Part shown: positions 1 through 64,000 of the stretch, piece after piece
Position numbering within the stretch: position 1 is the stretch's first letter
Layout of the letters: each line of letters begins with the position of its first letter
From: Candidatus Ruthenibacterium merdavium
GTDB taxonomy: Bacteria > Bacillota > Clostridia > Oscillospirales > Ruminococcaceae
Assembly: GCA_019119935.1 (NCBI GenBank)
Contig: DWWA01000037.1
Span: 51,752 to 115,751, forward strand
Length of the DNA: 64,000 nt
Direction: 5' to 3'
Made by a program: the position numbers and the translations under genes
Notes under the pieces: model-generated
Told to the model about the DNA's origin: nothing
Database searches by the model: none
Seen by the model: the letters and a program-made list of their open reading frames with translations, nothing else

Positions 1-630
1 AATGGCGCTGATTGCAGCGCTTCTGTCCGGTTTTCCAAATACGGCACTGCCCGCTACAAGCACATCGGCGCCTGCGCGCACACATAAAGGAGCTGTGGCT
101 GCGTCAACGCCGCCATCCACTTCGATCATGAGCGTGCTGCCTGCCTTTTTTCTCAGCGCTTCAATTTTATCGAGCGCCGCAGGCATAAACTTCTGCCCGC
201 CGAAGCCCGGCTCTACACTCATCACCAGCACCATGTCGAGGCGGTCTAAATAGGGGTAAACCTGCTCAATCGGCGTTCCGGGCTTTACGGAAACAGCAGC
301 CTTGCAGCCCGCGGCGTGAATTGCCTCAATCGTTTGATCGGGATCGCTGTCGGATTCCAAATGGAATGCAATCAAATCTGCGCCGGCGCGCGCAAAGGCA
401 TCAATATACTCCAGCGGACGGCGAATCATTAAATGAACATCGTAAAAAGCATCCAACGCTTTGGAAAGACCCGCTAAAACGGGAATTCCAAGCGACAAAT
501 TCGGCACAAAGTCGCCGTCCATTACGTCGATATGGAGCCAATCCGCCCCTGCGTTCAACACATCGCGGCAATCCTGTGCCAAATAGGCGAAATCCGCCGA
601 AAGAATCGACGGTGCAATTTTCAAATTCAT
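1..630 (-). CDS. rpe: ribulose-phosphate 3-epimerase (3' end cut by window edge)
   Basis: Reverse-strand translation from ATG at 630: MNLKIAPSILSADFAYLAQDC...GADWLHIDVMDGDFVPNLSLG...VHLMIRRPLEYIDAFARAGAD...VMSVEPGFGGQKFMP. Characteristic RPE motifs. Missing from the ORF track because it runs off the window. Confidence 0.95.
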   Translation of the reverse strand, partial: MNLKIAPSILSADFAYLAQDCRDVLNAGADWLHIDVMDGDFVPNLSLGIPVLAGLSKALDAFYDVHLMIRRPLEYIDAFARAGADLIAFHLESDSDPDQTIEAIHAAGCKAAVSVKPGTPIEQVYPYLDRLDMVLVMSVEPGFGGQKFMPAALDKIEALRKKAGSTLMIEVDGGVDAATAPLCVRAGADVLVAGSAVFGKPDRSAAISAI

Positions 631-900
631 GGTTAACACCTCCTGTGAACCATTTGCTCTCAGCAGCATCGGCTGCGTATGAAAGTTTCTTTGTTTTCAA
701 CGCAATATCTCATCGTTTGGGCCAATTGGCAAAGCGACGGACTGCGCGCCGAAGCCTTCTGCACTTACATTCTGCCGGAATGGCGTGCCTTGTTCCGGCC
801 CTGCCCGCAGCAGTCATGCGCTATTGCGCTGAAAGAGCGTTTGAATGTTCAGTATACTACAAAATGGCAAAAAAATCAAAAGCCACCCGGAAATTCTTCC

Positions 901-2388
901 TTAAAAGGATGCCCGTATCTCTTTGCTGTACTTCTTTCTTTCGGGCTTTTCCCCGGCGGGCAGCGTAAAGAAAAATTCGCAATATTCATCTTCTTCGCTT
1001 TCCACCCAGATCTGCCCGCCCGAAAGCTGAATCAAAACTTTACAAATATGAAGCCCTAAGCCGCTGCCGGTTGTGTTCAGACCTCGGCTCTTGTCCTCTT
1101 TATAAAAACGGTCAAATACATATTCAAGGGAATCCGGTGCAATTCCTTTGCCGGTGTTGCGAATCGACACTGTCACCATTCCCTTTGTTTTCATGCTGTC
1201 CACACTGAACGAAATTTCCCCTTCGGACGGTGTAAACTTAATGGCATTGTCTAAGATATTATAGATGACCTGATGCACTAAATCTTGATCTGCGTTGACA
1301 ATGGTGCGCACAGGCGCAAAACCTGCCAGACGGATCTTTTTTTCTTTTAAGCGCTGCTCGGCTGAAAAAACCGCACTCGTCAGGCTCTCCCAAATGTCAT
1401 AGGGCGCGGCATTCGGCTGATACTCGCCCGCTTCGAGCTTTGTGATGTCCAGCATATTTTTTACAAGGCGCGTTAAGCGGCCCGCTTCGTTAGACACAAT
1501 CTCCAAATAATGGCGGTAATCGTCCTGCGGAATGGTTCCGTCGAGCATGCCGTCAATAAAGCCTTTGATGCTGGTCATCGGCGTGCGAAGCTCATGCGCA
1601 ATATTTCCCATAAAACTCCTGCGGGAAGTATCGGTTCTCTCCAAGCTTTGAGCCATATTGTTAAACTGTATCGCTACCGCGGCGAGCTCATCATCGCCCT
1701 CAACGGGTACACGCGCGGAAAAATCGCCGCTGCCGAACTTTCCGGCAGCCTCCGCAAGGCGGCGAAGCGGCGTGGTCAATCTCGAAGTCATCACAATGGA
1801 GATAACACTCGACACCATGAGCATCAATCCGGCCGAGAGCAAAAAGGTAGAAAACAAATTTGCCAAAAACTCCGCCATCGTATCGGCATCCGCTGTGGCA
1901 AATACATATCCCGTTAAATCGCCGTCAATGCGCACAGGCTTTCCGGCAATGTACGAGCGCACGGGCAGCAGGCCGTCGAGCGTTCCCATCTGCGTATAGC
2001 GTCCGTGATTGTAGGCGCCCGAAACCGCTTTTTCCGGCAAGTAAGCATCAATATAATACTCTTCAATGTATTCTACCGGGTCTTTTGTGCTTCCCAAAAC
2101 AATGCGCCCGTAGACATCCGTCACAAAAATGTTGTTATCCGAAGCGCGGGCCGTCAGCGTAATCTCACGGTTCGTCAGCGCGCGCGCCTCGGTGTCATTT
2201 AAATGATCAGCCTGAACCTCCTGTAAAATCTGGATGGTATTATCCACTGTCAAAAGTAAGTCCCGGTCACTCTGCGCACGGAAAAACACCATTGACAGGT
2301 ACATTTGAATAAAGCCCATCAGCGCAGTGCTCGCAATCAGCAAAAGCGCCGTAGCGTAAAAATAACGTGTCGTAATACTCTTGCGCAC
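901..2388 (-). CDS. HAMP-domain sensor histidine kinase
   Basis: TM segments, HAMP, H-box 'NIAHELRTPMTSIKGFIDGML', N-box 'IYNILDNAIKFTP', G-box 'GSGLGLHICK'. Confidence 0.95.
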   Translation of the reverse strand: MRKSITTRYFYATALLLIASTALMGFIQMYLSMVFFRAQSDRDLLLTVDNTIQILQEVQADHLNDTEARALTNREITLTARASDNNIFVTDVYGRIVLGSTKDPVEYIEEYYIDAYLPEKAVSGAYNHGRYTQMGTLDGLLPVRSYIAGKPVRIDGDLTGYVFATADADTMAEFLANLFSTFLLSAGLMLMVSSVISIVMTSRLTTPLRRLAEAAGKFGSGDFSARVPVEGDDELAAVAIQFNNMAQSLERTDTSRRSFMGNIAHELRTPMTSIKGFIDGMLDGTIPQDDYRHYLEIVSNEAGRLTRLVKNMLDITKLEAGEYQPNAAPYDIWESLTSAVFSAEQRLKEKKIRLAGFAPVRTIVNADQDLVHQVIYNILDNAIKFTPSEGEISFSVDSMKTKGMVTVSIRNTGKGIAPDSLEYVFDRFYKEDKSRGLNTTGSGLGLHICKVLIQLSGGQIWVESEEDEYCEFFFTLPAGEKPERKKYSKEIRASF

Positions 2389-2476
2389 GGCACGGCCTCC
2401 CTTTGCTCTTTGGGGTATCTTCCGGCTGCAATAGTTTCCTATTGCAGCCGGAAAAACAAATTTTTCTCGTCGGTGC

Positions 2477-3163
<687 letters not shown>

Positions 3164-3321
3164 GCCAAAACCTCCTTAACAAGGCGGTGCAAACCGCTCT
3201 TTTTTTTTCGTTCCTGCTCGATATCGCATTTAATGCAACACTTATTCTATTTTATTATAGCGGATAAATATGGATAAAAAAAGCCCTTGTCAGTTTTTTT
3301 ACGAAAAAACAAAACGGGTCA

Positions 3322-3350
3322 TTGCTTCTGCACCGCGTTTCTTGTATAAT
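3322..3350 (+). promoter_or_regulatory. putative sigma-A promoter (TTGCTT-N17-TATAAT)
   Basis: TTGCTT at 3322-3327, TATAAT at 3345-3350, 17-bp spacer. No convincing ORF follows before the terminators at 3388-3486. Confidence 0.6.
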
Positions 3351-3387
3351 GGTTGCGGAATAGCCTTTGTTCTTCAAGGGATATTTT

Positions 3388-3438
3388 GCCGGCGGTGCGC
3401 TTTGCGGGAACCTATGCGCCCGTCCGGCGTTCTTTTTT
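3388..3438 (+). terminator. Rho-independent terminator 1 of orphan unit
   Basis: GC-rich hairpin 3388-3428 followed by a U-rich tract. Confidence 0.6.
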
Positions 3439-3444
3439 TATTTC

Positions 3445-3484
3445 ATCGGGATGGTGCGGCAAAAGCCGCCCTCCCGATTTTTTG
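3445..3484 (+). terminator. Rho-independent terminator 2 of orphan unit
   Basis: ATCGGGA / TCCCGAT stem with inner GCGGC-AAAA-GCCGC, then TTTTT. Confidence 0.7.
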
Positions 3485-3576
3485 TTTTTACAGTTTTCGC
3501 CTTTTCTGACAAGGCACATGTCCTTTTATTTTTGCAAAAACATGTTGCTTTTTCATGCAAAATTCCTAAAAACACC

Positions 3577-3604
3577 TTGCTTTTTTCTTTTGCTGCGATA
3601 TAAT
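3577..3604 (+). promoter_or_regulatory. putative sigma-A promoter for the perR/hydrogenase operon (TTGCTT-N16-TATAAT)
   Basis: TTGCTT 3577-3582, TATAAT 3599-3604. Confidence 0.65.
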
Positions 3605-3608
3605 ATTT

Positions 3609-3623
3609 TTAGAATTATTCTAA
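3609..3623. promoter_or_regulatory. PerR/Fur-type operator, perfect 7-1-7 inverted repeat TTAGAAT-T-ATTCTAA
   Basis: Exact palindrome beginning 5 nt after the -10 hexamer. Resembles the PerR box TTATAATnATTATAA. Lies upstream of a Fur-family gene. Confidence 0.75.
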
Positions 3624-3662
3624 AATTTTTAATTTTTTAGGATTATTTATAATGGAAATGAC

Positions 3663-4076
3663 ATGAAGAAGTACCGCGTAAAAATTCAAGAAATCATAGA
3701 AAATTCCCACAGCCATCTAACGGCAGAAGAGGTTTTCCGCCTGCTGCGCGAAACCTTTCCGCAGGTGGTGCGCGCTACGGTTTACAACAATCTGAACGCC
3801 TTGTGCGAAGCCGGCCTCGTTCGCAAAGTTTCTGTGCAAGGTATGCCCGACCGATACGACCGCATCCGAAGGCACGACTACCTTGTATGCAAAGCGTGCG
3901 GACGCCTTGTAGATTTGGATCTGTCCGATTTGACCCACCAGCTTCAAAGGCAAGTGTCCGTGCCGTTCTTATCCTATGATTTAAAATTGGTTTACCTGTG
4001 TGAACAGTGTCAAAAAAAGAGAAATGAAGGTGACGGAATTGAATCATCTCCCCCTGTCGGTCCGCGTTCCCATTGA
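3663..4076 (+). CDS. Fur-family transcriptional repressor, PerR-like
   Basis: '[39 protein letters not shown]...[24 protein letters not shown]...YLCEQCQKK': Fur winged helix plus two CxxC pairs. Confidence 0.9.
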
Positions 4077-6156
4077 ACCGGACAACCCCAGCATTCTGCG
4101 CTTAGAGGACAAATGCATCAAGTGCGGCATGTGCAAAGAAGCCTGTACCAACCTCATGGCAGTGCACGGCAGCTATACCTTTGCGCAAACCGACGGGCAC
4201 GCCGTTTGTATCTATTGCGGCCAGTGTGCAAACGCCTGTCCGGTAGACAGCATTGTGGAGCGCGACGAAACCCCGGCCGTGAGCGCTGCCATTGCCGACC
4301 CGGAAAAGGTTGTCATTGTCAGCACCTCTCCTTCGGTGCGCGCCGCCTTGGGCGAAGAATTCGGCATGGAGCCGGGCGCGTTTGTCGAGGGCAAAATGGT
4401 GGCGCTTCTGCGCGCACTCGGCGTTGATTATGTGCTTGACACCAACTTTGCCGCCGACTTGACCATCGTAGAAGAAGCGTCTGAATTGGTGCGCCGGCTG
4501 ACAAAGCACGACCGCCCTGTGCCCCAGTTTACAAGCTGCTGCCCGGCGTGGGTTCACTTTGCAGAAACGTACGCCCCGGAAATTCTGCCCCATCTGTCCA
4601 CGGCGAAAAGCCCCATCGGCATGCAGGGTGCTACGGTCAAAACGTATTTCGCTCAGAAAATGGGCATTGCTCCGGAAAAGATTGTCCACGTTGCGCTCAC
4701 CCCGTGTACCGCCAAAAAATTTGAAATTCGCCGCGAAGAAATGCACGCGGCTGCCGACTATCACGGCATCGAAGGCATGCGCGACACCGACGCCGTCATC
4801 ACCACGCGCGAATTGGCACGCTGGGCAAAACAAGCCGAAATCCGCTGGGATGCGTTGGAAGATTCCGCTTACGATTCGCTGATGGGACGTTCTTCCGGCG
4901 CGGGCGTTATTTTCGGAAATACCGGCGGCGTCATGGAAGCTGCTTTGCGCACAGCTTATGAGTACATTACCGGCAGCCCCGCACCCGATACATTGTACGA
5001 CTTGCAGCCTGTCCGCGGCTATGAGGGCGTGCGCGAAGCCAGCTTGTCTATTGGCGGCCTTACGGTCAACGTTGCGGTTGTTTACGGCACAGCGAACGCC
5101 AAAAAACTGCTGCACAGCATCAAAGCGGGCGAAAAGCAGTACCACTTCATCGAAGTGATGGCTTGCCCCGGCGGCTGCATCGGCGGCGGCGGTCAGCCGA
5201 AAAACTTTGCGCGCAATGCCGATCAAACACGTCAAAGCCGTATTGCGGCGCTCTATCGCCGCGACGCCGGAATGTCTGTGCGCAAGAGCCACGAAAATCC
5301 GGACATCAAAGCGGTGTACGAACAGTTCTATAAAGAGCCGCTCAGCGAGCTGGCAGAAAAAATGTTACATACCATGTACACCGATCACAGCGATATTTTG
5401 AAAAAAGGCCCCGCGCCGGCTCAAGCGGAAAGAACTGCTGAAACGGCGTCGGTATCAACATTTGAAAAACAGAAAGGAGCAGTCACAATGACTCAATGGA
5501 AATGCACAATCTGCGGTTATATTCACGAGGGAGAAACGCTGCCTGCCGACTTTGTATGTCCGCGCTGCAAACAGCCCGCCTCCGTTTTTGAAAAAGTGGA
5601 GCAGGCTGCGGCACCGGCCGCCAACCGCTACGCAGGCACACAGACGGAAAAGAATCTGATGGCCGCTTTTGCGGGTGAATCTCAGGCACGCAACAAATAC
5701 ACTTATTTCTCTTCCATCGCTCAAAAGGAAGGCTATGAGCAAATTGCAGCTTTGTTTCTGAAAACGGCTGAAAACGAAAAGGCGCATGCAAGACTGTGGT
5801 TTGAGGAGCTCAACGGTGTCGGCAATACCGCCGAAAATCTTCTGCATGCCGCTGAGGGCGAAAATTATGAGTGGACGGATATGTACGACGAGTTTGCGAA
5901 AACCGCCGAGCAGGAAGGCTTTACCGAATTGGCCGCAAAATTCCGTCTGGTTGCCGCAATTGAAAAGCACCACGAAGAACGTTACCGCGCATTGCTCCGC
6001 AACGTAGAAACGGCGCAGGTATTTGAGAAAAGCGAAGTCAAAGTGTGGGAATGCCGTAACTGCGGCCATATTGTGGTAGGCACCTGCGCACCCGAAGTCT
6101 GCCCCACCTGCCTGTACTCGAAAAGCTATTTTGAGCTGAACTGCGAAAATTACTAA
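4024..6156 (+). CDS. [FeFe] hydrogenase fused to rubredoxin-rubrerythrin-rubredoxin (ORF track start is GTG at 4000; ATG at 4024 is preferred)
   Basis: Two 4Fe4S motifs ([27 protein letters not shown]); H-cluster motifs [30 protein letters not shown]; then rubredoxin-like CTICGY..CPRC, rubrerythrin diiron domain '[50 protein letters not shown]', and C-terminal CRNCGH..CPTC. Confidence 0.93.
5471..5490 (+). promoter_or_regulatory. internal ribosome binding site and in-frame ATG for the rubrerythrin part
   Basis: AGAAAGGAG (5471-5479), 8 nt spacing, ATG 5488 in frame with the hydrogenase ORF, starting [11 protein letters not shown]. Confidence 0.65.
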
Positions 6157-6211
6157 GCTTTGCCCGGCGTTATTTAAAATCTAAAATCGTTCTAAAATCC
6201 TTTTTGCTTTG

Positions 6212-6250
6212 CCGCACCGCCTTTTCCTTTCGAAATGCGGTGCGGTTTTT
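6212..6250 (+). terminator. Rho-independent terminator after the hydrogenase-rubrerythrin gene
   Basis: CCGCACCGC...GCGGTGCGG followed by TTTTT. Confidence 0.85.
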
Positions 6251-6313
6251 GATTGACTGATTGAAACCCTTGCCGCGCCCTGCGAAATGATGCCTCCGGC
6301 TTTCGGAAAAAAC

Positions 6314-6342
6314 TTGAGCCGATGCACAAAACCTGCTATAAT
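6314..6342 (+). promoter_or_regulatory. putative sigma-A promoter for ychF (TTGAGC-N17-TATAAT)
   Basis: TTGAGC 6314-6319, TATAAT 6337-6342. Confidence 0.65.
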
Positions 6343-6353
6343 GTATATGTTAT

Positions 6354-6388
6354 GCACAACCCTTTCCCTTCGCGGGAAAGGGTTGTGC
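6354..6388 (+). promoter_or_regulatory. 15-bp perfect stem-loop at the predicted 5' end of the ychF transcript
   Basis: GCACAACCCTTTCCC-TTCGC-GGGAAAGGGTTGTGC, about 12 nt after the -10 hexamer, with no following U tract. Confidence 0.6.
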
Positions 6389-6489
6389 GCTGAAAGCGCA
6401 AATTCTCTTTTGCAGCCAAACGGGCAAGGAGGACTTTTGCATATTTTAACGAATTTGTATCAGCCAAATTTTAAGGAGAGAGTACACCC

Positions 6490-7599
6490 ATGAAATTAGG
6501 TATCGTAGGCTTGCCCAACGTGGGCAAGAGCACCCTGTTTAACGCCATTACCAACGCCGGGGCAGGCGCAGCCAACTACCCGTTTTGCACCATTGAGCCG
6601 AATGTCGGCGTCGTTCCCGTTCCGGACGCGCGCCTCGATAAGCTGGCAGAAATTTGGGATACCGACAAAAAAACGCCTGCTATTGTCGAGTTTGTTGATA
6701 TTGCGGGCTTGGTGAAGGGCGCATCCAAAGGCGAGGGCCTTGGCAATAAATTTCTGGGCAATATCCGCGAGTGCGACGCCATCGTGCACGTCGTGCGCTG
6801 TTTTGACGGCACGGATATCGTTCACGTCGACGGCAGCGTTGACCCCATCCGCGACATCGAAACAATTGATACCGAGCTGATTCTCAGCGATTTGGAAGCC
6901 GTGCAAAACCGTTTGACCCGCTTTGCCAAAGCCGCCAAAACAGGCGATAAAAAGGCCGCCGCCTCGGCCGCGTGGCTCACGGAGCTGGAAACGCATCTCA
7001 GCGAGGGCAAAAACGCCCGCACCTTTGATTTTGAAAGTTTAGACGACGACCAAAGCACGCTGGTGCGCGAGCTTGGCCTGCTGACGGCAAAGCCGATTAT
7101 CTACGCCGCCAACATGAGCGAGGACGACCTGATGGGCGGCATGGAAAACAACCCCCACTACCACACCGTGAAAGACTTGGCGGAAAAAGAAGGCGCAGAG
7201 TGCATTCCCATCTGCGCGAAAACAGAGGAAGATATTGCCGATTATTCCCCCGAGGAAAAAAAGGAATTTCTGGCAGAAATGGGCATCGAGGCCACCGGTC
7301 TTGACAACCTGATTAAAGCAGGTTACCATCTGCTGGGCCTCATTTCCTATTTGACCGACGGCAAAAAAGAGTGCCGTGCATGGACGATTCGCCGCGGCAC
7401 CAAAGCGCCGCAGGCGGCCGGAAAAATTCACTCTGATTTCGAGCGCGGCTTTATCCGCGCCAGTGTTGTGGCCTATGACGACTTTGCCGCATGCGATTTC
7501 AATATGCAGACCGTTAAATCAAAAGGCTTGCAGCGCACTGAGGGCAAAGAGTACGTCGTGCAGGACGGCGACATTATTGAATTTTTGTTCAATGTTTAA
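6490..7599 (+). CDS. ychF: redox-regulated ATPase YchF (Obg-like ATPase)
   Basis: '[44 protein letters not shown]...[22 protein letters not shown]', C-terminal TGS-like '[17 protein letters not shown]'. Confidence 0.98.
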
Positions 7600-7656
7600 G
7601 GCTGCTTCACCGCGTTGCGGCGCATCGGTTGATTTGCAAAAACAAAGGAGTTCATT

Positions 7657-8343
7657 ATGAAAAAAATCGGTTTGATGGGTGCAATGAAAGATGAAATTGC
7701 GCCTTTGTACGAAGCTATGACCGACCACCGCGAGGAAACCGTAGGCGGTGTGGTCTTTTATGAAGGTGTGTTAGACGGAAAAGACGTGGTTCTTTGCTGT
7801 GCCGGAATGGGCAAAGCACAGGCCGCCGCCGCTACCCAGCTTCTTTGCTCTCACTTTTGCGTGGATGCCGTGCTTTTTTCCGGCATTGCCGGCAACATGA
7901 CTTCAAAAGTAAGCGTAGGCGATGTAATCATCGGAAAAACGCTTGTCTATCACGACGGCGAGCCGCGCATGTTCGCGGAAACAGCTCCCTTTTTGCAGGA
8001 GTTTGCCAGCGATGAAAAGCTGATTGCCGCCGCATCTGCCGCATGTGAGGAAAACGGCATCCGTCACATTGTGGGCAAAATTGCAACGGGTGACTGCTTT
8101 GTGGGCGACAGCGCGACGAAAAACAGCATCGCGGCAAAATGTGCGCCCGACTGCGTGGAAATGGAGGGCGCGGCTGTTGCCCACATTGCGGCCAAAAACG
8201 GCGTTCCCTTCGTCATTCTCCGCGCGATGAGCGATGACGCCGATGAAGAAGGTTTTGAAAAACTGGTCGGCAAACCGTTTGACATCAGCGATTATTGCCG
8301 CACCGCGGCGAAAATCAGCCGCTCGCTGATTGCCCGGCTGTAA
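7657..8343 (+). CDS. mtnN: 5'-methylthioadenosine/S-adenosylhomocysteine nucleosidase
   Basis: 'MKKIGLMGAMKDEIAPL...VVLCCAGMGKAQAAAATQLL...FSGIAGN...GDCFVGD...VEMEGAAVAHIA...RAMSDDAD'. Confidence 0.95.
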   Translation: MKKIGLMGAMKDEIAPLYEAMTDHREETVGGVVFYEGVLDGKDVVLCCAGMGKAQAAAATQLLCSHFCVDAVLFSGIAGNMTSKVSVGDVIIGKTLVYHDGEPRMFAETAPFLQEFASDEKLIAAASAACEENGIRHIVGKIATGDCFVGDSATKNSIAAKCAPDCVEMEGAAVAHIAAKNGVPFVILRAMSDDADEEGFEKLVGKPFDISDYCRTAAKISRSLIARL

Positions 8344-8402
8344 AGCATGTGCCGTGCGCAATCCTAAGCAGGCTCATATTGCATAAAAACAGATAAAATC
8401 AA

Positions 8403-8460
8403 CAAAAGCCATGGAAAAAATCCAGGGGTTTTCCCATATTTTTTCTATGGCTTTTTTTGT
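8403..8460 (+). terminator. Rho-independent terminator after mtnN
   Basis: AAAGCCATGGAAAAAA ... TTTTTTCTATGGCTTTTTTTG. Confidence 0.7.
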
Positions 8461-8597
8461 TTAAAAAGCGTATGATAGAGTTACGGGAGTTTTCCCGTAC
8501 GTTTGCTTGTTTTTTGTTTTGTGTCAACGGCATGTCCGCGTACGCTGCTGATTGCCGCCGCGGAATGTGCCCCGGGAAAGAAAGGACGTTGTTTCCA

Positions 8598-9098
8598 ATG
8601 TGGCGTGAAGAAAACCGCAAGCTTTTTTTTGAATGTCTGAACAATCTTCATTTGGAATATCCGGTGCGCACGATGCAGGCGTACCCCCAGCACTCCGGCG
8701 GCGTAAGCTGCTATGACCATTGTCTGCTGGTTTCCTACCTTGGCTTTACCTTCTGCCGTGCGCTGGGGTTGGATTACCGCGCCGCGGCGCGCGCCGGCCT
8801 TTTGCACGACCTGTATCTTCAGGATTGGAGCGAAACCAGCGTCAGCCGTTTTCGCCGCCTGTTTGTGCACCCGCACATGGCGCTGGAAAACGCGATGCAT
8901 TACGGCCTGTCACAGCGCGAGCAGGAAATTATTGAAAAACATATGTGGCCTTTAACGCCGCGTCCGCCGCGCTATGCGGAAACGTATCTCGTGGGGCTGG
9001 CCGATAAAATTGCGGCTTGTTTGGAGATGATGCGCCTTTACCGCCCGCTGGGCTTTGGGCGCAGGGTTTGTGCGCTGGCCGCGCAGCGCGCGCACTAA
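8598..9098 (+). CDS. HD-domain protein (putative phosphohydrolase)
   Basis: 'YDHCLLVSYLGFTFCRALGLDYRAAARAGLLHDLYL...HPHMALENA...EIIEKHMWPLTP..PRYAETYLVGLADKIAA'. ATG 8598 preceded by GAAAGGA. Confidence 0.8.
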   Translation: MWREENRKLFFECLNNLHLEYPVRTMQAYPQHSGGVSCYDHCLLVSYLGFTFCRALGLDYRAAARAGLLHDLYLQDWSETSVSRFRRLFVHPHMALENAMHYGLSQREQEIIEKHMWPLTPRPPRYAETYLVGLADKIAACLEMMRLYRPLGFGRRVCALAAQRAH

Positions 9099-9112
9099 CA
9101 TTCAAATGCTTT

Positions 9113-9153
9113 AAACGATCCGGCAAGGCGCTGAATGCTTTGCCGGATCGTTT
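9113..9153. terminator. bidirectional terminator between convergent genes
   Basis: AAACGATCCGGCAA ... TTGCCGGATCGTTT. Confidence 0.7.
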
Positions 9154-9159
9154 CGCTGC

Positions 9160-9591
9160 TTACAAAAACCGCTTCATATCCTGCGCAAACTGGGTTTCTG
9201 CACGCTTTACACGGTTTGCCAGCGCAACGGCTCCTACGTTTGCGTCGGGGCTTTTTTTCACCGCTTTTTCCATATCGCGCGCTCCCATGGCGTTGCCTTT
9301 TACCATCATTTGTGCCAAATTCTGCTCAGAGCGGTCCGTCATGGTTTTTCTTTTCAGTTCAAGTTTGGCGCTGATTTTCGCCATGGGGTTTTGTCCTTTC
9401 GGCTCTTCGCCGCCCACGGCGAGCATGGCGCGCGCACGGTTTTGCAGGTCTTCATAGGTCTGCACTTGGCCGTCCAGCATTCTGCGCATGACGGGGCTTT
9501 GCGCCATCTTCGCTAAATCGTTCGCTGTGTGTTTTGCCATTTCGGTGTTTTTGGTTACGGCGTTCAGTAAATCAATTGTATCCTGTTTCAC
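9160..9591 (-). CDS. hypothetical protein, helical, 143 aa
   Basis: Complete ORF with upstream AGGAGG-like site, flanked by a terminator. No family recognised. Confidence 0.65.
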   Translation of the reverse strand: MKQDTIDLLNAVTKNTEMAKHTANDLAKMAQSPVMRRMLDGQVQTYEDLQNRARAMLAVGGEEPKGQNPMAKISAKLELKRKTMTDRSEQNLAQMMVKGNAMGARDMEKAVKKSPDANVGAVALANRVKRAETQFAQDMKRFL

Positions 9592-9864
9592 GGCAATACC
9601 TCCTGACTCTTATTGTTTCTAAAAGTGCGTGCTGTCCTTTATTTTCTGCAAGAAATATGGGTTTATTCCCCTCTGGTTTCCCCTATGATACACAAAAGCG
9701 GAAATTTCAGCTTTTCAGAAAGCGCCCGTTATGCTATGATGTACATAAGGCAGCCGTCCCCATACAGCACCGCCCGGCTAAAATCTTTGGTTTATCGCGA
9801 AACTGGAGGGGCAGGCTTTGCCGCAAATCGCTTTTTACAGATTAAAATACCTGAGGTGAAACAC

Positions 9865-11022
9865 TTGAAACAAGAAATTACGTTCAAAAAGCTCTGCCTT
9901 TTGGTTCTCGGCGGCATTGGCTTTTTCTGGATTTTACAAAATTACCTGCTCGTTTTGTCGATCGGAGGCTGGGTCTTTGGGCTTTTACAGCCGCTTTTCA
10001 TCGGCTTTTGCATCGCGTTTGTACTCAATGTCCCGATGCGCTTTTTAGAAGGGCATTTGTTCACGCGCACGAAAAAACCAATCTTGCAGGCTTTGCGCCG
10101 CCCTCTTTGCATTTTAATTTCGATTGTGTTTATTGTAACGGTTCTGTCGGTTATTTTCTTGCTTGTCATCCCGGAGCTTTTAAATGCCTTCGGAGTTTTG
10201 GCAAAGTCGATTCCGCTGTTTTTGGATGCCGTTTTGAAAGGGCTGCAAAACTGGTCGGCAGAAAACGCCGATGCCATTCCCTCGCTTCAGCAATGGCTGG
10301 CCAATTTGAAAATTGACTGGGCAGGCATTGGCCGTTCGCTCATCACATTTGCCACAACCGGCGCAGGAAACCTCTTGGGCAGCACCGTTCAAGTAGCTAC
10401 CAGCATTGCCGGCAGCCTTACCAACTTGATGTTCTCCTTTTTCCTTGCGCTTTATATGCTTTTGGGAAAAGAAAAACTCATTCGTCAGATACGCGCCGTT
10501 TTGCGTGCCGTTTTCCCGCTCGCGGCAGTTCGGCGAATCGAAGCCGTTCTTTCCCTGTCGGCTCGAATTTTTGCCAGCTTTATTACAGGCCAGTGCACCG
10601 AAGCTTGTATTCTCGGCACGCTGTGCTGGCTGGGAATGACGCTGCTGCGGCTGCCCTATGCGCCCATGATTGGCGCGCTCATCGGCTTTACCGCCTTGAT
10701 TCCCATTGTCGGCGCATTTATGGGAACCATTGTCGGCGCGTTTATGATCGCAATGGTCAACCCCATGTCTGCCGTGTGGTTTGTCGTTTTCCTGTTAACG
10801 CTTCAGCAGTTTGAAGGCAACCTCATCTACCCGCGCGTTGTCGGCTCTTCCGTAGGGCTTCCGGGCATTTGGGTACTCAGTGCCGTCACCATCGGCGGAG
10901 CGATTTCCGGTATCGTGGGCATGCTTTTTTCCGTTCCCGTCGCCAGCATTTTGTATGCGCTCGTGCGCACCGGCACCAAGCGCCGTTTGAAGGAAAAACA
11001 AATTTCCTACGATTCCATTTGA
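9865..11022 (+). CDS. AI-2E family transporter (UPF0118-type membrane protein)
   Basis: Multiple TM segments; 'LYMLLGKEKLIRQIRAVLRAVFP..AVRRIEAVLSLSARIFASFITGQCTEACILGTLCWLGMTLLRLPYAPMIGALIGFTALIPIVGAFMGTIVGAF'. TTG start at 9865 with GAGGTG; ORF opens at 9613. Confidence 0.85.
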   Translation: MKQEITFKKLCLLVLGGIGFFWILQNYLLVLSIGGWVFGLLQPLFIGFCIAFVLNVPMRFLEGHLFTRTKKPILQALRRPLCILISIVFIVTVLSVIFLLVIPELLNAFGVLAKSIPLFLDAVLKGLQNWSAENADAIPSLQQWLANLKIDWAGIGRSLITFATTGAGNLLGSTVQVATSIAGSLTNLMFSFFLALYMLLGKEKLIRQIRAVLRAVFPLAAVRRIEAVLSLSARIFASFITGQCTEACILGTLCWLGMTLLRLPYAPMIGALIGFTALIPIVGAFMGTIVGAFMIAMVNPMSAVWFVVFLLTLQQFEGNLIYPRVVGSSVGLPGIWVLSAVTIGGAISGIVGMLFSVPVASILYALVRTGTKRRLKEKQISYDSI

Positions 11023-11046
11023 CCACCCTAAGCAGAAGGAGTTCCC

Positions 11047-11766
11047 ATGAGCTTATTATCCGATGCGCGCAGCATGCGCGAAAAAGACCCCGCCGCCCGC
11101 TCTCTTGCCGAGGTTTTGCTTTTGTATCCGGGCTTTCACGCGCTTGTGTTTTACCGTGCAGCCAATTTCTTTTACCGCAAACGACGCTTTTTTGCCGCGC
11201 GTCTGATCAGTCAGTGGGGACGCAGCTTCACGGGAATTGAAATTCATCCCGGTGCAGCAATCGGAAGCGGCCTTTTCATTGACCACGGCTCCGGCGTTGT
11301 CATTGGAGAAACGGCGGAAATCGGCAATAACGTCACTTTATATCACGGTGTCACACTGGGCGGAACAGGAAAAGATCACGGGAAGCGTCATCCTACCGTC
11401 GGTGATAATGTGCTCATCGGCGCAGGATGTAAGGTGCTTGGCCCTGTTTTGATCGGGGAAAACAGCCGCATCGGCGCAAACAGCGTTGTCTTGATTGATA
11501 TTCCCCCCAACTCCACCGCCATCGGTATTCCGGCGCGCGTGGTTCGCCGAAACGGCAAGCGCATTGAACACGAAAGCGACCTTTTGGAGCAGCGCGATTA
11601 TCCCGATGTGGTTCGCAGCGATATCGAAACCCTGCAATCACACGTCGAGCGTTTAGAGCACGCGCCGCCTTGCCGTGCATTTTCCGGCGGCGCGTGCCAT
11701 TGCCCGCACCATCCGTGCGAGGAAGCGGAGCAAACAAAAGAGGACGGGCTTTCCGAAAAATCATAA
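11047..11766 (+). CDS. cysE: serine O-acetyltransferase
   Basis: Hexapeptide-repeat '[72 protein letters not shown]'. Confidence 0.95.
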
Positions 11767-11821
11767 AAATCCGTACCGCAAAAACCATATTTTTACGCGT
11801 TCAAAAAATCCCTTGTTCATT

Positions 11822-11866
11822 CAGCGCCTGCGCAAGCTTTATTCACCTGCGCAGGCGCTGAAAAAA
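11822..11866 (+). terminator. Rho-independent terminator after cysE
   Basis: CAGCGCCTGCGCA ... TGCGCAGGCGCTG AAAAAATCTT; strong stem, weak U tract on + strand. Confidence 0.55.
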
Positions 11867-11956
11867 TCTTCCTGCAATTTCCTGTGTGCTGCATAATTTT
11901 TGCCAAGCAGTCAACAATAAGAAAAAGCACCGATAGAGAATCAGGGAGGTTATTCA

Positions 11957-12475
11957 ATGAAAGCAACGGGAATCGTGCGCCGAATTGACGATTTGGGGCG
12001 TGTTGTCATCCCCAAAGAAATTCGGCGTACACAGTGTATTCGTGTGGGCGACCCTCTGGAAATTTTTGTTACCGCCAAAGGAGAGGTTGTATTCAAAAAA
12101 TACAGCGCCATGGGCGAAAGCACAGAAAATGCGAAACTAATGTGTGAAGTGCTCTACAAGGCGCTGGGACGTGCCGTTGTTGTTACCGACTGCGACCACG
12201 TCATTGCGCAGTCCGGCGCAAAAGATTTGGCCGATGTTCGCATCAGCCCCGCATTTGAGCGTGTGTGCACCGCACGGCGCCTGTACACCGCACAGGGCAG
12301 TGCCGTGCCGCTGGATGTACAAAATGCGGCGTCTGTCAGTGCCGCCATGCCGATTTTGTCGGGCGGCGACCTCATCGGAGCCGTTGTCCTGCTTGGGCGT
12401 GATGCATGCGGCGAACGCGAAACGCTTTTGCTGCGCGTGGCGGCAGCGTTTTTGGGCAGACAGCTGGAAGAGTAA
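11957..12475 (+). CDS. spoVT: stage V sporulation protein T (AbrB-type regulator)
   Basis: 'MKATGIVRRIDDLGRVVIPKEIRRTQCIRVGDPLEIFV' swapped-hairpin domain plus GAF-like C-terminus. Confidence 0.92.
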   Translation: MKATGIVRRIDDLGRVVIPKEIRRTQCIRVGDPLEIFVTAKGEVVFKKYSAMGESTENAKLMCEVLYKALGRAVVVTDCDHVIAQSGAKDLADVRISPAFERVCTARRLYTAQGSAVPLDVQNAASVSAAMPILSGGDLIGAVVLLGRDACGERETLLLRVAAAFLGRQLEE

Positions 12476-12487
12476 TCGAATCAATAT

Positions 12488-12531
12488 AAAAAGTGCAGGG
12501 AAAAGCGTCCGCTTTTCCCTGCACTTTTTTA
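12488..12531. terminator. bidirectional terminator, spoVT / membrane protein
   Basis: AAAAAGTGCAGGGAAAAGCG-tc-CGCTTTTCCCTGCACTTTTTT. Confidence 0.9.
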
Positions 12532-13797
12532 GCAAATAGAAAATTCCTTTACATGTTTTCCCGTATATTGAACCGCGATGCGGTCCTCAGGGTGCACGTC
12601 ACATAAATAAATAACCGCTAAAAACAGCCATTCCAAAGGCTTCATCAAAACCCAAACCACATCCGCAGTCCATTTGGAACGAATCAGCCGCGCCAGCGGA
12701 AAACCGTATCGGTCATAGGCACTGCGAACAGCGCGATGGATGCGCGGCACCTTTTCTTCTAAAATCTGTTCAAACGCATTTGCCACGAGCAGCTGCCTGT
12801 TGACAATCACGGGGTGCCCGTGCCGCACTCCTTTTCTCAGAGGCTTCACCAGCTTTTCATGTCCTCCCGCCGCCACCGTGCATAAGTAATGCTCATCGTA
12901 GTATAAATTTTGCGGTGCAATTTGCCGCGATAAATTCCAGTCGCTTGTTTCGGTAAATGCCCGAATCAGGCTATTGGGCGCCTGGCCGAATAAAACCAAA
13001 ATAAGTACCGTCACACCCAGCAAAGGCAGCATCAAAAGGAAGGCCATATACGGCCAGCGTTTCGACTCCGTCAAAAATCGATTCAGCCGGCACAAAAAGG
13101 GAACTTCGTCTATCTTGCTTTTGCGCATTTCGTCCGGTTCAAATTCCCGCACCTTCGCCAAAACTGTGCGCATGGCAATGCACACCACATTCACCGCCGG
13201 CAAAAGGAGATAGATATCCATCACCGACTCCAAAATCTGAACCGTCCAAACGAGCGTAAAAAGAACGCCCAGATAAACTGCCGACATACACAGCACCGTC
13301 ACAAGCGGCGGCATGCGGTTCACCGACACGACACGCAAAACAGAAAATCCGGCAAGAAAAACAAAGAGCAAAACCCCCGCCGAAAGATAGGAACCTGTGA
13401 AAAGCGGCGCGTGCATTTCATAGTTGCTCAGCTGCTCGGTCCAGTCTGCGGTGAATACCACCTCTTTTACGATCTCCAGATAAATTATCTCATAGAAAAT
13501 GCCGAGAAAAAGCGTCCACAAATCATAGAAAAGGCTCGATCTTTTTTTACTTTTGCCTTGAAGCTGTCGGATAAAGAGCAGAATCTGATCCCCCGTGAGC
13601 ACCAAAGGATAAATTAAAAATGCGGCACAAAACAGCGTTACCAAAGCAAACACCCCAAGGGTGTCCCACACCGAAGGGGGTGCTCCTGCATACCAAAAAA
13701 AGCACGCACCAATTACCCCGCCGATGCCCAAGGATAGCAGGCACTGCGCCAAAAACCAGTGCTTTTTGCAAAAACTGCGCCATTTGCTTTCTTTCAT
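12529..13797 (-). CDS. multi-TM membrane protein of unknown function (DUF6688-like?)
   Basis: 422 aa, about 7-8 hydrophobic segments, extramembrane tail '[67 protein letters not shown]'. Family suggestion is tentative. Confidence 0.75.
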
Positions 13798-14000
13798 TCT
13801 TTATCCCTCCTAATTCTTTTAGATTACCAAAGATTCCCCGTATTTTCCATGCTTTCATGATTGTTTGTGTCGATTTATCACTTTCCACAAAAAACACTTT
13901 GCACATCGCCCGTTCCTTGCTATTTTTGCAAAAAAATGATATAAAAAGAGTAAGGAAATCCGGGAAATTTCAATCGATTTTGCTAAAGGCAGGGATACGT

Positions 14001-15500
14001 ATGAGCCAATATATTGCCGCACTTGACCAGGGAACTACAAGCTCCCGCTGTATTTTATTTAATCAAAAAGGAGAAGTTTGCAGCTGCGCCCAGCGTGAAT
14101 TCCGCCAAATTTTTCCGAAAGGCGGATGGGTAGAACACGACCCCATGGAAATCTGGGCTTCACAAATCGGCGTTTTGGTCGAAGCGATGGGCGCCGCGGG
14201 CCTGCATGCGGATGACCTCGCCGCCATCGGCATTACCAACCAGCGAGAAACCACCATTGTGTGGGAAAAGGCAACAGGACGCCCTGTTTGCAATGCAATT
14301 GTATGGCAGTGCCGCCGCACCGCCCCCATGATAGAAAAGCTCAAGCAGGACGGCTGGGCCGAGCGCATCCGCAAATGCACAGGGCTTGTGCCGGATGCTT
14401 ATTTTTCCGCCAGTAAGCTGGCGTGGATTTTAAACGAAGTACCTCATGCGCGCGAACGCGCACAAAAGGGCGAGCTGCTCTTCGGCACGGTGGACACTTG
14501 GCTGATTTGGAATTTAACGCAAGGGCGTGTGCATGTCACCGATTATACCAACGCTTCTCGCACGATGCTTTTTGACATCCGCCGTCTTTGCTGGGACGAG
14601 GACATTCTCGAATATTTCGATATTCCGCTTTGCATGCTGCCTGAGGTCAAGCCCTCCAGCTGTGTTTACGGCCATACCGCAGAGTCGGTGCTGGGTGGTG
14701 AAATTCCCATTGCAGGCATTGCGGGCGACCAGCAGGCGGCATTATTCGGCCAGTGCTGTTTTACGCCGGGCAGCGTCAAAAACACCTACGGCACCGGATG
14801 CTTTATGCTGATGAATACGGGAAACCGCTTGGTGGAATCGGAAAACGGACTGCTTTCCACCATCGCCGTGGGGATGGACGGCAAAGTGGAGTACGCGCTG
14901 GAGGGCAGCATCTTTATTGCGGGCGCAGTTTTGCAGTGGCTGCGCGACGGCCTGCGCATGCTGCACAGTGCGCCTCAGTCGGAAGAATACTGCCGCCGCG
15001 TGAAAGACACCGAAGGCGTTTATCTGGTGCCTGCCTTCGCCGGGCTTGGCGCGCCGTATTGGAACCCTTACGCGCGCGGCGTGATGGTCGGCCTGACACG
15101 CGGCGCATCGAAAGAACATTTTGTGCGCGCCGCCACGGAATCGCTGGCGTATCAAGTGAATGACTTAATCGACGTGATGAAGCGCGAATCAGGGCTGGAG
15201 CTGACTGCCCTCAAAGTGGACGGCGGCGCATCTGCAAACGACTTTTTAATGCAGTTTCAAGCGGATATTTCCCGCGTTTGCATCGACCGTCCGCAGTGTG
15301 TGGAAACCACGGCCCTCGGCGCGGCGTATCTTGCGGGGCTGGCCATAGGCTATTGGAAAAGCCGCGAGGATATTTTAATAAACTGGCGCAAAGACCGCTC
15401 ATTTTTGCCCGAAATGGCGCAGGAAGACTGTGACAAGCGCGTCAAAGGCTGGAAACGCGCGGTGCGCACCGCACTCTATTGGGCGCAGGAGGAGGAATGA
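14001..15500 (+). CDS. glpK: glycerol kinase
   Basis: '[24 protein letters not shown]...[22 protein letters not shown]...[29 protein letters not shown]'. Confidence 0.97.
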
Positions 15501-16948
15501 GCATGGAACATTTTGACGTTGTTGTTATCGGCGCAGGCGTGGTGGGCGCGGCTGTCGCGCGTGAGCTCTCCCTGTACGAACTGCGCGTGTGCGTGCTGGA
15601 GCAAGAGGAGGATGTCTGCTCCGGCACCTCAAAGGCAAACAGCGGCATTATCCACTCCGGTTACGATGCCGCTCCCGGAACAAAAAAAGCGTATTATAAC
15701 GTGCTGGGTGCGCAGATGCAGCCCGAATTATCACGTCAATTGGATTTTGAATTTGAGCAGCGCGGCTCTCTTTTGGTCTGTTTTGAAGCCGAGCGCCTCG
15801 GAGAGCTGGAGGCACTGCGCGAGCGCGGCGTAAAAAACGGCGTTTCGGGCCTGCGCATTTTGCCGCCCGAAGAATTGTATCAATTAGAGCCGAATATCGC
15901 CCCCGGCGCAGTGGGCGCACTGTTTGCCCCCACCGCAGGAATCGTCTGTCCCTTCGGCATGACAATCGCCCTTGCGGAAAATGCCGCAGATAACGGCGCG
16001 CGCTTCTTTTTTGAGCAATGCGTAAGCGGCATCGAGCGCTCGCAGGAAGGCTACCGCATCACCACCCGGCAAGGGCAGCGCTTTTGCGCACCGTGCGTGG
16101 TAAATGCCGCCGGGGTTTTTGCTGATCGTATTCATCAACAGGTATCGCAAACTCCCATGCACATCACGCCTCGGCGCGGTGAGTACATTCTTCTCGATAA
16201 GCAAGCGGGCCGCCATGTTTCCCATACGGTTTTCTGCCTTCCGGGCGCAATGGGTAAGGGTGTGCTTGTTACGCCTACCGTTCACGGCAACTTGCTCACC
16301 GGCCCGACGGCACAGGATATGAACGACAAAGCCGATACCGCCACCACCGCGCAGGGAATGGATGAAGTGCGCAAGAAAGCGGCACAAAGCGTGCAGGGAC
16401 TCCCCTTTTCGCTTGCCATTACCTCTTTTTCGGGCCTGCGCGCCCATGAGGACGGCGGCGATTTCATTGTCGGGCAAGCACCGGACTCCCCCGGCTTTTT
16501 TGAAGCGGCAGGAATGGAATCCCCGGGCTTAACGAGCGCGCCCGCTGTGGGCAAAGCGCTCGCGCAGGAAATTGCCGTTTATCTCGGTGCAAGCTTAAAA
16601 GAATCGCCTATTCTCACAAGAAAAGCTCCCGTGCGCCTTGCAAGCCTTGCGCCGAGTGAGCGCGAAGCCTTTTTGCGTGAACATCCCGACTATGCGAAAA
16701 TCGTGTGTCGATGTGAGCAGGTGAGCGAAGGCGAAATCAAAGCCGCCATTCACCGCACGCTGGGTGCAGTGTCGCTCGACGGGCTGAAACGGCGCGTGCG
16801 GCCCGGCATGGGGCGCTGTCAGGGCGGCTTTTGCCTGCCGCGCACGCTGGAGCTTTTGGCGCAGGAGCTTCATATCCCGCTTTGCGAAGTGCGCAAACAC
16901 CGCACCGGCTCACAGCCGGTGATGGCTCAGCCGGAAGAGGGGGTATGA
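15497..16948 (+). CDS. FAD-dependent glycerol-3-phosphate dehydrogenase-like oxidoreductase (GlpA-type, BFD-like C-terminus)
   Basis: '[56 protein letters not shown]' and C-terminal '[12 protein letters not shown]...[12 protein letters not shown]'. ATGA overlap with glpK. Confidence 0.9.
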
Positions 16949-16951
16949 CAA

Positions 16952-18223
16952 ATGCGCTGTTACGACTTAATTATCATCGGCGGCGGCCCGGCGGGCCTCG
17001 CGGCGGCCGCGGCGGCGCGTGCCGAAGGCGTAACGGATTTGCTTTTGCTCGAACGCGACGCAGTGCTGGGCGGTATTTTAAACCAATGTATTCACAACGG
17101 GTTCGGGCTTCACACGTTTAAAGAAGAATTAACCGGCCCGGAATACGCCGCGCGCTATATGGAGCAGGTGGAATCGCTGGGGATTCCGTTTCGTTTAAAT
17201 ACCACGGTTTTGCACCTGAGCGCCGACCGAACGCTGACCTATATCAACGCAGAAGAAGGGCTTGTCACTGTGAAAGCGGGCGCAGTCATTCTTGCAATGG
17301 GGTGCCGGGAACGTCCGCGCGGCGCACTGCTCATTCCCGGAACGCGCCCGGCAGGCATCTTTTCCGCAGGCACAGCGCAAAAACTCGTCAATTTATACGG
17401 CGAAGCGATCGGAAAGGAAATTGTCATTTTGGGTTCGGGCGACATCGGCCTCATTATGGCGCGCCGTTTGACAATGGAGGGTGCGCACGTCAAGGCAGTG
17501 GCAGAGCTTCTGCCCTATTCCGGCGGCCTTGCCCGCAATTTGGTGCAATGTCTTGACGATTACGACATCCCACTTTTATTAAGTCATACAGTGGTGGAAA
17601 TCAAAGGGCGCGAGCGTGTAACCGGTGTCGTCATCGCAAAAGTGGACGAAAACCGCCGCCCCATTCCCGGAACGGAAACGCTTTACGAATGTGACACGCT
17701 TTTGCTCTCCTGCGGGCTGATCCCGGAAAATGAGCTTAGCCGCGAAGCGGGCGCCGCCATCAGCCCCGTTACCGCCGGGCCGGTTGTCACCGACGATTTG
17801 CAAACGAGCATTGAAGGCGTATTCGCCTGCGGCAATGTTCTGCACGTTCACGACCTTGTCGATTACGTTTCCGAGGAAGCCGCAAATGCCGGCAAACAGG
17901 CGGCGCAGTATCTGCAAAAGAAGAACGCCGCTCCCGCGGGCGAGGCTGTTCCCATTGTATGTGAAGGCGGCGTGCGCTACACGGTCCCGCAAGCCCTTCG
18001 CCCAAAGGCGATGCCCGAGAAGCTTACCGTGCGTTTTCGCGTTCAGGCACCAATGAAAAACCGTGTGCTCACCTTGCGCGATGAAACCGGCCGTGTACTG
18101 TTACAGCAGAAAAAGAAGCATCTTGCGCCCGGCGAAATGGAGCAGATTGTTTTAAAAAAAGAAGTCCTTTGCGCCGAGAGCGCCCCAAAGCGCCTGACGC
18201 TTTCTTTGGAGGATGAAACATGA
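16952..18223 (+). CDS. NAD(P)/FAD-dependent oxidoreductase (GlpB-position partner)
   Basis: 'YDLIIIGGGPAGLAAAAAARAEGVTDLLLLERDAVLGGILNQCIHNGFGLH', second nucleotide-binding 'EIVILGSGDIGLIMARRLTMEGA'. Confidence 0.9.
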   Translation: MRCYDLIIIGGGPAGLAAAAAARAEGVTDLLLLERDAVLGGILNQCIHNGFGLHTFKEELTGPEYAARYMEQVESLGIPFRLNTTVLHLSADRTLTYINAEEGLVTVKAGAVILAMGCRERPRGALLIPGTRPAGIFSAGTAQKLVNLYGEAIGKEIVILGSGDIGLIMARRLTMEGAHVKAVAELLPYSGGLARNLVQCLDDYDIPLLLSHTVVEIKGRERVTGVVIAKVDENRRPIPGTETLYECDTLLLSCGLIPENELSREAGAAISPVTAGPVVTDDLQTSIEGVFACGNVLHVHDLVDYVSEEAANAGKQAAQYLQKKNAAPAGEAVPIVCEGGVRYTVPQALRPKAMPEKLTVRFRVQAPMKNRVLTLRDETGRVLLQQKKKHLAPGEMEQIVLKKEVLCAESAPKRLTLSLEDET

Positions 18224-18627
18224 AGCAGGAAATGATTTGTATTTGCTGTCCGCTTGGCTGCCGCATGACAGTTTGCAAAGAGCCGGAAGGAACCATAACT
18301 GTAACGGGAAACACTTGCCCGCGCGGCAGGCAGTACGCCGAAAAAGAAGTCACTGCGCCGACGCGCGTTGTAACATCCACCGTTGCTGTTTCAGGCGCCG
18401 TGTGTCCGCGTGTTTGTGTGAAAACAGCGCAGGATATTCCCAAAGAAAAAATCTTTGATGTCATGCATGAAATTCACAGTGCCAAAGCCTGCGCCCCGGT
18501 TCATATCGGGGATGTCATCTTACAAAATTGTGCCGGTACCGGGGTAGATGTGGTGGCGACTTCCAATGCCCCCGCCGAGCCCCATAACGCGCATGATGCA
18601 CCGAAGATTGAATCTCCCCTCCGGTAA
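18220..18627 (+). CDS. DUF1667-type small cysteine-rich protein
   Basis: 'ICICCPLGCRMTVCKEPEGTITVTGNTCPRGRQYAEKEVTAPTRVVTSTVAVSGA'. ATGA overlap with the upstream oxidoreductase. Confidence 0.85.
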   Translation: MKQEMICICCPLGCRMTVCKEPEGTITVTGNTCPRGRQYAEKEVTAPTRVVTSTVAVSGAVCPRVCVKTAQDIPKEKIFDVMHEIHSAKACAPVHIGDVILQNCAGTGVDVVATSNAPAEPHNAHDAPKIESPLR

Positions 18628-18631
18628 AAAT

Positions 18632-18676
18632 AAAAACAGCCAAGAACAGGAAAATCTCCTGTCCTTGGCTGTTTTT
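18632..18676. terminator. bidirectional terminator, glp operon / SGNH gene
   Basis: AAAAACAGCCAAGAACAGGA ... TCCTGTCCTTGGCTGTTTTT. Confidence 0.9.
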
Positions 18677-18701
18677 CATATTGAAATATGACGTTTTCGC
18701 A

Positions 18702-20342
18702 TTACGCCGCCGGCGGAACCGAAGTAGAAGGCGCAGGATTCGTCACGGGCGGCTGCCAGTTCGGGTCTTGCTGGGTTGCTCCGCATCCGCCTGTGCACGT
18801 CTGCATGCCCGTGTTCGGGTCAGTCGGCCCCCATGTGTGCGTATGCGGCGGTTGCCAGTTCGGGTCTTGCTGGGTTGCTCCGCATCCGCCTGTGCACGTC
18901 TGCATGCCCGTGTTCGGGTCAGTCGGCCCCCATGTGTGCGTATGCGGCGGCTGCCAGTTCGGGTCTTGCTGGGTTGCTCCGCATCCGCCTGTGCACGTCT
19001 GCATGCCCGTGTTCGGGTCAGTCGGCCCCCATGTGTGCGTATGCTGCGGTTGCCAGCTCGGATCAGTTTCTACCGCGCCGCAGCTTGAGCAAACACGCTG
19101 GCCCGTCGTTTGGTCGGTTGTGCCCCACGTGTGCGTATGCTGCGGCTGCCAGTTCGGATCAGTTTCTACCGCGCCGCAGCTTGAGCAAACACGCTGGCCC
19201 GTCGTTTGGTCGGTTGTGCCCCACGTGTGTGTATGAGCTGTCCAGCTCGGATCTTGCCGAGTTGCACCGCAAATCTGACATACCTGCACACCCGTCATGG
19301 TGTCGGTCACGCCCCACTGGTGATTGGTGCAAACAGCCTCGGAGCTAGCCGCCGATGTGCTGGTCTGCACAGAAGAAGGAGCAGGCGGATTAAAGAAGGT
19401 ATCCGGCGTTTGAATGTGCTTTGGCACATCTTTCAGCGGGGTGGGGCGGCGGTCTTCCGTTTCCAGCGGATGCGTGCGCACATACTCCATCAGCGCGTCC
19501 ATGCCCTCTTGGCTCAGATGAATTCCGTCACGCTCCATATAGCCTGCGGCAGCATAACCGTCGGAGCCTTTGAGTGCTTCACTGGAATTTAAAAAGTAGC
19601 AGTCTTCCTCCTTTGCAAGCTCCGCCAGCTTCAAGTTGAACTCGTCAATCGTTTTCATGGTAATCTGCGGATAGCTGCGCGTTTTTGAAACCGGGGGCAC
19701 CGCATTGATGATGATGTCCGCATAGTCCCAAGATTCGCGAATCGTATCAATCGCATCTTTGTACCATTCAATAAAAGTATCTGCAGAAGAGTACGCATTA
19801 TTTGTTCCGTAGGTGATAGTGATGCGCTTAGGCTGCATCAGCTCCACCGCTTTAGGAACAGACACATAGCCGTAGCCTTGAAAGTTCATGCAGTTAGACG
19901 ACAGCACATGCTGAATTCCCATGCTCACAGCGGCAAGGCTGTTTTCCTCGGTAACATACCCGAGTGTTGACATGCGAACGGTGTTGGAATCACCGATGAA
20001 AAGCGTTTCGTCCAAATACTCTTGTCCGGCATCCTCGCCTTCAATCAGAACTGTGCCGTCAAATACTTCTTTGTCAATCACAGCCGCAGTCTGGTCATAG
20101 CCGCTGTCAGGCACTTCATCGGCTTCAGGCGCAGCAGCAATGATATCCATTCCGTTTTTGTCTGAAACAGAAGAGCCGGTCAGCACTTGAAGGATGGAAA
20201 AAGTCAAAATTGCAACCACGGTGATGGCCAGCAAAATGCCGACAATCAGAATTGCAATGTCCAGCTTGCTTTTGTTTTGTACGCGAATCCAGAAATTACA
20301 AAGCGCGTCCGTAATCGTGTCCAAAAAAGATTCCTTTTTCAA
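18702..20342 (-). CDS. membrane-anchored SGNH/GDSL hydrolase with C-terminal His/Cys tandem repeats
   Basis: N-terminal TM; SGNH blocks 'FIGDSNT', 'TYGTNNAY', 'DGIHLSQEG'; about six C-terminal repeats 'HTWGPTDPNTGMQTCTGGCGATQQDPNWQPP'. Confidence 0.9.
   Translation of the reverse strand: MKKESFLDTITDALCNFWIRVQNKSKLDIAILIVGILLAITVVAILTFSILQVLTGSSVSDKNGMDIIAAAPEADEVPDSGYDQTAAVIDKEVFDGTVLIEGEDAGQEYLDETLFIGDSNTVRMSTLGYVTEENSLAAVSMGIQHVLSSNCMNFQGYGYVSVPKAVELMQPKRITITYGTNNAYSSADTFIEWYKDAIDTIRESWDYADIIINAVPPVSKTRSYPQITMKTIDEFNLKLAELAKEEDCYFLNSSEALKGSDGYAAAGYMERDGIHLSQEGMDALMEYVRTHPLETEDRRPTPLKDVPKHIQTPDTFFNPPAPSSVQTSTSAASSEAVCTNHQWGVTDTMTGVQVCQICGATRQDPSWTAHTHTWGTTDQTTGQRVCSSCGAVETDPNWQPQHTHTWGTTDQTTGQRVCSSCGAVETDPSWQPQHTHTWGPTDPNTGMQTCTGGCGATQQDPNWQPPHTHTWGPTDPNTGMQTCTGGCGATQQDPNWQPPHTHTWGPTDPNTGMQTCTGGCGATQQDPNWQPPVTNPAPSTSVPPAA
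18754..19330. repeat. tandem repeat array, 3 x 99-bp near-identical units, then divergent 99/96/93-bp units
   Basis: 'TGCCAG(T/C)TCGG' recurs at 18754, 18853, 18952, 19051, 19147 and about 19240. Confidence 0.9.
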
Positions 20343-20523
20343 GCGTTTCCCCCCGCATTACTTCGTTTTGAAGGGGCAGCCGCGCGGCCGCCCCCCAGTG
20401 CTTCACTGATTCCTGCTGTTTATTTTTGCAGCCGTGAGCGCGGCTGCTGCAAACTATTTTTTGTCAACTACCCAACTATTGTACACGATTTTTTACAAAA
20501 AAGCCAGTATTCCGGCGCATATT

Positions 20524-21321
20524 TTACACTTTGCTTTGTGTACGCGTCATGCTGGGGTAAATTTTAGAAAGAACGTCGTCCGGATATGCCTGATCCATTG
20601 CCGTCTGCCAAGACTGCGTTGCCGGAATCCCTTGATAGCGCTGCTGCCAGCGCATGACCGCAGCACCGCTGACTAAACTGTTCACAAGCATAAATACCGC
20701 CAAAACCCAAGTGATGGCGGCGCCGTATCTATTTGATACGCTTCGTTCAATCCATCCGTTTAAGCGCGGATAAAGCTCCTTAATCCAAACAAGCGCCAAA
20801 ATGCCCCAAAACAAACAGTAAAGCACGTTGGTCCGCCCGTTGATGTTCAGCGAAAAGTTCGAGTAATCCCAGCTGACGGTTCCCGTCACAGTTTCCTGCA
20901 GCCAGCTGCAAAAATATTCAAAGGCGCCGCCGAGTACCGCGCCGCCAAAAAACAGCCAGCGGTCGTCGCGGTTCACAAAACGGTGCAGACACGCCGTCAG
21001 CAGTACAGCACCGATGCCGTAAATCAAATTAAACGGTCCCCAAACAAGCCCGGTGCGCTGCATGAGCCGCCCCGTTGTCACCAACACAAAAACCGTTTCA
21101 ATCACCACGCCCAGGAAACAGCACAAAAAGAAAATCCAAAAATACTTATAAAAGTTTAAGCCATGGGCAAAATGCCCCGGCACTCCTTTTAAGTTTTCGC
21201 GCCGTTCCCTATCACTTTTCATTTCTCGCTCAAGGGCCTTTTGTTCGCGTTCTTTGGCCGCTTCCAGCTTTTGCTCCAATCGTTCACGCCGCTTTTTGTA
21301 AAAGGAATACAGCATGCGCAT
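20524..21321 (-). CDS. putative ABC transporter permease (PF06541/CmpB-like membrane protein)
   Basis: 'KYFWIFFLCCFLGVVIETVFVLVTTGRLMQRTGLVWGPFNLIYGIGAVLLT...WDYSNFSLNINGRTNVLYCLFWGILALVWIKELYP'. Confidence 0.85.
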   Translation of the reverse strand: MRMLYSFYKKRRERLEQKLEAAKEREQKALEREMKSDRERRENLKGVPGHFAHGLNFYKYFWIFFLCCFLGVVIETVFVLVTTGRLMQRTGLVWGPFNLIYGIGAVLLTACLHRFVNRDDRWLFFGGAVLGGAFEYFCSWLQETVTGTVSWDYSNFSLNINGRTNVLYCLFWGILALVWIKELYPRLNGWIERSVSNRYGAAITWVLAVFMLVNSLVSGAAVMRWQQRYQGIPATQSWQTAMDQAYPDDVLSKIYPSMTRTQSKV

Positions 21322-21473
21322 TTTCTCCCCTTTCCAACAGAATTCCCGTCTGTTCGAGCATTATACCAAAAAAAGTTTGAAAAATTCATCATAAAACTCC
21401 TTTCTTTTTCAGTTTATGCACCAAACAACGCAAAAAGCAGCTGAACGGAAAAAGAAGCTGTGCTCAAAAACAA

Positions 21474-21512
21474 AAAAGCTTGAAAAAAGAAAATCTCTTT
21501 TTTCAAGCTTTT
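21474..21512 (-). terminator. Rho-independent terminator of the ECF S-component gene
   Basis: AAAAGCTTGAAAAAAGA-aaa-TCTTTTTTCAAGCTTTT. Confidence 0.75.
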
Positions 21513-21547
21513 GGCTTACAGCCTAAGTTTTTATCTGAGCAGACGGC

Positions 21548-22114
21548 TTAGTGCACTTCCGGCTCTTCCCACAAATGGGCACGCCGCAGTGCAGGACGCA
21601 TCGCCTGTGCCAGCAAAACCGAAAATACGACAGCGCACAGTGCATTGATTGAAGAAGTAACACCCTTGGTGATGAGCTGTGTGTAAACGGCCTGCATCAC
21701 TTGGCCTTCCACCCACGCCATCATGATAAACGATTTGAGCAGATACAGCACTACATAGGCAAAACAGCCAACACCTGCCGCTGCCGTGTCCAAAAGTACG
21801 CCCGCACGCGCCTTTGCACCGTGCTTTGCAATCAGGCCCGCCAAAAAGCCGATGGCAAATTTTGTGATAAATGTAATCCAGCTTTCGGCGATATAAGCGG
21901 GGTTTGTAAAGTCAAAAAGCATGCTTCCAAAGCCCGACGCAATACCGCCCACGATTGGCCCGAACAGCAGACCGGACAGCGCGCAAAATACGTTGCCGAG
22001 GTGCAGACGCGCCACATCGCCAATCGGAACTTGTATCCAGCTGAAAATAAACACAAGTGCGCTTAAAAGACCGGTTACTGCTAATTTTTTCACTTTATCC
22101 TGCTGTTTCATCAT
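21548..22114 (-). CDS. ECF transporter S component (substrate unknown)
   Basis: 'LAVTGLLSALVFIFSWIQVPIGDVARLHLGNVFCALSGLLFGPIVGGIASGFGSMLFDF...YIAESWITFITKFAIGFLAGLIAK'. Confidence 0.88.
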   Translation of the reverse strand: MMKQQDKVKKLAVTGLLSALVFIFSWIQVPIGDVARLHLGNVFCALSGLLFGPIVGGIASGFGSMLFDFTNPAYIAESWITFITKFAIGFLAGLIAKHGAKARAGVLLDTAAAGVGCFAYVVLYLLKSFIMMAWVEGQVMQAVYTQLITKGVTSSINALCAVVFSVLLAQAMRPALRRAHLWEEPEVH

Positions 22115-22183
22115 TCCAAATCCCTCTCTTTTCCTTCCCCCTTGACAAGGGGGGTCTCCTTGATTTATCCTAGATTATATCCG

Positions 22184-22213
22184 AAAACTGGCTCTAATAA
22201 AATGCTCAGTTTT
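22184..22213. promoter_or_regulatory. inverted repeat AAAACTG-N16-CAGTTTT upstream of a TATAAT (minus, 22179-22174)
   Basis: Read directly in the ECF/MocR intergenic region. The minus-strand promoter has no good -35. Confidence 0.4.
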
Positions 22214-22341
22214 TAACTTTTTTATAAGGTCAGATTAAACACTTGGAAAGAGAAATCACCATTATTTTTATAACCGGCAGAAAATATGGAAAAGAGGCGT
22301 TTTTGCCTTTGCCATCAGCCATAAAGTAAGGAGGAATTTCT

Positions 22342-23745
22342 TTGCAGACACTCACACTCTCGCTTCAGCGCGGAAAAACGCCGCTGTATCTTCAAATTTA
22401 CGCCGCTCTCCAGCAGGAGATTCGCACAGGACGCCTGCAAGCCGGGGAACGTCTGCCCGGCAAGCGCCGTCTTGCCGCCGATCTTTCCGTAAGTGTGAAC
22501 ACGGTTGATACCGCTTACGGGATGCTTGCAGCGGAAGGGTATCTTCAATCCGTTCCGCGCAGTGGGTTTGTTGTTTGTTCCGTTGCGGCTGTGCCCGCCG
22601 CAGCCGCAGTGCCGCCGTCCGCACCGCCGTCCGCAAGCCCGAAAAGCTCTTTTTTATACGATTTTACCACCACTTCGATTGACACCTCTCTGTTTCCTTT
22701 TAAAACATGGCGCAGACTGCATCAAAACGTTCTGTCACAGCAGCCGGACCTTCTCAACCACGGCGAGCGTCCGGGCGACGAAGTGCTTCGCCGCGCCATT
22801 GCCGCACATCTTCGTGAGCATCGGGCGGTGTCCTGCGGCGCGCATCAGGTTGTGGTGGGCGCGGGCATGGAATATCTGCTCGGGCTTGTCGCGCGGCTGT
22901 TTTCCGGCGCTTGTTTTGCCGTGGAAAATCCGGGATATTCCCGCACTGCTCACATTTTGCAAAATAACGGAGCCGCCGTGCGCTTTGTCGAGCTGGACGA
23001 GCAAGGCATGTCTGTCGATGCGCTTTCGAAAAGCGGTGCCGATATCGCTTATATTACGCCCAGCCATCAGTTCCCTACGGGCGTCACAATGCCCGCCGCA
23101 CGCCGTTATGATCTCTTGGCTTGGGCGCGGCAGGCACCGGGCCGCTATTTGATTGAAGACGATTACGACAGCGAATTTCGCTTTGATTCAAAGCCGCTGC
23201 CCAGCTTGCAGGGCATGGACGCCGCAGAGCGCGTGATTTATATCGGCACGTTCTCCAAAAGCCTTGCGCCCGCATTCCGCATTGCCTATATCGTGCTTCC
23301 GCAGCATCTTTTAGCTCGATGGAATGAAGAGTTTGGATTTTATTCATGCACGGTCAGCCGCTTTGAACAGCACACATTGGCGCAAATGATGGAAAACGGG
23401 CAATTTGCCGCGCACCTGCGCCGCCTGCGGCTGGCGTACCGCCGCCGGCGCGATTTGTTAACAGATGCACTGCGCCGCGCGTTTCCCGATATCACGTTAG
23501 CGGGAACCCACACCGGGCTGCATCTTCTGGCGCAGCTTCCCGGCTGTGACGATGCCGACATTTTAGTACAAACAGCCGCGCAGCACAGCGTTCTGTGCAG
23601 CAGCCTTTCCTCTTACGACGCACACGCGCCCCGGCAAACGCGCGCACAGGTCGTGCTCGGTTATGCCGGTCTTTCTGATGATGCCATTGCCTCGGCAGTA
23701 CAGCGCCTTTCGCTTGCATGGAACGGCGCCGGAACGCGCAGTTAA
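22342..23745 (+). CDS. MocR/PdxR-type regulator (GntR wHTH fused to PLP aminotransferase-like domain)
   Basis: 'GKTPLYLQIYAALQQEIRTGRLQAGERLPGKRRLAADLSVSVNTVDTAYGMLAAEGYL' followed by aminotransferase fold with 'IEDDYDSEFRFDSKPLPSLQGMD..ERVIYIGTFSKSLAPAFRIAY'. Confidence 0.95.
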   Translation: MQTLTLSLQRGKTPLYLQIYAALQQEIRTGRLQAGERLPGKRRLAADLSVSVNTVDTAYGMLAAEGYLQSVPRSGFVVCSVAAVPAAAAVPPSAPPSASPKSSFLYDFTTTSIDTSLFPFKTWRRLHQNVLSQQPDLLNHGERPGDEVLRRAIAAHLREHRAVSCGAHQVVVGAGMEYLLGLVARLFSGACFAVENPGYSRTAHILQNNGAAVRFVELDEQGMSVDALSKSGADIAYITPSHQFPTGVTMPAARRYDLLAWARQAPGRYLIEDDYDSEFRFDSKPLPSLQGMDAAERVIYIGTFSKSLAPAFRIAYIVLPQHLLARWNEEFGFYSCTVSRFEQHTLAQMMENGQFAAHLRRLRLAYRRRRDLLTDALRRAFPDITLAGTHTGLHLLAQLPGCDDADILVQTAAQHSVLCSSLSSYDAHAPRQTRAQVVLGYAGLSDDAIASAVQRLSLAWNGAGTRS

Positions 23746-23840
23746 CGCACTCGCTTTGCCCGACTCTTTTCATGCAAAACGCTTTGCTCCGGTTCTAAAA
23801 GCCTGTCCGAAATCATAAGCATATTGCGAGGTGATTTTGG

Positions 23841-25007
23841 ATGTACAAACAACGCCGCCGCACATTCGTGCGCCTTGCATCGTTTGTTTTCGCCGTGTCT
23901 TCCACGGTGTTTTTGTCCGCAGGGCTTTTGCGCGTTTCACCGCCGATTCTTTTAGCGAGCACCGGCGCCTTCTTTGCTTCCCCGTTTGCGGCTGTGCGCA
24001 CGGCACAGGAAGTTTTTACCACAGAGAATACCACACCGGCTGCCGCCGTGCAGAGTACACCGACTCAGGAAGTACAGGCCCCCGCCGAAAGTGGACAAAC
24101 ACAAGCGGACAGCGCCGCTCCTGCCGCCGAAAATACACCGGCCGCCGCTCCCGCTTCCACGGGTGAACCGCTGGAGGCACGCTCTCCCGTTGCCGGAGAA
24201 GCTGTTCCCGAAGGCATGGTTCCCCTTTTGGAGCAGCATTTTCAAGCATCGGCAGGCACGGGATATATTCCCACCGGAACAGCGCTGATTCGCAATTCTA
24301 CCAGTCTGCCGGATGCCGAAGTAGCCGCAGAGGTGGGACAGCCCCTGCCCTTTTCCATAGAGGTCAATTCTTCTCAGCCGCAGGTGCTGATTATGCACAC
24401 GCATGCAACCGAATGTTATGAAAGCACCGAACACAGCTACACCGACCCGGCCTTTTCTGCCCGCACTACCGACACCGCCGTAAACATGGTAGCGGTAGGA
24501 CAGCAGATGACCGATATTTTAAACGCCGCAGGCATTAACACACTGCACGACACCACGCTGCACGACTATCCCAGCTACACAGGCAGTTACGAAAAGAGCA
24601 ATGCCACCGTGCGCAGTTACTTGCAGCAATATCCATCCATTAAAGTGGTCATTGACGTTCACCGCGACGCCATTCAACAAGCCGACGGCACCAGAGTAAA
24701 ACCCGTTGTCACCATCAACGGAGAAAAAAGCGCGCAAGTCATGCTGATCTCCTGTGCCGACCAAGACGGCAATCTTCCGAACTACAAGCAAAACCTGCGC
24801 TTTGCCGCCGCATGGCAAGCACAGATGGAGGGCATGTTCCCCGGCTTAACGCGTCCCGTACTCTTCGACTACCGCTACTACAACCAAGACCTCACCACCG
24901 GAAGCCTTTTAATTGAGGTGGGCGGCCACGCCAATACTCTCTCCGAAGCGATGGCGGCGGGCCGTATGGCGGCGCAAGCCTTGGCAAAGCTGTTTACCGG
25001 CGCTTAA
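23841..25007 (+). CDS. spoIIP: stage II sporulation protein P
   Basis: 'QVLIMHTHATECYES...TDTAVNMVAVGQQMTDILNAAGI.TLHDTTLHDYPSYTGSYEKSNATVRSYLQQYPSIKVVIDVHRDAI'. Confidence 0.95.
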   Translation: MYKQRRRTFVRLASFVFAVSSTVFLSAGLLRVSPPILLASTGAFFASPFAAVRTAQEVFTTENTTPAAAVQSTPTQEVQAPAESGQTQADSAAPAAENTPAAAPASTGEPLEARSPVAGEAVPEGMVPLLEQHFQASAGTGYIPTGTALIRNSTSLPDAEVAAEVGQPLPFSIEVNSSQPQVLIMHTHATECYESTEHSYTDPAFSARTTDTAVNMVAVGQQMTDILNAAGINTLHDTTLHDYPSYTGSYEKSNATVRSYLQQYPSIKVVIDVHRDAIQQADGTRVKPVVTINGEKSAQVMLISCADQDGNLPNYKQNLRFAAAWQAQMEGMFPGLTRPVLFDYRYYNQDLTTGSLLIEVGGHANTLSEAMAAGRMAAQALAKLFTGA

Positions 25008-25030
25008 ACTTTATTGTTACGCAATGACGC

Positions 25031-25095
25031 AAACACCCCGCCTTCTGCTGTGCCGGGAAAGCCCGGATAAAGCAGAAGACGGGGTGTTTTTTATG
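25031..25095 (+). terminator. Rho-independent terminator after spoIIP
   Basis: AAACACCCCG(C)CTTCTGCT ... AGCAGAAGACGGGGTGTTTTTT. Confidence 0.8.
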
Positions 25096-25123
25096 GTTCA
25101 GTTCAAAGCTGAAAATACGTTTT

Positions 25124-26584
25124 TCAGCAGTTCGGAAGCTCCGCGTTAGATAGGCAGTTTTGAGGTGTTCTGCCTTCGATCAAATGCTCGCCGTCGGAAT
25201 ATCCTTCTTCGGAATCTTTCAGCTCTTTTGCAAGCAAACGGCGCAGTTCTTCAATACGGCCTGCATACTGCGGGTTGTTGATGGCGTTATGGGTTTCATA
25301 CGGGTCTTTGTCAAGATCAAAATACTGATACTCCGCACGCTGGTTCAGCCAAACAAATTTATCGTGCTTTGTCACAATAAACTGGCTGGAGAAGCGGTTG
25401 AAGAAAAAGGCATGCTCGCCGTGCAGATAAGTACGCTTGACGCCGCGCAGCATGCTTTCGCCGTCCAAATGTGCAGGAATCGGCGCGCCCGCAAGGTCTA
25501 ATAAAGTAGGCATCACGTCACGCAGCTCCACAAGGGAATCGTCTGTTACGCCGACCTTGCCAAGATATTTCTCACTGCCGGACAAAAGCATCGGAATATG
25601 CGCACTGCCGCGATACGGAAGCGCTTTTCTGTTGAAGCCGTGGTCGGAAAGCATTTCGCCGTGGTCAGACGTAAAGATGATAACAGTATCCTCCATTAAG
25701 CGGTGCTCCTCAAGCGCAAGCAAAATCCGTCCGATTTGATGGTCCACATGGGTAATGCACGCATAATAGCCCACCTGCTGCTGTCGAATCAGCTCCGGGT
25801 CGGACGGGCCGGTGCAGGAATTGTAAATGCGTCCATTCTTCTCTAAGGCCGCTTCGTCGTTCCAATCGCCGCGCACCGGGGGACGTAAATTTTTGTGTTC
25901 GTACAAATTAAAATAATGCTGCGGGGCGTCATAAGGCGCGTGCGGCCGCACAAAGCTCGCCATCAGGAAAAACGGCTGGCGCGGGTCGCGGCGGCGCAGA
26001 AAATCAATCGTGCGCGAAGCCACCCAGTTGGTGGGGTGATATTTCTCTTCGTAAGGCCACGGACGCGCTGTCCATCCGTTGCAGTCCATACCGGTGTCCT
26101 TCACATCACACTCAATGCCCTTTTCGTTTTTCAGCCAATAGAAGTAGTCATCTGCCACCAGCTGATTTTCCCCGTAGGCAACACCGGGCCCGCGGTATTG
26201 GTGCAGGCAGCCGTCGTGCAGTTCTACGTGATGAAAGCCCAGATAATTGCGCAAGGGGTGCACATGCATTTTTCCGACACACTCGGTATAATAGCCCGCT
26301 TTGGCAAGCTCTCCGGCCATGGTGCAGCCGTAGTTCCAGTCTACACGGTCTTCATAGCCCACTCTTCCCGTGTGGCGCTGGCTCAGGCCCGTGTGCAGAA
26401 TGGCGCGGGCAGGCACACAGGTGGGGCAAGACGAATAGGCATTCGGAAATACAATTCCCCGCGCTGCCAAAGAATCGAGATACGGTGTTTTTACATCGGG
26501 ATGCCCGGCATATCCGGTGCAGTCGCCGCGCATTTCATCCACCATGATAAAAAGAATATTCGGACGCTTGTTCATTTCGGTCAT
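25124..26584 (-). CDS. sulfatase (type I, Cys-type formylglycine motif)
   Basis: 'NILFIMVDEMRGDCTGYAGHPDVKTPYLDSLAARGIVFPNAYSSCPTCVPARAILHTG' (C-x-P-x-R), 'IFTSDHGEMLSDHGFNRKALPY'. Confidence 0.93.
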   Translation of the reverse strand: MTEMNKRPNILFIMVDEMRGDCTGYAGHPDVKTPYLDSLAARGIVFPNAYSSCPTCVPARAILHTGLSQRHTGRVGYEDRVDWNYGCTMAGELAKAGYYTECVGKMHVHPLRNYLGFHHVELHDGCLHQYRGPGVAYGENQLVADDYFYWLKNEKGIECDVKDTGMDCNGWTARPWPYEEKYHPTNWVASRTIDFLRRRDPRQPFFLMASFVRPHAPYDAPQHYFNLYEHKNLRPPVRGDWNDEAALEKNGRIYNSCTGPSDPELIRQQQVGYYACITHVDHQIGRILLALEEHRLMEDTVIIFTSDHGEMLSDHGFNRKALPYRGSAHIPMLLSGSEKYLGKVGVTDDSLVELRDVMPTLLDLAGAPIPAHLDGESMLRGVKRTYLHGEHAFFFNRFSSQFIVTKHDKFVWLNQRAEYQYFDLDKDPYETHNAINNPQYAGRIEELRRLLAKELKDSEEGYSDGEHLIEGRTPQNCLSNAELPNC

Positions 26585-26714
26585 TCTCCTCTCTGAAGCA
26601 GGGTAGAGCCGTACCTTCGACGGCGTTCTCTTGTTTCATAATGGCACAAACCCTCCAAAAAGTACATTGACAAAACGCACACTTTTTTGCAGAAACGTCC
26701 GTTTGTTTTATCCA

Positions 26715-26760
26715 AAAAACAAAACGCCGCCCGATTTGCATCGTGCAAGCCGGGCGGCGT
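26715..26760 (-). terminator. Rho-independent terminator of prsA-like gene
   Basis: Minus strand ACGCCGCCCG ... CGGGCGGCGT followed by TTTGTTTTTT. Confidence 0.8.
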
Positions 26761-26776
26761 TGTCATGATTGATTAC

Positions 26777-27868
26777 TTAATACAGGGTATCGGGTGCAAT
26801 TTTGTCGTAATACTCGCCGTACTGAACGTCGAGAGCGTCAAGCTTCGGCTGCAAGTCGGCAGACAAAACCGTATCCATATTGCTGTCTACATATTGCAGA
26901 AGGTTTTCTTTGATGTTTTCTTCATCAATGGGCAAACGCTTGATAATGTGATAACCGTAGCTGGTTTCTACAATATCGCTGATTTCGCCCTCTTTCAGTG
27001 CATAAGAGGCATCTTCAAACTCCTGCACCATATAGCCCTTGGTGAAGGTGTAGCCTTCTTCCGGCTGGCCGGGGTCTTGGCTGTACTCTGTCATCAGCGC
27101 GGCAAAATCATCGCCGTTTTTGGCTTTCTCCAGCACTTCCTCGGCCTTGGCCAGCTCAGCGCCGTGGTCGGCTGCGGTGCTCTCAGAGCCGGAAGTGCTT
27201 TCCGAAGCCGCCTGTTCCGTTTCAAACGGAATCAAAATGTGCTGAACATGCACATAATTTTCTTTTACATTGTTCAAGATATCTTCGCCGTACACATCGA
27301 TGAGCACTTGCTGCTGTAAGAGGATATCCTGCATGAATGCACGGTACTCCTCTTCGCTGGAGAAATACTGGGCCTCCAGGCTCTTTTTAAACTCTTCTTC
27401 TCCCAAAGACTCTTTTGCCTGTTTAATGCTGTTGTCGAGCTCCGTCAGCAGCTCATCGCCCACGGTAACGCCCTTTTCAGCGGCAAAGTCGCGATATACT
27501 TTAGACAGTTTCAAGCTGTGTGTGGCAGAGTCGCGCAGGTTGGTGTACACCTCTTCTGTCTGGTCGCCTGCCATGGCAATCACATTTTCGGCGCCGCCGA
27601 CACTCGCCAGCGTGCGCAGATAATAAAAGCGGTATTGGTCTAAGGGAATTTCCTCGCCCTCAATCGTCAGAATGGGGCCGGGATTTTCCACCTTTGTATT
27701 ATCAATAAACAAGCCCGGCTCATGAGCAGGCTCAGAAGCCGAAGCAGATGCGGAAGCCGACGCGGAAGCCGAACCGGAAGCGGAGCCGGAGGCTGCCGTG
27801 CCTGCACAGCCCGCCAATGCGGAAGCCATCATCACGAGAGCGGCCAAAAAAGCAATCGTTTTTTTCAT
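26777..27868 (-). CDS. PrsA-like parvulin-type peptidylprolyl isomerase lipoprotein
   Basis: Lipobox 'ASALAGC', Ser-Ala linker, 'VQHILIPF...AEEVLEKAKNGDDFAALMTEYSQDPG...VQEFEDASYALKEGEISDIVETSYGYHIIKR'. Confidence 0.93.
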   Translation of the reverse strand: MKKTIAFLAALVMMASALAGCAGTAASGSASGSASASASASASASEPAHEPGLFIDNTKVENPGPILTIEGEEIPLDQYRFYYLRTLASVGGAENVIAMAGDQTEEVYTNLRDSATHSLKLSKVYRDFAAEKGVTVGDELLTELDNSIKQAKESLGEEEFKKSLEAQYFSSEEEYRAFMQDILLQQQVLIDVYGEDILNNVKENYVHVQHILIPFETEQAASESTSGSESTAADHGAELAKAEEVLEKAKNGDDFAALMTEYSQDPGQPEEGYTFTKGYMVQEFEDASYALKEGEISDIVETSYGYHIIKRLPIDEENIKENLLQYVDSNMDTVLSADLQPKLDALDVQYGEYYDKIAPDTLY

Positions 27869-28142
27869 CGTATCCTCCATGGCGCTTCCTGCTCCCGGCA
27901 GAAGGCGCGTGTTAAAAAAATTAGTCCGTTTTCCCTTAAACGGGTGCGGCACAAGCCGCATAACCATTGCATTATATCATATTTTCCCTAAAATTTCAAT
28001 TTCACTCTTTAAAATGCAAAAATTTTCTTTTATACTGTTAATCAGAAAGCGTTGTGCGCACCGCACAAGCATGTGAAAATACCGCCCTTTTCGCCCGGTT
28101 TTCAGTTGCCGGGCAGGGTGTAAAAAAGGCAGGAATGTACCA

Positions 28143-29318
28143 ATGGATTACTACAAAGAGGCATTGAATCTTCACGCAAAGCATCACGGAAAGCTGGAAG
28201 TCGCAAGCAAAGTTCCCGTCAAAACAAGGGATGATCTTTCCACCGCTTATACACCCGGCGTGGCGCAGCCCTGCCGCGAAATTGCAAAGGATCCAAGCGC
28301 AGCCTATGAATACACCTGCAAAGGCAATATGGTGGCCGTTGTTTCGAACGGAACCGCCGTTTTGGGCCTGGGCAACATCGGCGCGGCGGCTTCTCAGCCC
28401 GTTATGGAGGGCAAGGCAATTTTGTTTAAAGAGTTCGGCGGGGTAGATGCTTTCCCCATCTGTCTGGACACGCAGGACCCCGAGGAAATCATCCGCACCG
28501 TCAAGCTGATCGCCCCGGTGTTCGGCGGCATTAACCTGGAGGATATCGCTTCCCCGGCCTGCTTTGCCATTGAGGAGCAGCTGGAGCGCGAGCTGGATAT
28601 CCCCGTGTTTCACGACGACCAGCACGGAACAGCCATTGTTGTCACAGCCGCTTTGCTGGGCGCACTGCGGGTGGTGAAAAAGGAGCTTTCCGACATTCGC
28701 GTGGTGCTCAACGGGCCGGGCGCAGCCGGAACTGCAATTATCAAAATGCTGCGCAGTGCGGGCGTTCGCCACATCATCGCCTGCGACGAAAACGGCATTT
28801 TGTACGCCGAGCGCGGCGTGGGCATTGCCGATCACAAAGCCATGCTCTGCACCATCACGAACCCCGACCACCTCACCGGAACGCTGGCGGATGCCGTAAA
28901 AGGCGCCGATGTATTTATCGGCGTTTCCGTGGGCGGCGCATTGACGCCCGACATGGTGCGCACCATGGCCAAAGACGCCGTTATTTTTGCGATGGCAAAC
29001 CCCGTGCCGGAAATTACGCCCGACGAGGCCAAAGCCGCCGGTGCCCGCGTGGTGGGAACCGGGCGCAGTGATTTTGCGAACCAAATCAACAACGTTCTGG
29101 CCTTCCCCGGCGTGTTTAAGGGCGCACTGCGCGTGCGCGCCCGCGATATCAACACCGAAATGAAGGTCGCGGCCGCTTATGCCATTGCCGACTTAGTTTC
29201 GGACGAAGAGCGCCATGAAGACTACATCATCCCCGGCGCTTTTGATGAGCGCGTGGCAAATGCCGTGGCCGATGCCGTGGCAAAAGCGGCGCAGAAAACG
29301 GGGGTGGCGCGCCTGTGA
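28143..29318 (+). CDS. NAD(P)-dependent malic enzyme
   Basis: 'STAYTPGVAQPCREIAKDP...GTAVLGLGNIGAAASQPVMEGKAILFKEFGGVDAFPIC...VFHDDQHGTAIV'. Confidence 0.97.
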   Translation: MDYYKEALNLHAKHHGKLEVASKVPVKTRDDLSTAYTPGVAQPCREIAKDPSAAYEYTCKGNMVAVVSNGTAVLGLGNIGAAASQPVMEGKAILFKEFGGVDAFPICLDTQDPEEIIRTVKLIAPVFGGINLEDIASPACFAIEEQLERELDIPVFHDDQHGTAIVVTAALLGALRVVKKELSDIRVVLNGPGAAGTAIIKMLRSAGVRHIIACDENGILYAERGVGIADHKAMLCTITNPDHLTGTLADAVKGADVFIGVSVGGALTPDMVRTMAKDAVIFAMANPVPEITPDEAKAAGARVVGTGRSDFANQINNVLAFPGVFKGALRVRARDINTEMKVAAAYAIADLVSDEERHEDYIIPGAFDERVANAVADAVAKAAQKTGVARL

Positions 29319-30154
29319 GAACGATTTCTGCACACGAAATTACCGATGCCGTTGCCCGCCTTTGCATTGAGGCAAACCGCACGCTTTCGCCCGACATGAC
29401 AAATGCACTGGCAAACGCCAAAGCCTCCGAGCCGTGGCCTGTTGCCAAAGCCGCGCTGGACACGATTTGTGAGAACTTAACCGTCGCCGAGCAAACCGGG
29501 CTTCCCATCTGCCAAGACACGGGAATGGCGGTTGTGTTTGCCGATATCGGACAAGAAGTATTCATTGACGGCAATTTTGAGCAGGCCGTCCACGACGGTG
29601 TCGCAAAGGGCTATACCGAAGGCTTTCTGCGCAAGTCCGTTGTGGCCGACCCCATTCGGCGCGGCAACACGGGCGACAATACCCCCGCCGTGATTCACAC
29701 GCGCCTTGTGCCCGGCGACCGCCTGCGCCTGACCGTTGCCCCGAAGGGCTTCGGCAGTGAAAACATGAGCCGCATCGCCATGCTCAAACCGGCGCAGGGC
29801 AAAGAGGGCGTCATGGATTTTATCGTTGAAACCGTTCGTCTTGCCGGGCCGAACCCCTGTCCGCCGATTGTGGTCGGCGTGGGCATCGGCGGCACGTTTG
29901 AGCTGTGCGCGATGCTCGCAAAGCGCGCGCTTTTGCGCGGCGTGGACACACGCCACCCCGACCCCTACTACGCCGAAATGGAGCAAACCCTTTTGGCGCG
30001 CATCAATGCCTTGGGCATTGGCGCACAGGGCTTCGGCGGAAAAACCACGGCGCTGGGGCTGCAAATTGAAACCTACCCCACCCATATTGCGGGAATGCCC
30101 GTGGCGGTAAATATCAGCTGCCACGTCACGCGCCACAAGGAGGCTGTTTTATAA
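29315..30154 (+). CDS. fumarate hydratase, Fe-S class I, alpha subunit
   Basis: 'AEQTGLPICQDTGMAVVFADIGQEV...RRGNTGDNTPAVIHTRLVPGD.L.L.VAPKGFGSENMS'. GTGA overlap with malic enzyme. Confidence 0.96.
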   Translation: MRTISAHEITDAVARLCIEANRTLSPDMTNALANAKASEPWPVAKAALDTICENLTVAEQTGLPICQDTGMAVVFADIGQEVFIDGNFEQAVHDGVAKGYTEGFLRKSVVADPIRRGNTGDNTPAVIHTRLVPGDRLRLTVAPKGFGSENMSRIAMLKPAQGKEGVMDFIVETVRLAGPNPCPPIVVGVGIGGTFELCAMLAKRALLRGVDTRHPDPYYAEMEQTLLARINALGIGAQGFGGKTTALGLQIETYPTHIAGMPVAVNISCHVTRHKEAVL

Positions 30155-30729
30155 TGCAACACCGTTTAACGACACCGCTGACCAGCGAGCAGACAAAGCA
30201 GCTGAAAAGCGGCGATACCGTTTTGCTTTCCGGCGTAATTTATACCGCGCGCGATGCCGCGCATAAGCGCCTTTGTGAAGCGCTGGAGCGCGGCGAATCG
30301 CTTCCGCTGAACTTGCAAAACGCCGTGATTTACTATGCAGGCCCTACCCCGGCACGCCCGGGCGAAGTCATCGGCTCATGCGGGCCGACCACCAGCGGAC
30401 GCATGGACGCCTACGCTCCCACGCTGATGCATCAGGGCGTGATCGGCATGATTGGGAAAGGGGCAAGAAACGCTGAAGTTGTGAAAGCCATCAAAGCGTG
30501 CGGCGCGGTTTATTTTGCCGCCATCGGCGGCGCGGGCGCGGTGATGGCCTCCTGCGTGAAAGAGGCCGAAGTCGTCTGTTATGACGATCTTGGAAGCGAA
30601 GCCGTGCGCCGTTTAGTGGTTGAAAACATGCCGTTGACAGTCATCATCGACAGCGAGGGGCGCAATCTCTACACCGACGGCCCGGCGCAGTACTTAGCTG
30701 CCTGCACCGAGGAGGAAACCGGTTTATGA
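30154..30729 (+). CDS. fumarate hydratase, Fe-S class I, beta subunit
   Basis: 'LKSGDTVLLSGVIYTARDAAHKRL...YYAGPTPARPGEVIGSCGPTTSGRMDAY...GMIGKGARN'. Confidence 0.96.
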   Translation: MQHRLTTPLTSEQTKQLKSGDTVLLSGVIYTARDAAHKRLCEALERGESLPLNLQNAVIYYAGPTPARPGEVIGSCGPTTSGRMDAYAPTLMHQGVIGMIGKGARNAEVVKAIKACGAVYFAAIGGAGAVMASCVKEAEVVCYDDLGSEAVRRLVVENMPLTVIIDSEGRNLYTDGPAQYLAACTEEETGL

Positions 30730-31916
30730 CACGTCTTTCCTTGCGTCAGCGCCTTTTGATGGGCGTAACGCTCTTTTCTATGTTTTTCGGCGCGGGAAAC
30801 CTGATTTTCCCGCCCTTCACGGGCTATCGCGCCGGTTCGGATGCCGTGCCTGCCTTTTTGGGCTTGATTTCCACCGCCGTTCTCTTTCCGGTTTTGGGCA
30901 TTATCGCCACGGCACGGGCAGGCGGTATGGATGGGCTTTGCCGCAAAGTCCATCCGCAGTTTTCGAAGTGGTTTACCCTCGTCATCTATTTGTGCATCGG
31001 GCCGCTTCTCGCCATTCCGCGCACGGCAAGCATGGCGTTCTCAATGATGTCTTTCGCCACTGCTCCCGCACAGTCCATCTCCCTCGGGCCAATTTCTGCC
31101 CAGCAGATTCTGGCGGTCGTTTTTTCTGTGGTTTTCTTTGCCGCTTCCCGCTTTTTTGCACAACGCCCGTCCCACTTAAAAGATATCTTAGGCAAAATTT
31201 TAACGCCGATTCTTTTGCTGCTGGTGCTTGTCCTATTTTCGGCAGGCATGGTGCTGCTGCCCGCTGAAACAGGCGCGCCGCAGCCCCCTTACGCGGACGC
31301 ACCGTTTGCGGCCGGGTTTGTGGAAGGCTACAACACGATGGATGCGCTGGCGGCGATGGTGTTCGGTATTCTGATTTCCGTAAATATTCAAGACTTCGGG
31401 CTTCAAGAGGAAAAACAGCTGCGCCGTGAAACAGGTATCAGCGGATTGCTCGCCGGCGGCGTGCTCATTCTTGTCTATGGCATGCTGGCCGTGCTCGGCG
31501 CACGCGCGAGTGCCGTTTTGCCGGAAGCTTCGGACGGTTCGGTGGTTCTCTCCGGGCTGTGCAGCCTGTTTTTCGGCAATGTCGGCGCAGCATTGCTCGC
31601 GGCTATTTTCCTTGTCGCGTGTTTTAATGTATGCACCGGGCTGTTAAGCAGCTGTGCATCTTATTTCAGCAAGGAATTTCCGCGCCTGTCGTTTATGGCG
31701 TGGCTGAATGTGTTCACTGTTTCGGGATGCGTGATTTCCGTGTTCGGGCTGGGCTTCATTCTTCAAATTTCCGTGCCGATCCTGACACTGATTTATCCCG
31801 TCGCGCTCACGATTATTGTTTTAAATCTGTTCCCCTTTGCCTTTTTGGAAAAACCTTGGGTTCACCGCATCTCGGTCATTGCCGCTTTTGCTTACAGCGT
31901 GATTTCCATGCTTTAA
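30726..31916 (+). CDS. brnQ: branched-chain amino acid transport system II carrier protein
   Basis: 'LLMGVTLFSMFFGAGNLIFPPFTGYRAGSD...VNIQDFGLQEEKQLRRETGISGLLAGGVLILVYGMLAVLG'. ATGA overlap with fumarase beta. Confidence 0.93.
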   Translation: MTRLSLRQRLLMGVTLFSMFFGAGNLIFPPFTGYRAGSDAVPAFLGLISTAVLFPVLGIIATARAGGMDGLCRKVHPQFSKWFTLVIYLCIGPLLAIPRTASMAFSMMSFATAPAQSISLGPISAQQILAVVFSVVFFAASRFFAQRPSHLKDILGKILTPILLLLVLVLFSAGMVLLPAETGAPQPPYADAPFAAGFVEGYNTMDALAAMVFGILISVNIQDFGLQEEKQLRRETGISGLLAGGVLILVYGMLAVLGARASAVLPEASDGSVVLSGLCSLFFGNVGAALLAAIFLVACFNVCTGLLSSCASYFSKEFPRLSFMAWLNVFTVSGCVISVFGLGFILQISVPILTLIYPVALTIIVLNLFPFAFLEKPWVHRISVIAAFAYSVISML

Positions 31917-31929
31917 TCGCATCTTTACG

Positions 31930-31972
31930 AAAACAGCCGCCCTGTGTGTCATACACAGGGCGGCTGTTTGTT
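31930..31972. terminator. terminator between brnQ and rfbB (convergent)
   Basis: AAACAGCCGCCCTGTGTGTCATACACAGGGCGGCTGTTT. Confidence 0.8.
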
Positions 31973-31976
31973 TGCC

Positions 31977-33038
31977 TTACGCTTTGTTTTTGTACATTTC
32001 TTCGTAGTACTTCATATAGTCGCCGGAGGTGACGCGCTGCATCCACTCCTGGTTCTCCAAGTACCAGTCGATGGTTTTCACAATGCCCACTTCAAAGGTC
32101 GTTTCGGGGTACCAGCCCAGCTCGTCCTTAATTTTGGTCGGGTCAATGCCGTAGCGGCGGTCATGACCCAAACGGTCGGCAACATACTGAATCAAATCTT
32201 CGCTGATGCCGTCATCCTTCAAACGGTCGTGCAGCTGTGCAATAATCGTTTTCACGATGAAGATATTGGGACGCTCGTTGTGGCCGCCCACGTTGTACAC
32301 TTCGCCGTCGCGGCCGCCTTCCGTCACCATGTCAATGGCCTTGCAGTGATCCTCTACATACAGCCAGTCGCGCACGTTCATGCCATCGCCGTAAACGGGC
32401 AGCTTCTTGTGGTTCTTCACGTTGTTGATCATCAAGGGGATCAGCTTTTCGGGGAACTGGTACGGGCCGTAGTTATTCGAGCAGCGCGTGATGTTCACAG
32501 GCATGCCGTAGGTGTCGTGGAAGGCCATAACAAACATATCGGCGCTGGCCTTCGAGGAGGAATACGGGCTGTGCGGGCACAGCGGAGTTGTTTCCATGAA
32601 GTAGCCTTCGTCACCCAGCGAGCCGTATACCTCGTCGGTGGAAACCTGCACATACTTTTTGCCCTCGGCCCAAACGCCGTCTTTCAGCCATGCATTTTTG
32701 GTGCATTGCAGCAGGTTCACCGTGCCGAGCACGTTCGTTTCCACGAAGATTTCGGGGTTGGTGATGGAGCGGTCAACGTGGCTCTCTGCGGCAAAGTTGA
32801 TGACATAGTCAAAGTCATACTTTTCAAACAGGCTCGTTACCAATTCGCGGTCGCAGATATCGCCCTGTACAAAGACGTGGCGGGAATCCCCCTCAACGCC
32901 TTTCAGGTTTTCGAGGTTGCCGGCATAGGTCAGCTTATCCAGGTTGACAAGCAGAATGTCGTCATACTTTTTCAGCATATAGTAAACAAAGTTGGAACCG
33001 ATAAAGCCGGCGCAGCCGGTAATCAAATATTTTTTCAT
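31977..33038 (-). CDS. rfbB: dTDP-glucose 4,6-dehydratase
   Basis: 'MKKYLITGCAGFIGSNFVYYMLKKY...FAAESHVDRSI...VSTDEVYGSLG...PYSSSKASADMFV.A...YGMPVNITRCSNNYGPYQFPEKLIP'. Confidence 0.98.
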   Translation of the reverse strand: MKKYLITGCAGFIGSNFVYYMLKKYDDILLVNLDKLTYAGNLENLKGVEGDSRHVFVQGDICDRELVTSLFEKYDFDYVINFAAESHVDRSITNPEIFVETNVLGTVNLLQCTKNAWLKDGVWAEGKKYVQVSTDEVYGSLGDEGYFMETTPLCPHSPYSSSKASADMFVMAFHDTYGMPVNITRCSNNYGPYQFPEKLIPLMINNVKNHKKLPVYGDGMNVRDWLYVEDHCKAIDMVTEGGRDGEVYNVGGHNERPNIFIVKTIIAQLHDRLKDDGISEDLIQYVADRLGHDRRYGIDPTKIKDELGWYPETTFEVGIVKTIDWYLENQEWMQRVTSGDYMKYYEEMYKNKA

Positions 33039-33079
33039 GAGGATACTCCTTTTATTCCGTTTGTATTCACATTCCCGGT

Positions 33080-34003
33080 TTATTGCTGGCGGGCGCGCCA
33101 CTGCTCAAAAAAGCTTTCAAGTGCCTCACGCCAGGGGCGCATTTCGTTGCCGACGGTGCACGCGAGCATGCGGTTTTCCAAAGCGCTCCACGCCGGACGG
33201 CGTGCCGCTTCGGGGTGGGCGGCGGCGTACTCGTCGCTGGTGCACGGGGCTACCTCTGCACCAACGCCGGACAAACGCATGATTTCCACGGCGAAGTCAT
33301 ACCACGAGCAAACACCTTCGCCCGTGCAGTGATACACGCCGTACTCTTTGCTGACTACCATCTTTAATAAATGATGTGCCAAATCCTCGGCGTTGGTGGG
33401 GTTGCCGAGCTGGTCGTTTACAACCGTCAGCTTGCCGAACTTTTTGCCGGCATTCATCATGGTAAACACAAAGTTTTTGCCCGTTAAGCTATACAGCCAA
33501 GCTGTGCGCACCACAAAAGAGCGGCTGCAGAACTGGCGCACGTACTCTTCGCCCAGCAGTTTCGTCTGGCCGTAGGCGCTCACAGGGCAGGTGCCGCACG
33601 CTTCGTCCAGCGCCACGCCGCCGTTGTCAACTCCGCTGAATACATAGTCTGTGGAAACGTGAATCAGCTTTGCGCCGATTTCCTCAGCGGCCATCGCCAG
33701 GTTGCGCGGGCCGAGTGCGTTCACGCGGAAGGCGTCCTCGCGGTGGATTTCACATCCGTCTACGTTTGTATATGCCGCACAGCAGATGATCACATCCGGC
33801 TGATGATGGCGCACAAAGGCCGCCACTTCATGGCGGTTGGTGATATCCAGCTCGCGCATGCCTTCCACACCGATGTCGGTGCAAAGTACGGTAGCGCGGC
33901 GCAGTTTTTCAGGAATTTCTCCAAGGGCGCTTTTCCCCTGCTCCAGCTGGCGGCGCAGCTCGGTGCCAAGCTGGCCGGCCGCTCCGGTAATCAAAATTTT
34001 CAT
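33080..34003 (-). CDS. rfbD: dTDP-4-dehydrorhamnose reductase
   Basis: 'MKILITGAAGQLGTELRRQL...ADVIICCAAYTNVDGCE...HVSTDYVFSG...YGQTKLLGEEYV'. Confidence 0.96.
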   Translation of the reverse strand: MKILITGAAGQLGTELRRQLEQGKSALGEIPEKLRRATVLCTDIGVEGMRELDITNRHEVAAFVRHHQPDVIICCAAYTNVDGCEIHREDAFRVNALGPRNLAMAAEEIGAKLIHVSTDYVFSGVDNGGVALDEACGTCPVSAYGQTKLLGEEYVRQFCSRSFVVRTAWLYSLTGKNFVFTMMNAGKKFGKLTVVNDQLGNPTNAEDLAHHLLKMVVSKEYGVYHCTGEGVCSWYDFAVEIMRLSGVGAEVAPCTSDEYAAAHPEAARRPAWSALENRMLACTVGNEMRPWREALESFFEQWRARQQ

Positions 34004-34026
34004 GCACTGCCTCCTATTTTTCATGC

Positions 34027-34066
34027 AAAAAAGGGAGCGCACCTTTGAGAGTTCAGCGCGCTCCCG
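34027..34066 (-). terminator. intra-operon hairpin/terminator between rfbA and rfbD
   Basis: Minus strand GGGAGCGC ... GCGCTCCC followed by TTTTTT. Confidence 0.65.
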
Positions 34067-34075
34067 AATCAAACA

Positions 34076-34963
34076 TCAATAGCGGAGCTTTCCTTCCGCT
34101 ACACGGCGCAGGTGCTGACCGTAGGGGCTTTTGCCGTAGCGCTCTGCGCTTTCCAGCAGCTTTTCTTTGGAAATCCAGCCGTTTTTAAAGGCAATTTCTT
34201 CCGGAGCGGAAATTTTAATGCCTTGGCGTTTTTCCACCATGCGCACAAAATCGGCAGCATCCACAAGGCTGTCCATCGTGCCGGTATCCAGCCACGCAAA
34301 GCCGCGGCCGAGCAGCTGCACATCGAGGTCGCCTTTTTGCAGATACAAATCGTTCAAGGTGGTGATTTCCAGCTCACCGCGCGCGGAGGGCTTTACCTGT
34401 TTTGCCAGCTCCACAACACGTTTGTCGTAGAAATAAAGGCCGGTAATGGCATAGTTCGATTTCGGCTTCTGCGGTTTTTCCTCTACGCTGATCACCTTTC
34501 CGTCGCCGTCAAACTCCACGATGCCGAAACGCTCCGGGTCGTTCACATAGTAGCCGAACACGGTTGCGCGGCCGCGCTGCTCGGCATTCTCTGCCGCGTT
34601 GCGCAGAATGCGGGAAAAGCCGTTGCCGTAAAAGATGTTGTCGCCGAGCACCATGGCGCAGCAGTCGTCGCCGATGAACTCTTCACCCAGCAAAAATGCC
34701 TGTGCTAAGCCGTCGGGGCTGGGCTGCACTTTGTAGGAGAACTTTACGCCGTACTGGCTGCCGTCGCCCAGCAAATCTTCAAAGCGCGGCGTGTCCTGCG
34801 GGGTGGAAATGATTAAAATATCCTGAATCCCCGCCAGCATCAGCGTAGAAAGCGGATAGTAAATCATGGGTTTGTCGTAAACAGGCAAAAGCTGTTTCGA
34901 CGTCACCATCGTGAGGGGGTACAGTCTTGTTCCGGCTCCGCCGGCCAAAATAATCCCTTTCAT
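34076..34963 (-). CDS. rfbA: glucose-1-phosphate thymidylyltransferase
   Basis: '[46 protein letters not shown]'. Confidence 0.98.
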
Positions 34964-35074
34964 TTTAAAACTCCTTATCGAATGTATTTCAACGGGCTAA
35001 GTACCGCCCACACACTTACTGTTTCACGTCTTGTGCCAACTCATACGCAGGCCATTTCCTGCGCAAACGACACA

Positions 35075-35857
35075 TCAAAACAGGCGAAACCCCCATTTTT
35101 TCCAATAGCGGAACATAGATCTCACCTGCATCCAAAAGTTTTTCCACTTGCGGTTTGCGTCGCGGTGCCACGCATGGGTCACCTCGGTCACGGGCACATA
35201 CATCACTTTTCCGTGCTTTTGCGCCTTGCGCGTGATGTCGGCGTCCTCCACATACATGAAATACCCCTCGTCAAACCCGCCGATTTTCGCAAACACATCG
35301 CTGCGCATGACAAAAAAGCATCCCGTGCAGAAATCCACTTCCCTCGGCACGGACAAATCTTCATCCAGCATCAAGTAGTGGCGTTCAATCTTTTTGAGAA
35401 ACGGCAAAGGAACCTGACGGGACAGCAGCGCCGCAAAAGTGGGGCGGCGCTTGGCGGTAAACTGCTCCTCACCGCTTGGAAAGCGCAGACGCGGCGTTGT
35501 CATAACAACATCGGGATGTTCATCCATCCATGCACAAAGGGCAGAAATGCTGTCCTCACTTAACTCAATATCAGGATTAATCACCGCATGATAGCGGCTG
35601 TTGAGGCGCGGCAGCACTTGGTTATGGCCGCTGCCAAACCCGATATTCTTAGGCAGACGAATCACTTCGGCAGCGCCGCCGAAATCGGTTTGTTCCAAGC
35701 GCGCACCCGTGCCGTCAGGAGAATCGTTGTCAATCAAAAACAGCTGCAACGCTACACCCTGCGTGTGCTGCAAGACACTGCGCGCCGCCTGCACCGCCTC
35801 TTCATATCCGTTATAAGTGACGATGCTCGCCGTAACCGGTGTTTTTTGCACAACCAT
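35075..35857 (-). CDS. family 2 glycosyltransferase (rhamnosyltransferase-like)
   Basis: 'TASIVTYNGYEEAVQAARSVLQHTQG..LQLFLIDNDSPDGTG...LPKNIGFGSGHNQVL...HAVINPDIELSEDSI...DFCTGCFFVMRSDVFAKIGGFDEGYFMYVEDADITRK'. Confidence 0.93.
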   Translation of the reverse strand: MVVQKTPVTASIVTYNGYEEAVQAARSVLQHTQGVALQLFLIDNDSPDGTGARLEQTDFGGAAEVIRLPKNIGFGSGHNQVLPRLNSRYHAVINPDIELSEDSISALCAWMDEHPDVVMTTPRLRFPSGEEQFTAKRRPTFAALLSRQVPLPFLKKIERHYLMLDEDLSVPREVDFCTGCFFVMRSDVFAKIGGFDEGYFMYVEDADITRKAQKHGKVMYVPVTEVTHAWHRDANRKWKNFWMQVRSMFRYWKKWGFRLF

Positions 35858-35955
35858 CCTCCTTATCCTATATTTCTGCTTATTATACCATACTGACACT
35901 TTTTTGTAAATAAACACCTGCCTGTGCGTTCATACTAATGGCGGGTGATCTAAAG

Positions 35956-36366
35956 ATGAAATATTCGTTTCAGTTTTCCTTAGGCGCAGTCGGATACAGT
36001 TTCATTGAAATTTTGGTGCGCGGGTATACTCATTGGAGCATGGCAGTGCTGGGCGGGCTTTGTCTGATGCTGCTGTGCGGCATCTCTCGCCGGTTCTGCT
36101 CTTGGAACATCGGCGCGCAGGCACTGCTCGGCGCCGCAGTCATTACGGCGGCGGAACTTTGCGCAGGCATTCTGCTCAATCACATTTTGGGTTGGAATGT
36201 GTGGGATTATTACGCCTATCCCTTTAATTTATGGGGGCAAATCTGTCCTTTATTCAGCTTTTTCTGGTTTTTGCTTTGTGTACCGGTGTTTTTTGCGCTG
36301 CGTCAGGTTCAAAAATGTCTTTCTCCCGCGGTATCCGATCAACATAAAACGAGCGCGCCCTCCTAA
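35956..36366 (+). CDS. small putative ABC transporter permease-like membrane protein (PF06541-like)
   Basis: 'YSFIEILVRGYTHWSMAVLGGLCLMLL...ITAAELCAGILLNHILGWNVWDYYAYPFNLWGQICPLFSFFWFLLC'. Confidence 0.75.
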   Translation: MKYSFQFSLGAVGYSFIEILVRGYTHWSMAVLGGLCLMLLCGISRRFCSWNIGAQALLGAAVITAAELCAGILLNHILGWNVWDYYAYPFNLWGQICPLFSFFWFLLCVPVFFALRQVQKCLSPAVSDQHKTSAPS

Positions 36367-36561
36367 AGCGGTATTGAATGATTGACGCATCGTGCCAAAG
36401 TTTTCCGTGATATATCCCGAAAGCGCAGTTCATCCTTTGAGGATTGGCTGCGCTTTTCAATTGTTCTTACAAAACTGCTCCAGCGCACTCTGTCATGCAA
36501 AATCATGTCTTGTTTTCTTAAAAATTTCACATGTGACGGCGTCCGCAGAGATATTTTTTGA

Positions 36562-36601
36562 TTGTTCAACTATTTCTAATATGTTATACTGGTAACGTTA
36601 C
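36562..36601 (+). promoter_or_regulatory. promoter TTGTTC-N17-TATACT with overlapping palindrome GTAACGTTAC
   Basis: TTGTTC 36562-36567; TATACT 36585-36590; perfect 10-bp palindrome 36592-36601 at the expected +1. Confidence 0.55.
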
Positions 36602-36702
36602 GTTAATTTTCTTATCATATTTCATTAATTTTTTATAAAGACATCGTACTCTTTCAAAAGAGTCGCTTTTCTTTCATTTTTTACAGCAGAGAGGTCGATT
36701 TT

Positions 36703-38655
36703 ATGGATGAAAATTCCACACTGATTCAGCGGTTTGAGCAAGCAGTTTCCGCGTTTGACAGCGGCGATGCTTATTCCGCTTTGAATGAGCTTGTCGCTTT
36801 GTATCAAGAGGGCTTTCACCGTGAAGAAATTCTCACTTTTTTGAATGAGGTTTCGTATGAGCCGAACGCTGCCGAGATGAAAGCAAATTTTGAAAAAAAC
36901 TGCGCGGCACTGGCTCACTATCCCTTCGTACAAGGCTTCACTCCGCCGCCGTTTGAGGCGCTGTCTTTCCGAATTTACCCGGTTAGCGCAGAAGAGTTTT
37001 TTGTTTTCAATCCCAGTGCCGAAACGTTCGGTGAACGGAGGGTCTTTGAGAAAGATCCTTCTTTTGATTGCTGTTTAAAATATTTTGACGAACAGCGTGT
37101 TTTTCAAAATGAAACAAACGTTTCAAAACTTGCTTACCTAAACCGCAATATTCGCGCCAGTGAAGCAATCGGCTTTGAAAACCACATTTATCTGCATTAC
37201 GACGAACCCGACCGGTTTTATGCCCTGCTCTTGATAAGCGATTGGAGCAATTTGCTGGCCGAGAAAAAATTTGTCGTGTGCATTGGAAAAGATTCGTTTT
37301 TGAATCCCGAAGATTTTTGCGCGCGCTTTCAGGTGTCGTATGAAAACTGCACGCCCCAGCCGCCCAGCATTTCGGAAATCAGCCGTATGATTTTCGGCTG
37401 GAAAATTGCCAACGTGTCGGGAACTTCTTTCCTTGCCGATATCCTTGACTATCATCCCCGGCTTCTGACAATTCCTGATTGCTTTTTCAACGATTTTTAC
37501 CCTTACTACACAAAATACCTGCAGGGAAAAAAGACAAAAGAAGTGGTAAAGCATCTTTGTCAGCTCGATCACACAGCGCCCGAAAAATCACTTTTTCATG
37601 CTGTTACCACAAGCCAATCCTTGAGTGCTGCGAATCTTTCCGAAAATGTTCTTGAAGAATTAAACCGCGTTGATGCAAATGAGCTTTTAAACAAAACCGG
37701 CGAGCTTCTCGCTGATTGCGAAATTCCGACTGCCCGCGAGTGGATTACAGCAATTTATTTAGCTTTTTCGCTTTGCCACGGGCGCACCTTCACACAGCGC
37801 GTGACCCCCGCAGTCTTTATGTATCCGCACGACGATATGTTCTTTCTTGCCGGAGTAGAACGGGAACGCGTTAAGTTTTACCTCGATACGGTATGTTCTT
37901 TCGACGATTACAAAGCAATTGCCATTATTCGTGATCCCGTAACACAAGCGGGCAGCGTGATTCGCTTTATGACCGAAACGCATCCGGAAGCTAAAAACGA
38001 GAAGGGCGAACGTGTTTTTTATCCCTTTTACAGCTTGGCTTTCGGCTCGTTGGTTCCCAAAGATTATTTTTTCCGCAATGACCATGCCCTATGGAAACAA
38101 ATTCGCGTGGTACGATTCGAAGATTTAAAGCTGAATCCGAAGGCAACGCTGAAAAGTCTAACAGACTTTTTGGATCTCACAGACTGCGATACGCTTTATA
38201 AAACGACATGGTGCGGCCTTTCCCGCGCCGGCGTTTCGACCGACGGCAGCTCGTTTGAAGGGTTTGACCCGGCCCCTATTTATAATTCACACGCCAAGTA
38301 TCTCAGTGTATTTGATAAATACCGCATTGAACTGCTTTTGGCCAATTTGATGAAATATTACGGGTATCGCGCTGTTTATTACGATGGTCAACCGTTTTCG
38401 GAAGAGGAGAAATACACCTTAATGAAATTTCCTTTCCGGTGCGACGATATTCCCTTTTTAGCTACGGAAGAGTCCAAACAGCCTCTTTTAGACCTTGCAT
38501 TCCAACTTGTACGCATGTCTGTGATGTTTTATTCTAAGTGTGAACACACACCGGTAAAAATCCCGGATTTTCCGTTTGAATTTGAGCCAATCCCTTGGCT
38601 GAAACCGGATGAAGAGCTGCTTGTTCAACCTTTATATGAAACCAGAACACAGTAA
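36703..38655 (+). CDS. 650-aa protein with sulfotransferase-like domain and a novel N-terminal region
   Basis: PAPS-binding-like 'NVSGTSFLADILDYHP' and 'AIAIIRDPVTQAGSVIRF', plus 'IRVVRFEDLKLNPKATLKSLTDFLDL'. The N-terminal ~220 aa was not recognised. Confidence 0.75.
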   Translation: MDENSTLIQRFEQAVSAFDSGDAYSALNELVALYQEGFHREEILTFLNEVSYEPNAAEMKANFEKNCAALAHYPFVQGFTPPPFEALSFRIYPVSAEEFFVFNPSAETFGERRVFEKDPSFDCCLKYFDEQRVFQNETNVSKLAYLNRNIRASEAIGFENHIYLHYDEPDRFYALLLISDWSNLLAEKKFVVCIGKDSFLNPEDFCARFQVSYENCTPQPPSISEISRMIFGWKIANVSGTSFLADILDYHPRLLTIPDCFFNDFYPYYTKYLQGKKTKEVVKHLCQLDHTAPEKSLFHAVTTSQSLSAANLSENVLEELNRVDANELLNKTGELLADCEIPTAREWITAIYLAFSLCHGRTFTQRVTPAVFMYPHDDMFFLAGVERERVKFYLDTVCSFDDYKAIAIIRDPVTQAGSVIRFMTETHPEAKNEKGERVFYPFYSLAFGSLVPKDYFFRNDHALWKQIRVVRFEDLKLNPKATLKSLTDFLDLTDCDTLYKTTWCGLSRAGVSTDGSSFEGFDPAPIYNSHAKYLSVFDKYRIELLLANLMKYYGYRAVYYDGQPFSEEEKYTLMKFPFRCDDIPFLATEESKQPLLDLAFQLVRMSVMFYSKCEHTPVKIPDFPFEFEPIPWLKPDEELLVQPLYETRTQ

Positions 38656-38716
38656 AGAACATATTTGCTGCAAAATTATTCATTAACCCTTTATCATTCT
38701 TATTCAGAGGCACTTT

Positions 38717-39202
38717 ATGAAACACGAAACCGGAACCGTATATTTTTTCACAGGCCTTTCGGGGGCCGGAAAAACCACGCTCGGCAGCTTATTTTACGAG
38801 CGGTTAAAATCTACAAAACCTAACGTGGTATTTTTAGACGGCGACCAAATCCGCCCCGTCTTCGGTGAAGACAGCGGCTACACTTATGAAGACCGTTTAA
38901 AATGGGCAGGGCGCATTTTCCGCGTATGCAAAATGCTTTCAGAGCAAGGCATCGATGTCATCTGCTGCAGTATTGCCATGTTTTCATCGGTTCGGGAATG
39001 GAACCGCGCAAACATTCCCGCCTACAAAGAGATTTACATCCGCGTGAAAAAGGAAACGCTCATGAGCCGCAACCAAAAAGGGCTGTACACAAAAGGACAC
39101 AATGTCGTGGCATCGACCTTCCCTTCGATGAGCCGCAGTCGCCGGACATCATCATCCAAAATGACGGTTTGGAAACGCCGCAGACGCTTGTGGAACGCTT
39201 AG
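38717..39202 (+). CDS. APS-kinase-like (CysC) domain, reading frame broken near 39109
   Basis: 'FFTGLSGAGKTTLGSLFYERLK..NVVFLDGDQIRPVFGEDSGYTYEDRLKWAGRIFRVCKMLSEQGIDVICCSIAMFSSVREWNR'. The CysC C-terminus 'GIDLPFDEPQSPDIIIQNDG' is in the +2 frame. Confidence 0.8.
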   Translation: MKHETGTVYFFTGLSGAGKTTLGSLFYERLKSTKPNVVFLDGDQIRPVFGEDSGYTYEDRLKWAGRIFRVCKMLSEQGIDVICCSIAMFSSVREWNRANIPAYKEIYIRVKKETLMSRNQKGLYTKGHNVVASTFPSMSRSRRTSSSKMTVWKRRRRLWNA

Positions 39203-39876
39203 AAGCGGCGCTTTACCACCCTGTTTATGAAAATTCCGTTGACAATGTGGATTACTGGAACCAATACTATAAAAACAAGCTTTGCTCCACACAGCCTTCA
39301 CCGTTCGCACAGTATGTTGCAACCTTGACCGACAGCGGAAAATCTCTCGTCGATTTGGGCTGCGGCAACGGGCGCGATACGGTTTACTTTGCCGGGCTTG
39401 GGCTGCAAGTAACGGGAGTCGACTTATCGGATATCTCGGTGCAGTCTTTGCAGGAGCAAAACATTCCCGGCGCACGCTTTGTCTGCGGCGATTTTGTAAA
39501 CCCGAAAGAAACAGTCGGAGATTCTTTTGACTATGCTTACAGTCGGTTTACCATTCATGCCATCAACGAACGGCAAGAGCGCACTTTCCTGAAAAATATT
39601 TACAGCCGGCTTCGGCCGAACGGTAAATTTTTTATTGAGGTGCGCAGCATCCATGACCCACTGTTCGGAAAAGGGAAAAAGATGGAGCGCAACGCATATT
39701 TTTATGACAACCATTACCGCCGCTTCATTGTGATGGAGGAACTTGTGCAAAGTCTGCAAGAGCAAGGCTTTCAAATTGAATATGCAAAAGAACAGTCCGG
39801 GTTCGCCCCTTACGGAAACGACGATCCTCCTGTGATCCGTATTGTCGCCAAGAAAGCCGCTGTCTCTCACGCCTGA
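39110..39876 (+). CDS. class I SAM-dependent methyltransferase domain, presumably the C-terminal half of the CysC-like gene after a frameshift
   Basis: 'KSLVDLGCGNGRDTVYFAGLGLQVTGVDLSDISVQSLQEQ...FVCGDFV...FDYAYSRFTIHAINERQERTFLKNIYSRLRPNGKFFIEVRSIHDPLFG'. Frame of ORF 38902..39876. Confidence 0.85.
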
Positions 39877-39929
39877 TGCTTCTCTCGGCTCCATGCGGCA
39901 CTATGCTAAAAATTGAATAAAAAGCAAAC

Positions 39930-39966
39930 AGCCCCGCCCCGTGCAAAATGCACGGAGCGGGGCTTT
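39930..39966. terminator. terminator between methyltransferase and pgsA (convergent)
   Basis: AGCCCCGCCCCGTGCA-aaa-TGCACGGAGCGGGGCT. Confidence 0.75.
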
Positions 39967-39982
39967 GCTGTGTGACAAAAAC

Positions 39983-40552
39983 TTATTTCGCAGTATTGAT
40001 AAAGCTTCTGTTGTCCCAAAGATACTTCACGCCGGAAAACAGCGTCACAGCCGCAACCAGCCAGCACAGCACATAAGTAATCACTTGAGAAATCAATGCG
40101 CTTTGCGTACCTGCGCCCGCGGTCATTTGTTCAATGGGTACCGCAAAGTAATAGAAAATGATGGTGAGCATTTGGAGCACCGTTTTCACCTTGCCCCACC
40201 AGTTGGCGGCAATCACCTTTCCGTCCGGTGCTCCTGCCGCAATCATGCGCAGGCCGGAAACGGCAAATTCGCGCGCCAAAATGATGACAACAACAACGGG
40301 ACTGCACACGCCGTCCACAATCATGTAAATAAAAGCCGTTGTTGTGAGCAGCTTATCCGCGAGCGGGTCGGCAAATTTGCCGAAATCCGTCACCAAGTGA
40401 TACTTGCGCGCAATCGCACCGTCTAAAAAGTCGGTAATGCTCGCCAGTGCAAATACCACGCCTGCGGCAAGCATCCAGTGATAAGCCGCCAAAACCATAA
40501 ATACCGGCACGAGCAAAATACGCATCATTGTTAATTTGTTCGGAAGGTTCAT
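39983..40552 (-). CDS. pgsA: CDP-diacylglycerol--glycerol-3-phosphate 3-phosphatidyltransferase
   Basis: 'MNLPNKLTMMRILLVPVFMVL...ASITDFLDGAIARKYHLVTDFGKFADPLADKLL'. Confidence 0.96.
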   Translation of the reverse strand: MNLPNKLTMMRILLVPVFMVLAAYHWMLAAGVVFALASITDFLDGAIARKYHLVTDFGKFADPLADKLLTTTAFIYMIVDGVCSPVVVVIILAREFAVSGLRMIAAGAPDGKVIAANWWGKVKTVLQMLTIIFYYFAVPIEQMTAGAGTQSALISQVITYVLCWLVAAVTLFSGVKYLWDNRSFINTAK

Positions 40553-41883
40553 TGCTCTGCCTCCTCTGTCAACTCCGCATACAAATCGTAAACATCGCTA
40601 TCTTTAATACAAACCGTATAGAAGTTGCCCGGATAGAGCGGCGTTTCACTCGCCACGCAAACCTCGGAGTCAATTTCCGGTGCATCGCCGCGGCTGCGGC
40701 ACAAATACAGGTCATTTTCGTCGTCGTAGCCGTCGCAGATCACCTGCATGACACCGCCCACTTTGGCGGCTTGAAGCTCGTTCATCACATCGGCCTGTGC
40801 ACGCATAACGGCCGCGGCACGCTCTTCGCGCACCTCCATCGGCATCTGCTCCATGCGTGCCGCCGGGGTGCCTTCCTCCTCGCTGTAAGCAAAACAGCCC
40901 AGACGGTCAAAGCGTTCTTCGCGCACAAAGGCGCACAGCTTTTCAAACTGCTCTTCGGTTTCGCCGGGGAAACCTGCAATCAGCGTCGTGCGCAGGGTGA
41001 TATCCGGCATTGCTTTGCGCAGGCGTGCCAGCGCTGTGCGCACGGTCTGCTCATCGCCCTTACGGTTCATCGCACGCAGCACGTCGCTGTCAATGTGCTG
41101 AATGGGAATATCCAAATAGTGCAAAACTTTTTTATTGCGCACCATTGCGTCGATAAATTCATCGGTAATGCGCTCAGGGTATGCATACAAAAGGCGAATC
41201 CACTCAATGCCTTCCACGGCGTTGAGCGCATCCAGCAGCGGCGCAATTTCCACTTCGCCGCGGTCTTGGCCAAACGCCGTCAAGTCCTGCGCCACCAAAA
41301 TGAGCTCTTTCACACCCTGCCCGGCCAAAAACTCAGCTTCCTTCACAACATCGTCAATGGTGCGGCTGCGCAGATTGCCGCGGATCAGCGGAATGGCGCA
41401 GTAGGTGCAGCGGTTGTTGCAGCCTTCCGCAATTTTCAAATAGGCATAATGGGACGGCGTGGAAATCACACGCGCACCGCCCAGTGCATATTCCTCTTTC
41501 GCGCCGTATGCCTCCACAGGCTCGGAGGTGCCGTTCACTGCTTCCTCAATGATCTCCACAATGTTCTTGTTGGATGCCATGCCCACCACGGCATCCACTT
41601 CGGGAATTTCCGTCACAATTTCATGACGGTAGCGCTCCGCCAAACAGCCCGTTACCACCACTTTTAAATTGGGGTTCCCCGCTTTTCCGGCGCATGCATT
41701 CAAAATATTTTCAATGGCTTCCTGCTTTGCGCTTTCAATAAAGCCGCAGGTGTTCACCATGATGCAGTCGGCCTCGGAAAGCTCCGGTGTCGTTGTGTGG
41801 CCTGCCGCCAACAGCGAATGTGCCATAACGTCGGCGTCCGCCTGATTTTTGGGACACCCCAAAGAAATGATGGCAATTTTCAT
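40549..41883 (-). CDS. rimO: ribosomal protein S12 methylthiotransferase
   Basis: 'MKIAIISLGCPKNQADADVMAHSL...VNTCGFIESAKQEAIENIL...YLKIAEGCNNRCTYCAIPLIRGNLRSR'. Confidence 0.96.
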   Translation of the reverse strand: MKIAIISLGCPKNQADADVMAHSLLAAGHTTTPELSEADCIMVNTCGFIESAKQEAIENILNACAGKAGNPNLKVVVTGCLAERYRHEIVTEIPEVDAVVGMASNKNIVEIIEEAVNGTSEPVEAYGAKEEYALGGARVISTPSHYAYLKIAEGCNNRCTYCAIPLIRGNLRSRTIDDVVKEAEFLAGQGVKELILVAQDLTAFGQDRGEVEIAPLLDALNAVEGIEWIRLLYAYPERITDEFIDAMVRNKKVLHYLDIPIQHIDSDVLRAMNRKGDEQTVRTALARLRKAMPDITLRTTLIAGFPGETEEQFEKLCAFVREERFDRLGCFAYSEEEGTPAARMEQMPMEVREERAAAVMRAQADVMNELQAAKVGGVMQVICDGYDDENDLYLCRSRGDAPEIDSEVCVASETPLYPGNFYTVCIKDSDVYDLYAELTEEAEQ

Positions 41884-41902
41884 GGTCTTGCTTTACTCCT
41901 TT

Positions 41903-42538
41903 TCATTCATCATCCATAACGTCGCAGTCAATTTCCTGCTCTTCCAGCGCGCGCTCCACCGCACGCTTTGCTTCTTTGTAGGAAAATCCGCGCCTTGCCA
42001 AAGCCGCCATCACCTTGTCGGTCTGCCCACAGCGCAGCTTTGACAAATAACTTTTGCACACAAGGCGGTAGCACTGCTCGCCTTCGTCCGGCGAAAGCTC
42101 CTCCATTACCTGTGCAATCAACTCTCGGTGCAGCCCTTTTCGGCTTAAATCGGCAGAAATCTCACGCAGGGACTTTCCCTTTTCGCAAAGATATGCTGCG
42201 CGCCGCGCAGCATAAGCTTCATCGTCGAGCAGCTCCAGCCGGTTCATTTCCGCCACGGCTGCCGCCGCGGAATGTTCATCAAATTTTACGCATAGTTTGT
42301 CGTACAGTTCTCCCGAAGCATAAGCGCGCGTGGAAAGCCAGCGCAGAGCCTGATCTTTTGCGCGCCGTGTTTCGCTTTGCGAAAGCACCTGCTTGAGCTC
42401 AAACGCTTCCAGCACGGCCCCTTCCTCCAAGTGATGGCGCACCAGGGTTTCGCCGTCAACGGAAAACAAAAACTCTTCGTTTTCATCAAACAGCGCAAAG
42501 CGCCCCCGGCGCGTTTCCTTGATTTTGGAGATTCTCAT
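41903..42538 (-). CDS. recX: RecX-family regulatory protein
   Basis: '[19 protein letters not shown]...[38 protein letters not shown]'. Adjacent to recA. Confidence 0.9.
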
Positions 42539-43722
42539 TCATCCTCCACCATGATGTCAATGTTGGCTTTAGGTGCGCGGGCAGGCTTTTCTGCCGGTTT
42601 TTCCGCTTCGGCGGGCGCAGGCTGCTCCGGCTTTGCAGGCGCATCATCTAAGCTTGCCGCCTTTTTCGCACCCGCTTTTGTTTTTCCCGCATAGAGCTTG
42701 TCGGCGTTTTCGCGCACGAGCGTTTCAATCTCGGCAAAGAGTTCGGGGTGCTCGTCGAGATAATTTTTCGTATTGTCGCGGCCTTGTCCCAAACGAGTTT
42801 CGCCGTAGCTGAACCAAGCGCCGCTCTTTTGAATGAAGCCGAGCTTCACTGCCAAGTCCACCAGCTCGCCGGTTTTCGAAATGCCCTGGCCGAACATGAT
42901 GTCAAACTCCGCTTCTTTAAACGGAGGCGCAACTTTGTTTTTCACAACTTTGGCGCGCGTGCGGTTGCCGATGAACGCACCGCTCGAATCTTTTAAGCCT
43001 TCGACACGGCGCACGTCGATGCGCACCGAAGAATAATACTTCAAAGCGCGTCCGCCCGTAGTCACTTCGGGGTTGCCGTACACTACGCCGACTTTTTCAC
43101 GCAGCTGGTTGATAAAAATGGCAACGGTTCCGGTTTTGCCGATGATGCTTGTCAGCTTGCGCAGGGCCTGGCTCATCAAGCGCGCCTGCAAACCAACGTG
43201 CGAATCACCCATTTCGCCCTCAATTTCGGCGCGGGGAACCATCGCGGCAACCGAGTCAATGACAATCGCGTCAATGGCGCCCGAACGCACCAGCGCCTCG
43301 CAGATTTCCAGCGCCTGCTCGCCGGTGTCCGGCTGGCTCACGAGCAAGGAGTCGATATCCACGCCGAGCGCCTTGGCATATACGGGGTCAAGCGCGTGCT
43401 CAACGTCGATAAAAGCAACCTCACCGCCGTTTTTCTGCGCCTGCGCAATGCAGTGCAGGGCCAGCGTCGTTTTACCCGAAGATTCCGGGCCGTATACCTC
43501 CACAACACGGCCGCGGGGCAAACCGCCGATGCCCAGCGCCAAATCAAGCGACAAGCTGCCGGTGCTGATGGCGTCTACCTGCATCGTGACGTTTTGACCC
43601 AGCTTCATGACAGCGCCTTTTCCGAATTGCTTTTCAATTTGGGAAAGGGCCGTTTCCAATGCGTTTTTCTTTTCGTTTCCCGCTTTCTTTTCTACGGTCG
43701 GCAAGGGCTTTTTTTCAGCCAT
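42535..43722 (-). CDS. recA: recombinase A
   Basis: '[20 protein letters not shown]...[32 protein letters not shown]...[42 protein letters not shown]'. Confidence 0.99.
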
Positions 43723-43847
43723 AGTTGTGTTCCTCCTGTTTGATGCTTGAATGGCAGGGCGCGAATGTGTTTCCTGCTCTTTCTATCTATTGTACCTGAT
43801 AGGGTGTCCGATAAAAACACCTTGGTTAAAATTTCTCAAAAAATTTT

Positions 43848-44711
43848 TTACACGGTTTTCGCCGCGTCGTTTTCGCTCTTTCTCGCCATGACCACGCGGG
43901 GCAGCCCCGCCAAATCACGATGCAGCTGAATATCGGTATATCCGGCCGCGCGATACAAAGCAGCTACTTCTTCTCCTTGCGTTTCTCCGATTTCCAGCAC
44001 CATCCAGCCGCCGGGTTTCAAAAGCCGATGATACGCCGGAATGATGCATCGGTAAAATGCAAGTCCGTTTTCCGGGGCAGTCAGCGCCATTTTCGGCTCA
44101 TAGAACAGCTCCGGGGCAAGCGCCTGATACTCCTCTTCCGTAACATAAGGCGGGTTTGACGCGATGACGTCCCACGTTTCGGCGCTCTGATGCTGATGCC
44201 ACGTCAAAACGTTGGCTTGTACCACACGGCAGGGCGCACCGTGGCGCTCATTGTTGCGCTGCAGGTAACCAAGCGCCGCATCGGACAGCTCCACCGCCGT
44301 GACATTTACCTGTGCACAGTGCAGAGCAACACCGAGCGCGATCACACCGCTTCCGCTGCATAAATCCAGTACCTGCGCGCCCTTGCCCGCCTTTGCCGCT
44401 TGTTCGGCGGCGAGCATGGCGCAAAGCTCGGTATCCGGGCGCGGAATGAGCACCCCTTCCCCGACAAAAACCGTGAAATCCCAAAAGTCCCATTCGCCTG
44501 CCAAGTACTGCAAAGGAATTCGGCGCAGGCGCTGTTCGAGCAGACTGTCCAGCTGTTCACACTGCGCGGGAAAAAGCTCTGCATCCGGCGTGCGGCGGGC
44601 GCAAACACCTGCAATTTCAAGCATCTGTACGGCTTCAAAAGCCGCATCCTCCAGCCCCGCTTGTTCCAGTGCCTCGCGCAGACGGGCAGCGTATTCGCGC
44701 GCCGTCACCAT
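43848..44711 (-). CDS. prmC: peptide chain release factor N(5)-glutamine methyltransferase
   Basis: 'PLQYLAGEWDFWDFTVFVGEGVLIPRPDTE...VLDLCSGSGVIALGVA...DVIASNPPYVTEEEYQAL'. Confidence 0.95.
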   Translation of the reverse strand: MVTAREYAARLREALEQAGLEDAAFEAVQMLEIAGVCARRTPDAELFPAQCEQLDSLLEQRLRRIPLQYLAGEWDFWDFTVFVGEGVLIPRPDTELCAMLAAEQAAKAGKGAQVLDLCSGSGVIALGVALHCAQVNVTAVELSDAALGYLQRNNERHGAPCRVVQANVLTWHQHQSAETWDVIASNPPYVTEEEYQALAPELFYEPKMALTAPENGLAFYRCIIPAYHRLLKPGGWMVLEIGETQGEEVAALYRAAGYTDIQLHRDLAGLPRVVMARKSENDAAKTV

Positions 44712-45652
44712 TCGCCCTCACGTCTGTCTTCAGGCAAAACGGGCTTCACGGCGGCAATCGCACATTCAATCATGCCGTCATCCGGCTCTTTCGTTGTAAT
44801 GCGCTGGAGCCACAGTCCCGGCGCGGAAATGGCCCTTGTGACAATATTGTCGTAGCGGCCGCAGATTTTCAAAATTTCGTAGCTCACGCCCATAACAACA
44901 GGCAAAAGCAAAATTTTGTATACAATGCGCAGGCTCAGGCTTGACCAAGGAATCACGCTGAACAAAAGCACCGACACCACTAATATGATTAAGATAAAGC
45001 TTGTTCCGCAGCGCGGATGAAACCGGCTGCACCGACGAACATTTTCCACCGTCAGTTCCAAATCGTGTTCATAGCAGGCGATGGTCTTATGTTCTGCACC
45101 GTGGTAGCGAAACATGCGCGCAATATCCGGCACAAAACTGATTGCCGCCATGTATCCCACCAAAAGCGCAATTTTTAAAATGCCTTCCAGCAGGGTTTTC
45201 CAGCTGCCGAGCTCCACCGCTTTGCTTAAAAGCCCGACAAGGAACGTGGGCACCACCATAAACAGAACAATCGCAAGGGCGGCACCCAGTACGGAGGAAA
45301 CGGTCATCAGCACTTGAAAGCCCTTTTCCCCCAAATGCTTTTCCATCCAAAGCTCAAACCGAGAGGGCTTTTCTTCCGCCTTTTCCTCTTCCGTCATGGC
45401 GATGTCAGCGCTTTTCATAAGGTAACGGTATCCTGTCACCATGCTTTCAATAAAGCCGCCTACGCCGCGTACAAACGGAATTTTCTGCCAAGCATACTTC
45501 TTTACGGGTTCCACTTCCGTTACAATTTTTCCCTCGGGGCTGCGCACGGCATAAGCAATTTTATGCGGGCCGCGCATCATAACCCCTTCCATCAGCGCCT
45601 GTCCGCCGACGGTCGTCTTAAAGGCGGCGTTGCCGCCCGAAGGTTGTTTCAT
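44705..45652 (-). CDS. DUF1385 domain-containing membrane protein
   Basis: 'TVGGQALMEGVMMRGPHKIAYAVRSPEGKIV...RYHGAEHKTIACYEHDLELTVENVRRCSRFHPRCGTSFIL'. Confidence 0.93.
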   Translation of the reverse strand: MKQPSGGNAAFKTTVGGQALMEGVMMRGPHKIAYAVRSPEGKIVTEVEPVKKYAWQKIPFVRGVGGFIESMVTGYRYLMKSADIAMTEEEKAEEKPSRFELWMEKHLGEKGFQVLMTVSSVLGAALAIVLFMVVPTFLVGLLSKAVELGSWKTLLEGILKIALLVGYMAAISFVPDIARMFRYHGAEHKTIACYEHDLELTVENVRRCSRFHPRCGTSFILIILVVSVLLFSVIPWSSLSLRIVYKILLLPVVMGVSYEILKICGRYDNIVTRAISAPGLWLQRITTKEPDDGMIECAIAAVKPVLPEDRREGEW

Positions 45653-47079
45653 ACCTGTTTGATCCTTTCGTTCCCAATTTGTCCGTGCCCTTCCAGCGGC
45701 AAGCGCACCGTCACCGTGGTGCCTTTTCCCTGTTCGCTTTGAATGTCAAAGCTTCCGCCGTGTGCGCGCACAATTTCATCCACGACAGCAAGGCCGATGC
45801 CGCTTCCGCGCACCGCGCCCTTGCCCTTATAAAATTTCATTTTCACATGTTCCAAATCTTCCGGTGCAATGCCCGGGCCTTCGTCCGTAATGTTGATATA
45901 CACACTGCGCCCGTCTTTGAGCATTTCCAAACGGATTGCGCCGCCCTTACTAGAATATTTCAGCGCGTTATCCAGCAGATTGACAAACACCTGCCGCAAA
46001 CGTCCGGGATCAGCGCTGACTGCCACCGGCTCTGCCGGCTCTTCCCAAACCAGCTCTACGCCTTCGGAGCAGGCGCGCTGCTCCACCACAAGCACTGCGT
46101 CACTCACTTCGGCGGCCAAGTCCAGCCGCTGGCATTTCAGCACAAGGCCGCTTTGCATGCGGGAAAAATCGAGCAATTCCTCCACCATCTCATACAGGCG
46201 GTCGGTTTCCCCCGCAATCACCTGCAGTCCCCGCTGATAGATCGGGTCGCTGGTATCTTTTGTATTGCGAATGGTTTCCACCCAGCCTTTAATCGAGGTC
46301 AGCGGCGTGCGCAGCTCGTGCGACACCGATGAAATAAACTCGTTTTTCATGCGCTCGGTTTTTTCCAGGTCGCCCGCCATGCGGTTGATGGCATTGGCCA
46401 GTTTGCCCACTTCGTCGTCATACTTATTATCGATGCGCACGTCTAAATTGCCGCGCGCAATGCGGGCGGCATTCGCTTCAATCACGCCGATGGGGCGCAC
46501 AATACTGCGGATAAAAAAGAGCCCCGACCAAAGCGTAAAGCCCAGCACGGCCGCCGCCACCAAAAGGCTGACGGCAATCATGGAAAACAGGGTTTTATCA
46601 ATCAGCGCCATACTGGTGACAAGCCGAATGGACAAAATTTCACCGCAGGCAAACGGCAAAAGGACGCTCATGGCCATCACGCGCTCACCGCTTGAGGTGC
46701 GGTAAACCGATTGGCCCACGCCCTCGCTGTCAAAGAGCGCCTGTACAAAATCCTCAGCGCGTGTGTCCTTATCAGCGGCAAAACCCGCCGTGGAAACAGA
46801 AATGCGCCCCTGTGTATCAATGAGCATCAGCTCAAACTTCTCTTTTTCGGAAAACTGCTCCACCATGCGGCGCAGTACAAGCTCACGCGCTTGAGGCGTG
46901 GCGGCGTCGTTGGCCGACAGCTGAGTAATCATCGTATCAATGCGCCCGCGCAGCGTGCGCGCCGCGCCTTCGTAGTAGCCGCTGATGGAAAAAAACAAAA
47001 ACATGGCCTCGGCGAATGCCAGCACCAAAATCGTAATCAACAAACTGCCGCGCACCCAGCGGCGTGTAATGCTATCCAA
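45649..47079 (-). CDS. HAMP-domain sensor histidine kinase
   Basis: H-box 'FISSVSHELRTPLTSIKGWVETIRN', 'NLLDNALKYSSKGG', 'GSGIGLAVVDEI'. Confidence 0.95.
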   Translation of the reverse strand: MDSITRRWVRGSLLITILVLAFAEAMFLFFSISGYYEGAARTLRGRIDTMITQLSANDAATPQARELVLRRMVEQFSEKEKFELMLIDTQGRISVSTAGFAADKDTRAEDFVQALFDSEGVGQSVYRTSSGERVMAMSVLLPFACGEILSIRLVTSMALIDKTLFSMIAVSLLVAAAVLGFTLWSGLFFIRSIVRPIGVIEANAARIARGNLDVRIDNKYDDEVGKLANAINRMAGDLEKTERMKNEFISSVSHELRTPLTSIKGWVETIRNTKDTSDPIYQRGLQVIAGETDRLYEMVEELLDFSRMQSGLVLKCQRLDLAAEVSDAVLVVEQRACSEGVELVWEEPAEPVAVSADPGRLRQVFVNLLDNALKYSSKGGAIRLEMLKDGRSVYINITDEGPGIAPEDLEHVKMKFYKGKGAVRGSGIGLAVVDEIVRAHGGSFDIQSEQGKGTTVTVRLPLEGHGQIGNERIKQV

Positions 47080-47119
47080 TGCGCGGCCTCCTTTGCCCGA
47101 GTAAAATGGTTTTGCCGCT

Positions 47120-47815
47120 TTATGCGTTCCAGCGGTAGCCGTAGCCCCACACCGTTAAAATGTGCTTGGGGCTGGAGGGCTCGTCTTCCACTTTCATACG
47201 CAGGCGGCGGATGTTCACGTCAACGATTTTCACGTCACCGTAGTAATTTTCGCCCCAAACACCCTCCAAAATTTTCTCGCGCACCAGCGCAACGCCGGGG
47301 TTTGCGAAAAACAGCTCCATAATTTGAAACTCCACCTGCGTTAAGTCAATGGGAACGCCGTTTTTGTACAGTACACGGCTTTTTTCGTCCAGTACAAAGC
47401 TGCCGCTCACCACACGGCCGTCGTCTTGGCGCTCGCCCCCTGCGCGCGCCACACGGCGCACCAGTGCCTCTACGCGCGCCAAAAGCTCGCTGACGCTGAA
47501 CGGTTTTGTCATATAGTCGTCTGCGCCGATGGAAAGCCCTTTAATTTTATCTGCTTCCATCGCTTTCGCGCTCAGCATGATAATGCCGATGGCGGCATGA
47601 TCGCGCCGAATGGTTTCACACAGGGAAAACCCATTCATTCCGGGAAGCATGATATCCAAAATGGCGGCGTCAAACACCGCGCCCGATTCAAACAAGCCCA
47701 GCGCGCGCTCGGCGCTGTCCGCTTCCGCCACTTCATAGCCTGCCATGCGCAGGTTGAGCGCCAATACTTCGCGGATAGACTCTTCGTCCTCAACTACCAA
47801 TATCTTTTGCATCAT
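47120..47815 (-). CDS. OmpR-family response regulator, partner of 45649..47079
   Basis: 'KILVVEDEESIREVLALNLRMAGYEV...AAILDIMLPGMNGFSLCE...ADDYMTKPFSVSELLARVEALVRR'. ORF opens at 47851. Confidence 0.95.
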   Translation of the reverse strand: MMQKILVVEDEESIREVLALNLRMAGYEVAEADSAERALGLFESGAVFDAAILDIMLPGMNGFSLCETIRRDHAAIGIIMLSAKAMEADKIKGLSIGADDYMTKPFSVSELLARVEALVRRVARAGGERQDDGRVVSGSFVLDEKSRVLYKNGVPIDLTQVEFQIMELFFANPGVALVREKILEGVWGENYYGDVKIVDVNIRRLRMKVEDEPSSPKHILTVWGYGYRWNA

Positions 47816-47887
47816 CGCTTCTCCTTTGCTGTAATGTTGCTTCGGCTGCAATGCTATGGGCGCCGTTTCCCAATGAAAGAAATGTCC

Positions 47888-49225
47888 CTAGAAGAACTGC
47901 ACGCCGTTTTGAATGATACTGCGTTCCGAAGGCGTGCATCCTTCTCCAAAGAGTACCATCACCGTAATATTTCCTTTTGTGCGCAGCATTTGGTAGGCGC
48001 CGGGCGGCGCATCATGCGTTCCGATTCGCAAAACCGCCAATGTTTCTCCGCTGTCTTTGCGGCAAATGCGGAATGTCCCTTCCTCTAAGCCGTCTGCCAA
48101 AGAAATGCTGTCTTTCCAATAAAGCGGCACGCGCACATATACGCCCAGCACAGCGTCAAACATACCAAACTGTGCCACTCCCGTATCGGAAAGGCAATCG
48201 CGCCACTCCACCGCATAGTACCGCTGTGAGGTGGTTTTGGTGGAAAGGCTCTGCGTCAGACAGGGCACATACAGCGTGCCGCGCTGCCATAAGTCGCGCA
48301 CGGTCAGCGTGCTGTAAGTGCGCGACGATGCATCTACCACCTGCCCCGACGCTCCGCGCGGCCAAAGCACCAGCTCACCGCCGTCGGCGCAAAGAACCTG
48401 ATTCGCCGCGCCTCCGGCGCTCAGCTCAGCGCTCACCACAATGCCGCGCCGCCGGCCCGACTTCGTGGCCTCCAGCGCGGTGCAGCGCGTCAAACGCTCG
48501 TCTAAAGAAATGCTTTGCCGCAGCGTTACCGCACCCGCGCCCGCTTCGTATACCTGCAAGCTGAGTGCGCCGGGCTGTGTCGCAGGCGGAACCAGCAAAA
48601 GCTGCTGAAAACCTGTGTCAAATAAATCATAGGCGGTATATGCGTCGTAAGCCTGTGTCGTCATCACATGCAGCTGCCCGTCCACATAACCGTACGCCAC
48701 CAGGTATTTTTCCGTCATGTTGGCGTTGGCGTAGCCGATGACAAGCTGCTTTCCTTCCTGTGAGAGCGTCACTACTTCCACCTGCGCCACTTCAGCGCCA
48801 AGGCCGGGCAGATCATACGCCACGTTCCAATCCTCTCCGGTTTGTTCGAGCACGGCAACATTCACCGTTTTTGCCCCCGCCTCGGTTGCATATAAAACAA
48901 CTGCCTCCTGTGCGCCGTCGCCGTCCAAATCTTCAAACAGAAGCGGCGCCATTTCATCGCCGCCGCGGGGATACTTCAGCTGCAAGGTTTCGCCGAGATA
49001 TTGGTTCAAGGCCGTCTGAACGGCGTTCTGCGTACTGCTCAGCTGCGGCGCGCGCAGCAGTTCCTCGACGTTCTGCCCCGTCAGGGAAACGCCGCCGCAG
49101 GCGGTCAAAAGGAACAGACATGCAATGCACAGCACCCAAATAGCCTGTCTTTTTTTGATGATAACCGCCCTCCTGTCCGCGACGCATCTGTGGAATTTTT
49201 TCGCTCCGTTCGGCCTGTTTTTCAA
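47888..49225 (-). CDS. hypothetical lipoprotein (start site uncertain)
   Basis: Signal with lipobox 'LFLLTACGG'; 'LLFEDLDGDGAQEAVVLYATE' FG-GAP-like segment. Follows the two-component pair in the same direction. Confidence 0.75.
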   Translation of the reverse strand: MKNRPNGAKKFHRCVADRRAVIIKKRQAIWVLCIACLFLLTACGGVSLTGQNVEELLRAPQLSSTQNAVQTALNQYLGETLQLKYPRGGDEMAPLLFEDLDGDGAQEAVVLYATEAGAKTVNVAVLEQTGEDWNVAYDLPGLGAEVAQVEVVTLSQEGKQLVIGYANANMTEKYLVAYGYVDGQLHVMTTQAYDAYTAYDLFDTGFQQLLLVPPATQPGALSLQVYEAGAGAVTLRQSISLDERLTRCTALEATKSGRRRGIVVSAELSAGGAANQVLCADGGELVLWPRGASGQVVDASSRTYSTLTVRDLWQRGTLYVPCLTQSLSTKTTSQRYYAVEWRDCLSDTGVAQFGMFDAVLGVYVRVPLYWKDSISLADGLEEGTFRICRKDSGETLAVLRIGTHDAPPGAYQMLRTKGNITVMVLFGEGCTPSERSIIQNGVQFF

Positions 49226-49394
49226 AACGAAGCATTCTTTTGTTTTTTTCGTCCGGTGTTTTTAAAAGCGCCATCAGACGCCTGAAGTCACTTCGGTGGG
49301 AGCTCTCGCGCGTTTTTGGCTGAAAGCTGCGCGGTAAGACGCCACGCGGCTATTATACCACGAAGCTGTGCTTTGTACAAGGGAAAGGCCCCGC

Positions 49395-50015
49395 TCACAT
49401 CGTGTCGCTTTTTGCTTCTTGCCTGCAGGTTGTGCTGATGTGCTGCATCACATCTTTGGCCCCTTTTGAAAGAAAGTGCTCCATCATTTGCGCCATCTCC
49501 TCGGCCGAGAACGGCGTGTCTTGTTCGAGCCAAAGTGTCAGCATTCCGATGCACCCTGCCGATACAAATGCAAACGCATACTCATAGCGAACATCGTCGC
49601 CGCCGTACAGCGCGCGCCACTGGCTCAGCGCACGCTTTTGCACCACGCTTTTGACGCGCTCGACGAGCGCCGTGTGCTCTCCGCGGCATAAAAACAGACG
49701 GCACGCCGCGGCGTTTTCTTCAAAATAACGGCACACCTCGCGCAAAACCGGCTTTTGCTCGTCCTCATACAGCGCTTCCATGGGCGCACGCTCCAGCACG
49801 GCGGAAAACCCTTCCTCCAGCCCGCGTTCCACCTCCTGCATCAGCTCAAACACATCTTGATAATGCAGATAAAACGTGCCGCGGTTCAAACCTGAACGCT
49901 CGCACATCTCCTTCACTGTGATATGCTCTAAGCGTTTTTCCTGCATCAGGGAAATGAGCGCGTTGTGAAACTTCTTTTTGCTTTTCTTCACCCGCGCATC
50001 CATCTTTTTAGCCAT
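49395..50015 (-). CDS. TetR/AcrR-family regulator
   Basis: 'FHNALISLMQEKRLEHITVKEMCERSGLNRGTFYLHYQDVFELMQEVE'. Confidence 0.93.
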   Translation of the reverse strand: MAKKMDARVKKSKKKFHNALISLMQEKRLEHITVKEMCERSGLNRGTFYLHYQDVFELMQEVERGLEEGFSAVLERAPMEALYEDEQKPVLREVCRYFEENAAACRLFLCRGEHTALVERVKSVVQKRALSQWRALYGGDDVRYEYAFAFVSAGCIGMLTLWLEQDTPFSAEEMAQMMEHFLSKGAKDVMQHISTTCRQEAKSDTM

Positions 50016-50089
50016 GGCCTTCTCCTTTTACAAAAATTTCACATATTGTTAATCGACATCTTTTTCTCCATTTGTTCATTTTTCAGTAA

Positions 50090-50136
50090 AATCGGTATTT
50101 GCCCCGATTGTCGTTTTCTGCGCTTTCCATTATAAT
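50090..50136 (+). promoter_or_regulatory. promoter TTGTCG-N17-TATAAT with IR AATCGG-N8-CCGATT (candidate TetR operator)
   Basis: IR 50090-50109 overlaps the -35 at 50108-50113; TATAAT 50131-50136. Confidence 0.5.
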
Positions 50137-50224
50137 AGAGAAAACAACAAAAATAATCAACACTACGTTTATTATTATCATTTACAGCAAGCAGATTTTT
50201 GCTGTATGTTGGAGGATTTTACCC

Positions 50225-50932
50225 ATGGCACAGTCTTTTGTCACGTTTGAAAACGTTTGTAAATATTATCAAAACGGCGGGGTGCGCATCGCCGCGGCCG
50301 ATCATGTTTCCTTTACCATTGAGCAAGGGGAGTTTTGTATTATTGTAGGCCCGTCCGGCGCGGGCAAAACCACTGTGCTCAACATGCTCGGCGGCATGGA
50401 TATGTGCGACGAAGGAAAGATTTTTTTAGACGGCAATGAAGTAAGCGCTTACAACGACCGCCAGCTCACGCAGTATCGCCGCTACGACGTGGGGTTTGTG
50501 TTTCAGTTTTACAATTTGGTGCAAAACCTCACCGCGCTCGAAAACGTAGAGCTCGCCTCTGAAATCTGCCGCGACCCGCTCGACGCCGCCACGGTTTTGC
50601 GCGAGGTGGGGCTGGAGCACCGCTTAAACAATTTTCCCGCCCAGCTTTCCGGCGGTGAACAGCAGCGCGTTTCTATCGCCCGCGCACTGGCAAAAAACCC
50701 GAAAATCCTGCTGTGCGACGAGCCGACAGGCGCACTCGACTACGTCACGGGAAAGCAAGTGCTCAAGCTCTTGCAGGACACCTGCCGCCGCACCGGAAAA
50801 ACGGTCATCGTCATTACGCATAACACGGCTCTCACCGCCATGGCAGACCGCGTGATTCACATTAAAAGCGGCACGGTGCAGTCGGTGGAAACAAACGCCT
50901 GCCCCACACCGGTGGAAAGGATTGAATGGTAA
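50225..50932 (+). CDS. ABC transporter ATP-binding protein (MacB/LolD type)
   Basis: Walker A '[14 protein letters not shown]', signature '[33 protein letters not shown]'. ATG 50225 with TGGAGGA. Confidence 0.96.
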
Positions 50933-53900
50933 GTGAAAAGAACGTATCGAAAAAATGTTCTGCGCACCGTAAAAAGCTCCATCAGCCGCTTTGGCGCGAT
51001 TGTGGCAATCGTTGCACTCGGAAGCGGATTTTTCGCCGGACTGTTAACCACAACGCCCGATATGCGCTACTCTGCCGATTTATTTTTTGACGAAGGACGG
51101 CTGTTTGATATCCGTGTTGTGGGCACACTCGCTTTGACGCAGGACGATGCCGACGCAATCCGCGCCGTGGAGGGCGTAGAAGAGATGATGCCCGCTTACA
51201 GCGCCGACGCCGTAGTCAACACTTCGGGAGGCGACACGCTGGTTACGCGCTTTCACAGCCTGCCGATGGATCAAATTGAGGCAAAGGAGCCTGTGGGCTA
51301 TCTCAATCGGCTGGAAGTTGTGGAAGGGCGCCTGCCCGTGCGCGATAACGAATGTGTTGTTGTGCTGAACAACGAGCTGACCGGCGCGCCCGTTTCCGTG
51401 GGCGAAACACTCACCATCGCTCCCGACAGCCCGAACACACAAACCAATTTTTCGCGCACGGAATATCTTGTCACCGGCGTTGTCACCTCGCCTTCCTACT
51501 TTTCCATTGAGCAGGAAAGCTCTTCTGTGGGCAACGGAAGCATCGCCATGATTTTGTACACGGGCGAGCAAAATTTCGCTTTAGAAGCGTATACCGATAT
51601 TTATCTCACCGTTGACGGTGCCGCGGCGGAAAACAGCTTGCAGGACTCTTACGAAACGCTGGTGGATGAAACGGTTGCCCGAATGGAAGCCATTGCAGGC
51701 GAGCGCTGTGAAATCCGTTACAACGAGGTGTACACGCAGACGCGCGAAGAGCTGGACAAAGCGCGCAAAGAGTACGAAGATGCAAAAGAACAGGCCGAAG
51801 CCGAGTTTTCCGCAGCGGAGCAAAAATTGGCTGACGGCCGAGAGGAAATTGAAGACAACGAGGCGCTTCTCAACAGCGCAAAAACTCAAATTGAGCAGGG
51901 CGAAGCACAGCTGAAACAATCACAGGCGACCTTGAGCAGCGAACTCACGCAGAAAACCGCCGACCTCAGCGCCGGCAAAGCGCAGCTTGTGCAGGCCAAA
52001 GCGCAGTATGAGCAAAACGCGGCGCTGGTGGCCGAGCAAGAAGCCCAGCTCAACGAGGCCAAGCAGCAGCTGGCACAGGCACAGAGCCTTGTATCTACGC
52101 TGGAGCCTATGCTGGCGAATGCCCAAAGCGCCGTTACTGCCGCCCAAGCGCAGATTCCCGCGCTGGAGCAGCAGGCCGCGGCATTGAAAACTGTCTCGGA
52201 CACAGCACAGGCAGAGTATGACAGCGCACTGGCCGCCTCTCCCATTCAGCAGCTGGAGCGCACCTATCAAGAGGCACAGGCCGCTGTTGACACCGCGCGC
52301 GGCGACCTGACCGAAGAAGAATGGGCCGCACAAGACCCGGTTGGCTCTGCACCGCTTTTGGCGGCGCGCGACAGCGCAAAGCAAGCCTATGAAGCAGAAC
52401 AGCAGCGTTTGGCGGCGCTGCAAACAGCGGCCGCTACCGCCAAAGCACAGGCTGACGCGGCAAACGGCACTTTGGCAGCGGCACAGCAAGGTTTGGCGGC
52501 GGCACAGCAAACGGTGAACGACACGCAGGCGCAGCTGGACAGCGCCAAACAGCAAATTGCAGAAAACACCCCAAAAATTGAGCAGGGCGAACAGCAGATT
52601 GCGCTTGCAAAATCCCAGCTCGCCGACGCACAGGCACAAATTACCGCCGCCGAGGCACAGCTGGCCGCGGGAGAAACCTCACTGAACCTTGCGCCGGATC
52701 TGGCGCGGCTGCAAATGGAACTTGCACAGGCACAGCTGGAAAATTCCAAGGAAGAAGTGGCCGATGGCGAACAGCAGCTGACGCAGGCAAAAGAGGAGCT
52801 GGCCAAGGGCGAAAGCGAATACGCCTCTCAAAAGGCAGACGCACAGGCGCAGCTGGACGACGCATTGAAACAGATTGAGGACGGCGAGCGCGCCCTCGCA
52901 GAGCTTGAAGTACCGGAATGGTATGTGCTCACCCGTATGGCGAATACCAGCTTTGTATCTTTCTCCTCCAATGTCGAAAAGGTAGAAGCCATCGCGGCCG
53001 TATTCCCGATTTTCTTCTTTCTTGTTGCCGCGCTTGTTTCTCTCACTACCATGACGCGCATGGTCGAGGAGGAGCGCACGCAGATCGGCACCATGAAAGC
53101 GCTCGGATACAGCAGTTTTGATATTATGAAAAAGTATTTGCTGTACGCCGTTGCCGCGACGGGGTCAGGCTGCATCATCGGTATTTCCATCGGCCTGTTC
53201 CTTTTCCCGACGGTCATCTGGAATGCCTATACCATGATGTACCTTTTGCCGCCGCTGCATTACCTGTTCGACGCGCCCGTCGCTCTCACGGCCTGCGGGC
53301 TTGCCTTGGTGTCCACGCTGGCGGCAACGCTGAACGCGTCCGTTGCCACCCTTCGGGAGAATGCCGGGGCGCTGCTGCTTCCGAAAGCGCCGCGCGCAGG
53401 CAAACGTATTTTGCTGGAACGCATTTCACCGATTTGGAACCGCATGAAATTTACCCACAAAGTGACGGCGCGCAATTTGTTCCGATATAAAAAGCGCTTT
53501 TTCATGACCGTCATCGGCATTGCAGGCTGTACCGCCCTGCTTGTCACAGGCTTCGGCCTGCACGACTCCATCAGTGATATCGTTTATCAGCAGTTCGGCT
53601 CTATTTTTACCTACGACCTCACGGCAGCGCTCAAAGACCCTGACAAGGGCATCGAGGATGACCTTTCTTCCGTGTTGAGCAACGGCGAACTCGTCGAAAG
53701 TTATTTGCTTGTGCATCAGGAAAACAGTGAAAACGACTTAGACGGCGAAACATTTTCGACAACCCTCTTCGTTCCGGAAAACAGCGCATTATTTGATACC
53801 TTTGTCACACTGAAAGACCGCTTGTCGCAAAGCTCGGTGCCGTTCAGCGAAAGCGGGGTTGTCATCACGGAAAAAATGAGCGAACGGATGAATGCGAAGA

Positions 53901-54586
53901 TCGGCGACACCATTACACTTTCCAACAGCAACGGAGAACAAGCGGATTTCCGTGTAGACGGCGTGGCCGAAAACTATGTGCAGAACTATGTGTATCTCTC
54001 GGAAGAAACGTACCGCAATGCATTTGGCAATGCGCCCTCGTTTGACACCATTTTACTGCGGGCGGCAGACAGCACCGAGGAAGGGCATGACAAATTGAGC
54101 GAAGCACTGCTCAGCGCAGGCGGAATTTCCGGTGTCAGCTTCATCAGCGATTTGAAGGCAAGCTTTGAAAATATGCTCGAAAAAATCAATATCATCGTTG
54201 TGGTTTTGATTGTTTCAGCAGGCACTTTGGCTTTTGTGGTGCTTTATAATCTCACCAACATCAATATTACCGAGCGCACAAAAGAAATCGCAACCATCAA
54301 AGTGCTGGGCTTTTTCGACCGCGAAGTTTCCGCGTATGTGTACCGAGAATCGGCGGCGCTTACTGTCATCGGCACGTTTTTCGGGCTGATTTTCGGCATC
54401 TTCCTTCACATGTTTGTGGTTCAAAGCGTGGAAGTTGACGCCGTTATGTTCGGGCGCACCATTAAGGCGCTCAGCTACGTGTTCAGCGCGGCACTGACGA
54501 TTATTTTCAGCGTTTTGGTCAACTTGGTCATGCACCGCAAGCTGCGGCGCATCAACATGGTGGAAAGCATGAAAGCCCCGGAATAA
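50933..54586 (+). CDS. FtsX-like ABC transporter permease with long extracytoplasmic coiled coil
   Basis: 1217 aa; N-terminal TM, Ala/Gln/Glu-rich coiled coil around residues 260-660, FtsX blocks 'MTRMVEEERTQIGTMKALGYSSFDIMKKYLLY' and 'INITERTKEIATIKVLGFFDREVSAYVYRESAALTVIG'. Confidence 0.93.
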   Translation: MKRTYRKNVLRTVKSSISRFGAIVAIVALGSGFFAGLLTTTPDMRYSADLFFDEGRLFDIRVVGTLALTQDDADAIRAVEGVEEMMPAYSADAVVNTSGGDTLVTRFHSLPMDQIEAKEPVGYLNRLEVVEGRLPVRDNECVVVLNNELTGAPVSVGETLTIAPDSPNTQTNFSRTEYLVTGVVTSPSYFSIEQESSSVGNGSIAMILYTGEQNFALEAYTDIYLTVDGAAAENSLQDSYETLVDETVARMEAIAGERCEIRYNEVYTQTREELDKARKEYEDAKEQAEAEFSAAEQKLADGREEIEDNEALLNSAKTQIEQGEAQLKQSQATLSSELTQKTADLSAGKAQLVQAKAQYEQNAALVAEQEAQLNEAKQQLAQAQSLVSTLEPMLANAQSAVTAAQAQIPALEQQAAALKTVSDTAQAEYDSALAASPIQQLERTYQEAQAAVDTARGDLTEEEWAAQDPVGSAPLLAARDSAKQAYEAEQQRLAALQTAAATAKAQADAANGTLAAAQQGLAAAQQTVNDTQAQLDSAKQQIAENTPKIEQGEQQIALAKSQLADAQAQITAAEAQLAAGETSLNLAPDLARLQMELAQAQLENSKEEVADGEQQLTQAKEELAKGESEYASQKADAQAQLDDALKQIEDGERALAELEVPEWYVLTRMANTSFVSFSSNVEKVEAIAAVFPIFFFLVAALVSLTTMTRMVEEERTQIGTMKALGYSSFDIMKKYLLYAVAATGSGCIIGISIGLFLFPTVIWNAYTMMYLLPPLHYLFDAPVALTACGLALVSTLAATLNASVATLRENAGALLLPKAPRAGKRILLERISPIWNRMKFTHKVTARNLFRYKKRFFMTVIGIAGCTALLVTGFGLHDSISDIVYQQFGSIFTYDLTAALKDPDKGIEDDLSSVLSNGELVESYLLVHQENSENDLDGETFSTTLFVPENSALFDTFVTLKDRLSQSSVPFSESGVVITEKMSERMNAKIGDTITLSNSNGEQADFRVDGVAENYVQNYVYLSEETYRNAFGNAPSFDTILLRAADSTEEGHDKLSEALLSAGGISGVSFISDLKASFENMLEKINIIVVVLIVSAGTLAFVVLYNLTNINITERTKEIATIKVLGFFDREVSAYVYRESAALTVIGTFFGLIFGIFLHMFVVQSVEVDAVMFGRTIKALSYVFSAALTIIFSVLVNLVMHRKLRRINMVESMKAPE

Positions 54587-54661
54587 AAACAAAATTTTAC
54601 AAAACCCTAGTATCTGCAAGCCACCTCACCTGCACTGATAAACAAAAGCTTTCACACAAAT

Positions 54662-54714
54662 CAACCCCGGAACCTTCACGGCACACACTCTGCCAAAGTT
54701 CCGGGGTTTTTGCT
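54662..54714 (+). terminator. terminator after ABC permease
   Basis: AACCCCGGAAC ... GTTCCGGGGTTTTTG. Confidence 0.75.
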
Positions 54715-54840
54715 TGCGCATTCGCTTTCTTTTCGCATTCCTGTGTGCCGCCTTCTCCGATACCGACTGGAACCGCTCCGCTTTTCGGTTCACACCTTCT
54801 TCATTCACTCATGTCCCGTATCGAAAGAGGACTGCACACA

Positions 54841-54875
54841 AAAGCGCCGCAGGGAAATTCCCTGCGGCGCTTTTG
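54841..54875. terminator. terminator of the small YjfB-like gene
   Basis: AAAGCGCCGCAGGGAA-attccCTGCGGCGCTTTT perfect stem; minus orientation follows the small gene. Confidence 0.75.
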
Positions 54876-54889
54876 CCGGTTCAAGCAAA

Positions 54890-55075
54890 TTAGATGTAAA
54901 CATCCAGCTTATGGCCAAAAGATGCAGCCTGACGCGGCAGCATCTCCAGCAGCTGCTGAGATTGGGCCTCCTGCGTTTCCATTGTCTTTTTCAGCAAGGA
55001 AACAGAAGTCTGCTGCAATACATCAGCCTGTGCCATTGTCATGCTTGCGCTTGCAACGCTCATATCCATAGCCAT
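54890..55075 (-). CDS. YjfB-like putative motility-associated small protein, 61 aa
   Basis: 'MAMDMSVASASMTMAQADVLQQTSVSLLKKTMETQEAQSQQLLEML', upstream GAAAGGAG, own terminator, next to che genes. Confidence 0.75.
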   Translation of the reverse strand: MAMDMSVASASMTMAQADVLQQTSVSLLKKTMETQEAQSQQLLEMLPRQAASFGHKLDVYI

Positions 55076-55368
55076 TCTCCTTTCTTGTTAGGAGCTTTCT
55101 GAAACGTCGAAATTTTCATCTTTTCTTCAAGAAGCGGTATCTGCCGCGTGAAAAGCGCCGAGAATCCGCAAAAGGTTCCTGCACTTTTGCCTTGCAGCCC
55201 CGCTCTTTCTGTAAAAACTGCACATTTTTTATTTTCAGAAATGCCCTAATCTTTTGCTTGATTTTTGAAAAGCGCCGCATACACAATTGTGACACCGCGC
55301 ATTTTCCAAGGGTTTACCACTTTTTTCACAGCCGTTTTTAACGCCCTCAGCCTTTTTATAAAAGAAGA

Positions 55369-56415
55369 TTACCGCTTTGCACCCTTTGAAAGGCAATACA
55401 AAATTTCATCTCCGATTTGGTCGAGCGGAAGCTGCTTGCTCACGCCGCCCATTTTATAGGCTTCCATCGGCATACCGTAAACGACACAGCTTTCACGGTC
55501 TTGGCCAATCGTATACGCACCCGCTTTGTGCATTTTCGTCAGGCCGCGCGCACCATCGGCACCCATACCGGTTAAAATAACGCCAATCGCCTTATCGCGC
55601 GCCACGTCTGCAACAGAGTCAAACATGACATCCACAGAAGGACAGTGGCCGCTCACACGCTCACCCTTCATGCTGCGAACATAATAACCCTTCGCATCCT
55701 TTTTCAGCGTCAAATGATAATCGCCGGCCGCAATAATGATTTGGCCCGTCATCACGCGGTCCATATCCTGTGCTTCCTTCACCTTCATTTTGCAAATGCG
55801 GTCTAAACGCTGTGCATACAAATTGGTGAAGTTCGCAGGCATGTGCTGAACAATGATAATGCCGGGTGTCGTCGGAGGCAGATTTTTCACCACCTCAATA
55901 ATGGCTTCTGTGCCGCCTGTCGAAGCACCGATGGCGATGAGCGTATCCTGCGGGGCTTTAATCGGCGGAGCCAAACGCTGCACTAAGGAGGGCTGGCGCA
56001 CAATGGCGCCCGGCCGCCTTACACGCGCCTGAGCAGCCATTTTCACTTTGCTGCGCAGATTCTGCAAAAATGCATCGACGCTTCCGGGAACATCCGCAGA
56101 AGGCTTGTTTACAAAATCAACAGCGCCCGCCTCAAGCGCGTCCAGCGCATTCATGGGAAGCGAGGTAACCACAATAACGGGAATCGGCTTGATGGGCATC
56201 AGTTTTTTCAAAAACTCAATGCCGTTCATCTTGGGCATTTCCACGTCAAGCGTGATAACATCGGGTTTTAACTGCTCAATTTTCCGCATTGCGTCTTCGG
56301 GGTCCATTGCACTGCCGACAACGGACAGCGCCGGATCTTCCGAAAGGCTCATGCGCAGTTTCGTGCGAAACAGAATGGAATCATCAACTACGAGAACTCT
56401 CAGAGGTTGATTCAT
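55369..56415 (-). CDS. cheB: protein-glutamate methylesterase/response regulator
   Basis: 'RVLVVDDSILFRTKLRMSL...VITLDVEMPKMNGIEFL', 'LIAIGASTGGTEAI', 'VILTGMGADGARGL'. Confidence 0.98.
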   Translation of the reverse strand: MNQPLRVLVVDDSILFRTKLRMSLSEDPALSVVGSAMDPEDAMRKIEQLKPDVITLDVEMPKMNGIEFLKKLMPIKPIPVIVVTSLPMNALDALEAGAVDFVNKPSADVPGSVDAFLQNLRSKVKMAAQARVRRPGAIVRQPSLVQRLAPPIKAPQDTLIAIGASTGGTEAIIEVVKNLPPTTPGIIIVQHMPANFTNLYAQRLDRICKMKVKEAQDMDRVMTGQIIIAAGDYHLTLKKDAKGYYVRSMKGERVSGHCPSVDVMFDSVADVARDKAIGVILTGMGADGARGLTKMHKAGAYTIGQDRESCVVYGMPMEAYKMGGVSKQLPLDQIGDEILYCLSKGAKR

Positions 56416-57269
56416 TTCAAAAGTCCTCCTTTATTTGGCTGCTTTTGATAAATGGCAGGCATTAAGTAAGTATACTTAGAATTTGCCCTATCAACGCTCT
56501 CTGAATGACCGATAAAAAGATAACCGCCGGGAGCCGTAGCATTATAAAATTTCTCCACCGTCCGGTTTGTTGTTTCCGCGTCAAAATAAATCATGACGTT
56601 TCTGCAAAAAATAATATCAAACGGCTTCTTGTAAACAAAGGGATCCATCAAGTTGAAAATACGGAAAACGACCTCTTTGCGAATTTTATCACACACCTGA
56701 TAATCACCATTGGGAAGCTGCCGCATATATTTTGTTTTCCATGCAGCAGGCAGCCCCTTCACGCTTTCGGCAGGATAAATGCCCTCTCTCGCCTTCGTCA
56801 GAACATTGGTAGAAATATCGGTTGCCAAAATCGTGGTATCCCATTGCGGTTTCCGCGGGCCGAAGTATTGGTCCATTACCATGGCAATGTTATAAGCTTC
56901 CTGTCCTGCGGAGCACCCCGCGCTCCAAATACGCAAATCTCCTCGTCTTGTCTTTTCAAGCTGCGGCAGCGCCACTTTCATCAAAAACTCAAAATGCTCG
57001 TTTTCGCGTGCAAAATAAGAATGATTCGTTGTGATTTTATTTAAGAACTGGTGCATTTCTTCTCCGCTTGAATCACGGAACAAACGTTCCATGTACTGCG
57101 AAAAATTAGACATTCCCTTTGCACGAATGGTGTGAGAGAGCCGCCCCTCAATCAGCTGGCGCTTTCTGCTCAAGTCAATGCCGTATTTTTTATAAACAAA
57201 TGCAACCAAATCATTAAATTCTTTGTCGGTAAGCTTGATAAGTCCCTGCGTATCCGTTACTATGGGCAT
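56412..57269 (-). CDS. cheR: chemotaxis protein methyltransferase
   Basis: 'LRIWSAGCSAGQEAYNIAMVM...IIFCRNVMIYFDAET...PGGYLFIGHSES'. Confidence 0.97.
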   Translation of the reverse strand: MPIVTDTQGLIKLTDKEFNDLVAFVYKKYGIDLSRKRQLIEGRLSHTIRAKGMSNFSQYMERLFRDSSGEEMHQFLNKITTNHSYFARENEHFEFLMKVALPQLEKTRRGDLRIWSAGCSAGQEAYNIAMVMDQYFGPRKPQWDTTILATDISTNVLTKAREGIYPAESVKGLPAAWKTKYMRQLPNGDYQVCDKIRKEVVFRIFNLMDPFVYKKPFDIIFCRNVMIYFDAETTNRTVEKFYNATAPGGYLFIGHSESVDRANSKYTYLMPAIYQKQPNKGGLLK

Positions 57270-57299
57270 ATCACGCAGCTCCTTTCTTGTCTGATGCTG

Positions 57300-57788
57300 T
57301 CATTGTGCAACAATGGTTCCAAAATCATTGATAAACAGCTTTTCACTGTCAATGTTCAAAATGGTGCAGCCGTCCGTATTCGTTGAAACCGAAGAAATGT
57401 ATTTTTCCGCAATATCACCGGACGGTGTATCGGAAATTTGTGCTTCGGAAATCGTTACAACCTCAGACACGCTGTCCACAATTAAACCGATGTGAATATC
57501 ACTGATGTCAATCACAACGATGCATGTTTTATCGTCGTATTCACGCTCGGGCAAGCCCAGTTTCAAGCGCATATCAATGACGGGAATTACCTTGCCGCGC
57601 AAGTTGATAATTCCTTTAATATAAACAGGAAGATTGGGCAGGTGAGTCGCCGTCTGCACAGCGATAATCTCAATGACATACCGCAACTCCACACTGTAAA
57701 GCATATCTTGAATATAGAACAGCAGATAGCGATCCTCCAGCTCGGAGTGTTGATTCTGCTCTGCGTTCAACATAATTTCTTCCGCCAT
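57300..57788 (-). CDS. cheW: chemotaxis coupling protein CheW
   Basis: 'YLLFYIQDMLYSVELRYVIEII...LPNLPVYIKGIINLRGKVIPVIDMRLKLGLP'. Confidence 0.95.
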   Translation of the reverse strand: MAEEIMLNAEQNQHSELEDRYLLFYIQDMLYSVELRYVIEIIAVQTATHLPNLPVYIKGIINLRGKVIPVIDMRLKLGLPEREYDDKTCIVVIDISDIHIGLIVDSVSEVVTISEAQISDTPSGDIAEKYISSVSTNTDGCTILNIDSEKLFINDFGTIVAQ

Positions 57789-57804
57789 ACGTTTGCCTCC
57801 TACC

Positions 57805-59925
57805 TTAAAGATTATTAATCAGCGCGTTGGCATCCAAAATCAAGCTGACGGTACCGTCGCCCAGGATACTGCATCCCGAAAGCCCCTGCGACTTCAAATC
57901 ATATTTATTGAAGAAAGTCGGGAAGGGTTTTACCACTACTTGGTACTCGCCGAGCAGCTCATCCGCAAAAATGCACGCGCTGGAGGAACTGTTTTCCACT
58001 TGAATCAAAATGCCGTCCATAATATCGGAGTGCTTGGCGTCAATTTGATACATCTTATGCAGTCTCAAAATCGGCAGACACTCGCCGCGCACCATAATCA
58101 TCTCGGTGCCGTTCGCATTGTGGATAATCTGCTCCGGACCGGTCGGCTTAAACGACTGCTTGATGGAGGTAATCGGCAAAGTGAACACGGTGTTGCCCAC
58201 CGCAAGGTTCATGCCGTCCACGATGGCCAGCGTCAGCGGAATTTTAATGGTGAAGGTTGTGCCTTTGCCAAACTCGCTGTGAATGGTGATGCTGCCGCCC
58301 ACTTTTTCAATGTTCTTGCGCACAACATCCATGCCGACGCCGCGTCCGGAATACTCCGTCACTTCCTTGTTGGTAGAAAAGCCCGGAAGCATAATCATCT
58401 GGAAGATTTCTTTGTCGGTGTATTCGCTTTCCGGCTTGGTCAAAAGGCCGTTTTCACGCGCTTTTGCCAAAATCTTTTTCGGGTCAAGCCCGCAGCCGTC
58501 GTCGGCTACGTCAATGTGAATTTCACCGCCCACATTGCGCGCAGACAGCGTCACTTTACCCACAGCGGGTTTACCCTTTTTCACACGCTCGTCAGGATGC
58601 TCGATGGCGTGGTCCATCGAGTTGCGGATCATGTGCATAAACGGATCGGCAATGGCGTCATTGATGGTTTTATCCACCTCTGTGTCGCCGCCGAACGTAA
58701 CAAGCTCTGCTTGCTTATCAAGCTTTTTGGCCATATCACGCACAATACGCGACATTTTTTGGAACGTACCGTGCAGCGGCACCATGCGGATGCTCATCAC
58801 GACATCCTGCAATTCGTCGGTCAGCTTGCGCAGCTCGCGGATCGACTTTGTAAAGTGGTCCAAACGCAAACCGTTCAAATCAGGGTCGCGCGCCACCATG
58901 GACTCCGCCGTTACAATCTCGCCCACCAAATCCATCAAGCGGTCAAGCTTGGACTGGTTCACGCTGATCAAGCTTTGCTTAACGCCAACTTTGGGAGAAG
59001 ACACAGGCGTTCCTTTTTGAACTGCTTCCGCACCGGAGGATACAGGCTTCGGCGCGCTGGCGGGAGCGGCAGGCTTTGCACTTCCGGCTTCAGCCGCCGC
59101 AGGAGCACTCGGCGCCTCCTGGGTTTCGGGTTCCTCGGCTTCCACCTCGTACGACTTGATGTTCAGCGATTCCTCAATCGTCTTGAGCACCTCGTCCTCG
59201 GAGTCCGCAGGATGACAAATCAAAAGCAAGCCGTTTTTGATAATTTCGGCGCTCAGGTTAGAATCGGTTTCCGGCTTTGCGGGAATCGATTCCACACTGG
59301 TGCAGCAGCCTTTGAGCTGAGAAATGAGCATAAAGGCGCGCATATTTTCCATCTGGCAGCCATCGTCAAAGTGAACGCGAACGCGCAGGGTACCGGTGCC
59401 TGCCGGCGCAGCAGACTGCTCTTGCTGTACGGGCGCAGCTGCTTCAGGAGCCGCAGGTGCAGCGGCGGGAGCGGCGCTTTGCGTTTGGGCAGATGCCTCA
59501 GCTTCGCCTTTCATAATGGCCGCTTGAACATGCAGCTGCTCCACCAGTGCGCTGGGGTCAGCCGGCGTATAACTGGAAGTTTGCAGCGCGGCAATCTCCT
59601 TGCGCAAAAAGTCGGATGTCTGGAACACCAAGTCAAAAATCGCGTCAAACACCAAATCCAATTTGGAAGGATCTTCTCGAATAATGTAAAAGACGTCTTC
59701 TACCGCATGCGCCAGCGTAGACATTTCCGCAAACTCCAGCATGGCCGCAGAACCCTTAATGGTGTGTGTGATGCGGAAAATCATATTGATATTGTCTTCG
59801 CTGATGTTCTTTGCCTTTTCAGACTCAAGCAGGATTTCATCCAGCTCGTCCAACAGTCCGCTGGTTTCGTAAATAAATGCCTCTACCAGGGATTCCATTC
59901 CGGAATCGATCTCGCTCATAAACAT
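57805..59925 (-). CDS. cheA: chemotaxis histidine kinase CheA
   Basis: HPt 'FRITHTIKGSAAMLEF', 'LMDLVGEIVTAESMV', 'HMIRNSMDHAIEHPDERVKKGKP', 'GRGVGMDVVRKNIEKVGGSI'. Confidence 0.98.
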   Translation of the reverse strand: MFMSEIDSGMESLVEAFIYETSGLLDELDEILLESEKAKNISEDNINMIFRITHTIKGSAAMLEFAEMSTLAHAVEDVFYIIREDPSKLDLVFDAIFDLVFQTSDFLRKEIAALQTSSYTPADPSALVEQLHVQAAIMKGEAEASAQTQSAAPAAAPAAPEAAAPVQQEQSAAPAGTGTLRVRVHFDDGCQMENMRAFMLISQLKGCCTSVESIPAKPETDSNLSAEIIKNGLLLICHPADSEDEVLKTIEESLNIKSYEVEAEEPETQEAPSAPAAAEAGSAKPAAPASAPKPVSSGAEAVQKGTPVSSPKVGVKQSLISVNQSKLDRLMDLVGEIVTAESMVARDPDLNGLRLDHFTKSIRELRKLTDELQDVVMSIRMVPLHGTFQKMSRIVRDMAKKLDKQAELVTFGGDTEVDKTINDAIADPFMHMIRNSMDHAIEHPDERVKKGKPAVGKVTLSARNVGGEIHIDVADDGCGLDPKKILAKARENGLLTKPESEYTDKEIFQMIMLPGFSTNKEVTEYSGRGVGMDVVRKNIEKVGGSITIHSEFGKGTTFTIKIPLTLAIVDGMNLAVGNTVFTLPITSIKQSFKPTGPEQIIHNANGTEMIMVRGECLPILRLHKMYQIDAKHSDIMDGILIQVENSSSSACIFADELLGEYQVVVKPFPTFFNKYDLKSQGLSGCSILGDGTVSLILDANALINNL

Positions 59926-60678
59926 TCACCCTCTTCATTTCATTTCGCGCAAAAAAAGCCACGCCGAAACAAGCTTGTCAAAAAACAAAGTTCCACGCGA
60001 CTGCCTTATACGCGTAAGCAGATAATACCTCTGTATTTTTATTATCAAACGATTTAACGAAAATACAAGCCTTGCGGTCGATTTTTCTATTTTCATCTCG
60101 TCGATGTGCCGAGAACCGCAGCGCGAACGCAGCAGCCCGCAGTTTGAAAAATAAGCGGTTATTTTACCCTGCCTCGGCCCATTTCAAAGCATGTTTTCTC
60201 ATTCTGTCATCGAAAAAAATCTTTTGACAATTGTCACAGTCGCACATGGATTCGCAGCAAAAAAACGCCCTTGTGCCGCCGCTTTTAAGCGCGCAAAAAA
60301 CACAAGCGCCGCACTCCGAAGCGAGTTTTCCACAGCGGCTGTTCTCACAGCTTTGCAGACCTGTCTTTTATTCATTTTACTAGAGATGGGGGTATAAAGC
60401 AACTTGTTTGTAAACTTTTCGCTTCTTTTTGTCCGATTACCCAAAATTTGGCACTTCGCGCAGAAAGTGCTTGCTAAGCCTCAAATTTTGTCTTAACACC
60501 ATGCTTTTTATCAGGTTTTGTGTTTTAAGATTTCCATTATACCCTATTGAAATGAAAAAAAAATGATTTTTGTCTTCTTTAGTCTTGAAATTTTCGTTTT
60601 ATGTGAGATAACTTATTTATAGGGTATCATGATAACCCTGCGTTCTGCGACAATTTTAGTTGTGAAGGAGATTCGGCA

Positions 60679-62202
60679 TTGGCAGACTTACTCAAAGTAA
60701 TGACACCGGTGATCAATAAGAATCAGCCGGTTCAGCCGAATATGCCTACGGATGCTCCGGGCATATTGAATATTCAAAACACCGAAAAGGTGATTCAAAC
60801 TCATAATCAAACCAACCTCAGCCAAGAGCATAACAACGGGCTTGAGAATTCCAGCGCTCCGGCAATGCTTCTCAGCCTTTTAAAAGATCCGGCTGTCGCT
60901 GCGTCTTACTTGAAAAACATCTCGTTTCTCGAAGAAATTTTCAAGCTGCTTCCCGCGAACAACCAATCGATGACGGCAGAAATTGAACAGCTCTTCGGCG
61001 GTATGATGATGAGTGAGCAGGAAATCGCACCTGAAATGATGCGCCAAGGCGAAACCGCCACCATGCTTCGCGGTGAGCTGTTTGATTTTCTGCGTCAGAT
61101 TAACGAAAAGGCGGCGCCGCGAAGCGACCTGCAAGCCGCTATCGCAAACTTTTTGCGCGCGGCCAACGGTCTGCTTTGCCGCGAGGATATTCAGGGAGCC
61201 GTTTACAACAATCTTTTGTTTTTGAAAAAATCGCTCCATTCCAGCAAGGATTTATCCGCCAAACTTGACAGCCTTCTTGCGCGCTTATCGGGCGAAACGG
61301 ACGGCGCACAAAGTGCCGACGGGCTCAAAAACGGCGCTTCTTCTTTTCAGCAGGCCTTAGCCGGCGCAAAAGATTTGTCCTCGTTTAAACAGGCCATGCA
61401 AAGCGGCCAGGATTTTCAGGCGCTCAAGCGGGAAATTCTCTCATTTTTAACGGATGTGGAGTCGAGTATTCTTTACAACTCTAAAATGGATAAAGTGCTT
61501 TCCATTTTGAAGTATAACCTTTCCCGGTACAGTACCGGAGAGGATTATTTCCACGAATCGGCCTTTTTCCTTCGCCAGCATTTAAGCGGCCCTCAGCGCC
61601 GTGTATTTGCGGGTTTGGTAGACGGTTTTCTCGCCAATTTGCAGGAGGGGCGCGTTCACCCTGAGTTAAAGCAAGGCATGTCGCGCGTCATGGAAACGCT
61701 CACGAAACTGCTGGGCATTCAGGTGGCGAACGAACATCTTTCCGCCGGTGATGAAGCAAAGGTGGAGCAAATTCTGCACAGTCTGCTTTCCTCCCCGTGC
61801 AACTTTACACCTCTTTTGCATTTTATCATCCCGGTTGACCATCTCGGCTCCCGTGCGTTTGCCGAAATTTGGGTCAACCCCGACAGTGATGAGAAAGATA
61901 TGCCCAAAGGCGCCGGCAAAGGCGTTCATTTCCTGCTGGTGATCGACTCGGAAGGTGTCGGACGCTTTGAGGCCGATGTATATGTGCACGATAAGGACAA
62001 AGTCGTTGATTTTCAGCTGTTCTGTCCGCCGGGATTGGAGAACGTCTTTTCTCAGATGTCCAAACCTTTGGCACAGCTTTTTACTTCGATGGATTACCGT
62101 GCGGGCTTTATGCGCTTTGATGCTCTGGAGCGCCCGCGCTCGCTGATGGAAGCGTTTAAGTCGCTTCCCTACAAAAGGATGGGTTTGGATGTCAAGGTTT
62201 GA
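60679..62202 (+). CDS. hypothetical protein, YlqG/FliK-like flagellum-associated position
   Basis: 507 aa, divergent from cheA, stop overlapping a FlhB C-domain-like ORF. Assignment rests on synteny. Confidence 0.6.
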   Translation: MADLLKVMTPVINKNQPVQPNMPTDAPGILNIQNTEKVIQTHNQTNLSQEHNNGLENSSAPAMLLSLLKDPAVAASYLKNISFLEEIFKLLPANNQSMTAEIEQLFGGMMMSEQEIAPEMMRQGETATMLRGELFDFLRQINEKAAPRSDLQAAIANFLRAANGLLCREDIQGAVYNNLLFLKKSLHSSKDLSAKLDSLLARLSGETDGAQSADGLKNGASSFQQALAGAKDLSSFKQAMQSGQDFQALKREILSFLTDVESSILYNSKMDKVLSILKYNLSRYSTGEDYFHESAFFLRQHLSGPQRRVFAGLVDGFLANLQEGRVHPELKQGMSRVMETLTKLLGIQVANEHLSAGDEAKVEQILHSLLSSPCNFTPLLHFIIPVDHLGSRAFAEIWVNPDSDEKDMPKGAGKGVHFLLVIDSEGVGRFEADVYVHDKDKVVDFQLFCPPGLENVFSQMSKPLAQLFTSMDYRAGFMRFDALERPRSLMEAFKSLPYKRMGLDVKV

Positions 62203-62563
62203 TAAAAAGGCCGTCGCCTTAAAATATAACGCCGAGCAAGACCTCGCGCCGGTGGTTATCGCTTCGGGATACGGTGAAGTTGCGGAGAATATCATTGATA
62301 TTGCCGAACAGCGCGGAATTCCCGTTTATCGTGATGACAGCGCTGCGTCGATGCTCTGCATGCTTGAAATCGGCACAACGATTCCGCGCGAAATGTATGA
62401 GCTGGTGGCTGCCATTTACCTGCAAATTTTAAAAACGGCCTCTCAGCTTCAAGGCGCGCCTTCGCCCGTGCCTGCGCGCCACGAAACGGCTCCTCAAGCC
62501 GCGGCAATTGCTCCTCAGCCGAATGAGCCGCAGCCCGGTGAACCGCAAACACAGTCAACGTAA
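62189..62563 (+). CDS. stand-alone FlhB C-terminal domain-like (EscU/YscU/FlhB family, YlqH-like)
   Basis: 'FDKKAVALKYNAEQDLAPVVIASGYGEVAENIIDIAEQRGIPVYRDDSAASMLCMLEIGTTIPREMYELVAAIYLQIL' matches the FlhB C-domain fold signature. Confidence 0.88.
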   Translation: MSRFDKKAVALKYNAEQDLAPVVIASGYGEVAENIIDIAEQRGIPVYRDDSAASMLCMLEIGTTIPREMYELVAAIYLQILKTASQLQGAPSPVPARHETAPQAAAIAPQPNEPQPGEPQTQST

Positions 62564-62611
62564 TACTCTCTCCGGCATTCGCCCAGAGGATTGTATTAAG
62601 GAGGAAATAAT

Positions 62612-63874
62612 ATGGATAATTGTATTGCACGCCAGCCGATCATCGGTAAGGACGGGAAAATTGCCGCGTATGAGCTGCTTTATTTCCAGAACAGCCAAAC
62701 GGTTGACAGCCCGCATGATTTTCACACCGCGCAGGCCATCGTGCAGTTTTTCAACCAACTGGACGAGTCCTCTTTCTTAGACGGGCGCGACGCGTTTCTC
62801 AGCTTTACGCCGAATTTGCTGATGCAGAATATTCCGCGCGTGTTCGACCCTCATAAGCTTGTCATTCAGGTAGAGGACAGCGTACTTGTGCACCCCGTTG
62901 CACGCATGATGCTTCAGCGCTACAAAAAACAGGGCTACCGGCTTTCTCTGTCCGGCTTCCAGTTTAACAGCCGCTACATGAATATTCTTTCTTTAATTGA
63001 TATTTTGAAAATCAATTTTGAGGGAATTTCTCAAAAGAAGCTGGATACTTATCTGTCCGTTGCAAAAGAGTTTAACCTCAAGCTGGCAGCTTATCACATT
63101 GATACGCCGGAAGCGCGCGCACTGGCGGAAAGCAATAACTTTGACTACCTGCAAGGTACCGACGTTGCAGACATTTCACAAAGCAAAGCTCAGAAAAACC
63201 CGAAGCATCTGCAATCGAACTTCTTCCGCTTGATGGCTGCGGCAACGCGCGAGGAGCCGGACTTGGAAGAGATTGCCGAATTGATCGGCATGGATGTTAC
63301 TTTGACATTCTCTTTGCTGAAAATGGTAAACTCTGCTTACTTTGCAATTCCTAACCGCGTAAAAGATATTAAGCAGGCGCTCACCATTTTAGGTTTGGGA
63401 CAGCTGCGTCAGTGGATTTACCTGCTGAGCTTCGGCGGCGAGGGCGACTTCACCGACGAGATTATCAAAATCTCGTTCCAGCGCGCCGTTTTCTGCCAGG
63501 CTTTGTCGCAGGAAATTCCCGACTTCCCGCTCGCTTACAGCGAAGCTTACATGCTTGGTATGTTTTCTATTTTGGACCGCTTGCTGGATGTTCCCTTGGA
63601 GCAGGCGCTGAAATCTTTGCCCGTTTCCGATGAACTCAAAGACGGTCTTATAAAGAAAGAGGGCATGTGCGGTTCGCTGTATCGCTTAACCACTGCGTAT
63701 GAGCAGGGTGAATGGCCGCGTGTGACACGCATTGCACAGGAGCTGAACCTCACAATGGAAACCATCTCCCGCAAATATTTGGAAGCGGTTGATTACGTTA
63801 CCTCTACTTGGAACAGCCTGATGGAACCGTTTGACGGCAGCGTGCAAACCACAGAAAAAGAAGCTGACAACTGA
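62612..63874 (+). CDS. EAL-like/HDOD domain signalling protein
   Basis: N-terminal EAL-like 'CIARQPIIGKDGKIAAYELLYF' and HDOD 'FRLMAAATREEPDLEEIAELIGMDVTLTFSLLKMVNSAYFAIPNRVKDIKQALTILGLGQLRQW'. Confidence 0.9.
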   Translation: MDNCIARQPIIGKDGKIAAYELLYFQNSQTVDSPHDFHTAQAIVQFFNQLDESSFLDGRDAFLSFTPNLLMQNIPRVFDPHKLVIQVEDSVLVHPVARMMLQRYKKQGYRLSLSGFQFNSRYMNILSLIDILKINFEGISQKKLDTYLSVAKEFNLKLAAYHIDTPEARALAESNNFDYLQGTDVADISQSKAQKNPKHLQSNFFRLMAAATREEPDLEEIAELIGMDVTLTFSLLKMVNSAYFAIPNRVKDIKQALTILGLGQLRQWIYLLSFGGEGDFTDEIIKISFQRAVFCQALSQEIPDFPLAYSEAYMLGMFSILDRLLDVPLEQALKSLPVSDELKDGLIKKEGMCGSLYRLTTAYEQGEWPRVTRIAQELNLTMETISRKYLEAVDYVTSTWNSLMEPFDGSVQTTEKEADN

Positions 63875-63887
63875 TTGATTTTGCTCG

Positions 63888-63938
63888 AAAAGGGACGAAA
63901 AGTGCATGTTTATGCACTTTTCGTCCCTTTTTTTATTG
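63888..63938 (+). terminator. Rho-independent terminator after EAL/HDOD gene
   Basis: AAAAGGGACGAAAAGTGCAT-gttt-ATGCACTTTTCGTCCCTTTTTTT. Confidence 0.92.
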
Positions 63939-64000
63939 TCCGCTTAAAAACCAGTACAATTGTCGATTTTTTCGTTATAATGCAAAATTATCTTTATATT

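Follow-up and report, generated by a model that had tools for sequence, protein, structure and literature searches.

A sulfotransferase-like and CysC-like kinase-methyltransferase locus of Candidatus Ruthenibacterium merdavium, probably related to flagellin-linked modification modules

Introduction

What chemical group, and on what acceptor, would be installed by a locus that combines a sulfotransferase-like protein with a CysC-like kinase and a methyltransferase? Such a locus is found in Candidatus Ruthenibacterium merdavium, within the 64,000-nucleotide stretch of contig DWWA01000037.1 analysed here (assembly GCA_019119935.1, positions 51,752 to 115,751; hereafter the window). An initial annotation proposed that PAPS is made and used at this locus to sulfate, with additional methylation, a surface glycan or protein, and offered as an alternative that the kinase could act on CDP-phosphoramidate. 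The explanation that we favor, and consider fairly probable, is that its two genes form a module akin to those linked with flagellin modification, in which the kinase would make a CDP- or CMP-linked donor whose group X would be transferred to flagellin or a glycan and methylated.

Results

Organization and genomic setting of the locus

Domain families, the conserved neighbourhood, the donor cassettes, the kinase phylogeny, the absence of Sat and CysD, and the frameshift described below were computed directly. The features of the locus and its immediate context are as follows (window coordinates).

31977..34963, minus strand: dTDP-rhamnose genes RmlB, RmlD and RmlA (context)
35075..35917, minus strand: GT2-family glycosyltransferase, by Pfam (context)
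36562..36590, plus strand: promoter-like TTGTTC-N17-TATACT upstream of the transferase gene, by inspection of the sequence
36703..37365, plus strand: predicted N-terminal helical module of the transferase, about residues 1-220, from similarity to a protein of genome G205 and helix prediction
37366..38655, plus strand: putative sulfotransferase-fold catalytic region (Pfam core residues 239-493, 37417-38181)
38717..39108, plus strand: CysC-like (PRK05541-type) P-loop kinase, N-terminal approximately 130 residues, by Pfam, NCBIfam, motif and tree
39106..39110, plus strand: frameshift point, one base fewer than in the relative L008
39109..39876, plus strand: kinase C-terminal tail, then a class I SAM methyltransferase domain (Methyltransf_25 at about 39349-39624)

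The adjacent dTDP-rhamnose/glycosyltransferase cluster that had been noted earlier was recovered at 31977-35917 as RmlB, RmlD, RmlA and the GT2 gene. The GC profile suggested as a check was run and agrees that the segment is richer in AT than its surroundings, with 46.2% GC in the locus compared to 53.9% and 55.0% in the 10 kb on either side; 8 of 305 segments of the same size had a GC content as low. Four genomes of the same genus (G031, G143, G214, and G268) gave no match to the locus, which together with its AT-richness marks it as an accessory locus. Plasmid, phage and viral-contig searches returned no transferase homologues, and a scan of genome contigs for the transferase returned only L008, a 3-kb contig.

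The window genome encodes FlgK, FlgL and FliD, and chemotaxis and FlhB-like genes lie 16-26 kb from the locus, so the organism likely has flagella. Its sole Flagellin_N match is FlgL, located beside FlgK, and a filament flagellin was not detected in the assembly, which is 97% complete. Neither a flagellin nor a PHP gene adjoins the locus, and the window contains no flagellin.

The 650-residue protein has a distant sulfotransferase signature

The open reading frame at 36703-38655 encodes the 650-residue protein that had been described as sulfotransferase-like, a description borne out by Pfam matches that are weak yet exceed the cutoffs for both Sulfotransfer_3 (29.5 bits, cutoff 27, residues 239-493) and Sulfotransfer_1 (25.4 bits, cutoff 22). 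It is the only Sulfotransfer_3 match in the window genome. Arg410 and the motif R471-F-E-D474 (RFED) are invariant across 16 members of the transferase family, and Lys476 is also invariant. The position of Arg410 corresponds to the arginine of the 3′-phosphate motif in PAPS sulfotransferases, in which a Lys or Arg of the 5′-phosphosulfate loop holds the phosphosulfate. At that loop position no family member has a Lys or Arg (NVSGTS, HNGGDF and ANSG are found, the first of these in the window copy). Sulfotransfer_3 was detected at E ≤ 0.01 in only 5 of the 16 members, and the best PDB match was the CurM sulfotransferase (E 0.008). Hence, the HMM matches behind the fold assignment are weak, and the above-cutoff scores taken together with the conserved arginine and the RFED motif support membership of the sulfotransferase-fold superfamily.

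The N-terminal region had been called unrecognised, and a Pfam search with residues 1-220 indeed returned no match. Residues 3-109 are 32% identical to an 866-residue sulfatase-superfamily protein that adjoins flagellin in another genome, G205. The closest PDB entries to a profile of this region are designed helical repeats, and the match is not significant (E 0.46). An AlphaFold model of the 650-residue protein, with L008 as the sole aligned relative, had a mean pLDDT of 34; usable confidence was obtained only for residues 1-70 (pLDDT 53-75), all of which are helical. Since the module is shared with the flagellin-adjacent G205 protein, it suggests a function in recognition of the acceptor, and a role in acceptor or flagellin targeting is probable. 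Upstream of the gene, a 20-nucleotide block (36553-36572) adjoining the promoter-like element is identical in L008; the element at 36562..36590 is a weak candidate for the transferase promoter.

The kinase-methyltransferase gene is interrupted by a frameshift

The kinase starts 62 bp downstream of the transferase gene. It matches the Pfam APS_kinase family (E 3e-24) and the NCBIfam subfamily PRK05541 (135.8 bits, cutoff 127), and the truncated kinase reading frame scored 88 bits with TIGR00455 (cutoff 138.7). It is the one APS-kinase-like gene of the window genome apart from two marginal matches. The claim that a CysC-like kinase is joined to a SAM methyltransferase holds for the two domains but not for their connection in the assembly, in which they are in two frames (38717-39202 and 38902-39876) because one base is missing. 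L008, in which the transferase is 75% identical, has one extra base near 39106-39110 and a single open frame at this point, before its contig ends inside the methyltransferase. Continuous fusions are present in four further loci (G571:C29, G601, G650, and G553).

Comparison with L008 gave 33 synonymous and 2 non-synonymous differences before the break (dN/dS approximately 0.01) and 24 synonymous and 5 non-synonymous differences after it (approximately 0.05); for the transferase the value was 0.14. Both sides of the frameshift are therefore under strong purifying selection relative to L008, which indicates either an error in the assembly or a very recent loss of frame in a gene that was functional until then. 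Phase variation was also considered as the cause of the break and rejected, since GTCGTGGCATC, the sequence at this point, is not a homopolymer tract. While the frameshift stands, activity of the window copy is doubtful.

The kinase groups apart from APS kinases

A tree of 26 kinases was constructed with six CysC sequences among them; for five of these, the source record has CysN or CysD annotated as well. The six CysC sequences formed one clade with 100/100 support. The window kinase falls outside it, and all cassette kinases, including that of the window, are on the opposite side of the tree. The APS-kinase motifs DGDNVRHGLN..DLGF and FISP.R are replaced in the window kinase by DGDQIRPVFGEDSGY and CSIAMFSSVREWNR, and judged by both grouping and motif the protein does not appear to be an APS kinase.

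The initial annotation had also remarked that no ATP sulfurylase was visible, an observation that extends genome-wide for the two types searched: both Sat (PF01747) and CysD (TIGR02039) are absent from the window genome, in searches whose controls worked. CysD was in addition searched in 12 further genomes, most of which have this kinase, and none had a match above the cutoff, whereas the Sat search covered the window genome. A PAPS sulfation system would require an ATP sulfurylase, and neither of these types occurs in the genome. The proposal that PAPS is made and used for sulfation is thus not supported, given the missing Sat and CysD, the position of the kinase outside the APS-kinase clade, and its lack of the APS-kinase signature.

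Related loci in the order adjoin flagellin and carry donor genes

When 394 genomes of the order were searched with a profile of the C-terminal part of the transferase, 15 matches were obtained in 11 of them: the window, a truncated gene in G429 (59% identity over 161 residues, in a genome without flagellin), and 13 loci in nine genomes. The search for a conserved neighbourhood that had been recommended was carried out on these 13 loci. In every one, a flagellin gene is directly upstream of the transferase and a kinase of the same type directly downstream. The flagellin-transferase spacing is 51-184 bp in the nine loci in which it was measured; two loci are at contig starts, where the flagellin C-terminus is visible in the correct frame. 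The full-length window transferase is 24-28% identical to 12 members and 75% identical to L008. The window copy shares homology and the downstream kinase with the flagellin-linked module, but it lacks the adjacent flagellin and is displaced to the dTDP-rhamnose cluster.

The genes that follow the kinase vary. They can be an O-methyl-phosphoramidate (MeOPN) set, a 2-aminoethylphosphonate (AEP) set or an IspD/TarI-like cytidylyltransferase, or there is nothing beyond the fused methyltransferase; a PHP gene resembling 3′,5′-nucleoside bisphosphatases is often present too. Two loci of G476 stop at the contig edge. The others can be described as four types.

Type (a), G585:C11: flagellin, transferase, kinase, methyltransferase, glutamine kinase, amidohydrolase, cytidylyltransferase and PHP in a single run
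Type (b), G571:C40 and C31: LicC-like nucleotidyltransferase, aminotransferase resembling 2-aminoethylphosphonate transaminase, PEP mutase, phosphonopyruvate decarboxylase and PHP
Type (c), G611, G406, G585:C99 and G585:C63: IspD/ribitol-5-phosphate-cytidylyltransferase-like gene
Type (d), G571:C29, G601, G650 and G553: kinase-methyltransferase fusion, then PHP, and no further donor gene

The type (a) locus, in which the glutamine-kinase family model scored 908 bits (cutoff 501), has by its gene content a complete MeOPN set beside flagellin. We joined G571:C40 and C31 into one locus by inference, as their contig ends match halves of one PEP mutase. In G506, also counted with type (b), PEP mutase and decarboxylase genes are upstream of flagellin (TIGR03297, 442 bits, cutoff 312.5). 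G611 and G585:C63 also carry RmlA- and RmlB-like genes. Every identified donor cassette holds a cytidylyltransferase-like gene. For the PHP neighbour, the best model was 3′,5′-nucleoside bisphosphate phosphatase (188 bits, below the cutoff of 400), and PDB entry 2yb1 was matched with E 7e-35. The window and L008 belong to type (d), as judged by similarity of their kinase and methyltransferase.

The kinase also resembles those of MeOPN cassettes

At six bacterial loci, chromosomal or plasmid-borne, a kinase and a methyltransferase occur together with a glutamine kinase, a glutaminase-like amidohydrolase and a cytidylyltransferase, and the methyltransferase is next to the kinase in all six. Azospirillum and deltaproteobacterial plasmids carry this set, and there the annotated name of the kinase is adenylyl-sulfate kinase. 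A member of the window's own family, G227, has two more distant sulfotransferase-like genes along with the kinase, methyltransferase, glutamine kinase, amidohydrolase (best family gamma-glutamyl-CDP-amidate hydrolase, 111 bits, below the cutoff of 250), cytidylyltransferase and PHP, in a cassette approximately 18-25 kb from a flagellin gene.

In the tree, the window kinase falls on the side of the six MeOPN-cassette kinases, and it has the motif [ST]I[AS]M..VR.WNR in common with them, which supports the earlier alternative of a CDP-phosphoramidate-type kinase without establishing MeOPN here. The window thus seems to have one part of what MeOPN requires, a CDP-phosphoramidate-type kinase with an adjacent methyltransferase. 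That fused methyltransferase is of another subfamily than the MeOPN-cassette enzyme, with no BLAST match between them at E ≤ 1e-3. The other part (glutamine kinase, glutamyl-CDP-amidate hydrolase and CTP:phosphoglutamine cytidylyltransferase) is incomplete in the window genome, where searches for the first two enzymes gave no match to the glutamine kinase or PPDK_N and only a weak match to the hydrolase (a 527-residue reading frame, E 6e-4). Because the glutamine kinase is absent, we did not file the locus as MeOPN and rejected a plain MeOPN locus in the window. A phosphonate donor in this strain was likewise rejected, since PEP mutase had no match in the genome.

Discussion

Flagella or surface sugars are the probable acceptors of this locus family, which would decorate them with unusual phosphorus-containing groups, methylated in many cases, drawn from CDP-linked and not from sulfate donors. 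In the mechanism that we propose, the CysC-like kinase would 3′-phosphorylate a cytidine-activated donor (CDP-X or CMP-X, where X contains phosphorus), giving a PAPS-like compound; the fused methyltransferase would methylate the activated group; and the 650-residue enzyme would transfer X to flagellin or to a flagellar or surface glycan, possibly a rhamnose-containing glycan in the window strain. Transfer would release a 3′,5′-nucleoside bisphosphate that in complete loci would be degraded by the PHP-family phosphatase, in line with the best-matching family of the PHP protein. From the cytidylyltransferase-like genes, this match, and the retention of Arg410 and RFED without a basic loop residue, we infer a 3′-phosphorylated cytidine donor and transfer of a phosphorus group; the acceptor and the order of methylation are similarly putative. 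Since type (d) loci have no donor genes, their donor may derive from an ordinary nucleotide; conversion of CDP to a methyl-phosphate donor is one possibility. A broader, more tentative proposal is a modular chemistry in which the kinase would 3′-phosphorylate various cytidine-activated groups (phosphoramidate, aminoethylphosphonate, perhaps polyol phosphate or methyl phosphate) for delivery to flagellin by the sulfotransferase-fold enzyme, and the kinase-methyltransferase fusion would make the donor itself, for example methyl-phosphate from CDP, with no extra genes. The surface modification with methylation that had been suggested is supported by these results, although the usual neighbour is flagellin and not a capsule. 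Several results count against our favored explanation: neither flagellin nor PHP adjoins the window locus, its genome gave no match to glutamine kinase or PEP mutase, the kinase-methyltransferase gene is frameshifted, and the HMM matches to the sulfotransferase fold are weak.

Ordinary sulfation, with APS converted to PAPS by the kinase, a surface glycan or protein sulfated by the 650-residue enzyme, and a methyltransferase acting separately, is very unlikely. The Pfam and PDB names (APS kinase, sulfotransferase) would agree with it, as would a sulfatase gene at 25124-26584 in the window and the C. jejuni HS:19 cluster of cysDNC and a sulfotransferase, for which such chemistry has been proposed (PMC8743553). 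Against it stand the sulfurylase and kinase results above and the homologous loci, which hold phosphoramidate or phosphonate genes instead. True MeOPN in the window strain, its donor genes being either divergent and elsewhere or lost in the incomplete assembly, is somewhat less improbable but still unlikely. Its kinase relatives sit in MeOPN cassettes, and flagellar genes without a filament flagellin show that parts are missing from the assembly; however, two genomes with intact fusions (G571 and G553) have no glutamine-kinase match, two others (G601 and G650) have only small fragment matches of approximately 41 residues, and the methyltransferases differ as noted.

The window locus may also be inactive. 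An acquired locus that lost its linkage to flagellin and is now a pseudogene would account for the frameshift, the low GC content and the lack of a match in the four congeneric genomes, and the truncated homologue in the flagellin-less G429 would be a parallel. We consider such a remnant the least unlikely of these alternatives, though still doubtful, in view of the purifying selection on the transferase and both sides of the break and of the frame that stays open in L008.

A module related to flagellin-linked modification can be compared with several known systems. According to PMC11800397, Campylobacter Cj1415-Cj1418 make CDP-phosphoramidate 3′-phosphate, the likely donor for transferases Cj1421 and Cj1422, and the enzyme that methylates MeOPN is unassigned, Cj1419 and Cj1420 knockouts having caused no change. 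CDP-phosphoramidate 3′-phosphate is a structural analogue of PAPS. Our model shares with that capsule pathway the CysC-like kinase, a 3′-phosphorylated CDP donor and a methylated phosphorus group, and in relatives of the window locus a single run of genes includes those for glutamine kinase, a glutamyl-CDP-amidate-hydrolase-like protein and a cytidylyltransferase. In contrast to C. jejuni, the acceptor side here is flagellin-linked, the window genome has no glutamine kinase, and the methyltransferase is fused to the kinase. Type A modification of flagellin in C. difficile (cd0240-cd0244; PMC10714395) also places a phospho-group, with proposed CDP activation, on flagellin and involves a SAM methyltransferase, but it has no CysC-like kinase, uses a TagF-like transferase, and yields N-methylphosphothreonine on GlcNAc. 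CMP-2-aminoethylphosphonate formed by PntC exemplifies cytidine activation of a phosphonate for cell-surface tailoring (PMC6697681). The relatives in G571 and G506 similarly have phosphonate genes beside the transferase and kinase, whereas sulfotransferase, kinase and flagella are absent from the text of PMC6697681 and PEP mutase is absent from the window genome. Clusters of CysND/CysC with a sulfotransferase (C. jejuni HS:19 and Nod factor type) share the kinase and transferase superfamilies; they differ from the present locus in its lack of an ATP sulfurylase, its kinase clade and motif, and its transferase loop without the usual basic residue.

In the literature searched, largely exclusive of subscription papers and hence no proof of novelty, we found no description of a sulfotransferase-like/CysC-like module beside flagellin and no account of a system combining a sulfotransferase, flagellin and phosphonate or phosphoramidate. 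The MeOPN gene set, known from the Campylobacter capsule, occurs also beside flagellin in gut Firmicutes. Methyltransferases adjacent or fused to the kinase are candidates for the methylation step of MeOPN, and the loci also offer candidates for the transferase fold. If the proposal is correct, many genes annotated as adenylyl-sulfate kinase or sulfotransferase would neither make nor use PAPS, and flagellin, a ligand of innate immunity, would bear unusual phosphorus groups.

Genomic surroundings of the transferase-kinase locus

Other genes in the window include:
25124-26584, reverse strand: sulfatase with a C-terminus of the N-sulphoglucosamine sulphohydrolase type
55369-63874: CheB, CheR, CheW, a protein resembling the C-terminus of FlhB, and an HDOD protein

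The sulfatase gene, about 10 kb from the transferase-kinase locus, probably serves carbohydrate desulfation unrelated to that locus. The motility and chemotaxis genes share a contig with the locus. No filament flagellin was found in the assembly (G000) despite genes for FliD, CsrA, a FliW-like protein, FlgL and FlgK on contig C6 (locus L081); flagellin genes may have been lost during assembly.

Divergence of the transferase, and related proteins elsewhere

The transferase (36703-38652) was compared with its relative on the contig L008 (299-2248). Because dS was about 1.95 in the C-terminal part, far above the value of about 0.3-0.55 in the adjoining kinase-methyltransferase gene, the comparison suggests allelic exchange of the transferase.

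Related proteins were encoded in other genomes:
L034 (G429:C21) 2551-3090, reverse strand: truncated transferase fragment
L055 6030-8570 and L065 7030-9546, Azospirillum plasmids: ~840-aa proteins with the kinase as C-terminal domain
L011 (G205:C1) 9208-14623: flagellin, then an 866-aa protein, then a nucleotidyltransferase-aminotransferase fusion

The L034 fragment is 59% identical to the window transferase, and flagellin was not detectable in its genome. The long N-terminal region of the Azospirillum proteins matched no Pfam family, and these proteins are possibly kinases with a transferase fused in front. In the 866-aa protein, the N-terminal module of the window transferase is fused to a sulfatase/phosphodiesterase-superfamily domain, and the L011 gene set possibly represents another type of flagellin phospho-modification.
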